IMG/VR virus record: IMGVR_UViG_3300020473_002132 | Span: 1-39,382 of that record | Reading direction: 5' to 3' (one strand) | Source of the DNA: a virus | Length of the DNA: 39,382 bases | Shown here: in pieces, positions 1 to 39,382 of the stretch | Position numbering within the stretch: position 1 is the first letter of the stretch | How the letters are laid out: every line of letters begins with the position of its first letter | Notes under the pieces: model-generated | The model's input: the letters and a program-made list of their open reading frames with translations, nothing else | Databases searched by the model: none | Told to the model about the DNA's origin: nothing | Program-made: the position numbers and the translations under genes

Positions 1-5
1 CTCAT
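1..5 (-). CDS. Start codon of the next gene (cut off)
   Basis: On the minus strand the stop codon of the preceding 540-aa gene (TAA at 7-5) shares its last base with an ATG at 5-3, giving a TAATG junction. The same junction type joins several gene pairs in this window, so translation probably continues into another gene beyond the left edge. Nothing can be said about its product. Confidence 0.4.
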
Positions 6-1627
6 TATATACCTTTCTTTACCGTTGGGGTTGATGGAGCGGGAGGTGTCGTCTCTGTACCAGTGTCTATATCAGTCTCGGCATCAGCTGGAGCAACTAG
101 AACTGGTGTCTTATTTTGTAGAGCTGAGTCTTGTTGTGTCATTGAAGGTCTGGGCATGGCTTGTAATATAGGAGGTAGCTCTGTTGCAAGTTTAGGCTTT
201 CCTATCTGTACAAAAGTTAACATTTCTCTAGGTTCTTCACTAGCTCTCTCAATTGTGCAATATATCTCATAAAGACCTTCATTTTCGAAATCAAAGCTTA
301 AGTGTCTGGCAGCATGACCTTGGGTTGGTTCATGAATGACTTCGTGAATTTTTCTTTCTTCTAGAGATTTAGGATTAACTAAGGAGTCTTTAAAAGCGTT
401 AAACGCCGCGGCGTAGTTATCACGTGTAGGGCTTTCGTTTGATTTTTCTTTCACAGAGAAATCTGGGCCGTGAATTGTCCATGTGTACTTAGTCGGTTGG
501 GTCGCCAACACAGACTCCTCGATTTCTACGTTTGGCTCAGCTTGAGCGACTATAGGATCTTGATCAACTAATGGGTTTTTGTAGGCATTTGCATGATACA
601 TCTCATTTAGAGTGTGGGGCGAAAGCGTAAAATTCACGGTGACTTTGTTTTCACCTTCCTTAATTTTAAATATCATTAACGAGTTGTCTTCATTTTCACC
701 ACTTTCGCTATGGACAATACTAATCCTAGGGGGCATGTTCACAACTGGTGGCGTGGGTACAGTGCTAGCAGGATCCTCTGGATCAATTTCCGATTCGTCA
801 ACAGAAACCATTCCTTTCTCTTTCATACCAAGTAGTACAACTAATATTGGTTGGATCAGCATTAGGAAAAAGAGAAGAATCATAAGATAACAAAGGGGAA
901 TATTAAAGTTTATTCCCTTTAGTTCTACACCGCAATCAGTTTCAGGGGGTAGTTGACCTATAAATTTTGCTATTTCACAAAGATCGAAATCCGGAATATC
1001 TGGTAACTTAAGCTTAAAAAGATCTAAGCCCAGATTAATCGGGCCTAGTGTCATTGTAAAAAACGGTAAACCAGGTAAGCTGGGTAGGTTTAATGTAGCG
1101 CTAAGATCTAAGCCCAAGTCAAAACCAGGTAGTGGAAAACCGGGTAGATTCATGCCTGGAAATGGGGGCAGTGGTATCCCAGGTAGGTTGAGCGAAGGTA
1201 TACCGAAGAGCGGAAAACCTATACCGGGAATTGCTGGTAACCCTGGTGGGATATCTAGGATCGGCTCAAATGCAAAAGCAAAATTTAAATAGATGTTTCC
1301 ATGCAAGTTCATTTGTAGCTCTATTTCTTGACATATACCTGATTTTTTTCTTTCTCCAGCTGGTGATTGATCTCCCTTTTGTTGCACAGGTGGATTTGTT
1401 TCTGGACAACATGGACCACCTCCCATACTTTTGTTCCCAGCGGGGTCTGTCCTGTTTTTCTCTATGTTTTTTTGATTTTCGTCACAATTCATAACACAGC
1501 AGCAGCCGCCGAAAATGGGTAATATTATATCTGCCAATGAGGGGATTGTCATGCTAATAAGGCCGGCATCATCCGGATCATGAGTAGACAAATTCTTTGG
1601 AGGCGGACTCTGGTTTTCTTCTGTCAC
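5..1627 (-). CDS. Pro/Gly/Leu-rich, membrane-anchored phage protein of unknown function
   Basis: I do not recognise this 540-aa protein. What can be seen: an N-terminal hydrophobic patch followed by a CCC cluster (about residues 42-44) and further cysteines to about 74; a low-complexity run of LPG/FPG/IPG turns at about 123-195; a strong hydrophobic segment at about 243-268 that looks like one membrane helix; an acidic Thr/Pro linker; and a C-terminal region (about 305-490) alternating short beta-like stretches, possibly Ig-like. The start is a GTG whose last two bases begin the TGA of the upstream gp5-like gene (GTGA overlap), so the two are translationally coupled and probably made together late in infection. 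Coupling to a baseplate gene suggests a virion or virion-assembly role, but a membrane segment is odd for a tail protein. Gene call is sure; function is open. Confidence 0.8.
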   Translation of the reverse strand: MTEENQSPPPKNLSTHDPDDAGLISMTIPSLADIILPIFGGCCCVMNCDENQKNIEKNRTDPAGNKSMGGGPCCPETNPPVQQKGDQSPAGERKKSGICQEIELQMNLHGNIYLNFAFAFEPILDIPPGLPAIPGIGFPLFGIPSLNLPGIPLPPFPGMNLPGFPLPGFDLGLDLSATLNLPSLPGLPFFTMTLGPINLGLDLFKLKLPDIPDFDLCEIAKFIGQLPPETDCGVELKGINFNIPLCYLMILLFFLMLIQPILVVLLGMKEKGMVSVDESEIDPEDPASTVPTPPVVNMPPRISIVHSESGENEDNSLMIFKIKEGENKVTVNFTLSPHTLNEMYHANAYKNPLVDQDPIVAQAEPNVEIEESVLATQPTKYTWTIHGPDFSVKEKSNESPTRDNYAAAFNAFKDSLVNPKSLEERKIHEVIHEPTQGHAARHLSFDFENEGLYEIYCTIERASEEPREMLTFVQIGKPKLATELPPILQAMPRPSMTQQDSALQNKTPVLVAPADAETDIDTGTETTPPAPSTPTVKKGI

Positions 1628-3558
1628 TTGATTTTTATCACCTTGCTAAAGCACTTTTTGAGATTCGACTCAAGGTTGGCGGCTATAAGCCAAGCAGTTG
1701 GATTCATTATTGGGGCGCCCGAATTGCCTAAACTCGCGGCAACTTGGGTACCGACCTCGGGATTAGAACCGGCACTGGCCCGGGATTTTGAGCCCATCGC
1801 GTAGTTGTTCGGCCGTAAAGCGCCCATATCACCCAACGCATGGCATATATCTGTAGCAAATGCGACCAGCGTATCGCCTAGCTCTTCTGCAAGAAATACA
1901 GTGTAAGTCGCATCCTCAACACCACCGATGTAAACATGATCATTCTCATTTTTAGATTCGCCAAACCCGCTCACAGACAGCTCTTCACCTGATGCATGTT
2001 TATTACCTATTACTATTCTAGGGCCGTCAATTATGATTGTGCCATCAGGTTCAATGGAGATCACAGCTCTTTCTCCACCGGGAGGACCGGCGGTATCGTC
2101 CCCAGGCTCTTTTGGCGGGCCCTCTTTTATTATTCGAATGGATCCATTAACTTTTGGATCTTTTGCAGTGTCAGGATCTTTCCTAGCTATAATCCTAACG
2201 TGATCAGACTTTACAACTATTGAAGCGCCTTCGTGCGTTGCGGGCTCACCCTCACCCTCACCGTCGACAGCGAGCGCACCAGCGGGTAGATCACTCATTT
2301 GATCATCTAGACCAAAATCAACATCTGGCATCGAATCAGCTGTTATATAAATCCTGCTAGCATCATATCTAAAATCTGGATCACCCTCGATTGGATTATG
2401 CAGTTGATTATCCTTTACTTCTTCTAGATAACCTTGTGGATTTTTAGAAGTTTCAACTAGGTCTTCTCCTCTAGATCCAGATACATGCACAGTCTTTTTT
2501 ATTTGAGGGGCGCCAAACGGTCGGCCATCTAGGGCGTCGCCGCCAGTACCATGAACAGCATCCTCAGCTGGAATAGCATGGGCTGTCCCCTGCTTTCTTG
2601 TGCGTAAAGATCTTCCTGCAACAATATCAATCGCTGCCGCAAATAGCGACCGGTCTGGATCTGCCTCTAAATCAGTTGGATCGATGCGGGTGGCATTTGA
2701 GCGGATAATAAGATCCTCCTCTCCACCTTCTAGGGGGTTTTCTTCTTCATCAACCAATCTGTCACTATCAGTGTCCTCTACAGCAAAGCCCCCCTTATAC
2801 CCCCTTGTTGTGCCCAGAGTGATGCTAGTATTGTTTGATCCTTGTAACACCATATCTCCAGGCATCTTGGTTAGTCTAGGGACGGGCTCAAATTTAAATG
2901 ATTTATGTGCTAATGAACCAGTAACATGTATATCGTACTCTTCCTCGCTATCCCCAAATGTAAAGCCATCACTTTCCGCGGTACCATTAGGGAACCCGTA
3001 CATTTCTGGATCTTCAGCATTTTCCGTCTTTGGTTTCTCATCGTTTGCACGATCTGCTGCGTCTGCTTCGTCTACCTCAGCGCCCTTATAATGATGCACT
3101 CTATCTTCATGAGTATAATTTATATCATCAACGTCTATCCAGGTTGGCACTCTACACATCCAATAAAAAACTTTTGCAGCTTTTCCAATAGGTGCAGGAC
3201 TTATTAGCCATACATGCTCTCCAGGCTTTATTGGGAAACAAAGGTGAGGAGGAAAGAAAGGCAAGCAAACATTAACTGAATCTGATCTCTTACCTTGACC
3301 TTCGTTAAGTGTTCGAGCCAAAACTGAGTTTCTTGGTGCTCTTTTTAAAAAAGAGTGATTATCAACATTTTCTTTTGTAAATCTTTTATCGAAATCAGTT
3401 TGGCTTCTAAAGGCAGCTGGATCATTTATAACTTCTAAAACAACAGCTTTTTGAAATATTGTGTCTGGTGTCGAATTAGCTAAAGAAGACTCAGCTTTAT
3501 CAGTAGCTTTAGTTTCAAACGCTAGATCATTTACATTATCATCATAATCAATAGCCAT
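1624..3558 (-). CDS. gp5-like baseplate hub / central spike protein
   Basis: This 644-aa protein resembles the gp5 hub subunits of T4-like marine phages, which form the needle at the tip of the tail tube. The N-terminal part is OB-fold-like, with a KPGEHVWLI stretch at about 111-119. A conserved-looking block follows at about 225-244 (PVPRLTKMPGD...LQGSNN). The C-terminal part has repeating short strands (VISIEPDGTIIIDGPRIVIG and similar), as expected for a trimeric beta-helical needle. I see no lysozyme domain; T4 gp5 has one, whereas marine relatives commonly lack it. Start ATG is preceded by AAGGA at six bases. It lies two bases after the 121-aa gene and overlaps the next gene by four bases. 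Family call is by motif memory and length; the exact orthology to gp5 is likely, not proven. Confidence 0.75.
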   Translation of the reverse strand: MAIDYDDNVNDLAFETKATDKAESSLANSTPDTIFQKAVVLEVINDPAAFRSQTDFDKRFTKENVDNHSFLKRAPRNSVLARTLNEGQGKRSDSVNVCLPFFPPHLCFPIKPGEHVWLISPAPIGKAAKVFYWMCRVPTWIDVDDINYTHEDRVHHYKGAEVDEADAADRANDEKPKTENAEDPEMYGFPNGTAESDGFTFGDSEEEYDIHVTGSLAHKSFKFEPVPRLTKMPGDMVLQGSNNTSITLGTTRGYKGGFAVEDTDSDRLVDEEENPLEGGEEDLIIRSNATRIDPTDLEADPDRSLFAAAIDIVAGRSLRTRKQGTAHAIPAEDAVHGTGGDALDGRPFGAPQIKKTVHVSGSRGEDLVETSKNPQGYLEEVKDNQLHNPIEGDPDFRYDASRIYITADSMPDVDFGLDDQMSDLPAGALAVDGEGEGEPATHEGASIVVKSDHVRIIARKDPDTAKDPKVNGSIRIIKEGPPKEPGDDTAGPPGGERAVISIEPDGTIIIDGPRIVIGNKHASGEELSVSGFGESKNENDHVYIGGVEDATYTVFLAEELGDTLVAFATDICHALGDMGALRPNNYAMGSKSRASAGSNPEVGTQVAASLGNSGAPIMNPTAWLIAANLESNLKKCFSKVIKIK

Positions 3559-3560
3559 GA

Positions 3561-3926
3561 TCAGTCCTTTATTTGTGAAAATAGATCATCTGGATCAATC
3601 TTGCTATTCTCGGCTTCAGCTTTCGCTATTACTTCAGCTAACTTTAGCAATTGTTCATTTGATTTATTCATTCTTTCTAAATACTTCGAAAGGATTGCTC
3701 CAATAGCTGCATGCTCTGCAATGCCGGTTCTCATGTGCGTATACGCTTCAACAAAAAGAACGTGAGCATTTTGCCGATCTAGGTTTGCGTTTTCGTATAT
3801 CTCTTTCCACAAAAGCTTCTTTTTGTCTTCTGAACTTACTAACTCAGATAACATTTCTTCAAACTTTTTTGTTTTCTCTTCTATACTTTCAAGTTTTTCT
3901 AAAGCCTTATTTAAATCATCAACCAT
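3561..3926 (-). CDS. Small coiled-coil phage protein between late sigma factor and hub
   Basis: A 121-aa, highly charged, almost entirely helical protein. Residues about 1-45 have heptad-like spacing typical of a coiled coil; the middle carries a compact helical stretch (about 55-100), followed by an acidic tail ending in a DPDDLFSQI motif. The ribosome binding site is near-perfect (AGGAGG before ATG), the strongest in this block, suggesting high expression. It sits 11 bases after the gp55-like gene and two bases before the gp5-like gene. Proteins of similar look occur in T4-like marine phages, but I cannot give a function. A late-transcription co-activator (gp33-like) role is conceivable from position only; I do not see sequence support for it. 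Confidence 0.75.
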   Translation of the reverse strand: MVDDLNKALEKLESIEEKTKKFEEMLSELVSSEDKKKLLWKEIYENANLDRQNAHVLFVEAYTHMRTGIAEHAAIGAILSKYLERMNKSNEQLLKLAEVIAKAEAENSKIDPDDLFSQIKD

Positions 3927-3937
3927 TTTTTTACCTC

Positions 3938-4618
3938 CTAAAAGATATCTATGATCCTCTTGTCATGTACTATATCTCTATAATGCTTTCTTATAGAAGA
4001 CATTGCCACAGACAGCTTTTTGGGCGTTAATCCGGATATCTCACGTACATAGACGTATATCGCGCGCTTGTTCAAAAAATCTAATTGATCAATCTTGTCA
4101 AAAACTTCAATAATCGCGTTTATACAAAGTTTTTCGTTTTCTTTTGTAACACGTGCTTGTATTATTTCTAGAACTTTTACAATCTCATTTCTTCGATTGG
4201 CATTAATGATAATTTTATCCGGGGATTCAACAACTTGAGAATATGCAATCGAATGCTTATCTTTTTTAGACATGGATGCCATATCTGATAGACTTACATT
4301 TCTCATTACATTCTTTCTATGCTGCCTAGAATTAATTATCAACCAATTTTTTGCCACTACGTTAAAATACGAAAATGCCTTAGTACCTCTAGATTCATCC
4401 CACTTGTGGATTGTTTCATAAAGAAATGAAACACAGTCTGTTTTAATATTTTCTATCTGATTCGAACCTGCTCTAAAGCCATATACGAATATTAGACTTT
4501 CAGCTAACTTCTCAAAGGCGGGGTGGATTTTTTCGTTATATAATTTTTCACGCTCTGGCTCAGACTCTAATTGTTGAAACTCAACTATTGAAGCTTGAGT
4601 ATCCTTATTAAAGTACAT
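3938..4618 (-). CDS. gp55-like sigma factor for late transcription
   Basis: A 226-aa protein matching the pattern of T4 gp55, the small sigma-70-family subunit that directs host RNA polymerase to late promoters together with a sliding clamp and co-activator. The recognisable part is a region-2-like helical core at about residues 35-105, including YGFRAGSN, WDESRGTKAFSYF and KNWLIINSRQHR. The C-terminal half is helical and basic. The start is taken as ATG at 4618, 25 bases after the upstream gene stops. An in-frame extension to 4750 exists but overlaps the upstream membrane-protein gene and lacks an appealing start. AAAAGGA lies close (2 bases) to the chosen ATG, which is tighter than usual. 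It is longer than T4 gp55 (185 aa). Its presence predicts gp55-dependent late promoters elsewhere in this genome. Confidence 0.85.
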   Translation of the reverse strand: MYFNKDTQASIVEFQQLESEPEREKLYNEKIHPAFEKLAESLIFVYGFRAGSNQIENIKTDCVSFLYETIHKWDESRGTKAFSYFNVVAKNWLIINSRQHRKNVMRNVSLSDMASMSKKDKHSIAYSQVVESPDKIIINANRRNEIVKVLEIIQARVTKENEKLCINAIIEVFDKIDQLDFLNKRAIYVYVREISGLTPKKLSVAMSSIRKHYRDIVHDKRIIDIF

Positions 4619-4643
4619 GTTCCTTTTTTGCTTCGGGTTTCTT

Positions 4644-4967
4644 CTAATCTTTCTCTTCTTCTTCAAAATCAGTTTCTCCAAATTTTTTAGAAGAAACATT
4701 TTTAGATAAAGCGTTAGCCACCCGGAGTATAGACTCTCTACAATCTTCAATATCTAAATGAACTTGCCTCACTTCGTTGCTGTCATAAAACAAAGGTATT
4801 TCCAAAATTCTCGATATCGATTCCTGCCTGGCATCTAGAACATTTATGCTTTCCTCTAAAGCGTCTTCTATTTTTAATAATAATAGCGCGAACTTTATCA
4901 TAAAAAAACTAGAAAAACAAAAAAGAAGTGCCAGCACACTTATGATAACGATAGCGGTAATACTCAT
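4644..4967 (-). CDS. Small membrane protein with cytoplasmic helical tail
   Basis: A 107-aa protein with a long hydrophobic segment at residues about 3-33 (one long or two short membrane helices) followed by an amphipathic helical region and a Glu-rich end (EEEEKD). The likely topology is an N-terminal anchor with a soluble tail. The start overlaps the stop of the upstream glycosyltransferase as ATGA. The gp55-like gene follows after a short gap. Small proteins of this layout recur beside late genes in T4-like phages, but I cannot name it. It could anchor the glycosyltransferases to the membrane, given that it is coupled to one; that is only inference. Confidence 0.75.
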   Translation of the reverse strand: MSITAIVIISVLALLFCFSSFFMIKFALLLLKIEDALEESINVLDARQESISRILEIPLFYDSNEVRQVHLDIEDCRESILRVANALSKNVSSKKFGETDFEEEEKD

Positions 4968-6124
4968 GTTAATATATCACCAAGAACGTTATCGTAAATT
5001 ACGTATACTGATTCATTATTTAGATTTTTGGTTAATGTCTTTGCGCCAGACTGAGCCCACGTAACAGGTACCTTATATGATTCTTTCATCTTTCTTAAGC
5101 GCTTTTTAACATCAGCTTCTTTAGGCTGAGCCCATTTACTACCCTCAATAAAGATTTCACCATCTATTCTTGTCTCATGGACATTAACTAAATCATATTC
5201 GAAGCCTGAGAAATTGATGTTTCCAAGAAAGTCCATATGACCTGACCATTTGGTCGCCATCACAGGTAATCCAGAAGCCGCGGCTTCAAGCAAGGGTAAA
5301 CCATATCCTTCGCCCCTAGTAAATGATGCTAGCGCATTTAGATCAGGGCTACGATAAAACGCAGATATTTCGTCATTCGTCATTAAGCCATGAGATAAAT
5401 AAAATCTAGGATATTCACCATCTCTAACTTCGTCAATAACTCTTTTCAATAAACTGATAGTGTGATTCCTGTCAGTTGTTGTCATTCTGCCTAGTGATGT
5501 TTTAATAACAATCCCGACATCTGGATCATCTTTAAAGGTTTCGCAGAACCACTTGATTCCATAAAACGTATTTTTTCTATCCGACTCTGTATTTTGACCT
5601 GTTATTAATCCAAACATCAAAAAATTAAAGCTAGTCTTAACATCTAATTTCATAGGTTCCAGTTTTTTGTCTATTATCTCTGGTATAATATATTCCGGAA
5701 CTACATGAATCGGTGTCTTTACATTCCCTGATCTCTCGAATGTTTGCTTTGTATGTCGCGATGGGACAATTACTAAGTCCATCTTATTGACGCACTCTAC
5801 CCACTCTTTAGAACACTTATCTGTCTCAACACCAGCTGTAACGCCAATATTAACTTTGGCAGCCGCTGGATCCCACTCATTAGGAAGTTGAATTTGAAAT
5901 GATATATCAGGTTCGAAATCGCTAGGATGACTAACATTGATAATTTTTGAAATCAAACCTCGTTCGTACTCTCCGTTCATATAGAATGTACAAATACCCC
6001 ATGGCGTAACCTGCGCATTTAACCTACAATCGCCACGTTGATCTAAATAGTTAAACACCTGACGAGCGTGCACGCCGTATCCAGCAGAACTCAATAAAGG
6101 ACCTCTCACTAAGACATTTTTCAT
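4964..6124 (-). CDS. GT4-family glycosyltransferase
   Basis: A 386-aa GT-B-fold glycosyltransferase of the GT4/GT1 superfamily, which transfers a sugar from a nucleotide donor with retention. The N-terminal domain begins with a Rossmann strand and a Gly-rich turn (GPLLSSAGYGVHARQ). The C-terminal donor-binding domain has the hallmark region TRGEGYGLPLLEAAASGLPV near residues 270-290, containing the EGxGLPxxE motif. Length fits the family. It overlaps the upstream GT4 by ATGA and the downstream membrane-protein gene by ATGA, so three genes are translationally coupled. Donor and acceptor cannot be read from the sequence. Confidence 0.85.
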   Translation of the reverse strand: MKNVLVRGPLLSSAGYGVHARQVFNYLDQRGDCRLNAQVTPWGICTFYMNGEYERGLISKIINVSHPSDFEPDISFQIQLPNEWDPAAAKVNIGVTAGVETDKCSKEWVECVNKMDLVIVPSRHTKQTFERSGNVKTPIHVVPEYIIPEIIDKKLEPMKLDVKTSFNFLMFGLITGQNTESDRKNTFYGIKWFCETFKDDPDVGIVIKTSLGRMTTTDRNHTISLLKRVIDEVRDGEYPRFYLSHGLMTNDEISAFYRSPDLNALASFTRGEGYGLPLLEAAASGLPVMATKWSGHMDFLGNINFSGFEYDLVNVHETRIDGEIFIEGSKWAQPKEADVKKRLRKMKESYKVPVTWAQSGAKTLTKNLNNESVYVIYDNVLGDILT

Positions 6125-7374
6125 AACTCTATAAACTCAAATCGATTCGTTGTCGATTTTCCTTCCTTCCAATCTTCGATTGTCTGAATTAACGTTCTAT
6201 CCCACTCATCGATGGTATTCTGATATGAAAACTCAGATAATGCATATCTCATGCACTTTCTACCCAGCTCTTCTCTTTCCTCTAGAGGCATTTCGTACAT
6301 TTTTAAAATTGCATTAGAAACCGTCTCTATCGAGACATAATCTTCATAAATGTATGGTACATTTTGAGAGCCAACCAACGAACTAAACTCAACATCCAAA
6401 GCGACGCCGTTTTCAGAATTATCTCGATGATCAACTACCTGCCTTGTTAGGCCGCCGGTTTTAATAGCTATAATTGGAGTGCCGACCTGCATTGATTCTA
6501 GAGTACCTAAACCAAAGCCTTCTGCATATGAAATGTTTATTGAGCAATCAGCTATATTATGCAAGACATTCATTTCTTGAAAACCTACTCTCTCTGTAGA
6601 GAATATTACATAATCAACTATGTCTAGATTTTTTGCGACTTCGACTAAATCAGGTCCTTCAGGATCATAAGGGTCAGTATGCATTATTAAAGACGCCGGC
6701 TTTCTGCCGTTAACAGCATCTATTTTGTCTAAAAACATTTTCCAAGCAGCTAGGACGTCAGATGGTCTTTTTCGCTTTGCATTACGGTTAACCCAAAATA
6801 ATACAAAGTCATCTTTCTTATTTTCACCTAAGAGGTTTGACCGATGCTCTTTAATTAATGATTTCCCAAGTTTAAAAAATACTTCTTCAGGTAAAGCGTG
6901 GGGAATGAAGTTAGTCCTATCTGGCCAATGCTCTTTAACTTGCTCATATGTATGATGACTATGACAATTTATTAAATCAGTTGCCTCATAGAAATCATTA
7001 TTAAAATCTGGGTACGGTTTATTATCCCAGACGTGCCAATACGCAATTGGACAAACTTGGTGAACTTCATCCTCCATTTGCCAAAGCCAAACAAAAAATC
7101 TAGGATCTGTAAAGAGTAAAATAATATCAGGCTTTTCAGTAGCTAATAAAGCCCTTATCATTTCAGGTGTGCCAAAACCATCGACAGGCTTAATTAAAAA
7201 ATCCTCGTGGGGTTTCGACATTGAGTAATCTTCGTGCTGTATTGCTGCGCCAAGCTGGCGTATTGTCCAGTGACCCTTCTCAATTAACCCATGACACAAA
7301 AAACGCGATTGGGTACCTACGCCAGAAGGGCTAAGGGCATGATCAGAAAGTAACAATATCTTATATTTTTCCAT
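6121..7374 (-). CDS. GT4-family glycosyltransferase
   Basis: A 417-aa GT-B glycosyltransferase. The N-terminus (ILLLSDHALSPSGVGTQSRF) is the typical acceptor-domain first strand and Gly loop. The C-terminal domain carries VNRNAKRKRPSDVL, the sugar-nucleotide-binding start, and SYAEGFGLGTLESMQVGTP, the EGFGLxxLE signature. It is related in architecture to, but clearly different in sequence from, the coupled downstream GT4. It starts 13 bases after the nuclease gene, with a GGA element eight bases before ATG. The pair probably adds successive sugars to one glycan. Substrates are unknown. Confidence 0.85.
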   Translation of the reverse strand: MEKYKILLLSDHALSPSGVGTQSRFLCHGLIEKGHWTIRQLGAAIQHEDYSMSKPHEDFLIKPVDGFGTPEMIRALLATEKPDIILLFTDPRFFVWLWQMEDEVHQVCPIAYWHVWDNKPYPDFNNDFYEATDLINCHSHHTYEQVKEHWPDRTNFIPHALPEEVFFKLGKSLIKEHRSNLLGENKKDDFVLFWVNRNAKRKRPSDVLAAWKMFLDKIDAVNGRKPASLIMHTDPYDPEGPDLVEVAKNLDIVDYVIFSTERVGFQEMNVLHNIADCSINISYAEGFGLGTLESMQVGTPIIAIKTGGLTRQVVDHRDNSENGVALDVEFSSLVGSQNVPYIYEDYVSIETVSNAILKMYEMPLEEREELGRKCMRYALSEFSYQNTIDEWDRTLIQTIEDWKEGKSTTNRFEFIEL

Positions 7375-7387
7375 ACTTTATCCAAGT

Positions 7388-8266
7388 CTAACTACCCGTA
7401 CAGTATTCTGTGCCCTTATAGTCACAGAACAAGCACGAATTTCTATTTTTTAAAAAAATACCTCTCTTCATAGATAGCACCATACTTCTTAGAATAGATG
7501 TACATTTTTCTTCTGCTTTGGGACCAACAGAAACCTTCACTAGCTCGCAGGTATTTCCGGCGGGTGCACCACGCTTTAAAAGAACGAATCCGCACCTAAC
7601 AGATTTTATATCAATATTCGACTTTGTTCTCCAAAAATGCTTATAAAGTGCAATTTGAGCCCAAGTTAAAATATCTCTTCTTTTATTGGCATACCAACCT
7701 TTATCACCCGCTGTTTTCCAATCTATAACCCAATAAATTTCTTTACCACGATGATCTTTGGTTTTTATTAGCGCATCTATAAAGCCCTTAAAATATGCAC
7801 CGACTTCCGGAACATGTTCATAAAGCTCTTCTTCAGCAGAAACTACTTCATATTCACCAAAAGTTTTTTTTAAAAAGTCCGGAATCTCTTCAAGAGAATT
7901 TCTGGCGTAATCAAGCCATTCTGAAATGTAAACATGGGGCTTAGGTTTCCAGCCTTGGGATGCTCTATAATCTGCTTGAGACTTTATCCAGTCTGCAGAA
8001 TCAAACCCATGAGTTGTCCACTCTTTTTTTATTTCGCTTAAAACATTTTCGATGTTCATTTCCCCTGTTAAAAGAAAATTTTCTATCCCATCATGAACAG
8101 CTGTCCCGTATGAAAGGTACGGTGAAGGCTCAAACATATCTACTTTATCGATATATGCTAGCTTATGACGCCATGGACATTCTTTCCAATTTCTAATCTC
8201 AGAATAAGACACATGCGGCTTGTGGTTGGGTAATATAGGTAATTCATTATTTCGATCTATAGACAT
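7388..8266 (-). CDS. PD-(D/E)XK nuclease with predicted Fe-S cluster (RecB/Cas4-like)
   Basis: A 292-aa single-domain nuclease of the RecB/AddB/Cas4 type. Visible parts: an N-terminal SYSEIRNWKECPWRHKLAY motif with Cys30; GTAVHDGIE at about 54-62; the core GFIDALI (Asp164) and IDWKT (Asp182, Lys184), forming the PD-(D/E)XK active site; a QIALYKHF helix; and a C-terminal CxxCx7C (Cys278, 281, 289). With Cys30 these make the four ligands of a 4Fe-4S cluster, as in AddB and Cas4. Such enzymes act as 5' or 3' exonucleases in recombination or host-DNA degradation. There is no helicase domain. It sits oddly inside the glycosylation island, between gmd and a GT4. The start has no clear Shine-Dalgarno sequence. 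Confidence 0.85.
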   Translation of the reverse strand: MSIDRNNELPILPNHKPHVSYSEIRNWKECPWRHKLAYIDKVDMFEPSPYLSYGTAVHDGIENFLLTGEMNIENVLSEIKKEWTTHGFDSADWIKSQADYRASQGWKPKPHVYISEWLDYARNSLEEIPDFLKKTFGEYEVVSAEEELYEHVPEVGAYFKGFIDALIKTKDHRGKEIYWVIDWKTAGDKGWYANKRRDILTWAQIALYKHFWRTKSNIDIKSVRCGFVLLKRGAPAGNTCELVKVSVGPKAEEKCTSILRSMVLSMKRGIFLKNRNSCLFCDYKGTEYCTGS

Positions 8267-8281
8267 TAATTAATTGTAACG

Positions 8282-9253
8282 TTATAATGTACTTTTTACA
8301 TAATCTAGATCTTCTTTGTACATTATTTCTGCAAGTTTTTCAAAATTTGTTTCTGGAGACCAACCAAGCATTGTTCGAGCCTTTGTGCAGTCACCTAACA
8401 GGTGTGGAACTTCATGGGGCCTAAATAGCCTTGTGTCTGATTCAACATGTTCGTCTATAGAGAGGTTTGCAATTTCGAAAACTTTTTCTAGCCAATCCTT
8501 AACCGTGTGCGATTTACCAGTTGCAATCACATAATCATCCGGAGTGGGGTGTTGCATCATTAAGTGCATGGCCTTCACATAATCGCCGGCGTAACCCCAG
8601 TCTCTTTTAGCAGATAAATTCCCTAAATAAAGCTTGTCTTGTAATCCCAGCTTGATTCTGGCAGCAGCTAACGTTATTTTTCTAGTTACAAAAGTTTCAC
8701 CACGTCGAGGAGATTCGTGATTAAAAAGAATACCGCAACATGCAAATATGTTATAAGACTCTCTATAGTTTCTAACTAGATGATGGGCATAAACCTTTGC
8801 GCATGCATAAGGGCTAGCAGGAGAAAGTCTAGTAAGTTCGTCCTGTGGTACTTCTGGATTATCACCAAACATTTCAGAAGAGCTAGCTTGGTAAAACTTA
8901 ATGCCCGGATTAGTGTTTCTAATTGCTTCTAAGATATTAGTAACACCTGTGACAATTGTGTTTGTTGTTGATAGTGGTATATCAAAACTAACTCTTACAT
9001 GAGATTGAGCTGCCAGATTGTATATCTCATCCGGATCATATTTATTGATCAGCCTATACATCACGCCCGAATCATCAAGCTCGAAATATTCTAGAATAAA
9101 ATTTTCATGCTCAAATATATGATCAATTCTATCTGTAGCTATTAGACTGGTCCTTCTTTTTAAGCCTATAACCTTATAGCCTAGAGCCAATAAATATTCA
9201 GCCAAATATGAACCATCCTGACCTGTGACGCCAGTTATAAACGCTGTCTTCAA
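8282..9253 (-). CDS. gmd: GDP-mannose 4,6-dehydratase
   Basis: A 323-aa extended short-chain dehydrogenase. The N-terminus TGVTGQDGSYLAE holds the GxxGxxG NAD(P)-binding loop in the exact form typical of Gmd. The active site is seen as SSSEMFG (124-130) with YxxxK at 149-153, and NHESPRRGETFVTRKI is the family-specific loop. The enzyme makes GDP-4-keto-6-deoxy-mannose from GDP-mannose, the first step to GDP-L-fucose. The upstream gene is the partner Fcl, overlapped by four bases (TTGA). The start codon is TTG, since the conserved N-terminus begins there. Because a heptose-type gene set lies in the same island, an alternative substrate is GDP-heptose, as for the related dehydratases of Campylobacter and Yersinia; sequence reading alone cannot separate these. 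Confidence 0.92.
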   Translation of the reverse strand: MKTAFITGVTGQDGSYLAEYLLALGYKVIGLKRRTSLIATDRIDHIFEHENFILEYFELDDSGVMYRLINKYDPDEIYNLAAQSHVRVSFDIPLSTTNTIVTGVTNILEAIRNTNPGIKFYQASSSEMFGDNPEVPQDELTRLSPASPYACAKVYAHHLVRNYRESYNIFACCGILFNHESPRRGETFVTRKITLAAARIKLGLQDKLYLGNLSAKRDWGYAGDYVKAMHLMMQHPTPDDYVIATGKSHTVKDWLEKVFEIANLSIDEHVESDTRLFRPHEVPHLLGDCTKARTMLGWSPETNFEKLAEIMYKEDLDYVKSTL

Positions 9254-10200
9254 ACCACACCCCTAATATTAGGATATTCTTTCAAAAACCATTCTATAGT
9301 TTGAGATAAACCATCCTCTATTCTAGTAACGCTGTTTAAATTATAGCCAAGAATTTTTAGCTTTTCACTAGAAGACGGCTTCCTTAATTGACCATTGGGC
9401 TTTTCCATATCCCATACAATTTGAATTTTATAACCAAAAATATCCCTAATTAATCTGGCGACTTTATTGATAGATATCTCCTCTATTGTGTTCCCTATAT
9501 TAATAATACCCTTAATTGGATAGTCTTGCTTCAATAAAAACGCAACTATTTTTGGTATATCATTAGCAAACGTAAATTCCCGCAAAGGAGTACCGGTGCC
9601 CCATAATTTCACCTCGCTATCACCAGACAACTTTGCATCATGCATTTTTCTAATTAAAGCAGGAATTACATGCGAGTTACTTAAGTCGAAATTGTCATTT
9701 ATTCCATATAGATTATTCGGTGATACGCAAAAATAATTAAACTGCTTTTGTTTATTAATGGCTCTAGAGTGTATGTCAAGCATTCTTTTAGAATATGCAT
9801 ACGCAAAATTTGAGTTATGTGGATGACCTAAATGTATTTCTTTTTCCTCTAGCGGAAATTCCGAATTATTAGGGTATACGCAAGTAGACAAAAAAGAAAT
9901 ACACCTCTTTATCCCAAAATGAGAGGCTGCATCTAACACGTTAATGTTTATCCTGGAGTTAATAGAGAAAAAATCAATTGGATTATTTATATTTGCCTCG
10001 ATACCACCCACCTTCGCCGCAGTATGGACGACTGCATCTACATTTAATTTAGAAAAATATTCAAATGTCTTTTTTCTATCACAAAGATCTATACCCCCAG
10101 AGGTTGGGCCATCCATTATTACCCACTCTATACCAGGAATGTTACAACTCTTAAATGCTGTACCTACTAAACCAGAACCTCCCGTAACTAATACTTTCAT
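9250..10200 (-). CDS. fcl: GDP-L-fucose synthase (GDP-4-keto-6-deoxymannose epimerase/reductase)
   Basis: A 316-aa extended SDR that would complete GDP-L-fucose synthesis by 3,5-epimerisation and NADPH-dependent reduction of the Gmd product. Key parts: the GGSGLVG nucleotide loop at 7-13; STCVYP at 105-110; YxxxK at 134-138; SPNNLYGINDNFDLSNSHVI, typical of Fcl; WGTGTPLREF; and a C-terminal KPNGQLRKPSSSEKL segment that closely follows the family (usually KPDGTxRKxLD...). It overlaps the upstream NeuA-like gene by ATGA and the downstream gmd by TTGA, giving a tightly coupled neuA-fcl-gmd series. The product probably feeds the GT11 fucosyltransferase further upstream in the same transcript. Confidence 0.92.
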   Translation of the reverse strand: MKVLVTGGSGLVGTAFKSCNIPGIEWVIMDGPTSGGIDLCDRKKTFEYFSKLNVDAVVHTAAKVGGIEANINNPIDFFSINSRININVLDAASHFGIKRCISFLSTCVYPNNSEFPLEEKEIHLGHPHNSNFAYAYSKRMLDIHSRAINKQKQFNYFCVSPNNLYGINDNFDLSNSHVIPALIRKMHDAKLSGDSEVKLWGTGTPLREFTFANDIPKIVAFLLKQDYPIKGIINIGNTIEEISINKVARLIRDIFGYKIQIVWDMEKPNGQLRKPSSSEKLKILGYNLNSVTRIEDGLSQTIEWFLKEYPNIRGVV

Positions 10201-10847
10201 GACAAACTTCTTTCATAAAGAATTTCTGCAATATCAAAATCGATCTGTTCATCAATATCAATTGACTGAATGTTGTCTAATATGAATGGATAAAAAGTAT
10301 TACCTATTATGCTTTTCTTACTTATTAATAAATCTCGCGGAATAATACTCACAGCAAAATTTAAACCCAAATAACCAGGTAAATCCTGTGAACGTGGGTG
10401 AGCTTTGGGATCATAATTAATAGCCTCCCCATTATGCCACAGATATTCTTTCACCATGTGTGTTGTAGTAATAGAGTCATATTTCGAGTCTAAATTTTTC
10501 CATAGATCGCAAATGTCTCTATATGTATCTACACCAACTAGTGGATTAGTAACGTTTGTATACACCACAATATCAGTGTCAATATTTTCTGCCATATTTT
10601 TCCATACTTCATTCATCGGAACAGTGCTAGACGCGTAATAAGAGTCCCTCTTTATAGGTGTTGCTCCTAACTTAGCAGCGATTGAAAGCATATAATCACA
10701 ATCAGAATTTACGCAAATTTCATTTATCGCTTCAACTCTCTTTAATTGATTAATTTTTATTTCTAATAAAGAAGAGCCAGCGAATGGCCTAATATTTTTG
10801 TTTATTACTCTTTGTGAACCTTGCCTTACTGGAATTAATGCTTTAAT
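10197..10847 (-). CDS. NeuA-like acylneuraminate cytidylyltransferase, apparent AUU start
   Basis: Cytidylyltransferase of the NeuA/CMP-NulO synthetase type, which activates a nonulosonate sugar with CTP. From the first in-frame ATG (10691) only 164 residues are coded and the catalytic N-terminus would be missing. Upstream in the same frame the expected sequence is present: IPVRQGSQRVINKNIRPFAG, the RxGSxRxxxKN nucleotide-binding motif, then VNSD. No ATG, GTG or TTG occurs between the in-frame TAG at 10859-10857 and 10691. An ATT codon at 10847-10845 lies exactly six bases after an AGGAG (10858-10854) and gives a 216-aa protein with the normal N-terminus. It overlaps the end of the GT29-like gene. 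An alternative explanation is an assembly or sequencing error that changed ATG to ATT. Confidence 0.8.
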   Translation of the reverse strand: MKALIPVRQGSQRVINKNIRPFAGSSLLEIKINQLKRVEAINEICVNSDCDYMLSIAAKLGATPIKRDSYYASSTVPMNEVWKNMAENIDTDIVVYTNVTNPLVGVDTYRDICDLWKNLDSKYDSITTTHMVKEYLWHNGEAINYDPKAHPRSQDLPGYLGLNFAVSIIPRDLLISKKSIIGNTFYPFILDNIQSIDIDEQIDFDIAEILYERSLS

Positions 10848-11649
10848 TTGCTTCTCCTAACAACATCATCGCGGTTTCGAAACTCTCATACCTAGGATCA
10901 CGTAATACTTCTTCCATGAATGGATCAACCTTTACTCTATTGTCTTTTTTCCATATCTCATTTTTAAAATATAAAAACTGTAAATCTGGATCATGATAAT
11001 CAGGATTTCCATCCGGGGTTTGGCCATCAGGGGAATTTACCATATTCGATATAGTGTCTTTCGTCCAAAGAGAGTTTAAATAACTGTCACGATATAATGA
11101 GCGATAAAAATCAATACCAGTAATATACAGTTCTGATATTGGTAATGATACTAAATCTATTATAGCAGAAAAACCAGCATTGGGTCTCATAGTCTTTTGT
11201 CTTATCTGCATATAGGGCTCGTCTGGCATAATCCTAACGTTAGTTAAGCTAGACATACCGTTTAACGCACCGGTGAATCTATGAAAAAACCATTCAGCAC
11301 TAGGGCAGGTCGAGATTACAACCTTTACATCATTTTGCAATATGTCAACTCTTTTTTGAATATTATTAGGATGCATTTGAATTATTTGTTTATCATTCTG
11401 AATGATAACTGTGTCACCGGGTAATATGTCATTTGTTTGCTCATTGTCAGTATAAAGAAAGTCCACTCTAGAACCGTGTGATTTTCTCTTCTCTTCCGGA
11501 ACGAAAAATGACTTTACCCTAGCGACATAATCGTAGCCGTCTATTAGCTCGCCCTGTTCATAAGCTAAAGCGCTTGCAGCTGGACCAACTAACGCGACAC
11601 GGGCGCCCTTAATAAACTCAACAAAGCTGTCATTTGTAATAAACGGCAT
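10843..11649 (-). CDS. GT29 sialyltransferase-like glycosyltransferase
   Basis: A 268-aa protein with the pattern of GT29, the family of animal sialyltransferases that use CMP-sialic acid. An L-motif-like segment lies at about 14-47 (ARVALVGPAASAL...IDGYDYVARVK). An S-motif-like segment is at about 154-182, with MRPNAGFSAIIDLV and LYITGIDFY, and a later YHDPD has His219 in the position of the family's catalytic VS motif. The gene immediately downstream encodes the CMP-sugar-forming NeuA-like enzyme, overlapping by five bases, which strongly supports a CMP-nonulosonate donor. The upstream epimerase stop forms a TAATG junction. GT29-like genes are known in some marine viruses and bacteria. The exact linkage is unknown, and the identification rests on motifs. 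Confidence 0.72.
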   Translation of the reverse strand: MPFITNDSFVEFIKGARVALVGPAASALAYEQGELIDGYDYVARVKSFFVPEEKRKSHGSRVDFLYTDNEQTNDILPGDTVIIQNDKQIIQMHPNNIQKRVDILQNDVKVVISTCPSAEWFFHRFTGALNGMSSLTNVRIMPDEPYMQIRQKTMRPNAGFSAIIDLVSLPISELYITGIDFYRSLYRDSYLNSLWTKDTISNMVNSPDGQTPDGNPDYHDPDLQFLYFKNEIWKKDNRVKVDPFMEEVLRDPRYESFETAMMLLGEAN

Positions 11650-12545
11650 TATTTAACTGCCTCATAAAATCTTTTTATTCCTTCCCGTAAAGAAACTTTT
11701 GGTTTCCAGCCAGTTGATTTTAGCTTAGAGCAATTTGCATAATTACCATGTTGATCTCCATCGTGGCCCCCTATATTTACAACCTGGAATTCTTCTTTTG
11801 GTCTTTCATGAGTATCTAGTATAACTTCTATTAAATTCTCGACTGTGGATGGGACACCGGTGCCTACATTATAGATCTCATTATCTGTTACTGATTTTAG
11901 CGATAGCTCAAAAGCGTCAATTACATCATCTATGTATATACAATCACGATATCGATCAAAAGAACCCGTCACTTTAATTACGTCACCGCTTAAAGATTGA
12001 GCCAAATAAATTGAAGCCATTCCTTGTCTCAGATTATCTAAATCCTGAGATGGGCCGTAGGTGTTAAACAATCTAAATATTGTATAATCCAAACCGTAAT
12101 TACTAAAGACCTTTATGTACAGTTCTCCCGCTAGCTTTGATACCCCATAATTAGAAATCGGATTTAGGGGATTTGATTCTGATAAATCTTTTCCTTCACC
12201 ATAGACAGCCATAGACGAAGCATACACAATCTTTTTTACGCCGGTCCTACGACAAAAATTGCATATATTTAAAGTGCCCTTGGCATTCCAGTCAACATCA
12301 TCTTCGGGTCGTATTAAAGAAATATATCCAGACGATTGAGCAGCTAAATGAAAAACTATATCAAAATTCCCTAAACCATCCAATGCTTCATAAACAGATA
12401 TATCGGCTGAATATTTTTTAAAGGAGTCATGACATTTCTTCCAGCGTGTATCGAAATCTAGTAAAGTAACATCGTGATCCCTATTCAGTCTATTCGCTAA
12501 TGCGAACCCTATAAATCCTGCACCGCCTGTTATCAAGATCTTCAT
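11649..12545 (-). CDS. NAD-dependent sugar-nucleotide epimerase/dehydratase
   Basis: A 298-aa extended SDR with ITGGAGFIG at 5-13 (NAD-binding loop), HLAAQ at 66-70, a serine pair near 110 and YxxxK at 133-137 (YGVSK), and the FNTYGP-type substrate loop. This pattern fits UDP-glucose 4-epimerase and related nucleotide-sugar epimerases (GalE, WbpP-like, or heptose epimerases); substrate cannot be settled. A GGGGTGAG element precedes the ATG. A 53-bp gap separates it from the SIS-HAD gene, one of the few spacers in the glycan island. It is coupled to the GT29-like gene by a TAATG junction, so it may prepare the acceptor sugar donor used just before sialylation. Confidence 0.85.
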   Translation of the reverse strand: MKILITGGAGFIGFALANRLNRDHDVTLLDFDTRWKKCHDSFKKYSADISVYEALDGLGNFDIVFHLAAQSSGYISLIRPEDDVDWNAKGTLNICNFCRRTGVKKIVYASSMAVYGEGKDLSESNPLNPISNYGVSKLAGELYIKVFSNYGLDYTIFRLFNTYGPSQDLDNLRQGMASIYLAQSLSGDVIKVTGSFDRYRDCIYIDDVIDAFELSLKSVTDNEIYNVGTGVPSTVENLIEVILDTHERPKEEFQVVNIGGHDGDQHGNYANCSKLKSTGWKPKVSLREGIKRFYEAVK

Positions 12546-12598
12546 AACTCACCCCTATATCCAACCATAACCATATTTAGAATCACACAAAAATTCAT
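12546..12598 (-). promoter_or_regulatory. Short intergenic gap with a possible late-promoter-like element
   Basis: On the minus strand this 53-bp AT-rich gap contains TCTAAATA at 12581-12574, one mismatch from the T4-type late -10 sequence TATAAATA, about 28 bases before the epimerase start. Because a gp55-like sigma is encoded in the window, this could be a weak late promoter that re-initiates transcription inside the glycan island. A single 8-mer in AT-rich DNA is weak evidence. Confidence 0.25.
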
Positions 12599-13576
12599 TT
12601 AAATTATGTTAAGTCCCTCTAGATTGCTCAAACATTGTTCCCATCCGCCAAACCTAATTCCCTTATCGTCTATATAGACAACTGCCCTAGGTTTTTCGGC
12701 AGTAACCTTGGTAATAAACTGATCCATGTCGTGCTTCTTTAACCAAGCCCATACTAATTCTATGCCGGTTTTGCCATTAACCAAACCTCTATCAGGCTTT
12801 GCTTTACATGTAAATAAAACTACGTTGTATTTTTGTGATAATATCTTAAGGGCATTCCGAGAGCCCTCTATAGGATCATCATAAATTGTGCCATCATAAA
12901 ACCCCATAGAGTTCTTATGAATAACCCCATCAAAATCAATGGCCAAATTAATCGTCTCATCAGGAAATGAATGCTTCCTAATTTTAGTACCTTTCCAATT
13001 CGGTTTTTCCAAATCCTCCGGCTTGTTTTTTCCTATCGACGGGCAGTTTCTACCAGATCCATGAGTTAATTGATATTGTAGTAATAGCGTTAATACTTCA
13101 CATGTATGATAATACTCTGTGTTTAAAGTAATGACGGTAAGCCCGGGTACTTTGACATTAATAGGTCGGCCTGTAACTAATACTGTCTGCATATTATTAT
13201 CAGAAGCCCACTGTAGGGCTTTCAATACATCAGTAGAGAGACCCGACGATGATATACCATATACCAATGATTTCTTTATTTGTGATGATGTTCGGACAGT
13301 TGTACGACAAGAGAGCCAGTTTACCATCCATTGATCGAAATTCGAATCGTTTATAAATGAAGTGGCTACGACACCAGAGCTTGGACACATTGCATTTTTT
13401 TGCCCATTTGATAATCTAGTAATATCTACTGCTGTATGATCTGCTATGGCGAGATTACCGCCATGACCTAAAACATATATATCGTTACAACTATTAAATT
13501 TCTCTTGAAATTCTGCCCACTCTGGAGAGTTCACTACATCCCAAAATTTTTCTTCCAAATTCTCAATATCGAACAT
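12599..13576 (-). CDS. Fusion of SIS sugar isomerase and HAD phosphatase
   Basis: A 325-aa two-domain protein. Residues about 1-180 are a SIS domain with the phosphosugar-binding loops GHGGN (37-41) and SSSG (109-112), like GmhA-type sedoheptulose-7-phosphate isomerases (which usually read GNGGS). Residues about 205-325 are a compact HAD domain: IDFDG (Asp214 nucleophile, Asp216 acid/base), the motif II Thr256, a Lys at about 295, and YIDDKGIRF with the metal-binding Asp pair 303-304. Immediately downstream of this gene in sequence, but upstream in transcription, the same two functions occur as separate genes. The fusion may channel an isomerised, phosphorylated sugar to its dephosphorylation step, as in GDP- or ADP-heptose synthesis. 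TGAGG lies before the ATG. The GHGGN change could mean a different sugar. Confidence 0.82.
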   Translation of the reverse strand: MFDIENLEEKFWDVVNSPEWAEFQEKFNSCNDIYVLGHGGNLAIADHTAVDITRLSNGQKNAMCPSSGVVATSFINDSNFDQWMVNWLSCRTTVRTSSQIKKSLVYGISSSGLSTDVLKALQWASDNNMQTVLVTGRPINVKVPGLTVITLNTEYYHTCEVLTLLLQYQLTHGSGRNCPSIGKNKPEDLEKPNWKGTKIRKHSFPDETINLAIDFDGVIHKNSMGFYDGTIYDDPIEGSRNALKILSQKYNVVLFTCKAKPDRGLVNGKTGIELVWAWLKKHDMDQFITKVTAEKPRAVVYIDDKGIRFGGWEQCLSNLEGLNII

Positions 13577-13589
13577 TACTACCTCAAAT

Positions 13590-13904
13590 TTATTTTAGGC
13601 CGGTGGCCCTTTTAAAATCCTCTACGTTTATAGCTTTATCGTCTACCAACAAATCATAGTGGGGTTTTCTATTCATTATTAGTTCGTGATACTTAACTCC
13701 CCATTCCTCTAATTGGCGTAGAGTTAAATCTGTATGGTCTATACCTGATGTACATCCTCGCGCAGTAAAGAAAATTATTCTATGACCTTCATCATAAAGG
13801 CTGTTTATCTTCTTTAGCATTTCCGGAAATGGTTGGGCTTTTTCATAGCTACTATTAAAGGTCAACGTACAAATAGTACCGTCTATATCAAAACAATAAA
13901 TCAT
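13590..13904 (-). CDS. Small HAD-family phosphatase (capsule/heptose type)
   Basis: A 104-aa minimal HAD phosphatase with no cap domain. Motif I is CFDIDGTIC (Asp6, Asp8), motif II FFTARG, and motif III/IV KPHYDLLVDDKAIN. Proteins of this size with FDIDGTIC and FTARG occur in capsule and LPS gene clusters, often beside SIS isomerases and sugar kinases, and probably remove a phosphate from a sugar bisphosphate (GmhB-like role). Its start shares a base with the stop of the GmhA-like gene (TAATG), so the two are co-translated. The next gene carries another HAD domain fused to a SIS domain. Confidence 0.83.
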   Translation of the reverse strand: MIYCFDIDGTICTLTFNSSYEKAQPFPEMLKKINSLYDEGHRIIFFTARGCTSGIDHTDLTLRQLEEWGVKYHELIMNRKPHYDLLVDDKAINVEDFKRATGLK

Positions 13905-14404
13905 TAAATCACCGCATGCAAAAAAATTAAATGTGTACTCTCAACGATACCATAATCGTCAGAATCAACATGAAAATCTAATAAAGCATCATTCGAAAAA
14001 TTTTTTCTCAGCTTATTATTTTCGTCAAATCCAGTTAATATCAAAAAAGGTACTTTAGCTTGAGTACAATAACGGGCCGACTCTAAAATATTTTCAGAAT
14101 TACCAGATGAAGAAACTAATACCACTAGGCTTTCTGATGTTGCGAAATGCTCTAAAAATTTCGCATAAGCAAAATCCCTACCATAATCGTTAATATAACA
14201 TGTCAACCTAGATGGATCTGAAAAGCTCTGTGCTTTTATGCCTAATGCCTTTGTGTAATCTTGTGATATATGGGAACAAATAGAATTTGAACCGCCATTT
14301 CCTATTAGATAAATCATGTCTCTAGACTTTAGTAGTTGAGACAAATCCTGTATTTGACTTTTGGTTATTCGCTTAATAGCTTGAGCCAAAATGTCCAGAT
14401 CCAT
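13904..14404 (-). CDS. GmhA-like phosphoheptose isomerase (SIS domain)
   Basis: A 166-aa SIS-domain protein. GNGGSN at 35-40 and SSSGNSEN at 98-105 bind the phosphosugar, and the end YGIVESTHLIFLHAV matches the C-terminal helix that carries catalytic Glu/His in GmhA. The expected reaction is sedoheptulose 7-phosphate to D-glycero-D-manno-heptose 7-phosphate. It is slightly shorter than E. coli GmhA (192 aa). The ATG at 14404 lies ten bases after AAGG; a GTG two codons earlier is equally possible. A kinase of the matching pathway lies just upstream and a phosphatase just downstream, in the order of the pathway genes. Confidence 0.85.
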   Translation of the reverse strand: MDLDILAQAIKRITKSQIQDLSQLLKSRDMIYLIGNGGSNSICSHISQDYTKALGIKAQSFSDPSRLTCYINDYGRDFAYAKFLEHFATSESLVVLVSSSGNSENILESARYCTQAKVPFLILTGFDENNKLRKNFSNDALLDFHVDSDDYGIVESTHLIFLHAVI

Positions 14405-14416
14405 TATCACATTACC

Positions 14417-15376
14417 TTAATATATTAAACTTTTAATACCATTATAGTCAATATTGATAGGAATTACAGTTGTGGAAAAATCTAACTCTATCTTGGATTG
14501 AGATGTATTATTTTCAGTAAATAAAAGAAAGTACCCACCATTTCCTGCGCCTACTAGGCGATGAGCTAGCACATAACTGGTGCTTTCTATTTTATTATCT
14601 AAAGTAGCTAGATATTGATTCCCTAGTATTGTTGAGGATATATTTTTTTTTATAGACCAGCCCTCTTTTATTATGTCAAAAAATAACCCTCTATCATTAT
14701 CATCTATAGCATGCTTCATAGAGTCTGCGTGGGATAACAGCCGCTTATCGATAGAGTCCTTTATTTTGTTTAGAACTATAGTCGAAGATCTTTTAAACCC
14801 AGATGGTAATAGGTACATCTTAAATGTATTAAAAAGCCTGGAGTCTAAATTTGTGGTCTCTACTTTTTTACCTTTTTTTAATTCATGAAAATTTAGGCCG
14901 CCGGTAGCTACGCCCCAGGGATCTTGAAATCCAGTAAGGGGGTTTATCCTTTTTTCTAATGACCAAGACCGCTCTATAATTTCATTTTTGGTTAGCCCCA
15001 AATTGTCTAATTCGTTTATTGCAGATACTAAAGCGACCATATACGACGAAGATGAAGCCAATCCAGATCCAGATGAAGATACATCTGCTGTGAACCAACA
15101 TTGTAGCGGATCTTTCGTCATTGTACTAATTGCAACACGAGCAATATCATTATTAATTTTATCTGAATCTATTACACTTTCTTTTTGGCTCCAGACTATA
15201 TTATACCTTTTATCGATCGCATTTTGACCGAAGCGATCACGAAACAAAGTGATATACGTATAAAGATTAACTGAAAATGATACTACCGCTCCTCGGCCGT
15301 GGACATCAATAAACGATGATAAATCAGTTGAGCCGCCGGCGATTGATATTCTTAAAGGACATTTAGAAATAATCAA
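14417..15376 (-). CDS. HddA-like D-glycero-D-manno-heptose 7-phosphate kinase (GHMP family)
   Basis: A 319-aa GHMP kinase. The N-terminus CPLRISIAGGSTDL is the classic start of HddA-type sugar kinases. SSGSGLASSSS at 101-111 is the phosphate-binding loop, and VGAGNGGYFLLF near residue 288 is motif 3. The likely reaction is ATP-dependent 1-phosphorylation of heptose 7-phosphate, the step after GmhA. The start codon is TTG at 15376, chosen because the family's conserved N-terminus starts there and the upstream GT4 stops two bases before it. No guanylyltransferase (HddC) is present in the window, so the last step must be encoded elsewhere or by the host. Confidence 0.87.
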   Translation of the reverse strand: MIISKCPLRISIAGGSTDLSSFIDVHGRGAVVSFSVNLYTYITLFRDRFGQNAIDKRYNIVWSQKESVIDSDKINNDIARVAISTMTKDPLQCWFTADVSSSGSGLASSSSYMVALVSAINELDNLGLTKNEIIERSWSLEKRINPLTGFQDPWGVATGGLNFHELKKGKKVETTNLDSRLFNTFKMYLLPSGFKRSSTIVLNKIKDSIDKRLLSHADSMKHAIDDNDRGLFFDIIKEGWSIKKNISSTILGNQYLATLDNKIESTSYVLAHRLVGAGNGGYFLLFTENNTSQSKIELDFSTTVIPINIDYNGIKSLIY

Positions 15377-15377
15377 A

Positions 15378-16322
15378 CTAACTATTACCTGTGATTATTG
15401 ACTCTATTTTTTCGATATAAAGTTTTGTACAACTAGGCATACCAAAATGTGTTAGCCCATATTCTCTAATTTGTTTTCGCATAGTTATTGAGCGCGCTCT
15501 ATTCTCTTTTATAATATTGACTAATATATCTGGAGAACAGTCGGTTTTTACGACGTCTATAAATGGTAGCCCTATGTCCAGGTTTGCTGCGGCTTCTTCA
15601 GACAAAACTAATCCACAACCAGCTATTAAAGCTTCTGGAACAACCTGGGGGGCTGCCTCTCCATCGCTAAATAGAACCAAATTAGCATATTTAGTTAGGC
15701 CATTATGCACTTGATCTCTAGTCCATGTACCTAGATGATTTTTAGAAGTGCTAAATCGACTATCAGCCAATGGACCGGCAAAATCTATATTATCACTAAT
15801 ACTTTGTAGAAAAAACTGAAATTTTCTTGGCTCTATTTTCCCTAAGCATATTGTTCTATCTGGGTAGGTTGGTGTCTCATCAAACTTAAATTCATCCGGA
15901 GGTATACCGTAAATCCAATCCCAGACCAATTCAGGATGGGCGCCAAAATCTCTAAAATGATAACTGTTTCTATCTGAAAGACTAAAGATATAAGAATGGT
16001 TTTGAGCAAACTTATGAAAAATCCATTCATATCCAGCGCGCTTAGAGGGATAATCCAAATATGGGTAATGACTAGTCATTGCGCCGGGAGCCGAAATATA
16101 GGGCATGATGTCAGCATATTCGTCGTAATGAAGATGCACAAAGTCAGGACGCCAGGCGTTTGTATCGTTAATAGCTTTTCTAAGATCTTTAGTGTTGACT
16201 ATTAGTACTTCATGACCATGATTCTCTAATTCGCATTTTAGATTCCACATTAGTATCTCACAACCTCCCCAGCCAGATGGGGGTATCGGTAAAATCCCGG
16301 GACCTATTAAGCAAATCTTCAT
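15378..16322 (-). CDS. GT4-like glycosyltransferase, paralog 2
   Basis: A 314-aa GT-B glycosyltransferase. It begins MKICLIGPGILPIPPSGWGG, giving a first strand and a Gly-rich loop for the acceptor domain. The C-terminal donor domain includes CLGKIEPRKFQFFLQ and a region around ANLVLFSDGEAAPQVVPEAL with the EA-type signature near residues 220-235. It aligns along its length with the neighbour at 16327-17280 (same N-terminus, same SDGEA motif), so the two arose by tandem duplication. Both are shorter than typical GT4 enzymes (350-400 aa). Substrates are unknown. It is separated from its paralog by four bases. Confidence 0.82.
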   Translation of the reverse strand: MKICLIGPGILPIPPSGWGGCEILMWNLKCELENHGHEVLIVNTKDLRKAINDTNAWRPDFVHLHYDEYADIMPYISAPGAMTSHYPYLDYPSKRAGYEWIFHKFAQNHSYIFSLSDRNSYHFRDFGAHPELVWDWIYGIPPDEFKFDETPTYPDRTICLGKIEPRKFQFFLQSISDNIDFAGPLADSRFSTSKNHLGTWTRDQVHNGLTKYANLVLFSDGEAAPQVVPEALIAGCGLVLSEEAAANLDIGLPFIDVVKTDCSPDILVNIIKENRARSITMRKQIREYGLTHFGMPSCTKLYIEKIESIITGNS

Positions 16323-16326
16323 AATG

Positions 16327-17280
16327 TTATTTTTTACCCAACACGCTTTCTACAGCTGGTAGATAATAATTTTCTACAGTCTGTAGCCACGAAAATGTTT
16401 GGCTATATTCTTTTATTTCATCCCTCATAGCAATCGATATTTTTCTGTTTGTATCGATTACACCTGCAATAAACTCAATATCATCCAATCTGTCATTTGG
16501 AATAACATCTATAAAAGGTAAGCTTAGGTCTAGATTTGAAGTTGCACATTCGGATATCACTAAACCCAAGCCAGCTGACAAGGCTTCCATACACACTAGA
16601 GGATGTGCTTCGCCATCGCTAAGTAAGACCAGGTTGGCCCATTGAGTCAAGTCTTTATACAGCTCTTTTTTAGAAATCTCCCCCAAATAACGAGGGTGCC
16701 AATCTGGAAATCTAGAATCAGAAATCCCACCATAATACCATAAGTTCTCTATATGGCGATATTTGTACTGGCCTTTTCTTTCATCAATTTTGGCTAAATA
16801 AATACTGTCATTAGGCCGTGGACACTCTTTAGTAAAACTAAACAAGTCATTACGAACGCCATTTCTAGTAACGAATATTCTATCATCAGAAACACATGCG
16901 TCACGATATGTATCAGCGATACCCTTAGATAAACAGAATACGTTTACATTAGAGATGCATGTTTTGATAAAGAAGTTCTTATAATCACGATTCCACTTTG
17001 TTTTATTTTCAAGATACGCATAATGACTAGTTATCGCAATATTTTCGCACATAAGATCTTTGGCTAAATCAATATAGTCGTCATACTGTATATGGACAAA
17101 ATCAGGTGATAGATTATTGATGATGAAAGCTGCTAAATTCATATCTTTAGTGTTCACAATATGGACATCATGCCCTAGTTGCTCTAAACTATTTCTATAG
17201 TCATCTATTAATATCTCTACCGCACCCCAGCCCGTCGGTGGAATTGACATCATGCCAGGACCTACAATACAAATTTTCAT
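16327..17280 (-). CDS. GT4-like glycosyltransferase, paralog 1
   Basis: A 317-aa GT-B enzyme. The N-terminus ICIVGPGMMSIPPTGWGAVE and the donor-domain motif WANLVLLSDGEAHPLVCMEAL repeat those of the next gene, indicating a tandem duplication followed by wide divergence. The donor domain also has YLAKIDERKGQYKY, where the EP(x)RK strand-loop of GT4 lies. The start overlaps the GT6 stop by one base (TAATG). Two related enzymes side by side often add successive identical or similar sugars; that is inference only. Confidence 0.83.
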   Translation of the reverse strand: MKICIVGPGMMSIPPTGWGAVEILIDDYRNSLEQLGHDVHIVNTKDMNLAAFIINNLSPDFVHIQYDDYIDLAKDLMCENIAITSHYAYLENKTKWNRDYKNFFIKTCISNVNVFCLSKGIADTYRDACVSDDRIFVTRNGVRNDLFSFTKECPRPNDSIYLAKIDERKGQYKYRHIENLWYYGGISDSRFPDWHPRYLGEISKKELYKDLTQWANLVLLSDGEAHPLVCMEALSAGLGLVISECATSNLDLSLPFIDVIPNDRLDDIEFIAGVIDTNRKISIAMRDEIKEYSQTFSWLQTVENYYLPAVESVLGKK

Positions 17281-18035
17281 TATTTACCTGACCCTTCGAA
17301 TCTAGGAAACTCATTGGGATCCTTATTTAAGTGAACCATCTTAACGCTATATGTATTCCAGACAAAATCATATCCCGGAGCTTCAGGTGTGGCATATCCC
17401 GAATTTAGCGTTTTCACATTATTTAAATTTTTCAAAAAATATTTGTTCATATGTGATTCATCATGCCATTTTGCGATAATATTATTTCTTGTGTCTATAT
17501 CAACATTTTTTTCACAAATTGACACCATTTCCAATATAGCTTCAGTGGTGCCACCCCAAAAACATCCTTGGCGATATACGGATAAATCATAAAAGCCAGA
17601 ATATGCGAATGCTGTTGAATCTTTATTGTCCTCGAATGTTCCAGGTTTGTCGAGAAATCCAGGATGTTGTACTGCAATCAACTCGTGATCTTCTTTTTCG
17701 TTAAAGAAGTCAAAAAAACTAATCTCGTCAACTGGCCAAAGATCAGCATCGATAAAAAAAACATGAGAATGATTTAATAGTTTATCTGATATTGAGTTCA
17801 TAAACTTGAATCTATGTAATGTTATAAACGGCCAACCAACGTGCTCAATTTCAATTGTATCTATGATTTTATGATCCAAGCTGGGGTGATTTATTTGATC
17901 AGTAAATGCATATATCGTCTTCTTGTCCCCGGGGCAGAAAAAGCGTTCCACTCTATTGCGGAAGCCCTCTAAGAACCCTATATATGGGCCAGTGCCTATA
18001 AAAATTATACCGATATTATTCAAATCAAACCCCAT
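17280..18035 (-). CDS. GT6 (ABO-family) alpha-1,3-Gal/GalNAc-transferase-like enzyme
   Basis: A 251-aa protein with the full motif set of glycosyltransferase family 6, whose founders are the human ABO transferases and alpha-1,3-galactosyltransferase. Seen: PFITLHRFKF (69-78); FIDADLWP with the DXD metal site as DAD (96-98); AVQHPGF (121-127); RQGCFWGG (155-162); and WHDESHMNKY (190-199) with the catalytic-type Glu193. Many bacterial GT6 enzymes have NXN instead of DXD, so this one keeps the vertebrate-like, metal-dependent form. The family catalyses alpha-1,3 transfer of Gal or GalNAc from UDP donors. The ATG at 18035 overlaps the end of the GT11 gene by 16 bases; a GTG 24 bases earlier is possible. 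There is no signal or membrane segment, so it is cytoplasmic. Confidence 0.85.
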   Translation of the reverse strand: MGFDLNNIGIIFIGTGPYIGFLEGFRNRVERFFCPGDKKTIYAFTDQINHPSLDHKIIDTIEIEHVGWPFITLHRFKFMNSISDKLLNHSHVFFIDADLWPVDEISFFDFFNEKEDHELIAVQHPGFLDKPGTFEDNKDSTAFAYSGFYDLSVYRQGCFWGGTTEAILEMVSICEKNVDIDTRNNIIAKWHDESHMNKYFLKNLNNVKTLNSGYATPEAPGYDFVWNTYSVKMVHLNKDPNEFPRFEGSGK

Positions 18036-18802
18036 CCGTGAATATAGATTGTGTCCCACCTTTGAGGACCCTCAGGTCCAAACCAGGCCTTAGGAGCTAC
18101 TACACCTTGATAGTTCCCCAATGCTGCTGCCCACCAGGAAAAAGAAGAATTTGATATGATATGCGCTGAGCAATTGGACATCATACACATATCAACCTCC
18201 GGAGTATTACCTTCGATAAGTGTCGATATATCATCAACTAAGTTGTCTTTAATCCAATCATGATCATCTCCGAATAAAAGAAATTTCGCTTTATTGTTTG
18301 TTGCGCTCAAAATCATTTGCTTTGCCGCTGTATAGTATTCAATGGAACATGGCGGGTGGTAATTACTCTTAGTTAGGTAATCACCTCTCCTTACGTGTAT
18401 AGAGCATGTGGGCCGATCATCAAAGTGTTCCTTTAATCGAGTTATGGCGGTGGATCTTATCTCATCTTTAAATGTAAATTTCTCTTTTATTATTTCGAAA
18501 TAATTCCCAAAATATATTGGCGACTGAAAGTAGCCAAACATGTCAGTGTTATCGTCTACCAAAAATGCATTGGCGTTAAAATGAAAATTTGGCTCTGAAT
18601 ATCTGTACTTTAAATCGCTTAATAAATTTACGTCTAAAATGTCTACGTTGGGCATTTTAAAAACTTTCCATAAATCGACATTGTCATCTTTTTGTAGCGC
18701 GTGCTTAAACCCACGTGTGAAAGCGATAGATGCCAAAGCAGCGTATTGAAACATCTGATTGCCTAATCTTCCATTTTGCCCTATCTGTAAACTGGTCAAC
18801 AT
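18020..18802 (-). CDS. GT11 alpha-1,2-fucosyltransferase
   Basis: A 260-aa protein of glycosyltransferase family 11 (FUT1/FUT2 and bacterial WbnK/FucT2 relatives). The three family motifs are all visible: GRLGNQMFQYA near residue 11, SIHVRRGDY near 140 (GDP-fucose binding), and SNSSFSWWAA near 218. The enzyme would move L-fucose from GDP-L-fucose onto the 2-position of a galactose-type acceptor. The donor can be made by the gmd and fcl genes of the same island. It overlaps the upstream GT2 by seven bases and the downstream GT6 by 16 bases. In ABO-type antigen synthesis GT6 acts on the product of GT11, so this gene order is suggestive. No membrane segment is seen. Confidence 0.9.
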   Translation of the reverse strand: MLTSLQIGQNGRLGNQMFQYAALASIAFTRGFKHALQKDDNVDLWKVFKMPNVDILDVNLLSDLKYRYSEPNFHFNANAFLVDDNTDMFGYFQSPIYFGNYFEIIKEKFTFKDEIRSTAITRLKEHFDDRPTCSIHVRRGDYLTKSNYHPPCSIEYYTAAKQMILSATNNKAKFLLFGDDHDWIKDNLVDDISTLIEGNTPEVDMCMMSNCSAHIISNSSFSWWAAALGNYQGVVAPKAWFGPEGPQRWDTIYIHGWGLI

Positions 18803-19497
18803 GTTCTCACAACTCCTTGATGTTGTAATAATTTAAATTGAGACTCAGATGCCAAGAGCGGATAATGAGGATCATATTTTGGATTATGGGTAGAATTGTA
18901 GTCTACCAGCACCTCACTTAAATTACAAAAATTGAACCACCTAATGCATCTTAACCACATATGGTGATCTTCTGCCACCGGATAAGAATCATCATAACCG
19001 CCAACCCTTAATAAAATCTCTCTCTTAAAAATAACAGAAGGATGAGCAATAGCATTTCTGCCGGTAAGTAGCCAAGACTTAATTGCAGCATCATTTAACG
19101 GATAACGAAATTGATCATCGATAATTTCAGCTCCGGAAACTAGTCTTATTTGAGTACCGCAAATATCGATGGTGCTTCTGCTGTTAAACACATCAATTTG
19201 TTTTTCTAATTTATTGGGGTACCAAATATCATCACCATCTTGACGCGCTATAAACGGTGATGAAGAATTGAATAGACCAGTATTTAGCGCTGGGACGATG
19301 CCCGGTGTTTCACACTTAACGATTTTTATTCTTTCATCATCAAATGACAATACTTTCTCTATGGTGTCGTCTGTACAGTTGTTATCAACAACTATAACTT
19401 CAAAATCCGTGAAGGTTTGATCAAGTACAGATTTTATAGCAGAAGAAATTGTTTCGCCGCAGTCTTTAACGGGAATCACTACGGATATTTTTGGCAT
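18796..19497 (-). CDS. GT2-family glycosyltransferase
   Basis: A 233-aa GT-A inverting glycosyltransferase. It opens with ISVVIPVKDCGETISSAIKS, then VVDNNCTDDT (donor base binding), GIVPALNTGL, and RQDGDDIW (DGDD at 87-90, the DXD metal site), and later VAEDHHMWLR (the ED acceptor/catalytic base motif). Length fits small soluble GT2 enzymes. The ATG at 19497 is chosen because GGAGAG lies 8 bases before it and the preceding gene ends at 19500. It probably starts the sugar on which GT11 then acts, since the two genes overlap; substrates are not readable. Confidence 0.88.
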   Translation of the reverse strand: MPKISVVIPVKDCGETISSAIKSVLDQTFTDFEVIVVDNNCTDDTIEKVLSFDDERIKIVKCETPGIVPALNTGLFNSSSPFIARQDGDDIWYPNKLEKQIDVFNSRSTIDICGTQIRLVSGAEIIDDQFRYPLNDAAIKSWLLTGRNAIAHPSVIFKREILLRVGGYDDSYPVAEDHHMWLRCIRWFNFCNLSEVLVDYNSTHNPKYDPHYPLLASESQFKLLQHQGVVRTC

Positions 19498-19499
19498 TA

Positions 19500-21392
19500 T
19501 TAGCTCTCCAAAAATTCTTTGCAATCATGATTAATCGTAATATGGGGAGTCTTTGCATTCCAATCAATCTTATTATGGAATATCCAGCCACCCATTTCAG
19601 TAGCTAATCTATTCGCTAAATCCTTTATCTCATCATTGGTAACATCGGACCACTTCTTATCAAAGAACATATTGTTTTCAGGGGTGTCTTCCTGGGGAGT
19701 ATTATATTGTGATTGCCAAAATTTTGACCAATAATTCTTGTATAAATTAATCTTACGCTCTAAGTCGAACCACGACATATGATAAACAGTCGGTATATTT
19801 TGCGCAGCAAGATTTACCCATTCTTGAAACTGTTGAAGGCTTTCTTGATTTCCTAATAAAGCATTCCTTCTATGTTGTTCGACCTCCTCAGAATATGCTG
19901 CTACGAACTTTATCCTCTTGAAGTTCTCAGTGTGAATATAGTCGCATGTGTCACTGCCAGGCGCAGTATATAGGTTTCCATCCTCATCTTCCCTACGAAG
20001 CTCTAGAGGGATTCCGTGAGTTATGTGGGGTAGGTTTTTTGATATCCTCCACTTCCATGGATTAACATCCACACGAACCTTGTCATATCCGCCCCAGAAT
20101 TCTACAACTGGTAGTGCTACTAAGTCAGAGAGTTTTGGAAAACCTTTTGCCAGAGTTTTGATTTTTTCGTAATCTTTTGGTAAAACGAACTCATCGCTAT
20201 CCATTTGCCAACAAAATTCAGAAGTGCACTTTGATCGAGCCAAAGCTTTCTGCATGCCATCTGAATGATATGCGAAACGTGGATGATCCCAGTCGATTAT
20301 GTTTTGGTTAATTACTAAGCGCGGTTCTTCTTCAGCCATTTGAGTTAGCTTATCCCATGTACCATCAGTTGATCCACCGTCGACAACCACAACTTCATCG
20401 CAAAAACCCAACATCGACTCGATGCACTTTTCCCATGGATATTGATTTTCGATGCAATTATAAACAGTCGTATATCCAGAGATAGTGGGGGACCAATTCA
20501 TCTTAGATATAACCCCATTCCAGAATCTTTCACGTGCTGCAAAAAGATATGCGCTTGTGTCGAAGTCATCTTCGGTCTCAAACCAAATTTCATTTTTGTG
20601 CTGGACGTGTTCATTTAACTTAAGTTCGCAACCTAGCATCTTCGCTTCAATTACTAGTCTAGGGCATGTATCACCTCCGCGAGGTAAATAAACAAGACCT
20701 TGCGCTGAAGATAATTTTTCTAAAACTTCCTCATGAGTAAGGCCTGAAATTAATTCAAAATCAAGATTATTTTCCTCGCAATACTTTACAGCATCCTCTG
20801 TGCCCTTAATCCAGCTATTAGATTCTAGAACCAACCACCCAGATCGATCTTTTTCTTCTTTATTCAGCTCAGCAATCTTTATAAAAAACTTGTCATCGAA
20901 AACAGAGCTTAATACCACAGATTCAATTTCAGACAAAAATGGAAATCTGTCGATGTACCTTTGTTCCTGAGCCTCTGACATCCACCATACGTTTTTTGCA
21001 CCCAAAAAGAAAGCAGACATCATCTTACCATGAATTTGATCGTGACAGTCGCAGACTGTACCTTCAATATGTTGATGCTTTTCTACTGAGCGGTACTTAC
21101 AAAATTTATAGTCGTACTCTATAATCGAATAATCTAGATTTGTAGCAGCAGTAGGAATTAAATTTAAATCCATTCCGGAAAAATTTGTAAAGATCCAATA
21201 GCAGTCGTTGTATTTCTGCATCAACTCCATTGTCACATTACGTGAATAAACAGCTGCTATATCGATATTTTCTGGAGCACTGTCTATTAAAGCCTGAGTG
21301 GTTAATTCAGCTCCGCCCGGAATATCTTTTGCATAAAAATCTGCAACAAATATAATATCAGGCTTTTTTTCTTCAAAGGGGGTTTCGAACAT
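19500..21392 (-). CDS. Two-domain glycosyltransferase: GT-B-like half fused to GT2
   Basis: A 630-aa bifunctional enzyme and the first gene of the glycan island. Residues about 10-295 look like a GT-B (GT4-like) domain: DIIFVADFYAKDIPGGAEL at the start and LPRGGDTCPRLVIEAKMLGC as the donor-binding EA motif at about 237-255. Residues about 305-560 are a GT2 domain: TTVYNCIENQYPWEKCIESM, then VVVDGGSTDGTWD (about 335-347) and WQMDSDEFV with a DSD metal site at 398-400. The C-terminal 70 residues are helical and Trp-rich with no recognised motif. AAAGAGAG precedes the ATG; a GTG two codons earlier is less well placed. Two active sites in one chain suggest that two successive sugars are added, possibly on the protein fibres encoded just upstream. 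Confidence 0.85.
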   Translation of the reverse strand: MFETPFEEKKPDIIFVADFYAKDIPGGAELTTQALIDSAPENIDIAAVYSRNVTMELMQKYNDCYWIFTNFSGMDLNLIPTAATNLDYSIIEYDYKFCKYRSVEKHQHIEGTVCDCHDQIHGKMMSAFFLGAKNVWWMSEAQEQRYIDRFPFLSEIESVVLSSVFDDKFFIKIAELNKEEKDRSGWLVLESNSWIKGTEDAVKYCEENNLDFELISGLTHEEVLEKLSSAQGLVYLPRGGDTCPRLVIEAKMLGCELKLNEHVQHKNEIWFETEDDFDTSAYLFAARERFWNGVISKMNWSPTISGYTTVYNCIENQYPWEKCIESMLGFCDEVVVVDGGSTDGTWDKLTQMAEEEPRLVINQNIIDWDHPRFAYHSDGMQKALARSKCTSEFCWQMDSDEFVLPKDYEKIKTLAKGFPKLSDLVALPVVEFWGGYDKVRVDVNPWKWRISKNLPHITHGIPLELRREDEDGNLYTAPGSDTCDYIHTENFKRIKFVAAYSEEVEQHRRNALLGNQESLQQFQEWVNLAAQNIPTVYHMSWFDLERKINLYKNYWSKFWQSQYNTPQEDTPENNMFFDKKWSDVTNDEIKDLANRLATEMGGWIFHNKIDWNAKTPHITINHDCKEFLES

Positions 21393-21398
21393 ATTCAC

Positions 21399-21558
21399 TC
21401 TCTTTATTTATTATGATCTAGAATAGATTAATATAGATCTATAGATCCAGTAATAGAATAATAGTATATTAATAATAAAGAATATACAGAATTACTGTTA
21501 ACTGAATACAGATCTATATGTAAATGAAGAAATGAGAATGTACAGATTTTTTTTAATT
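21399..21558 (-). promoter_or_regulatory. AT-rich intergenic region ahead of the glycan island
   Basis: The largest non-coding gap of the window. It separates the fibre block from the glycosylation genes, so a promoter for the latter is expected here. Minus-strand AATAAATA at 21412-21405 is one base from the T4 late consensus TATAAATA but lies too close to the start codon to leave a normal leader. GATC-centred repeats (separate entry) fill part of the gap. No GC-rich hairpin followed by a T-run is seen on the minus strand, so I see no intrinsic terminator for the fibre transcript. Confidence 0.4.
21431..21519. repeat. GATC-centred repeats in the intergenic gap
   Basis: TATAGATC is repeated in tandem at 21432-21447, and this also creates two overlapping 12-bp perfect palindromes (TATAGATCTATA at 21432-21443 and GATCTATAGATC at 21436-21447). 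A second related copy, ATACAGATCTATAT, lies at 21506-21519 and matches ATATAGATCTATAG (21431-21444) at 12 of 14 positions, 75 bases apart. These may be operator sites or Dam-type methylation targets; AT-rich chance matches cannot be excluded. Confidence 0.5.
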
Positions 21559-21819
21559 TTATTCTGATTCTTTTCTTTGTTGGGCATTTTTGTAGTTATC
21601 TGTACTGATCCATAATTGTATAAGCGCATCGGCAGTAGCTGGCATTACATCAATATCAGGATCGTTTAATATTCCCGCTTGAGCTTTAATTAAAAGTCTT
21701 TTTTTACAATTATTTATCTTGCCAATTACGGCACCTCTTACCCAATCTTCGATGTCTAAAAGATCATCATTAAGGATTTTTTCTTCTAAATCCGTTATTT
21801 GAATTGTTATAGTTTTCAT
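21559..21819 (-). CDS. Small tail-fibre-associated phage protein
   Basis: An 86-aa protein with strongly conserved-looking features: an N-terminal beta strand (TITIQITDLEEKIL), then DIEDWVRGAVIGKINNCKKR, then a helical C-terminus rich in charged residues. Short proteins with this DWVxxAxxGKINNC core are common directly after tail-fibre or tail genes in marine T4-like phages and relatives, but have no assigned function I can state. AGGAAGG precedes the ATG. It follows the 895-aa fibre gene by 14 bases and is the last gene before the 160-bp gap. Confidence 0.82.
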   Translation of the reverse strand: MKTITIQITDLEEKILNDDLLDIEDWVRGAVIGKINNCKKRLLIKAQAGILNDPDIDVMPATADALIQLWISTDNYKNAQQRKESE

Positions 21820-21833
21820 GCTTATAAGCCTTC

Positions 21834-24521
21834 CTATGTTGTTAACCTAGTTATAGTCACTAGTGTTTTATAATGATCTGTACCACCCAGGACGGTAGTA
21901 CCACCGTATGACGCTCCCCTAATCTTAAGCGTATCATTCGCATCCAGCGCCAGTATATGAACGAATGAATAATCACCGATACCCGGGTTCGAAGCACTAT
22001 CTTCAATATCAGGCTTTGTAAAGTACCACTGTTGAATCGCGCCGTCGTTGTTCCTGTACATTACAAATGTGATCCCCGTCACGTCGCCGTCTGGGTCACA
22101 TTTAAGCTTCAACGTAACTAAATATTTCCCAGTGGATGGTGCGGTAAACGTATGATTTGTCGTGTTGAAATCTCCCCCCGTATCCCAATGTTCCCAAGCG
22201 AATTCAATATCTGCGGCTGTTTCAGTTAAGCTCTGGTTTCCAGAGAGACTAACACTACACGTTCCCTCTTGCATTACAAACTGTCTAGCGCTAACTACCC
22301 CTTGCTCTCCACCAACATAAAGATACCCATCAGATCTAAAGTAGCCGAATTGACTCCCCCCAGCATCACGGCGAAAATATATATTGTTTCCTCCGGTGCT
22401 GTTATTAGTCTCTGCCCAATCTAGATCAAGATATATGTTGCCATGGGCACTAACACCATTCGCTCTCAGATTTATATTATCGGAGTAAACTACTCCATCT
22501 AAATCTAGATCATCGCCGACAGTGAGTGGCCCGCTACCGAGACCATACAATTTACCGCCGAATGAAGCCGACAGATCATCGCTAAGCACCAACGCCGTAG
22601 CATACGAGTTCATGGCAGCACCCGGGGTGCCACTAGCGTTAGCTGTTTCGAAGTGGATGTTGCCACCAGCCCCAGTACCTTTACCTCGCCCACCCTGGAG
22701 CTTAAGCTCACCGCCGGTCATATTACTTGACCCACCTCCCGTCGTACTTCCTGCAGATATTGTCAGTGGCAGTCCGTGAGCACTGGTTGCGCTATCCTGG
22801 ACTTTAATATTCGTTGTTGATGCGCCGGACGTCACGTTGAAAAATATGTTCTCGTTTTTGATAGTCAATTGTTCACAAGTAACATCACCAGCGGAGCTGA
22901 CTATAAAATTAGTATCAGCAGCCACCAAAGCACCGGCTAACGTTGTGCTAAGATCTGAAGTGCCTAGTGTCACAACAGTGGTGCCATCGGCATCTTTAAG
23001 AAGCATTGCATTGTTCATTTGAATTCTATCATGGCCTCCACCATCTTTAATTGTCAAACCAGTAATTGTCAAATCACCACCAACCGTTACATTACCAGCA
23101 GCCGCCACTGTTGAGTTAGCCGGAGTTGCATGAGGCGTAAGAGTTAAGTGCGGAACGAAAGTACCAGCAGATGCAATGTCATTACCTAGCGTCAAAACTC
23201 CACCATCTGCGGCTTTTATCTCCCACTCATCCCCAGCGCTGCTACCTCTCCCACCCTTTAATAAGATCTTTGCATCACCATTTACAGCCTGAGCGCTATA
23301 TGCTCCTCCGATATTTAGTACACCATTACCAATATCCAATGGCCCGTAGGTATATGTCTCACCATTCCCGCGGAGGTAGAGTACCTCTCTTTCTGTCCCA
23401 GAACCGTCTCCGTCGCCATATTTGAACCTTAAGAAAGCGTTTGAGGTAGAACCTTGCGCTCGTGGTAGAGCCAGAATGTTCCATTCATGTGAAAATGACC
23501 CGGCGGTATTGCTGGTGTCCGAATTGTCTGTGAACCATATATTGCTATAACCTCCGACGTCATCACAGGAGTGGATGTGTAAATGCGGGCTTGCTGTATG
23601 ACCACCGCTAGCTTGTTCCACACTCCCGTGTCTAGAAATCTGTATACCACCAGTTAAGCTACCAGTGGCTGCTCCTGCTAATTTTAGAATACCTGCTTCA
23701 TCAATGTTCACAACCTCTGTTCCCGCTGAGCCGGCTGTAAATCTAATTTTAGATGTACCATCTATATGGCTAGAATCTTTATCAATTTGAAAAGTCAGGT
23801 TTTCCCTAGACGCTAAACCTGTCTCATCATTGTTACCTTCAATTTTCACTTTTAAATCGTAAAGAAAGGTATCATCAGCTGTATTACTACCACTTCCTCC
23901 TAAAATCCTAACATATTGATTGTCCGCAAGTTTAAAACTGATTTTATAAGCATGCAAAACCTTATTATTACTTGGGGCAGATCCACCACCACCACCACTA
24001 TAAAGAGAGAATTCTGAGTGATCTATTGTCCCATTAGCTCCAGCTAAATTCGAAAAAGCTTCTGGATCTAGAGTGGTAGTCGATTTCTGCCAATGAACGT
24101 TAATAGCAGAATAAGAACCAGCTAAACTAGAAGCCTTTTGTACTTTTAGATCCATTCCCGCGCCCGATTCATCTTCCGCGTTAGCCGAAAACCCTACACC
24201 CGCGTTATAGCCGGTACCAGGAGCGCATGCCCAAAACGTAATAGTTACAATCTTATTTTGCGCTATATAGCTCTCATTATTTAATACCAAGTAACCGTTA
24301 TTTAGACTAATAGCATAAGCGTTGGTTCCAGTTGGGACATTCTCTCCAGTCGTTCCCAAAACAAACGCAGTATTGCTTCTAGCGACCATACCAATAGATC
24401 CGTCCGCGGGATTTCCTGCGCTATTTTTAAAATCAAAATTGCCGTTGATGGTAGAGCCTGTACCGCTGTTATGAATGGTGGCATCCGCGGCCTTGTTTAC
24501 TTCGCTAGTATATATTGGCAT
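21834..24521 (-). CDS. Tail-fibre-type structural protein with C1q/TNF-like C-terminal domain
   Basis: An 895-aa Gly/Ser/Asn/Asp-rich protein built from short beta-strand repeats, with phrases such as GGRG(S/K) near ILLKGGRGSSAG and LKLQGGRGKGTGAG, and LTITGLTIKDGG. The last 130 or so residues change character: QSLTETAADIEFAWEHWDTG, then HTFTAPSTGKYLVTLKLKC and a final VTITRL strand. This is the C1q/TNF-like jelly-roll found at the tip of many phage fibres, where it trimerises and binds the receptor. The ATG at 24521 follows GGAG by seven bases; longer in-frame starts overlap the previous gene and are less likely. It starts two bases after the 1542-aa fibre gene stops. The abundance of Ser/Thr/Asn makes it a candidate glycosylation target. 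Confidence 0.85.
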   Translation of the reverse strand: MPIYTSEVNKAADATIHNSGTGSTINGNFDFKNSAGNPADGSIGMVARSNTAFVLGTTGENVPTGTNAYAISLNNGYLVLNNESYIAQNKIVTITFWACAPGTGYNAGVGFSANAEDESGAGMDLKVQKASSLAGSYSAINVHWQKSTTTLDPEAFSNLAGANGTIDHSEFSLYSGGGGGSAPSNNKVLHAYKISFKLADNQYVRILGGSGSNTADDTFLYDLKVKIEGNNDETGLASRENLTFQIDKDSSHIDGTSKIRFTAGSAGTEVVNIDEAGILKLAGAATGSLTGGIQISRHGSVEQASGGHTASPHLHIHSCDDVGGYSNIWFTDNSDTSNTAGSFSHEWNILALPRAQGSTSNAFLRFKYGDGDGSGTEREVLYLRGNGETYTYGPLDIGNGVLNIGGAYSAQAVNGDAKILLKGGRGSSAGDEWEIKAADGGVLTLGNDIASAGTFVPHLTLTPHATPANSTVAAAGNVTVGGDLTITGLTIKDGGGHDRIQMNNAMLLKDADGTTVVTLGTSDLSTTLAGALVAADTNFIVSSAGDVTCEQLTIKNENIFFNVTSGASTTNIKVQDSATSAHGLPLTISAGSTTGGGSSNMTGGELKLQGGRGKGTGAGGNIHFETANASGTPGAAMNSYATALVLSDDLSASFGGKLYGLGSGPLTVGDDLDLDGVVYSDNINLRANGVSAHGNIYLDLDWAETNNSTGGNNIYFRRDAGGSQFGYFRSDGYLYVGGEQGVVSARQFVMQEGTCSVSLSGNQSLTETAADIEFAWEHWDTGGDFNTTNHTFTAPSTGKYLVTLKLKCDPDGDVTGITFVMYRNNDGAIQQWYFTKPDIEDSASNPGIGDYSFVHILALDANDTLKIRGASYGGTTVLGGTDHYKTLVTITRLTT

Positions 24522-24522
24522 T

Positions 24523-27500
24523 TTATTCTCCATCCCCAATCGGTTGTAACATCATCTTAAATTTCTTTCCAGTTATATTATTAATAACGAATAAACTGTC
24601 CTCGCCCTCCTGGATAGTCCAGTTACCCGAGGTACCGTCAACATCATTACTAGATCCCATATTGTTCAAGTGGAGGTCGCCAGTATAAAGATTAGCGAAT
24701 CGTCTATCGGCAGTCCCTAGGTTAAACGTATTGTCTGCTTGTGGGATAATATGCCCCTTATGTTGCATGCACTTTTGACTAGCGTTACCCTCAATAGTAT
24801 GCAATACGCGCTGGATATTGAGGGCCTCGTCCCCGCTAGATAACTGATCGGAGAACACTAGCTTTCTATTTGCATGCAAAAATAAGCCGCCAACTCCAGC
24901 TCCTCCAGGCTTAAGCCAGAAATGCTCTTGCACTTCGTCACTAGCATCAGTCCCATTCTCTCTAATCACCGTTGTGCAGATTGTTTGTCCTGCATTTTGA
25001 TATAATCGTGTTGTTGTTAAAGCGTGGCCACTTGATATAGTGTTATCAGCCATATAAATAGAACCGCTTATAACCGCGCTGTTCTTGAACGCTGCGTTGG
25101 TTCTGGATCCGGCATCATCACCAACATAAAAGAATAAATCAGATGGGTTTGGTGTACTATCAGCGAATATATTCGTTTCATTAACGTATTTGTCTCTAGA
25201 AGATATTACCATTCCGCCTAGTGATTTAGCTCTATTTGGTCCAGTGGCACTTAGTAAAACACCGGCTGCAGGTGCGACAGACGCTAGGTCGCTTAAGCTT
25301 TTAGCTGTAGTTTGGACCCCGTCTCTAAATTTAATTTCATTACTATCTAAATAGATTTTTTGAGTATCCGCGTTAAAATTCAATTGCGCTGAAGCACCGT
25401 TTAAAACAACATGTCGCCCAGATGAAATAATCAAATCATTAGTATCACCGTGGATAGATTCTTCTGCAGCTCCAAACTCAATCTTTTTGCCACTAGCCAT
25501 CCTAACCAGGTTATTCGTTATTCTAAAGACTTCATGACCGGCCTGATCATTAATAATACCAGTATTTTCGGTGGTGGTGTTAATAGAGAACGCGACGTTA
25601 CTGTCATCTTTAAGCGTGATATCACCACCGCCAGCATTCAGTACTATATCTCCGTCTGTTACGATTTCAAGGTTGCTAGAAGCATGTGTTATGTAGCTAT
25701 TGGCATCATCGATGGAGAACTTTGGGGCCCTGAATTCCACGTCTGAAGCAAGTAAACCATTACTATGAATGAGCTGGGCGTTACCTGAACCCCAATTAAG
25801 TCGTGTAGCAGAATCTAAAAACAATGAATCACAGACCATATAGATGTTTGTCCCGGCCGCTATTCTAAGAGTTGCATCCGAAGGAGCGTTGATATACTGG
25901 GACGAATCGTAGAACTCAATCTTTTTGTCTGTTGCCATCAAAAGAGAGTCTGCGTCTCCATCTATTCTAAAGATTTCAGCGTCGCCTGTGTCCTTGAATA
26001 TAGCATCCCCAGAGGTCGTTACCATATCAATCTTAAGAGCTAATGTATCACCATCTTTTAGTTCTATTATACCGCTGTCAGCGTTCAGCTCAATATTGCC
26101 ATCAGCATCTAGGACTAAGTGAGAATCCAAAGAACCAGCCCCGACTGTTGCCAGAGTTAATGCACCAGCGTTACTAACGTTAAAGGAAGCGTACTCTCCT
26201 GTATTATTCGTCAGCCTTAGTTGTTCACCGGTATCTTTTATTTCTAACTTTGCATCTGGGCTAACATCCCCAATACCCACTCTGCCGGTGTCTAGTATCG
26301 TCATTCTGATTGAGGTTGTTGCGCTACTCGTCTGCCTGGTGTAGAATTGCAATTTAGATGCGCAATTATTTGATCCAGGATCCCAAGCTTCAGTTGCTGT
26401 AGCGAACATACCAGATGAATACTTGAATGCGTTACTACTTTCGCTACCCCCAAACTGTATATCGCCTAGTATTTCGTCAGCTGCTATTGCTGAATCATAC
26501 CGCTCTATCTTTAATCTCGCATCTGCGTTAACCTTCTTAATCCGCATTGCGTTACCGCCCAGCGTAGCAACAAGCTCGCTGTCTAAAATCCCTATATGAT
26601 CACCGGATGTCCCATAGGTTATACCGGCGAATTGACCATTCCCAAGACCACCGGTCCACTCGCCACTACTCTCAGAAGCAGTGGCAAGATACTTAAATGT
26701 TGCTGGATTACCCGGATCAATACCCATGAAAGCCGTTTGGCTGCCACCTCCTGTCCAGTAACGCATAACAATACCACGATCTTTATCCGCCTCAGCGTTG
26801 GTTACTGTTGAACTATATACATCATCTTCTTCTCCTGCTCCACCACCTTCAGGATTGATCTGCACACCACCGATGTCAATAACAGGATCTGTCGAAGTAA
26901 TTGTCTCAGTATTAAGGGTTGTGGTAGTTCCCTGGACCCTTAACGTGTTTAAGACTGTCAAATTAGTAACGTCCATGGCACCCATCACGACCTGACCATC
27001 AAAAACAATACGACCGGTGGAAAAATCTTCAGGACCGTCTGCTTGCTCGTTGGTCGAAGCTAAAGTATTTCTGTTAGAAAACACCAAAGCACCATCAGAA
27101 ATTCCAGAAATTACCCCTGTGCCTTGCTGATCAAATGGGTCTGTCGCGTTTGCTGCGCTTGCTTTATTCATACTTCCCGACGCAACAAAGATTCTTACTT
27201 TTGAATTGTTTCCGCTAACCGATGCGACACCATTTCTGGCTTGATTACCTAAGTGAATACCTTCTGGCCTGGTACAGATAGCGCCATACTGGTCAGTCTC
27301 AAGTGTAAGAGCAGATGGCGCTTTTATGGTTAGGTTGTTATCGCTTGGTGCATGGATATATTGGGATGCGTCATGAAACTCAAGCTTCTTGCTAGTCGAC
27401 ATCCTCAAGGACGAAGCCGTACCGCCTTCAGTCGTATTCGCCATGGAAAACAAACTAACATCATCAGCATCATGCCATGCTATGTCTGTAGCAACACTGT

Positions 27501-29151
27501 TCATTTCCCACCAGCCTTGAAGAGTACCGGCGTTTAAATAAGCTATGTCCCCATCGTGAGCGTCAAAGTGAATATCACCATCAGCGTCAAGCTTTAGGTC
27601 AGCCTGCTGGTGACCACCGGAACCTTCATGGTGGTTGGTCGCAAGGGTGGTCTCACCGTCAGTGCCACATGTAATTGTAAAATAATCCTGAGTTCCGTCT
27701 TTATTAAAGATGAAGAATCTATCGTTGAGGCTATCGAATCTAAACCTGGTATAATTACTATCTTTGATATCGACTTCACCACCATCAGCCTCAAGTACTA
27801 TTTTCTTTTGCGCCGAGATTCCAATACCACCAGCAGCTGCCTCTATAAAAATTGCACCGGTCGTATGTGCTGCCTCTGTATCTCCCGCTGCATTTTTAAT
27901 GTGGATCTTTTCGTTAGCGGCAGTATCTGATGGGGAAAGCTTCATATGTGTAGAAGCCTCATTCCCAAGTGTTAAAGTCTTTGTGTCAACTAACGTGGAA
28001 CCGATAAGCATATGACCGTCAGCTTCCATCTTCAATCCGTCAGCTTCGTGAGAGTGGATATAGATGCCTGCGTCTCTAAACTCTAGCTTTTTGCTGGTGT
28101 CTATTCTAACGCTTGGTATTGTAGTATTAGCATTATGGCGCCCATTCGTGGAAAGAGTTATAACCCTAGTAGCAGTAGCAGCATTACTTCCGTCGCCGTA
28201 TGCCCACCATTCAAAATCATTAGTGTCAGCTTTTAGATATCCAAACTGTACGCCGGCCGTCGAACCTGGAGGCCCATCGGCATCTGGGCCTTTATTAAAA
28301 GACCAAGCCCCTGCAGAAGAATCTATGTGAATAGTTCCATCAGCCTGCAACGTTAGGTCTGCTGTATTATCCGACCCAGCGTCACTATTTGCATAGAGCT
28401 TTGTCGCGCCTCCTGCTCCAACCTCAATCTTAAAATAGTCTCTGTTACCGTCTACGTCACCATCGTCGTAAATCGTAAAAGCCGGCTCGGCCACATTAAA
28501 ATCAAAAATATCATGAGCCTGATCATCATCTCTCATTGCAATATTACCGCCAGCTGCAGTCATTATAATATCGCCGTTAGTAACAGTGTCGATCGTCAGG
28601 TTTGAACTATTGTGGTTTTTGATTATATTCGTTTGGACAAAGCCGTCAAAAGAAGCGTCACCCTTATTTGTTATCTGCGCGCCGCCTGCGGTCGTACTAG
28701 CGTTGTAAGTTCCGTCTCCATGAAACCCACCAGCTAAATAATGATTAGTAGTTTCAGGTGTAACAAAATTACCAGCAATAGTGTTATCAACTTCTATCGT
28801 TTGTCTTTCTGCAAATAAACTTCCGCTCACAGCAACGTTACCTAGAAAAAGAACAGTTGATCCATATGTTCTTTCATTAGCCATAGCTCCAGCCGCCTGA
28901 GGGTGTCCATCAAATAAGCACCAAACGTCATCACCAATCCTAGCATCTGTAAGATTTAGTTTGTCTGTGTCTTGGCCTGGCTGGCTTTGTATTGATATCG
29001 CTGCTCCACCGGTTTTTCTTGTGCCATTAAAGTCGCTGGCTTTACTAGCTGAATAAAACACAAGGCCTAAGTGCGGCTTTGTTGACTCAACGGAGCCTGA
29101 GCCTATTATTATTGATGTTCTTACTTGTTTAGCTCTAAAATCTCTTGCCAT
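24523..29151 (-). CDS. Very large repetitive tail-fibre-type structural protein
   Basis: A 1542-aa beta-repeat protein. A unit with the core KK(L/I)EF, then a (S/A)-x-YI(H/N) phrase and a short strand pair, recurs at residues about 354, 588, 1076 and 1222. Around these are many LxADGxIxL-type strands (for example LDADGDIHFDAHDGDI and LDADGNIELNADSGII). The segment at about 729-760 (LTVLNTLRVQGTTTTLNTET) and the segment at about 945-975 (TILDTGRVGIGDVSPDAKLEI) are phrases common in long fibres of marine phages. The N-terminus is globular and may attach to the baseplate. A trimeric beta-helical fibre is the expected fold. AAGG precedes the ATG. No chaperone-type autocleavage domain is seen at its C-terminus. 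Confidence 0.87.
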   Translation of the reverse strand: MARDFRAKQVRTSIIIGSGSVESTKPHLGLVFYSASKASDFNGTRKTGGAAISIQSQPGQDTDKLNLTDARIGDDVWCLFDGHPQAAGAMANERTYGSTVLFLGNVAVSGSLFAERQTIEVDNTIAGNFVTPETTNHYLAGGFHGDGTYNASTTAGGAQITNKGDASFDGFVQTNIIKNHNSSNLTIDTVTNGDIIMTAAGGNIAMRDDDQAHDIFDFNVAEPAFTIYDDGDVDGNRDYFKIEVGAGGATKLYANSDAGSDNTADLTLQADGTIHIDSSAGAWSFNKGPDADGPPGSTAGVQFGYLKADTNDFEWWAYGDGSNAATATRVITLSTNGRHNANTTIPSVRIDTSKKLEFRDAGIYIHSHEADGLKMEADGHMLIGSTLVDTKTLTLGNEASTHMKLSPSDTAANEKIHIKNAAGDTEAAHTTGAIFIEAAAGGIGISAQKKIVLEADGGEVDIKDSNYTRFRFDSLNDRFFIFNKDGTQDYFTITCGTDGETTLATNHHEGSGGHQQADLKLDADGDIHFDAHDGDIAYLNAGTLQGWWEMNSVATDIAWHDADDVSLFSMANTTEGGTASSLRMSTSKKLEFHDASQYIHAPSDNNLTIKAPSALTLETDQYGAICTRPEGIHLGNQARNGVASVSGNNSKVRIFVASGSMNKASAANATDPFDQQGTGVISGISDGALVFSNRNTLASTNEQADGPEDFSTGRIVFDGQVVMGAMDVTNLTVLNTLRVQGTTTTLNTETITSTDPVIDIGGVQINPEGGGAGEEDDVYSSTVTNAEADKDRGIVMRYWTGGGSQTAFMGIDPGNPATFKYLATASESSGEWTGGLGNGQFAGITYGTSGDHIGILDSELVATLGGNAMRIKKVNADARLKIERYDSAIAADEILGDIQFGGSESSNAFKYSSGMFATATEAWDPGSNNCASKLQFYTRQTSSATTSIRMTILDTGRVGIGDVSPDAKLEIKDTGEQLRLTNNTGEYASFNVSNAGALTLATVGAGSLDSHLVLDADGNIELNADSGIIELKDGDTLALKIDMVTTSGDAIFKDTGDAEIFRIDGDADSLLMATDKKIEFYDSSQYINAPSDATLRIAAGTNIYMVCDSLFLDSATRLNWGSGNAQLIHSNGLLASDVEFRAPKFSIDDANSYITHASSNLEIVTDGDIVLNAGGGDITLKDDSNVAFSINTTTENTGIINDQAGHEVFRITNNLVRMASGKKIEFGAAEESIHGDTNDLIISSGRHVVLNGASAQLNFNADTQKIYLDSNEIKFRDGVQTTAKSLSDLASVAPAAGVLLSATGPNRAKSLGGMVISSRDKYVNETNIFADSTPNPSDLFFYVGDDAGSRTNAAFKNSAVISGSIYMADNTISSGHALTTTRLYQNAGQTICTTVIRENGTDASDEVQEHFWLKPGGAGVGGLFLHANRKLVFSDQLSSGDEALNIQRVLHTIEGNASQKCMQHKGHIIPQADNTFNLGTADRRFANLYTGDLHLNNMGSSNDVDGTSGNWTIQEGEDSLFVINNITGKKFKMMLQPIGDGE

Positions 29152-29155
29152 CTTA

Positions 29156-29419
29156 TTACCTTAAAAAAATTGCTGTATAGTGGACCGTGAATGTTGTATT
29201 CATATCGCCAGTTCCGTCTAGACTAAGTATTATATCAAATCCGGATGATGTCACATTGGCCGCAAAGACGTTTTGGCTAGAGCCAACAACCGTTGTTGTA
29301 ACCGTCGGAATACCTTCCATCTTTTTTTCAAAAACAACAGATCTAGGAGAAGCCTGTGGTGATCTGATCGTTTCGCTACCTGAGCACAGGTGCATTCTAT
29401 TGAAATCTACGCCGGCCAT
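29156..29419 (-). CDS. Small beta-sandwich virion protein, possibly H-type-lectin-like
   Basis: An 87-aa protein. The sequence VVFEKKMEGIPTVTTTVVG, then VTSSGFDIILSL, and a final FTVHYTAI strand follows the strand order of H-type lectin domains (F-x3-F, PTV, V-x2-xGF, W/Y-x-A-I near the end). The upstream neighbour has the same overall pattern. The position directly before the large fibre gene suggests a fibre cap, adaptor or receptor-binding accessory. Its start shares one base with the neighbour's stop (TAATG). The lectin idea rests on a weak pattern only. Confidence 0.75.
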   Translation of the reverse strand: MAGVDFNRMHLCSGSETIRSPQASPRSVVFEKKMEGIPTVTTTVVGSSQNVFAANVTSSGFDIILSLDGTGDMNTTFTVHYTAIFLR

Positions 29420-29778
29420 TATATAATACTTATCACCTGTAACACTACCTCACCGGTAAATGAGTCACTTGCCTGGATTGTAAAAATTACCAATTTGTCT
29501 GCGGTCAGCGTCAGCGACGAAATAAATATGTTAACGTTACTTTCTTCTCCGATTTCATCGGTTGTGCTAACCCCCAGGGTAATAGTCGGAATAGTATCAT
29601 ATCGACCTTTTAGAGTCCCTGTTTTTTCAAATTCTTTATCAAAGACAACTGTCGCAGACTCTACAATAACTTCTGCACGGCTTCTATAGGATGTTGAAGC
29701 TGGGTATCTCGTAATAGGATAAATTTTACGATATCTATTTCTGTCATATTTCTGAAAAGTTGTAGACTTATTAGCCAT
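29419..29778 (-). CDS. Small virion protein with beta-sandwich C-terminal half
   Basis: A 119-aa protein. Residues 1-40 are basic and Tyr/Arg-rich (NRYRKIYPITRYPAS), possibly a linker that docks onto another virion part. Residues about 40-119 form predicted beta strands (VVFDKEF, IPTITLGVST, VNIFISSLTLTADKLVIFTI, VVLQVISI), resembling the following 87-aa protein and hinting at a shared H-type-lectin-like fold. GGAGG lies seven bases before ATG, so expression should be strong. It follows phoH by 27 bases and is the first gene of the fibre block. Confidence 0.75.
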   Translation of the reverse strand: MANKSTTFQKYDRNRYRKIYPITRYPASTSYRSRAEVIVESATVVFDKEFEKTGTLKGRYDTIPTITLGVSTTDEIGEESNVNIFISSLTLTADKLVIFTIQASDSFTGEVVLQVISII

Positions 29779-29805
29779 AAATAAACCTCCAAACTTAAAT
29801 ATATA

Positions 29806-31095
29806 TCAGAGAATATTGGATGCCATTGTTGCTAAATTTGATCTCTGTCCATGTGGGATATGAACATGAGCAGCTAGGTTTGTTCTTTTAAATCTATCCA
29901 CTATAATAGATAATCCATTTGAGACCTTATCAATATAAGGGGTATCTATTTGGTCTGTATCACCCAATAATACTATTTTTGAATTTTTACCCACTCTAGT
30001 AATTAACGTTTTAAGCTCATGAACAGTTGCGTTTTGCGCTTCGTCAACAATAACAAAAGAATCATTAAAAGATCTACCTCTTATAAAGGCTAAGGGGGCA
30101 ACTTCAATTTGACCTTTGTCTTTCATCGCCTCGAAATATGTTATATCGTTAAACATAGTTTGGAAATTATCTTTTATTGGCGCTAACCAGGGATCCATTT
30201 TTTCATTTAAGTCCCCGGGTAGAAAACCAATATCATTACCCACTGTCTGGATTGAGCGACTAATAATTATTCTGCTATATTTTTTGCTCATTGCTCCATC
30301 CATTGCAGCCATTAACGTCAAGAATGTTTTTCCCGATCCTGCTATCCCAGTTAGCGTAACCAGTGGTATATTGGGCTGCATTAAAGCGTCAATCGCAAAA
30401 CTTTGCTCTTTATTTTTGGGGGAAATTTTTGCGATACCCCCTGGAGGACCGACAAGCTTATGCAAAAAATCACCCTCATATCTTGCTATAAAGCTAGAAT
30501 GTTCCCCTTCGTTTATTAAAGCATATTCATTTGGGAACATACCACTCTCAGTAAAATGAAGTTCTCCGTTTTGATAAAAATTATCTACATCTTCTTTTTC
30601 TAGTGTGATTTTATGATAACCGGAGTAATCGACGTCTTCACTGGCAATATGGTCCTTGTAATAATCCTCAGAGCGTATCCCTAAAGCATCGCATTTAACT
30701 CTTAGATTAATATCCTTCGTAACTAATATAATTGTCTTATTGGGGTGCTCTCTTCCCTCAGAAAGAGTCGCTGCAATTATTAAATTGTCACCAGCATTCC
30801 CGGCTAGCCCGAATGGCGCCGCATGATCACCTATTATAACCCTTATTGTTTGATCTCTTGAAAGCTCTTTTGGAAGCTTCACTCCCTCATCTAAACGCCC
30901 AATGTCTCTAAAACTATCTAAAAGTCTATTAACGTACCTAGCTGATTCTCCAACCACGCCAGGTTTCTCTTTAAATCTGTCAAGTTCATCTAGAACCTGC
31001 AGAGGTATTACCACATCGTTTCCATGGAAAGAATGAATGGAGGTCTTGTCATATAAAAGTACATTGGTATCCAATATAAACGTTTTTCTTTTCAT
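29806..31095 (-). CDS. phoH: PIN-PhoH ATPase (PhoH2-type)
   Basis: A 429-aa fusion of a PIN-type RNase domain with a PhoH ATPase. PIN: ILDTNVLL (Asp9), LDELD (Glu37), AGDNLI (Asp103) and TKDINLR (Asp128) give the acidic metal site. PhoH: GIAGSGKT at 250-257 (Walker A), VIVDEAQN at 348-355 (Walker B), and GDTDQIDTPYID as the following sensor region. Bacterial PhoH2 proteins act as RNA helicase/RNase pairs. PhoH is among the most frequent host-derived genes in marine phages, with an unsettled role in infection. A very good ribosome binding site (AAAGGAGA) precedes the ATG. It is divergent from the plus-strand regulator across 74 bp. Confidence 0.93.
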   Translation of the reverse strand: MKRKTFILDTNVLLYDKTSIHSFHGNDVVIPLQVLDELDRFKEKPGVVGESARYVNRLLDSFRDIGRLDEGVKLPKELSRDQTIRVIIGDHAAPFGLAGNAGDNLIIAATLSEGREHPNKTIILVTKDINLRVKCDALGIRSEDYYKDHIASEDVDYSGYHKITLEKEDVDNFYQNGELHFTESGMFPNEYALINEGEHSSFIARYEGDFLHKLVGPPGGIAKISPKNKEQSFAIDALMQPNIPLVTLTGIAGSGKTFLTLMAAMDGAMSKKYSRIIISRSIQTVGNDIGFLPGDLNEKMDPWLAPIKDNFQTMFNDITYFEAMKDKGQIEVAPLAFIRGRSFNDSFVIVDEAQNATVHELKTLITRVGKNSKIVLLGDTDQIDTPYIDKVSNGLSIIVDRFKRTNLAAHVHIPHGQRSNLATMASNIL

Positions 31096-31107
31096 CTATG
31101 TCTCCTT

Positions 31108-31136
31108 TTGTAAATTCATTTTTTCTATGTTATCAT
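31108..31136 (+). promoter_or_regulatory. Sigma-70-type extended -10 promoter for the plus-strand regulator
   Basis: TTGTAA at 31108-31113 (4 of 6 to the -35 consensus), a 17-base spacer, and TATCAT at 31131-31136 (5 of 6 to the -10 consensus) preceded by TGT, giving an extended -10 element. Transcription would start near 31143, leaving about 26 leader bases with AAGGA five bases before the ATG at 31170. This is the best host-type promoter I can see in the window. Confidence 0.5.
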
Positions 31137-31169
31137 TAAATTGATATAGATTTAAGGTGAAGGAATTGC

Positions 31170-31421
31170 ATGGAAAAAGATAAAGAGTTAGCATGCTTTA
31201 AGGCTCACGAAAAATATAAAGTACCTTGTGAAAAAACTTCTTGTAGATACTGGATTAATTATTCTTCCGAACAAAATTGTACCCTAATTGCAGCTGCCGA
31301 GGGTCCGAAAACCCTGCAAGAAATTGGTGATATTTTTGGTGTCACCAGAATGAGAATTTGTCAAATAGAAAAATCCATTAAAGATAAATTGCTTAGTTTC
31401 GAACAAACGCTAAACCCTTAA
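31170..31421 (+). CDS. Cys-rich sigma-region-4-like DNA-binding protein
   Basis: An 83-aa protein, the only confident plus-strand gene. The C-terminal half TLQEIGDIFGVTRMRICQIE (about 48-67) is a clear helix-turn-helix of sigma-70 region 4, the part that reads the -35 element. The N-terminal half has four cysteines (9, 20, 25 and 37) around a CRYW motif, which could hold zinc or an iron-sulfur cluster. There is no region 2, so it cannot act as a complete sigma factor; it may modify host polymerase promoter choice or act as a repressor. It is divergent from phoH, with its own promoter, and its 3' end faces the Hc1-like gene only four bases away, so the two transcripts converge. Similar small proteins occur in phages and in bacteria. 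Confidence 0.85.
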   Translation: MEKDKELACFKAHEKYKVPCEKTSCRYWINYSSEQNCTLIAAAEGPKTLQEIGDIFGVTRMRICQIEKSIKDKLLSFEQTLNP

Positions 31422-31425
31422 TATT

Positions 31426-31611
31426 TTATTTGCTCTTATCTCTCTCTAGAGAAAGCTTAACCAACGATGCAGCTTCACCTTTGAGCGCCCTTAGACCCCT
31501 TCTAGCTCTTACACCAGCCGATGCGTTTCCGTTAGCGTTCTTTACTATATCAACCTCTAAAGACTCGATAAGCGTCTTTATTTCTTGCCACTTATTAGTA
31601 ATGTCTGACAT
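31426..31611 (-). CDS. Hc1-like (histone H1-like) small basic protein
   Basis: A 61-aa helical protein whose core GNASAGVRARRGLRALKGEA resembles the GNKAAxxRxRxxxxxLK motif of Hc1, the histone-H1-like nucleoid protein of Chlamydia, also found as small proteins in bacteria and phages. Basic residues concentrate from about 34 to 61, and the preceding helix IKTLIESLEVDIVKNA is amphipathic. It may bind DNA and help pack or remodel the nucleoid. It lacks the long Lys/Ala-rich tail of true Hc1. GAGGAG precedes the ATG and overlaps the previous gene's end. It is the last gene of the rightmost minus-strand block. Confidence 0.72.
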   Translation of the reverse strand: MSDITNKWQEIKTLIESLEVDIVKNANGNASAGVRARRGLRALKGEAASLVKLSLERDKSK

Positions 31612-31614
31612 TTG

Positions 31615-31821
31615 TTACTCCTCAGGTATTAATATATTACCAGATGTTTTATTTTCTAGACAATCTACAATAGAGATCATCTTTTCTCTATCTTCTAACT
31701 CTAGCGCTAGAAGTTTAATTAGCTGTTCAATTTCTAACTGATTTACACCGAAACGTAAAATTTCGTGTTTTATCTCTCTACACTTTTTCGTGCTTTTTGT
31801 TATATTTTCTAAATTATCCAT
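31615..31821 (-). CDS. Small helical protein of unknown function
   Basis: A 68-aa protein, helical and rich in Leu, Glu, Ile and Lys, with heptad-like LxxLI/LELEDREKMISIV spacing in the middle and no membrane segment or known motif. It starts directly after the stop of the Cys-motif protein (TAA then ATG, no gap), and its last codons contain the ribosome binding site of the Hc1-like gene. I do not recognise it. Confidence in its being a gene comes from the tight spacing, the starts and the codon pattern. Confidence 0.7.
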   Translation of the reverse strand: MDNLENITKSTKKCREIKHEILRFGVNQLEIEQLIKLLALELEDREKMISIVDCLENKTSGNILIPEE

Positions 31822-32283
31822 TTACAACTCTGTGTCCGCCACAAAGGGCTCTATGTTAAATCGATTATTGCCTATATAGGTCAAGAATTTACCTTGAACC
31901 TTCCCCTTGATTTCATCTTTTGTGATCACAATTTTTTCGTTTACTTTTTCATGATTAAGAATGAATGATACTTGTTCCCAAATATAAAGTTCACAATCAT
32001 AGCTGTTCAATATATCTGCAACGCTTGACGGAAGCATTAAACTAAAGTCTTCTTTCGTCGGCAGACTGCTTAATGATTCATGACCCGTTGCAATTTCTGA
32101 TCGACATATGTCGAAGACTCTATGTACAATACCACAATTATTACATTGGGCAAATTTTTCAAGAACATTATCAACATCGTCGACTATAGAAAAGACAACA
32201 AACTTATGATATGGTGGATCTTTTATTTTTTTATATTGTGGCAATATGCACTGGCATTCTATTAAATGCTTTATACCATCCAT
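31822..32283 (-). CDS. Cys-motif (zinc-ribbon-like) phage protein of unknown function
   Basis: A 153-aa protein with paired cysteines CQC (10-12) and CNNC (47-50), plus Cys60, which could form a zinc knuckle in the N-terminal half (FAQCNNCGIVHRVFDIC). The C-terminal half mixes helices and beta strands and ends with a hydrophilic tail. No enzymatic motif is seen. The ATG at 32283 is preferred over the ATG one codon earlier because AAGGA lies six bases before it; the earlier one would leave only three. It lies between a YkuK-type RNase H-like gene and a small helical protein. Function unknown. Confidence 0.75.
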   Translation of the reverse strand: MDGIKHLIECQCILPQYKKIKDPPYHKFVVFSIVDDVDNVLEKFAQCNNCGIVHRVFDICRSEIATGHESLSSLPTKEDFSLMLPSSVADILNSYDCELYIWEQVSFILNHEKVNEKIVITKDEIKGKVQGKFLTYIGNNRFNIEPFVADTEL

Positions 32284-32317
32284 CATGTATCCTTAAATTT
32301 TAAAAATTTTAAGTCAG

Positions 32318-32779
32318 CTATTTTGCATGTAAATCAGCAATAGATGATGATGCCCAAGATATGGGTTTCATTCTACAACCAAAACCCATCGCAATAATCC
32401 ATTGTCTTGCTTGCTCATAGACAATGTTGCTTTTATTTTTTTTATTTTCGCTAATATCTGCATGCACAAAAATTTTACGATTCGGATTTACCAATTCTCT
32501 AACTAGCGTTGCTATTTCTATAGAGTCTTGGACTTCTTTTAATAGCCTTGATGAAAGTCCTATTCTGTATTTGTTATTTTCGAATGTTCTTTTGAAGAAA
32601 TATCTTGAACATTCGCCTGGGGCATACACGGCTATAACTGTCGCAAATATTAGCTTACCTGATTTAAAGTGAGAATCAGTACCGACATGTATTTGTGAAG
32701 AAGGATATTTCTTTATGACATCAATAATTTCTGGAATTTCAAATTGTCGACCAATAGAATTTTTCCATTTAATATTCAA
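32318..32779 (-). CDS. YkuK-type RNase H-like protein (DUF458)
   Basis: A 153-aa protein matching the DUF458/YkuK family, a predicted RNase H-like fold of unknown biochemical role. Evidence: IHVGTDSH with Asp35 near the N-terminus, KIFVHADISENKKNKSNIV in the middle (the second Asp), and the C-terminal KPISWASSSIADLHAK, close to the family's KP(H/D)SxAASxxADKHxK ending. Length is normal. The start is TTG at 32779, two bases after the previous stop, as no ATG exists in frame near it. It may process nucleic acid, but the family has no settled function. It is tightly placed between the chaperonin-like gene and the Cys-motif gene. Confidence 0.82.
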   Translation of the reverse strand: MNIKWKNSIGRQFEIPEIIDVIKKYPSSQIHVGTDSHFKSGKLIFATVIAVYAPGECSRYFFKRTFENNKYRIGLSSRLLKEVQDSIEIATLVRELVNPNRKIFVHADISENKKNKSNIVYEQARQWIIAMGFGCRMKPISWASSSIADLHAK

Positions 32780-32780
32780 T

Positions 32781-33989
32781 TTATCGCTCTAACCTTATGA
32801 GACAACCTATATTAATTATTTTGCTTAGTAGTGTTTCTGCTTCTTTTAGTGATCTTGACACTGCGTAGGCTGGGTGTAAGTGGAGGTCAAGACCGGTTTC
32901 ATTATTAACATTTATACCTGACAGCTCAAGAAAGTCATCGTTTGATATAAAGCCGCAGGTGGCGATTTGTTGTAGCATACTTGAAAAAAAGTTTAATTGA
33001 TCAAATATAAACCCTCTTTTATTCCACGTTTTTTCATTTAATAAAATTGTTGTGCGCGCGCTATGCGAAAGATCTAAGAGTTTACTCTTTAGAAATACTT
33101 CACTTCTATTAACCAAGACAGAAACACCTAATTCACCGCAAGCCTCGTAATTATTTAATAATCTTCCAGTCACAAATCCGTAAGTAGGGATATCAAGAGA
33201 TCTCTTGATTTTTGGTAAAATATCGTCCCAAAAACCATGAGCAGGTTCAGCGACACAAACCTTACACTTTCCTAATTCTAAATTTACCGCGCATGTATTT
33301 AATACATCATGACTAGCACCTTTAGAAAAAATTAAAAAAGAAGTATTATTCTCCATTGACATATTCAAGATAAGATTTAATTCCGATACGTCGTTAATAA
33401 ATCCGTCATATATCACTATTTGCGCATTTTCAAAATTAATTGATTGTCTAGTTTTAAAAAACGCCGAATGAAAATTACATTGTATTGACATTCCTGATTC
33501 AAATATACAAGCATTTTGAAAGCTATTAGATTTTTTAATATCAAAATTCGACATAAAACCGTTATTCTCGAAAAACCTAAGTAGATCTTCTGGTTGCAAT
33601 AAGCTAGAATAGGAAAAATGCTCTTTTAATACTGTCTTTATAGACGCAGAGTTATTATTCGCCGGCTGAGCTATATTGGTTAATTCTGAGTTATTAGGGA
33701 CGTTGCCTTTATTTCTTAACGCATTTAGCATAAATGGAAAATATGCAACAGCCGCCGGGCTATACGATTGCAACGATTCTATCTGAGATATTAACAAATC
33801 CCTAATCTGTATATTCGTAAAGCTAAAATCGATTATTGCCCTATAGGTCTCTGCAAATGACGTGTTACAGATTTCTTCTACGCCAAAGTAGACCATTTTT
33901 TGAGATTTTTGCTGAATACAAAAATCATTTAGTTCTTCAAAAAAAAGATCGATCTCAGCCCTGGCAATATATGATGGGATTGCTAGCAT
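32781..33989 (-). CDS. Highly divergent GroEL-like protein, apical/intermediate part only
   Basis: A 402-aa protein that I read as a very divergent chaperonin relative. Residues about 164-313 follow the GroEL apical domain step by step: FESGMSIQ...FFKTRQ (GroEL VEGMQFDRG...YF), QIVIYDGFINDVSELNLIL (ILLADKKISNIREMLPVL), SFLIFSKGASHDVLNT (PLLIIAEDVEGEALAT), KVCVAEPAHGFWDDI (KVAAVKAPGFGDRRK), and LDLSHSARTTILLNEKT (LGQAKRVVINKDTT). Residues about 75-140 resemble the neighbouring intermediate segment. The ATP-loop GDGTTT is absent, the catalytic Asp398 position seems replaced, and the protein ends where the C-terminal equatorial domain should begin. So it probably binds substrate or a partner rather than folding proteins by ATP cycles. 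No clear ribosome binding site. It follows PrkA and a small membrane protein. Confidence 0.68.
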   Translation of the reverse strand: MLAIPSYIARAEIDLFFEELNDFCIQQKSQKMVYFGVEEICNTSFAETYRAIIDFSFTNIQIRDLLISQIESLQSYSPAAVAYFPFMLNALRNKGNVPNNSELTNIAQPANNNSASIKTVLKEHFSYSSLLQPEDLLRFFENNGFMSNFDIKKSNSFQNACIFESGMSIQCNFHSAFFKTRQSINFENAQIVIYDGFINDVSELNLILNMSMENNTSFLIFSKGASHDVLNTCAVNLELGKCKVCVAEPAHGFWDDILPKIKRSLDIPTYGFVTGRLLNNYEACGELGVSVLVNRSEVFLKSKLLDLSHSARTTILLNEKTWNKRGFIFDQLNFFSSMLQQIATCGFISNDDFLELSGINVNNETGLDLHLHPAYAVSRSLKEAETLLSKIINIGCLIRLER

Positions 33990-33992
33990 TTT

Positions 33993-34238
33993 TTAATGTA
34001 GGTTGCTTTTGTCTTTTGTGCCCATACCGGCAGCCAAGCCAGTTAAAATATTCGTAAAGTTCTCTGCAGCCCCTTCGATCTCTCTTGCGGTTGCTTGCTT
34101 TTCGCTATACTTAACACAATATCTAAAAAAAGAGCCCAAGACCCCTAGTGATAATGTTGCGATTGCTAAGTTTAGATTTGAAAATGCCATAATAGATGAT
34201 GCTAAGATTAGAACCTCACTAGCTCCGATGTCTTTCAT
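33993..34238 (-). CDS. Small membrane protein in the PrkA block
   Basis: An 81-aa protein with two hydrophobic helices at about residues 8-25 and 27-45 (VLILASSIMAFSN, LAIATLSLGVLGSFF), followed by a charged, Ala-rich tail (QATAREIEGAAENFTNILTG). It overlaps the end of the PrkA gene by four bases (ATGA) with GGAGGG before the ATG, so it is made in step with PrkA. It could be an anchor for the kinase block or a holin-like protein; no lysis genes are visible nearby, so the latter is only a possibility. The start at 34238 is preferred over an in-frame TTG four codons earlier. Confidence 0.75.
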   Translation of the reverse strand: MKDIGASEVLILASSIMAFSNLNLAIATLSLGVLGSFFRYCVKYSEKQATAREIEGAAENFTNILTGLAAGMGTKDKSNLH

Positions 34239-36163
34239 GAATCCCTCCAAAGGTTATTACTGGCGTATACTAAGATTTCCTCAGCAGACTCCTCTGTATA
34301 ACCATAATCATCTATCATCGTTTTTACCATATTATTGTACTTTTTCTTTTGCTTATCATCTCTAGTCTTGGATTTAGTGACGATCCTAGCCATGTCTTTT
34401 ACGCTGTTAATTAAGTAACTTTCAATGGCTTCTTTAAGAGGCTCATAACTTCTATAGTCTATTGTTTCACCTCGACGTACTTTGGCGAACATATATGCAG
34501 TAACGTCAGATCTAAATCCATCCTTAGAAGAGCCGACTATACCAATACACTCTTCAATTGTGGACATAAACTTTTCATCGGGCTGCATTTCTTCGTTTGT
34601 AACTCGATCCTTGATCTTGGTCTTCATAGCAAATGCTTCTGCATTATCTAGATAGGTTTCAAATAACGACTGCGCTTGTTCTTCATATGCTGCGACGAAA
34701 GCTTTAGCGATTTCATTTTCTAAAATTCTAAGATATTCTTTTCTCACAACATCTTGTAGAATAGTTAAGCACTCCTGCTTGAACGCTTCATTAACGATTT
34801 GCTCCTTACAGTTCTTTGCAATTGTATCCATAATGGATATTGGTGTTATAAAGCCCTTGTCGCTATCTGAGAGGGCGCAATCAATTGATTTCATAATAAA
34901 CCTAGTAGAAATACCGTCCATGCCCTCATGGGTTGCTTCTTCCCTTAAATCTTTTATGTCAATTTTCTTCACTCGACCCTTCTCTATTACATCTTCACCA
35001 TTATAGATCTTCATCTTTGTTAATGGATCACACTTGCCCGAAGGCTTAAGTCTAGACATCACGCTAAACATAGACGCGATTCTTAGAGTGTGTGGAGCAA
35101 TATGGCTGTCAAAACTTGATCTAGCTAAAAGCTTTTCGTATATCTTAATTTCTTGATCGAGCTCTAAAACATAAGGGACGTTTACCTTAACAACTCGATC
35201 AATAATAGCCTCATTAGTATGCTCACTTTGAAACCGATTCCATTCTGCTTCATTACAATGTGCTATAATAACTCCATCAAAATGAATCATGTCATGCTTC
35301 CCAGGAGCAGGTACTCTTTTTTCTTGAGTCGCTGTAATAATTGTATGCAAAAATTCAATCTCATTTTTAAAAAGCTCTATGAACTCTACTATTCCGCGGT
35401 TACCAATATTGAACGCGCCATTAAGGGATAAGACTCTTGGATCATCCTCTGAATAAAGATCTAATTTTGAAATATCTTCTGATCCGATTAATACGGATAC
35501 GTCTTGCGAGTTGGCGTCCATTGGTGGCACAGATGCTATACCTCTTCGGCCTCTTTGAGAGAATGTTGTTTCTAATATTTCGAAATCTTCATAACGACCA
35601 TCCATCTCCTGTAACAATTGATACCGAATTGGTGGTGAGATATCTCCTTCAATTTTTACGTTTAATTCATCTTCAAATGCTGAACGAATACCTCTAGGAA
35701 TAAGCTGTAATGGGTTCCCCTTTTGTGGATCACCATTAATGTGAAAATAACTAACACCATCTAATGATGACTTGATATGCTCTGTAAGGGCTGACTTTCC
35801 TGCACCAACTGGTCCCATTAATAATAAGACCTGCCGTGACTCTTCGCCTCTGGCTGCAGCCGACTTTAGGAATCTCATTACCTTAGAAATAACGCGCTCT
35901 GATCCAAAAAACTCATTCTTAAAATAGTCGTAGATCTTAATATTCTCGCCATCGAATATTTTGTTTTTTCTAGAATCACTATCCTCCATTATAGAAACAC
36001 CGTGGCTTACCAGCGTATCATATAATTTTTTATGAGCAGGATCGGCTACGCTGGGTTCATCTTTTACCAGCTCTAAAAAGTCAAGAAAGTTTCCTTTAAA
36101 TTTTTCTTTTTTAACTTTTTTTCTTTGTTCTTCTATTAGTTTTAAAAAGCTCTTTTTACTCAC
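34235..36163 (-). CDS. prkA: PrkA-type serine protein kinase/AAA ATPase
   Basis: A 642-aa protein of the PrkA/YeaG family, full length compared with bacterial members (631-644 aa). The AAA part has GPVGAGKS at 117-124 (Walker A) and downstream YFHINGDPQKGNPL, GIRSAFEDEL, and the family stretch EEATHEGMDGISTRFIMKSID in the middle. The C-terminal part corresponds to the kinase-like domain. In bacteria PrkA acts in stress and stationary-phase signalling and is encoded with YeaH and often SpoVR. The start is GTG with AGGAG six bases before it. The preceding SpoVR gene ends nine bases earlier, and the following membrane-protein gene overlaps by four bases. The presence of the full partner set suggests a working system rather than a stray capture. 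Confidence 0.92.
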   Translation of the reverse strand: MSKKSFLKLIEEQRKKVKKEKFKGNFLDFLELVKDEPSVADPAHKKLYDTLVSHGVSIMEDSDSRKNKIFDGENIKIYDYFKNEFFGSERVISKVMRFLKSAAARGEESRQVLLLMGPVGAGKSALTEHIKSSLDGVSYFHINGDPQKGNPLQLIPRGIRSAFEDELNVKIEGDISPPIRYQLLQEMDGRYEDFEILETTFSQRGRRGIASVPPMDANSQDVSVLIGSEDISKLDLYSEDDPRVLSLNGAFNIGNRGIVEFIELFKNEIEFLHTIITATQEKRVPAPGKHDMIHFDGVIIAHCNEAEWNRFQSEHTNEAIIDRVVKVNVPYVLELDQEIKIYEKLLARSSFDSHIAPHTLRIASMFSVMSRLKPSGKCDPLTKMKIYNGEDVIEKGRVKKIDIKDLREEATHEGMDGISTRFIMKSIDCALSDSDKGFITPISIMDTIAKNCKEQIVNEAFKQECLTILQDVVRKEYLRILENEIAKAFVAAYEEQAQSLFETYLDNAEAFAMKTKIKDRVTNEEMQPDEKFMSTIEECIGIVGSSKDGFRSDVTAYMFAKVRRGETIDYRSYEPLKEAIESYLINSVKDMARIVTKSKTRDDKQKKKYNNMVKTMIDDYGYTEESAEEILVYASNNLWRDS

Positions 36164-36171
36164 AGCATCTC

Positions 36172-37476
36172 CTAAATTTCGAATGGCTCATGTTCTATTA
36201 CTGTATCTAGTCGAACAACACCACCCCATAATGTAGTAATATAATCGACTACCTTCTCTGCGTAACCTAATTCTAGATCTCTTCCATCATGTTCATGATG
36301 GATTCTTAACACGTTATTTGCTTTAAGCTCTTTAACAATGATTTTTGGTATCGAATTTGATCCAATTTGTTTTATTAAAGATGACTTTATCTCTTTCCAA
36401 CCTTCATCATCAGAAATTTCATTAATAACATAATCTTTTTTATACAATGAATATGAAAATAAGTTTAATTCATAGCAGTCTTCTTTTGTTAAATATTGTC
36501 TAAGAAATGATTCATCGTGGCATACTTCTCTAGCTATAAAGCATTCTTCTAACCCGTATCTTTCTTCTATTTTATTAAACATATAAAACCCAAGATGGTA
36601 TGGGTTGATCCTACCCAAGTGCGGTCTAACAACTTGGTTGTGGCTTTTAAGAAACGGAATATGGTATTTTTGAGGTAAATCTAGTTCGTGCATTAACCTG
36701 TAATGCCAAAAAGATGCCCACCCTTCGTTCATTATCTTAGTCCTAATTTGGGGCATGAAATACAACGATTCGTTTCGAACGATGTTTATAATATCACGCT
36801 CCCACTCTTCTAGATTAAGAGCCATCTCAGATATAAATCCCAATAAATCAATTTCGTCCCCGATAGGAAACTGATCTGGATTTTTATCTTTTACCGATTC
36901 ATCACCTGATTTTATTCTATGAATTAGGTCTTTTCGTCTGTCTTGATGTGGAATATACTCTTTACAGTCTGGGGGAACATTCATCGATAAAGCATGCGCG
37001 GCGTCAAGTATTCTTTCAACTTTCTCTATTCCAATACTAGGATCTTCTATATAAGAATCAATTCTTTTTTTAGCGTTCTTAAATCTTTGGATAATATTTT
37101 CTGGTCCTGTTTTAGAAAACGTTAGATTATTTTTAAAGAAATCTGAATGCCCAACGCAATGGCACATGATTAATAATTGCAAATAGAATGGGTTCTCCCG
37201 CATTAAATATGCTATTGATGGATCACTATTAATAATGAGCTCGTAAGGTAAGCCTTCCGCACCTAGGTTATACATTTGATGCGTTCTTTCAAATGACTTT
37301 CCATAGCTCCAATGACGGTAGTGAAGCGGCATACCGTGATATGCCATATTTCCAATCATAGCGTAATAATCACAAATCTCGTAAGATATTGGGAACCAAT
37401 CTAGGTTATGAGACTTAGCTAATTCAATAATTTTGTTATCCCATTTTTCTAAATCATTTACATTCCAGTCACTCAT
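36172..37476 (-). CDS. spoVR: SpoVR-family protein (YcgB-like)
   Basis: A 434-aa SpoVR-family protein. Motifs read along the chain: ISYEICDYYAMIGNMAYHGM near the N-terminus, FERTHQMYNLGAEGLPYELI, LIMCHCVGHSDFF with the His/Cys cluster, IMNEGWASFWHYRLM, and HEHDGRDLELGYAEKVV near the end. It is somewhat shorter than E. coli YcgB (510 aa). The molecular role of SpoVR is unsettled; in many bacteria it is co-encoded with PrkA and YeaH. The ATG at 37476 follows GGGGG and overlaps the YeaH stop by eight bases, so the two are translated together; an in-frame TTG four codons earlier is disfavoured. Confidence 0.93.
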   Translation of the reverse strand: MSDWNVNDLEKWDNKIIELAKSHNLDWFPISYEICDYYAMIGNMAYHGMPLHYRHWSYGKSFERTHQMYNLGAEGLPYELIINSDPSIAYLMRENPFYLQLLIMCHCVGHSDFFKNNLTFSKTGPENIIQRFKNAKKRIDSYIEDPSIGIEKVERILDAAHALSMNVPPDCKEYIPHQDRRKDLIHRIKSGDESVKDKNPDQFPIGDEIDLLGFISEMALNLEEWERDIINIVRNESLYFMPQIRTKIMNEGWASFWHYRLMHELDLPQKYHIPFLKSHNQVVRPHLGRINPYHLGFYMFNKIEERYGLEECFIAREVCHDESFLRQYLTKEDCYELNLFSYSLYKKDYVINEISDDEGWKEIKSSLIKQIGSNSIPKIIVKELKANNVLRIHHEHDGRDLELGYAEKVVDYITTLWGGVVRLDTVIEHEPFEI

Positions 37477-38641
37477 TAAAACCCCCAAAGAATCTCTGAA
37501 AAGCTAACCAGACATCATCCTTATTTCTAATTTCAGCTATTTTAAAATTATCTTTCACCAAAGGCGCAAATAGCTCTGAGAGCTGTGACATTGTCATCCA
37601 GCTACCCCGGCCCTCTCGAGGTTCTATTTCGCAATATCCAAAAAACTGACTCAAGTGTGATAACTTTCTAGCGCTTTTAATTGCGCCACCATTATCTTCA
37701 GGCCAATTGTCTCCATCTGAGCACTGAAATGTATATATGTTCCATGCGTCTGGATGATACCTCGTTTCTATAATATCTAGGCACTTATCCAAACCGGTAG
37801 ATACCAATGTCCCACCGCTTGATCCTTTTCCAAAAAAATCATCTTCTGATACTTCTGCTGCAGCTGTATCATGAGCTATAAAACAATGTTCTGTATTTTC
37901 ATATTTCGATCTAATAAAGTGATAAAGTAGGAAAAAGAAACTACGGGCTAAAAATTTCTTTTCTTTCGTCATTGATCCAGATATATCCATTATAAAAAAT
38001 ATTGCGGCATTAGACGTGGGTTTTTTCTTTTCCTTTATAAACTTGTATCTTAAATCATCGTGATGAAAACCAAAACGTTCTTCAGAGTTAGGGTCAAAAG
38101 TCTTGTTTTTTATAGCCTTCTTTTTTCTTTTTATTTTCTTTTTAATCGTTTCTTTTTTATCTAGCCTAGGTCGTATACCTTCATTTCTATAACCATGGCG
38201 CTTATAGGTGTCGCTTGATATATTTTTGAATTTTTTCTTTTCCATATTGGGAAGCTTAAAATGATCAAACAAATACGCAGACAATTCCTCAAGAGTAATT
38301 TCGACTTCGTAAAATTCTTCTCCCTTTTCATTTCCCGCTTTATTCGGCTTTCCTGGAGATCCTTTGTCTTTTTGGCCAACCCTTTGCCCTCTGGCTACAT
38401 CTTTGCCCTGGGCTGAACCTACATTCTTTTTGTTTTCGTTATCCCCATAGACGAACCGATATTCTTTTATTCCCTTAACAGGAATACGGATCTTCTTTTT
38501 GCCGTCCTGCCCTATGATTGATTCGTCAGCAACAATATCGTGGATCCCTTCCTTTATTGCTTTTTCAATCTTTTCTTTATGTCTCTGTCTATCTGAGCCA
38601 GATCGATCAGAAACGTTTTTATTTTCTTTGAAGGTAGACAT
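37469..38641 (-). CDS. yeaH: DUF444 / YeaH-type VWA-domain protein
   Basis: A 390-aa DUF444 protein (YeaH/YhbH), the usual partner of PrkA. The N-terminus is basic and lysine-rich with RIPVKGIKEYRFVYG. A linker at about 70-110 is rich in Gly, Lys and Gln. The C-terminal half is a von Willebrand factor A domain, with DISGSM at 219-224 (MIDAS metal site) and FFGKGSSGGTLVSTGL as the second loop. VWA domains commonly work with AAA ATPases, here the PrkA product, in assembly or remodelling. The start codon lies inside a 16-bp perfect palindrome and has no Shine-Dalgarno sequence. It overlaps the SpoVR gene. Confidence 0.93.
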   Translation of the reverse strand: MSTFKENKNVSDRSGSDRQRHKEKIEKAIKEGIHDIVADESIIGQDGKKKIRIPVKGIKEYRFVYGDNENKKNVGSAQGKDVARGQRVGQKDKGSPGKPNKAGNEKGEEFYEVEITLEELSAYLFDHFKLPNMEKKKFKNISSDTYKRHGYRNEGIRPRLDKKETIKKKIKRKKKAIKNKTFDPNSEERFGFHHDDLRYKFIKEKKKPTSNAAIFFIMDISGSMTKEKKFLARSFFFLLYHFIRSKYENTEHCFIAHDTAAAEVSEDDFFGKGSSGGTLVSTGLDKCLDIIETRYHPDAWNIYTFQCSDGDNWPEDNGGAIKSARKLSHLSQFFGYCEIEPREGRGSWMTMSQLSELFAPLVKDNFKIAEIRNKDDVWLAFQRFFGGFNE

Positions 38642-38650
38642 ATATGTCTA
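38635..38650. repeat. 16-bp perfect palindrome over the YeaH start codon
   Basis: TAGACATATATGTCTA reads the same on both strands and contains the minus-strand ATG of the DUF444 gene (38641-38639). No Shine-Dalgarno sequence is visible upstream. It could be a repressor operator, or in RNA a hairpin that hides the start codon and makes expression of the YeaH-SpoVR-PrkA block conditional. Confidence 0.55.
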
Positions 38651-38665
38651 AATATAAATTTTAGG

Positions 38666-39085
38666 CTAAAATAGGAAAATATAATTTTCGAATTGTTTTA
38701 TTGCTGCCGCAAGAAAGCCAGACGTATTTTGTTTAAATTCTGATGTTGTGACCCACTTTAGCCCAGAGTGTTCTAAAATATTCGTGTGTGGGTTCTTTGT
38801 GATTTTGGGCTTTTGAGTTGTTCGCGCTGTGAAGACTATTAGCTTCCCACTTGAGATTGGAGGGACTGATTTTATTAAGTCAGAGTTTTTAATTTTTAAT
38901 CCGCACTCTTCGAAACATTCTCTTTTGGCACAATACAAGAAGCTTGGGTCTGTTTTGTCAAGGGCGCCCTTCGGTAAATCATAAGAGCCATCATGATTAA
39001 TCAGCGCTAGTATTTTTTTATTTTTTTTCCCTTTAACAATAATAAATCCAGCCCCAGATTTTGGTCCTTTATCTTTACCTACCAT
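38666..39085 (-). CDS. NUDIX hydrolase
   Basis: A 139-aa NUDIX protein. The catalytic box is clear in RECFEECGL, following SYDLPKGALDKTD; it differs from the canonical Gx5Ex7REUxEExGU by one extra residue and an Asp in place of the first Glu. Such enzymes hydrolyse nucleoside diphosphates linked to another moiety (dNTP clean-up, Ap4A, ADP-ribose or NDP-sugars); the substrate is not readable. The ATG at 39085 is chosen because GAGG lies six bases before it; in-frame ATGs up to 39115 exist but overlap the cupin gene further. A 24-bp gap follows before the YeaH gene. Confidence 0.87.
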   Translation of the reverse strand: MVGKDKGPKSGAGFIIVKGKKNKKILALINHDGSYDLPKGALDKTDPSFLYCAKRECFEECGLKIKNSDLIKSVPPISSGKLIVFTARTTQKPKITKNPHTNILEHSGLKWVTTSEFKQNTSGFLAAAIKQFENYIFLF

Positions 39086-39382
39086 AATCATCCTCGATAC
39101 GAATGACATCTTCAAGCTCTTTTGTACTAACTTCTATTAGAGTGCACGCACCGTTATGCGCACAAAATCTATGGATTGTACCAGGTATAATATGGAATGT
39201 ATCATTTGCACTTAGGAATAAAATGCCGTTGTTTAATACAACTTCTAACTCTCCGTCTAGTACCAGAATTGTTTCTTCTTTTTTTTCGTGCTTTTGTAAT
39301 GACAGCCTATGCCCTTCATTTATATGAATTATTTTTCCAACATATCCATCAACCCTATCGGAAAATGCCCATATTTTTTCAA
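39075..39382 (-). CDS. Cupin-domain protein, mannose-6-phosphate isomerase type II-like (partial)
   Basis: The 5' part of this gene is beyond the right edge; the first full codon is at 39380. The visible 101 residues form one cupin barrel: SLQKHEKKEETILVLDGELEV (the first cupin motif with the HxH/E metal ligands partly changed), then DTFHIIPGTIHRF (the second motif with His), ending in TLIEVST. This resembles the C-terminal half of type II phosphomannose isomerases and related sugar-metabolism cupins, and a role in GDP-mannose supply would fit the gmd gene, but small stand-alone cupins have many functions. It overlaps the NUDIX gene by 11 bases. Confidence 0.75.
   Translation of the reverse strand, partial: EKIWAFSDRVDGYVGKIIHINEGHRLSLQKHEKKEETILVLDGELEVVLNNGILFLSANDTFHIIPGTIHRFCAHNGACTLIEVSTKELEDVIRIEDDYGR

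Follow-up and report, generated by a model that had tools for sequence, protein, structure and literature searches.

Two neighbouring genes for glycosyltransferases of families GT11 and GT6, found in the sugar operon of an uncultivated phage, probably encode consecutive terminal enzymes that make a branched, fucose-based glycan tip. The DNA examined, referred to here as the window, is the whole of an IMG/VR virus record of 39,382 bases. The ABO blood groups are the most familiar setting of GT6 enzymes. In the pathway that we propose, the homologues of GDP-mannose 4,6-dehydratase (GMD) and GDP-L-fucose synthase (Fcl) encoded in the same operon would, judging by their families, convert GDP-mannose of the host to GDP-L-fucose. 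Neighbouring GT2 and GT4 enzymes would build the glycan, and GT11 would add fucose to its terminal, probably galactose-like sugar. The GT6 enzyme, which is of the DXD type and expected to be retaining, would then place an alpha-linked sugar beside the fucose, a step suggested by its family and by the one-sided association of GT6 with GT11 described below. Such a pathway would yield a branched trisaccharide tip that resembles a blood group without necessarily being a genuine A or B antigen. Comparative genomics gives good support for the coupling of the two genes and for their order, but not for the identity of the epitope.

Almost all genes in the window are on the minus strand, in the order PrkA/SpoVR/DUF444 triad, PhoH, fibre-like ORFs, sugar operon, sigma-like gene and further ORFs (Table 1). 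The PrkA, SpoVR and DUF444 (YeaH-like) genes lie in a row (34235-38641, minus strand) and represent a bacterial gene set in a phage lineage; PrkA was 66–95% identical across related contigs, and relatives of it at about 33% were found in Thermus phage phiYS40. A gap of 726 bases (31096-31821) between PhoH and the next minus-strand gene was the longest spacing computed and contained only short plus-strand ORFs. Late promoters of the T4-like type (TATAAATA) were sought upstream of the island, but the outcome was uninformative, as the window contains two matches where six are expected by chance.

Table 1. Position and basis of identification of features in the window
Feature	Position	Strand	Basis
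Fibre-like ORFs	21834-29151		Size, repeats, position
Sugar operon	4964-21398	-	
632-aa protein with C-terminal GT2 domain, first gene of sugar operon	19500..21398	-	PF00535 E 2e-7
GT2 glycosyltransferase, immediately upstream of GT11-GT6 pair	18796..19494	-	PF00535 E 7e-24
GT11 family fucosyltransferase, 260 aa	18020..18802	-	PF01531 and fold
Overlap of GT11 end and GT6 start, 16 bases	18020..18035	-	Sequence
GT6 family glycosyltransferase, DXD type, 251 aa from ATG	17280..18035	-	PF03414 and fold
GT4d, GT4-like glycosyltransferase, next gene after GT6	16327..17280	-	Weak Pfam GT4
GT4c, second GT4-like glycosyltransferase	15378..16322	-	phrog_33732 E 1e-85
GHMP kinase, nearest D-glycero-D-manno-heptose 7-phosphate kinase (HddA-like)	14417..15376	-	NF049969 77 bits, below cut-off
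SIS-domain sugar isomerase, GmhA-like	13904..14410	-	PRK00414 52 bits, below cut-off
GDP-L-fucose synthase homologue (Fcl)	9250..10200	-	NF047922, PDB
GDP-mannose 4,6-dehydratase (GMD)	8282..9253	-	TIGR01472

The island contains eight or nine glycosyltransferase-like genes, and its leading 632-aa GT2-domain protein showed 72–83% conservation in close relatives. A protein similar to sialyltransferases (GT29-like; 10843-11649, minus strand) is encoded beside a cytidylyltransferase-like gene (10197-10847, minus strand), whose orthologues in two related contigs (L002 and L003) match PF02348. The conserved N-terminus of the latter gene does not begin with an ATG, GTG or TTG start; an ATT at 10847, preceded by AGGAG, aligns with the ATG start of the L003 orthologue. 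A paralogue of the GT29-like protein in L002 (12299-13132) matched PF00777 with an E value of 3e-4, below the cut-off. Together these two genes suggest that a branch of the same glycan is made from a CMP-sugar and, with the GT4-like genes, the GT29-like gene indicates a glycan of more components than the GT11-GT6 pair would account for. The operon also includes a PD-(D/E)XK nuclease gene (7388-8266, minus strand) that is retained in the close relatives that reach that far, and a single protein combining SIS-like and HAD-like domains (12599-13576, minus strand) that is conserved in L002 and L003.

An earlier note on this DNA had placed overlapping GT11 and GT6 genes at 17280-18802, in the order in which the ABO pathway uses the two families. 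This observation holds: the genes are co-directional on the minus strand with GT11 first, at the positions in Table 1, with family-level HMM support for both proteins and predicted folds that agree. The GT11 protein matched PF01531 in Pfam (E 2e-29, 103 bits against a cut-off of 23.9) and includes the motifs HVRRGD at 136-141 (HxRRxD type), FGDD at 177-180 and NSSFSWW at 218-224. A sequence search of the PDB with this protein alone gave no matches, and a search with a profile gave only weak matches to fucosyltransferases; the assignment was settled by a fold search. Structures were predicted from an alignment of the fetched loci. The AlphaFold2 model of GT11 (pLDDT 95.9) has the GT-B type fold of fucosyltransferases, and its top matches in the PDB were all GDP-fucose fucosyltransferases, namely NodZ, POFUT1, FUT8 and plant FUT1. 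As the GT11 family includes the alpha-1,3 enzyme HhFT2 (PMC4202792), the GT11 in the window is not necessarily an alpha-1,2-fucosyltransferase.

The GT6 protein matched PF03414 in Pfam (E 9e-23, 81 bits against a cut-off of 25; E 2e-24 in a search of its own genome) and scored 174 bits against the NCBIfam GT6 subfamily model NF041524, under the curated cut-off of 250. Its AlphaFold2 model (pLDDT 93.4) has a GT-A fold like that of known GT6 structures, and the best Foldseek matches in the PDB were BoGT6a of Bacteroides ovatus followed by human GTA/GTB and bovine alpha3GalT, with E values of about 1e-19 to 1e-23. BoGT6a (4AYJ, 4CJ8) is the closest solved structure (31–32% identity, TM-score 0.81). 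In PHROGs, the pair matched two phage glycosyltransferase families, with 209.6 and 188.4 bits.

The two genes had also been described as fused by an overlap of 16 bases. They are in fact separate ORFs, and the length of the overlap depends on where GT6 begins. An ATG start at 18035, which sits within the conserved GT11 'GWG' codons, gives 16 bases, but the GT6 frame is open upstream to a GTG at 18059, and a start at the TTG at 18023 would leave an overlap of four bases, the usual type in annotated cyanophage pairs. Consecutive genes of the island generally overlap, or lie apart, by a few bases, and overlaps of 1–7 bases are frequent, so that the 16-base overlap means little by itself. The overlap was therefore rejected as a sign of special coupling.

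The pair probably sets a variable tip, either on the fibres or other virion proteins of the phage itself, which we slightly prefer, or on the host envelope. Remodelling of the envelope (O-antigen/LPS) in place of the virion, for example to block superinfection, is plausible, if somewhat short of an even chance; it concerns only the destination of the glycan and is compatible with sequential action of the two enzymes. Similar cyanophage genes have been read as serving LPS or cell-wall modification (PMC9602691), and in most of the cyanophages looked at the pair is in an auxiliary-gene region and not beside fibre genes. In the window, however, the island directly follows the fibre-like ORFs and includes no gene for an initiating phosphoglycosyltransferase. 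Neither hydropathy nor profile matches pointed to a multi-span membrane protein, a flippase, a polymerase or an oligosaccharyltransferase within the island. None of its sugar enzymes had a transmembrane hydropathy profile; one small neighbour (4644-4967) did. Neither the missing export genes nor the proximity to fibre-like ORFs is decisive, because host enzymes could be used, and together they lean weakly towards cytoplasmic glycosylation of virion proteins.

The case for sequential action draws on the distribution of the two genes. In IMG/VR, 393 GT6 relatives were found, of which the best 80 were kept. Clustering at 75% identity gave 37 viral clusters. GT11 was found immediately upstream of GT6 in 30 of the 37 and immediately downstream in two, a recurrence that puts the adjacency far beyond chance, and the viral pairing is kept down to about 35% identity. 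When GT11 genes nearby were included, 35 of the 37 GT6 clusters had one, whereas GT6 was found in the flank of only 12 of 74 viral GT11 loci (80 loci, less six that end too near a contig end to tell). These GT11 loci were not a random sample but the best 80 ranked by similarity to the paired GT11 in the window, a bias that works against the asymmetry. The asymmetry fits a GT6 that needs the product of GT11 and, as genomic evidence, suggests a functional dependence of GT6 on GT11.

Amongst phage records, 71 included GT6, nearly all of them from cyanophages, and 102 included GT11. Direct adjacency with GT11 first was found in S-CAM9, S-PRM1, Bellamy, B23, DSL-LC02, DSL-LC03, SynMITS9220M01 and S-8S56, isolated cyanophages among them, and the pair is widespread in Kyanoviridae and not unusual for a phage. 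The Kyanoviridae islands of the first five resemble that of the window in the order of the adjacent pair, often with a GT4-like gene and in some cases with GMD and Fcl. In six cyanophage-type contigs (L048, L070, L080, L091, L093 and L096), a GT4d-like domain and GT6 are joined in one ORF of about 555–568 aa, usually with GT11 close downstream. GT6 was noted in two cyanophages in 2014 (PMC3961637), and genes for GDP-fucose and an alpha-1,2-fucosyltransferase were reported in cyanophage S-SCSM1 in 2022 (PMC9602691). No paper naming GT6 and GT11 together in phages was found, though coverage of the literature was incomplete and this does not prove novelty. What is new here is the one-sided viral co-occurrence; cyanophage GT6 itself had already been reported.

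In GTDB genomes, GT11 lay no more than about 5 kb from GT6 in 45 of 82 GT6 rows, with either gene first. In one Planctomycetota MAG (L137, 4992-6623), GT6 and GT11 form a single ORF of 544 aa.

A gene neighbourhood can reflect co-inheritance and not sequential action. GT6 and GT11 might work on separate positions or separate glycans and be adjacent simply because the island moves as a unit. The abundance of glycosyltransferase-like genes in the island is consistent with this, other genes in it are frequently near neighbours too, and GT4-like genes were found in 23 of the 37 viral clusters. However, GT6 is almost never found without GT11 while GT11 often occurs without GT6, and the two have been re-paired independently in bacteria, once within one ORF, which makes separate action unlikely. 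As the pair recurs in many cyanophages and GT6 is rarely without GT11, the two enzymes probably contribute to one branched sugar tip.

In the GT6 tree, nearly all viral members fell into one group, with one Omnitrophota and one Pacearchaeota sequence beside it; the exceptions were three outlying viral sequences located amongst genome members. The sub-clade that includes the window was distinct from the cyanophage sub-clade, and the phages in it carry PrkA, SpoVR and DUF444. A search of related contigs, mostly fragments, found no member of the psbA/psbD (photosystem II reaction-centre) family. In the GT11 tree, most partners of bacterial GT6 were in a different group from the viral partners, and GT11-first viral pairing required at least nine forced changes, in a quick tree with several long branches. 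GT6 and GT11 distances between viral pairs were correlated (r = 0.87, n = 32; none of 2000 permutations was as high), a correlation to which shared phage ancestry contributes.

The core proteins of the window and those of one related phage (G005) are 89–95% identical (PrkA 95%, PhoH 91%, SpoVR 90%, YeaH 89%), while the pair is only 44% (GT11) and 49% (GT6) identical, as expected of a swapped cassette. Identities for the other sugar genes were 83% for GT2x, 70% for GT2, 54% for GT4c, 73% for GHMP and 72% for SIS. The G005 pair is nearer to that of a remoter phage (G004; GT11 52%, GT6 63%), in which the sigma-like gene is only 44% identical to that of the window. The G004 contig starts just before its GT11, and its missing PrkA and PhoH were therefore not counted as a lineage difference. 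A further contig (L193) has the same frame of GT2x, GT2, GT11, Fcl and GMD, with an unrelated ORF of 369 residues (5747-6853) in the GT6 slot. This comparison suggests that the operon, conserved elsewhere, has a variable slot made up of the pair or of its GT6 half. The pair appears to behave as a cassette swapped between phages and as such probably sets a variable glycan tip, although fast divergence in place retains some likelihood as an alternative. Fibre-like ORFs also vary strongly between the window and its relatives.

The catalytic residues expected of a GT6 enzyme are present. The DXD motif is D96-A97-D98 and was found in all aligned viral GT6 proteins except one gapped row (DAD in 90 and DGD in two, plus the window), whereas most of the GTDB genome members sampled have NXN. 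Members of GT6 with NXN are reported to be metal-independent and those with DXD metal-dependent (PMC3961637), so the window enzyme is probably metal-dependent, unlike BoGT6a, which is metal-independent and has NAN. In the WHDE catalytic motif at 190-193, whose Glu is equivalent to Glu303/Glu192, H, D and E were invariant and W nearly so in an alignment of 40 rows. The residues of BoGT6a that touch the acceptor sugar (H122, T134, W189) and the catalytic E192 align with H124, T133, W190 and E193 of the window protein. Cyanophage GT6 proteins have A or S at the position of T133 and an insert in the acceptor loop.

The donor pocket is different. Positions 266/268, which are Leu and Gly in GTA and Met and Ala in GTB, correspond to Q156/C158 in the window GT6, which has neither the A-type nor the B-type residues and differs here from the characterised GT6 enzymes that were compared. 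The surrounding motif YxQGC[FL]WGG is common to nearly all viral GT6 proteins and unlike that of GTA, GTB or BoGT6a, where the counterpart is YAGGLSGG. The phage protein also has a shorter C-terminus than BoGT6a, without clear equivalents of H239/R243. These residues and the viral signature suggest that the donor, and perhaps the acceptor, may differ from those of the ABO enzymes. A tentative reading, possible but rather unlikely, is that large phages have in common a dedicated, exchangeable GT11-GT6 cassette whose branched, fucose-based tip, placed on a phage-directed glycan, would carry a sugar other than Gal or GalNAc, the QGC[FL]WGG clade having its own donor specificity.

Literal ABO mimicry, in which GT11 would make Fuc-alpha1,2-Gal (H antigen) and GT6 would complete a genuine A or B determinant with GalNAc or Gal, is doubtful and seems quite unlikely. 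Both enzymes belong to the right families, the catalytic residues are conserved, BoGT6a is the closest solved structure, and there is a precedent, raised in the earlier note and borne out, in E. coli O86, where WbwK (GT11) and WbnI (GT6) act in sequence to make a blood-group-B-like O-antigen (PMC4202792). However, a glycine at 266 or 268 has been suggested to be needed for GalNAc transfer (PMC4692239), and as both positions are non-glycine here A-type activity of the window GT6 is unlikely. Gln/Cys also differ from the Met/Ala of the B type. The search of the literature found no biochemistry on phage members of GT11 or GT6. The 'ABO-type logic' claimed for the pair has support as a pathway topology, in the order of the genes and in the asymmetry of their co-occurrence, and lacks it as a statement about an A or B epitope.

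The same island had been said to make GDP-fucose, and it does carry a GMD gene and a probable GDP-L-fucose synthase gene. The GMD protein scored 443.9 bits, over the TIGR01472 equivalog cut-off of 415. Fcl scored 241 bits against NF047922, under the cut-off of 500, and its best PDB matches were all GDP-L-fucose synthases (221 bits). GDP-mannose would have to come from the host. That the sugar is instead a 6-deoxy-heptose, with the GmhA-like SIS, HAD and HddA-like GHMP genes of the island supplying GDP-manno-heptose to the GMD homologue, is very improbable and was rejected as the main reading, as GMD fits PDB GDP-mannose dehydratases far better than GDP-heptose dehydratase (366 against 116 bits), no guanylyltransferase was found in the island, and a related contig (G003) keeps GT11, GT6, GMD and Fcl with no SIS or GHMP match in the stretch read.

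Compared with known systems, the phage pair is like human GTA/GTB with FUT1/FUT2 in its families, DXD motif and family order, but its GT6 is only 22–23% identical to the human enzymes. The O-antigen cluster of E. coli O86 is bacterial, whereas the phage GT6 falls in a viral clade of its own that has DXD and QGC[FL]WGG. The strong, one-sided association of this viral clade with a fucosyltransferase, together with repeated re-pairing, makes 'fucose first, then GT6' a testable general rule outside vertebrates, and the viral GT6 proteins offer enzymes whose donor pocket is unstudied. If the reading of a distinct donor specificity is true, the QGC[FL]WGG cassette would be a viral counterpart of the blood-group polymorphism. 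The phage core changes much more slowly than the glycan cassette, which may therefore control host recognition or exclusion.

Follow-up and report, generated by a model that had tools for sequence, protein, structure and literature searches.

The locus analysed here raises the question whether a phage protein of 402 residues with GroEL-like segments is what is left of a chaperonin or a subunit that is maintained for a role of its own. It is encoded in a virus record of IMG/VR (IMGVR_UViG_3300020473_002132), the whole of which, 39,382 bases, was analysed and is called the window in the following. The gene in question is listed below.

32781..33989, minus strand: compact ATP-site-less GroEL paralog (the short form, P0001), 402 aa; from ORF call, GroEL homology, AlphaFold2 and Foldseek

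Homology and predicted fold

The minus-strand reading frame at 32781-33989 is intact. Its product P0001 recovered an ancestral GroEL (E 3e-4) and other Cpn60s when compared with PDB chains by phmmer, with nearly all matches confined to residues ~144-256, equivalent to GroEL ~168-282. Against PHROGs it matched 'chaperonin groEL' (E 1.4e-3), while against Pfam nothing convincing was named. A profile built from the short-form family recovered GroELs in the PDB at E 5e-38, the matches listed being group I GroEL/Hsp60. The relationship to GroEL, which an earlier note had proposed by eye, was thus confirmed by phmmer, PHROG and family profile, and from the phmmer span it follows that the alignment made by eye was correct in its decisive part. 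The apical landmarks named there have equivalents in P0001, namely FESGM (163-167), IVIYDGFI (191-198), FLIFSKGASHDVLNT (218-232) and KVCVAEPAHGFWDD (243-256), but the quoted strings themselves belong to GroEL and are not literally present. Across the family, the PHROG groEL profile matches 43 of 52 short forms, and Pfam Cpn60_TCP1 (PF00118) matches none of the 52 at E 0.01.

The extent of the homology was larger than anticipated by the earlier note, in which only GroEL residues 130-420 were assigned and the C-terminal equatorial domain was considered missing. Aligned by hhalign with full-length GroELs, the short-form profile covers GroEL 131 to 527 (E 1.9e-24), and the last ~31 residues of P0001 (HPAYAVSRSLKEAETLLSKIINIGCLIRLER) correspond to GroEL ~495-527, so that the equatorial domain keeps its C-terminal end. 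The first ~105 residues were modelled as the N-terminal equatorial half. AlphaFold2 with the family alignment yielded a P0001 model with pLDDT 93.2 and pTM 0.79, and for the relative L048 these values were 94.0 and 0.85; Foldseek aligned both models with GroEL over ~530-540 columns (E 8.5e-18 for P0001, 1.5e-27 for L048). Structure prediction and profile-profile comparison, the checks suggested beforehand, therefore recovered the GroEL fold, and sequence and fold homology to the group I chaperonin (GroEL/Cpn60) family spans all three domains, instead of the apical and intermediate regions alone. As modelled, the short form is a reduced three-domain chaperonin subunit with degenerate N- and C-terminal equatorial parts. 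An apical-only fragment was ruled out by the structure prediction together with the profile alignment reaching GroEL 527.

Compared with the ~540 aa of GroEL, short forms of typically ~400-460 aa have lost residues 108-128 and most of 416-491. These deletions are internal, with GroEL 108-128, 416-434, 441-465 and 474-491 gone in most short forms, and P0001 additionally lacks most of 340-372. Strands E5-7, E33-35/E40-42 and E396-398 of the P0001 model occupy the positions of the N-terminal strand, the stem-loop hairpin and the C-terminal strand of GroEL. The latter three elements join adjacent subunits of the GroEL ring, and their counterparts in the short form may still make subunit contacts. 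The L048 model reached a TM of 0.76 to GroEL/Hsp60 in GroES-bound football complexes (8wuc, 4pj1) versus only ~0.43 to apo GroEL, and the P0001 model displayed a similar trend at lower values (best TM 0.61, for 5opx, versus ~0.4), where it should be noted that AlphaFold2 may favour remembered GroEL states. The short form is hence predicted in an elevated, GroES-bound-like (open) shape, in which it would stay in one fixed state and not cycle.

The ATP site and the apical face

Residues were counted in an alignment of 72 distinct short forms with 14 full-length phage GroELs and E. coli GroEL; a 52-row alignment of short forms was too divergent for pattern scans. Asp87 is absent from all 72 short forms, Asp398 is kept in a single one, GDGTT or GDGTS occurs in none, and Gly32-Pro33 is mostly deleted. 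All 14 aligned full-length phage GroELs keep Asp87, Asp398, GDGTT/S and Gly32-Pro33. The GroEL ATP pocket, taken as TLGPxG, Asp52, GDGTTT with Asp87, Asp398, GGG at 414-416 and Asp495, is not found in the short forms, for which GroEL-type ATP binding or hydrolysis would, as read from these residues, be impossible. The earlier description of a protein that has lost the GDGTTT loop and the Asp398 equivalent and has no ATP cycle hence agrees with the 72-row alignment, where pocket loss speaks against a cycle of the GroEL type. We consider it almost certain that the short form is a chaperonin paralog devoid of the ATP site.

The apical domain, correctly recognised as retained in the earlier note, is the best conserved part of the protein with a mean of 1.56 bits per column compared to ~0.95-1.08 elsewhere. 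Conservation peaks at helices H and I; apical positions that are kept include Asn265 (72/72), Glu/Asp257 and Gly225 (71/72 each), Glu232 (67/72) and Leu237 (62/72). The GroEL residues that bind substrate and GroES include Tyr199, Tyr203, Leu234 and Val263, and these positions are mostly polar or small in the 72 aligned short forms. When the set is extended to Tyr199, Tyr203, Phe204, Leu234, Leu237, Leu259, Val263 and Val264, most short forms keep only Phe204 and Leu237; the hydrophobic apical substrate-binding face of active GroEL is absent from them. Since the face is conserved yet less hydrophobic, a defined partner is favoured over promiscuous binding of unfolded chains.

The short-form family and its gene neighbourhood

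With P0001 alone as query, one relative, L002, was found, which shares 67% identity and has an identical gene order. The phage PrkA encoded next to P0001 was used as a first bait and returned 80 loci, over whose ORFs a P0001-seeded HMM was iterated. This revealed 71 chaperonin ORFs of two kinds: short forms of 373-467 aa (contig-end-cut copies aside), nearly all directly downstream of prkA, and complete GroELs of 537-546 aa at other positions of the locus. A second bait (A5), made of short forms only and free of PrkA, added loci without the PrkA block. The homolog search proposed in the earlier note thus arrived at 72 distinct short forms of 373-497 aa, all from uncultured phage contigs. Among named phages, tblastn gave no relative of P0001, and no short form was found in 50,697 phage records with P0001, L048, L074, L116 and L109 as queries; the named-phage matches each covered less than 80% of the query, the annotated ones being called GroEL/chaperonin and two unannotated ones that were read being full-length GroELs. 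One GTDB scan with one subclade, whose reach is limited to close relatives, gave no cellular relative.

Size and deletion pattern are maintained across the short forms, and rough dN/dS values amount to 0.15-0.4 where dS could be estimated, dS being near or beyond saturation; as far as the sequences indicate, the short forms are under purifying selection. A maximum-likelihood tree of 60 sequences, which contained no group II chaperonins, places all short forms on one side of a single branch with a support of 100/100, and the short forms accordingly share one origin. As the branches are long, only this split is used; the branch to the short forms measures 2.6 changes per site and the tree gives no GroEL parent. 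Mean pairwise identity over 47 loci is 20% for the short form, 42% for g154, 54% for PhoH, 59% for SpoVR and 73% for PrkA, rendering the short form the fastest-evolving among the genes compared. An apical mini-chaperone standing on its own, or a relic left by the decay of a full GroEL, both of which were considered in the earlier note, would likewise account for the missing ATP site, the internal deletions and the low identity between members. We regard either as highly improbable, given three domains that are kept in reduced form, uninterrupted reading frames of comparable length in 72 distinct sequences, and one origin, one deletion pattern and purifying selection. The mini-chaperone idea is weakened further because Tyr199, Tyr203, Leu234 and Val263, which would bind substrate, are mostly replaced, and the term relic does not describe a family of 72 intact-size relatives, the conservation of which rules out decay.

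The annotated genes around P0001 in the window are, read along the minus strand:

38666..39115, minus strand: NUDIX hydrolase (Pfam NUDIX 1.1e-8), first block gene seen in the window
37469..38641, minus strand: DUF444 (YeaH-like) protein, 390 aa (Pfam DUF444 5.4e-109)
36172..37488, minus strand: SpoVR-like protein, 438 aa (Pfam SpoVR 5.4e-120)
34235..36163, minus strand: PrkA (AAA+ serine kinase / ATPase), 642 aa (Pfam AAA_PrkA 1.4e-129, PrkA 6.4e-77)
33993..34250, minus strand: g85, small hydrophobic protein, 85 aa, between prkA and the short form (ORF call)
32318..32779, minus strand: RNase H-like protein of 153 aa (Pfam RNaseH_like 1e-23), the next gene after the short form
31822..32286, minus strand: g154, 154 aa, with CxC ... 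CNNC cysteines (alignment and synteny)
29806..31095, minus strand: PhoH-like protein (PHROG PhoH 1.4e-101), last gene of the conserved block

Most PrkA-bearing loci have this block, NUDIX-DUF444-SpoVR-PrkA-g85-short form-(RNase H-like)-g154-PhoH, in common with the window, single genes being lost in some. In most of these loci prkA is followed immediately by the short form, often with a ~28-nt overlap or with only g85 between them; in the window g85 shares 16 nt with the end of prkA, and related ORFs occupy this intervening position in 38 loci. This small protein contains a hydrophobic stretch and has a weak PHROG match to an Rz-like spanin. g154 has no Pfam match, its CxC and CNNC cysteines being conserved in a 72-row g154 alignment.

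The proximity to prkA could be explained by an adaptor function for PrkA-SpoVR-DUF444, in which the apical-like face would hand clients to the AAA+ protein PrkA as the source of the lost ATP-driven step. The pairwise identities of the short form additionally track those of PrkA (r 0.83), for which linkage alone could suffice. However, loci found without the PrkA bait have g154 and PhoH near the short form while the PrkA block is not nearby, four short-form-bearing records of 119-324 kb contain no PrkA gene, and in G025 and G038 prkA lies more than 100 kb from the short form, which again adjoins g154 and PhoH. PrkA is therefore a frequent but dispensable neighbour, and it also occurs without the short form, as in the 361-kb contig G036. 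Weakened as the main reading by the second-bait loci and by whole records without PrkA, the adaptor function is unlikely. The steady neighbours of the short form over all lineages seen are g154 and PhoH.

The bacterial PrkA-SpoVR-DUF444 trio (34235-38641 of the window) is conserved in many uncultured phages, and the PrkA of the window was matched by only 16 of 50,697 named phage records. In G036 (the contig of L062) the trio is present, and neither a short nor a full-length chaperonin was found. Further along the window, positions 8282-15376 hold a phage sugar-nucleotide gene cluster with a GDP-mannose 4,6-dehydratase (gmd) above the NCBIfam cut-off, GDP-L-fucose synthase-like, sugar epimerase-like and heptose-7-phosphate kinase-like proteins and two sedoheptulose-7-phosphate isomerase-like proteins, interspersed with several glycosyltransferase-like ORFs as read from their translations.

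Co-occurrence with complete GroEL and possible roles

All ten short-form contigs of at least 190 kb (G012, G017, G025, G033, G038, G042, G046, G058, G061 and G062) also encode a full-length GroEL, as does the 119-kb contig G055; of these eleven contigs, four were recovered independently of a PrkA bait. The full-length GroELs of G012, G017, G033, G042 and G046, which were read entire, have intact GDGTTT and Asp398 regions. It should be noted that these cases all fall in one related phage group and therefore do not represent ten independent events. Short-form contigs of 80-140 kb, which are fragments, contain a full-length GroEL in only one of nine cases, and the 211-kb contig G039 has a full-length GroEL and no short form. 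Since contigs of the window's clade reach only 66 kb and the window itself 39 kb, the complete GroEL of the window's own phage is one that we infer. Screening with the short-form profile detected a second, short chaperonin copy in none of nine chaperonin-bearing named or deposited phages (Vibrio 2.275.O, Va1, immuto, DAC19, 144E46.1, EL, AR9, OBP and LR756501). The GroES family (PF00166, Cpn10) had no match in 48 records, and GroES for these phages may be supplied by the host. In Vibrio phage Va1 (L126), the full-length GroEL gene (501-2081) is flanked by T4-like genes for the tail sheath (gp18) and the tail tube (gp19).

We propose that the short form works together with the GroEL of its phage as a partner subunit that does not depend on ATP, a reading to which we assign a probability of roughly 45% and which is best supported because every near-complete short-form genome also encodes a complete GroEL. 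The protein would be a dedicated pseudo-chaperonin, a GroEL paralog reduced to ~400 aa with the three-domain fold kept and no GroEL-type ATP use, which could join phage GroEL in mixed rings or act as a cap or adaptor. Contact with GroEL or a few defined phage proteins would be made via the conserved, more polar face of helices H and I. Against such a partnership, the short form is block-linked to g154 and PhoH, and in one sublineage to PrkA, but not to groEL, the two genes not having been seen side by side, and evolution far faster than that of the neighbouring genes (mean identity 20%, PrkA 73%) is unusual for a ring subunit. More tentatively, and with considerable doubt, one could envisage a two-component chaperonin in this giant-phage clade, in which an ATP-driven GroEL and a permanently open, ATP-free paralog form mixed rings or a capped complex with a folding chamber adapted to phage proteins, which does without a phage GroES.

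Two further roles were weighed against the GroEL partnership. The short form could work free of GroEL as an independent ATP-free holdase, forming a ring or oligomer of its own in which certain phage proteins are held, perhaps together with g154. Ring-contact strands that seem to be kept in the P0001 and L048 models and the position next to g154 and PhoH instead of groEL are compatible with this, but the mostly polar or small residues at Tyr199, Tyr203, Leu234 and Val263 are not expected of a holdase and the full-length GroEL in every near-complete genome would be left unexplained, so that we rate it as rather unlikely. Alternatively, the short form could enter host GroEL rings or occupy GroES, redirecting or blocking the host machine. 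A specific contact under pressure would be in line with the fast evolution and with a helix H/I face that is conserved although more polar; the phage's own GroEL, however, would meet the same poison, and co-assembly with host GroEL is doubtful at such divergence. The decoy suggested in the earlier note is thus conceivable in principle, but other readings fit better, since a full-length GroEL is made by all ten near-complete short-form phages themselves, and we judge it quite improbable.

With group I GroEL/Cpn60 the short form shares homology and domain order, helices H and I, mostly kept Asn265, Glu257, Leu237 and Phe204, and a fold predicted in the GroES-bound state, while the entire nucleotide pocket is missing and most substrate-binding hydrophobics are replaced. 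Chaperonins of the EL/AR9/OBP type are likewise phage-encoded subunits with a diverged apical domain. The phage EL chaperonin, however, is an active ATPase, whose authors report high conservation with GroEL for the nucleotide pocket alone (PMC7185714); in the short form the situation is reversed and the pocket is lost. The short-form profile matches neither EL nor AR9, and OBP weakly in a 521-aa frame. The nearest case, in terms of a comparable way of working only, is given by the vertebrate BBS-type proteins (MKKS/BBS6, BBS10, BBS12), diverged paralogs beside a complete chaperonin, with a differentiated Gly-Asp-Gly-Thr motif in MKKS and BBS12 (PMC2846930); they belong to the eukaryotic group II lineage, show no such shortening and are of independent origin. 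T4 gp31 and GroES offer a functional analogy, gp31 as a phage protein that modifies chaperonin work with no ATP site of its own, but their Cpn10 fold of ~100 aa is unrelated to a GroEL fold of 402 aa.

No description of the short-form family was found in the open literature searched, and a comparative overview of 224 jumbo phages uses 'chaperonin' once, for Hsp10, and PrkA, SpoVR and GroEL never (PMC7824862). Libraries and literature searched yielded no prokaryotic or viral account of a chaperonin paralog that lacks the ATP site, is shrunk by about a quarter and is kept group-wide beside an active GroEL. A large protein family is missed by the Pfam chaperonin model. In the short form, subunit shape and contacts would be uncoupled from the chaperonin ATPase, and why certain giant phages need two chaperonins becomes a testable question.
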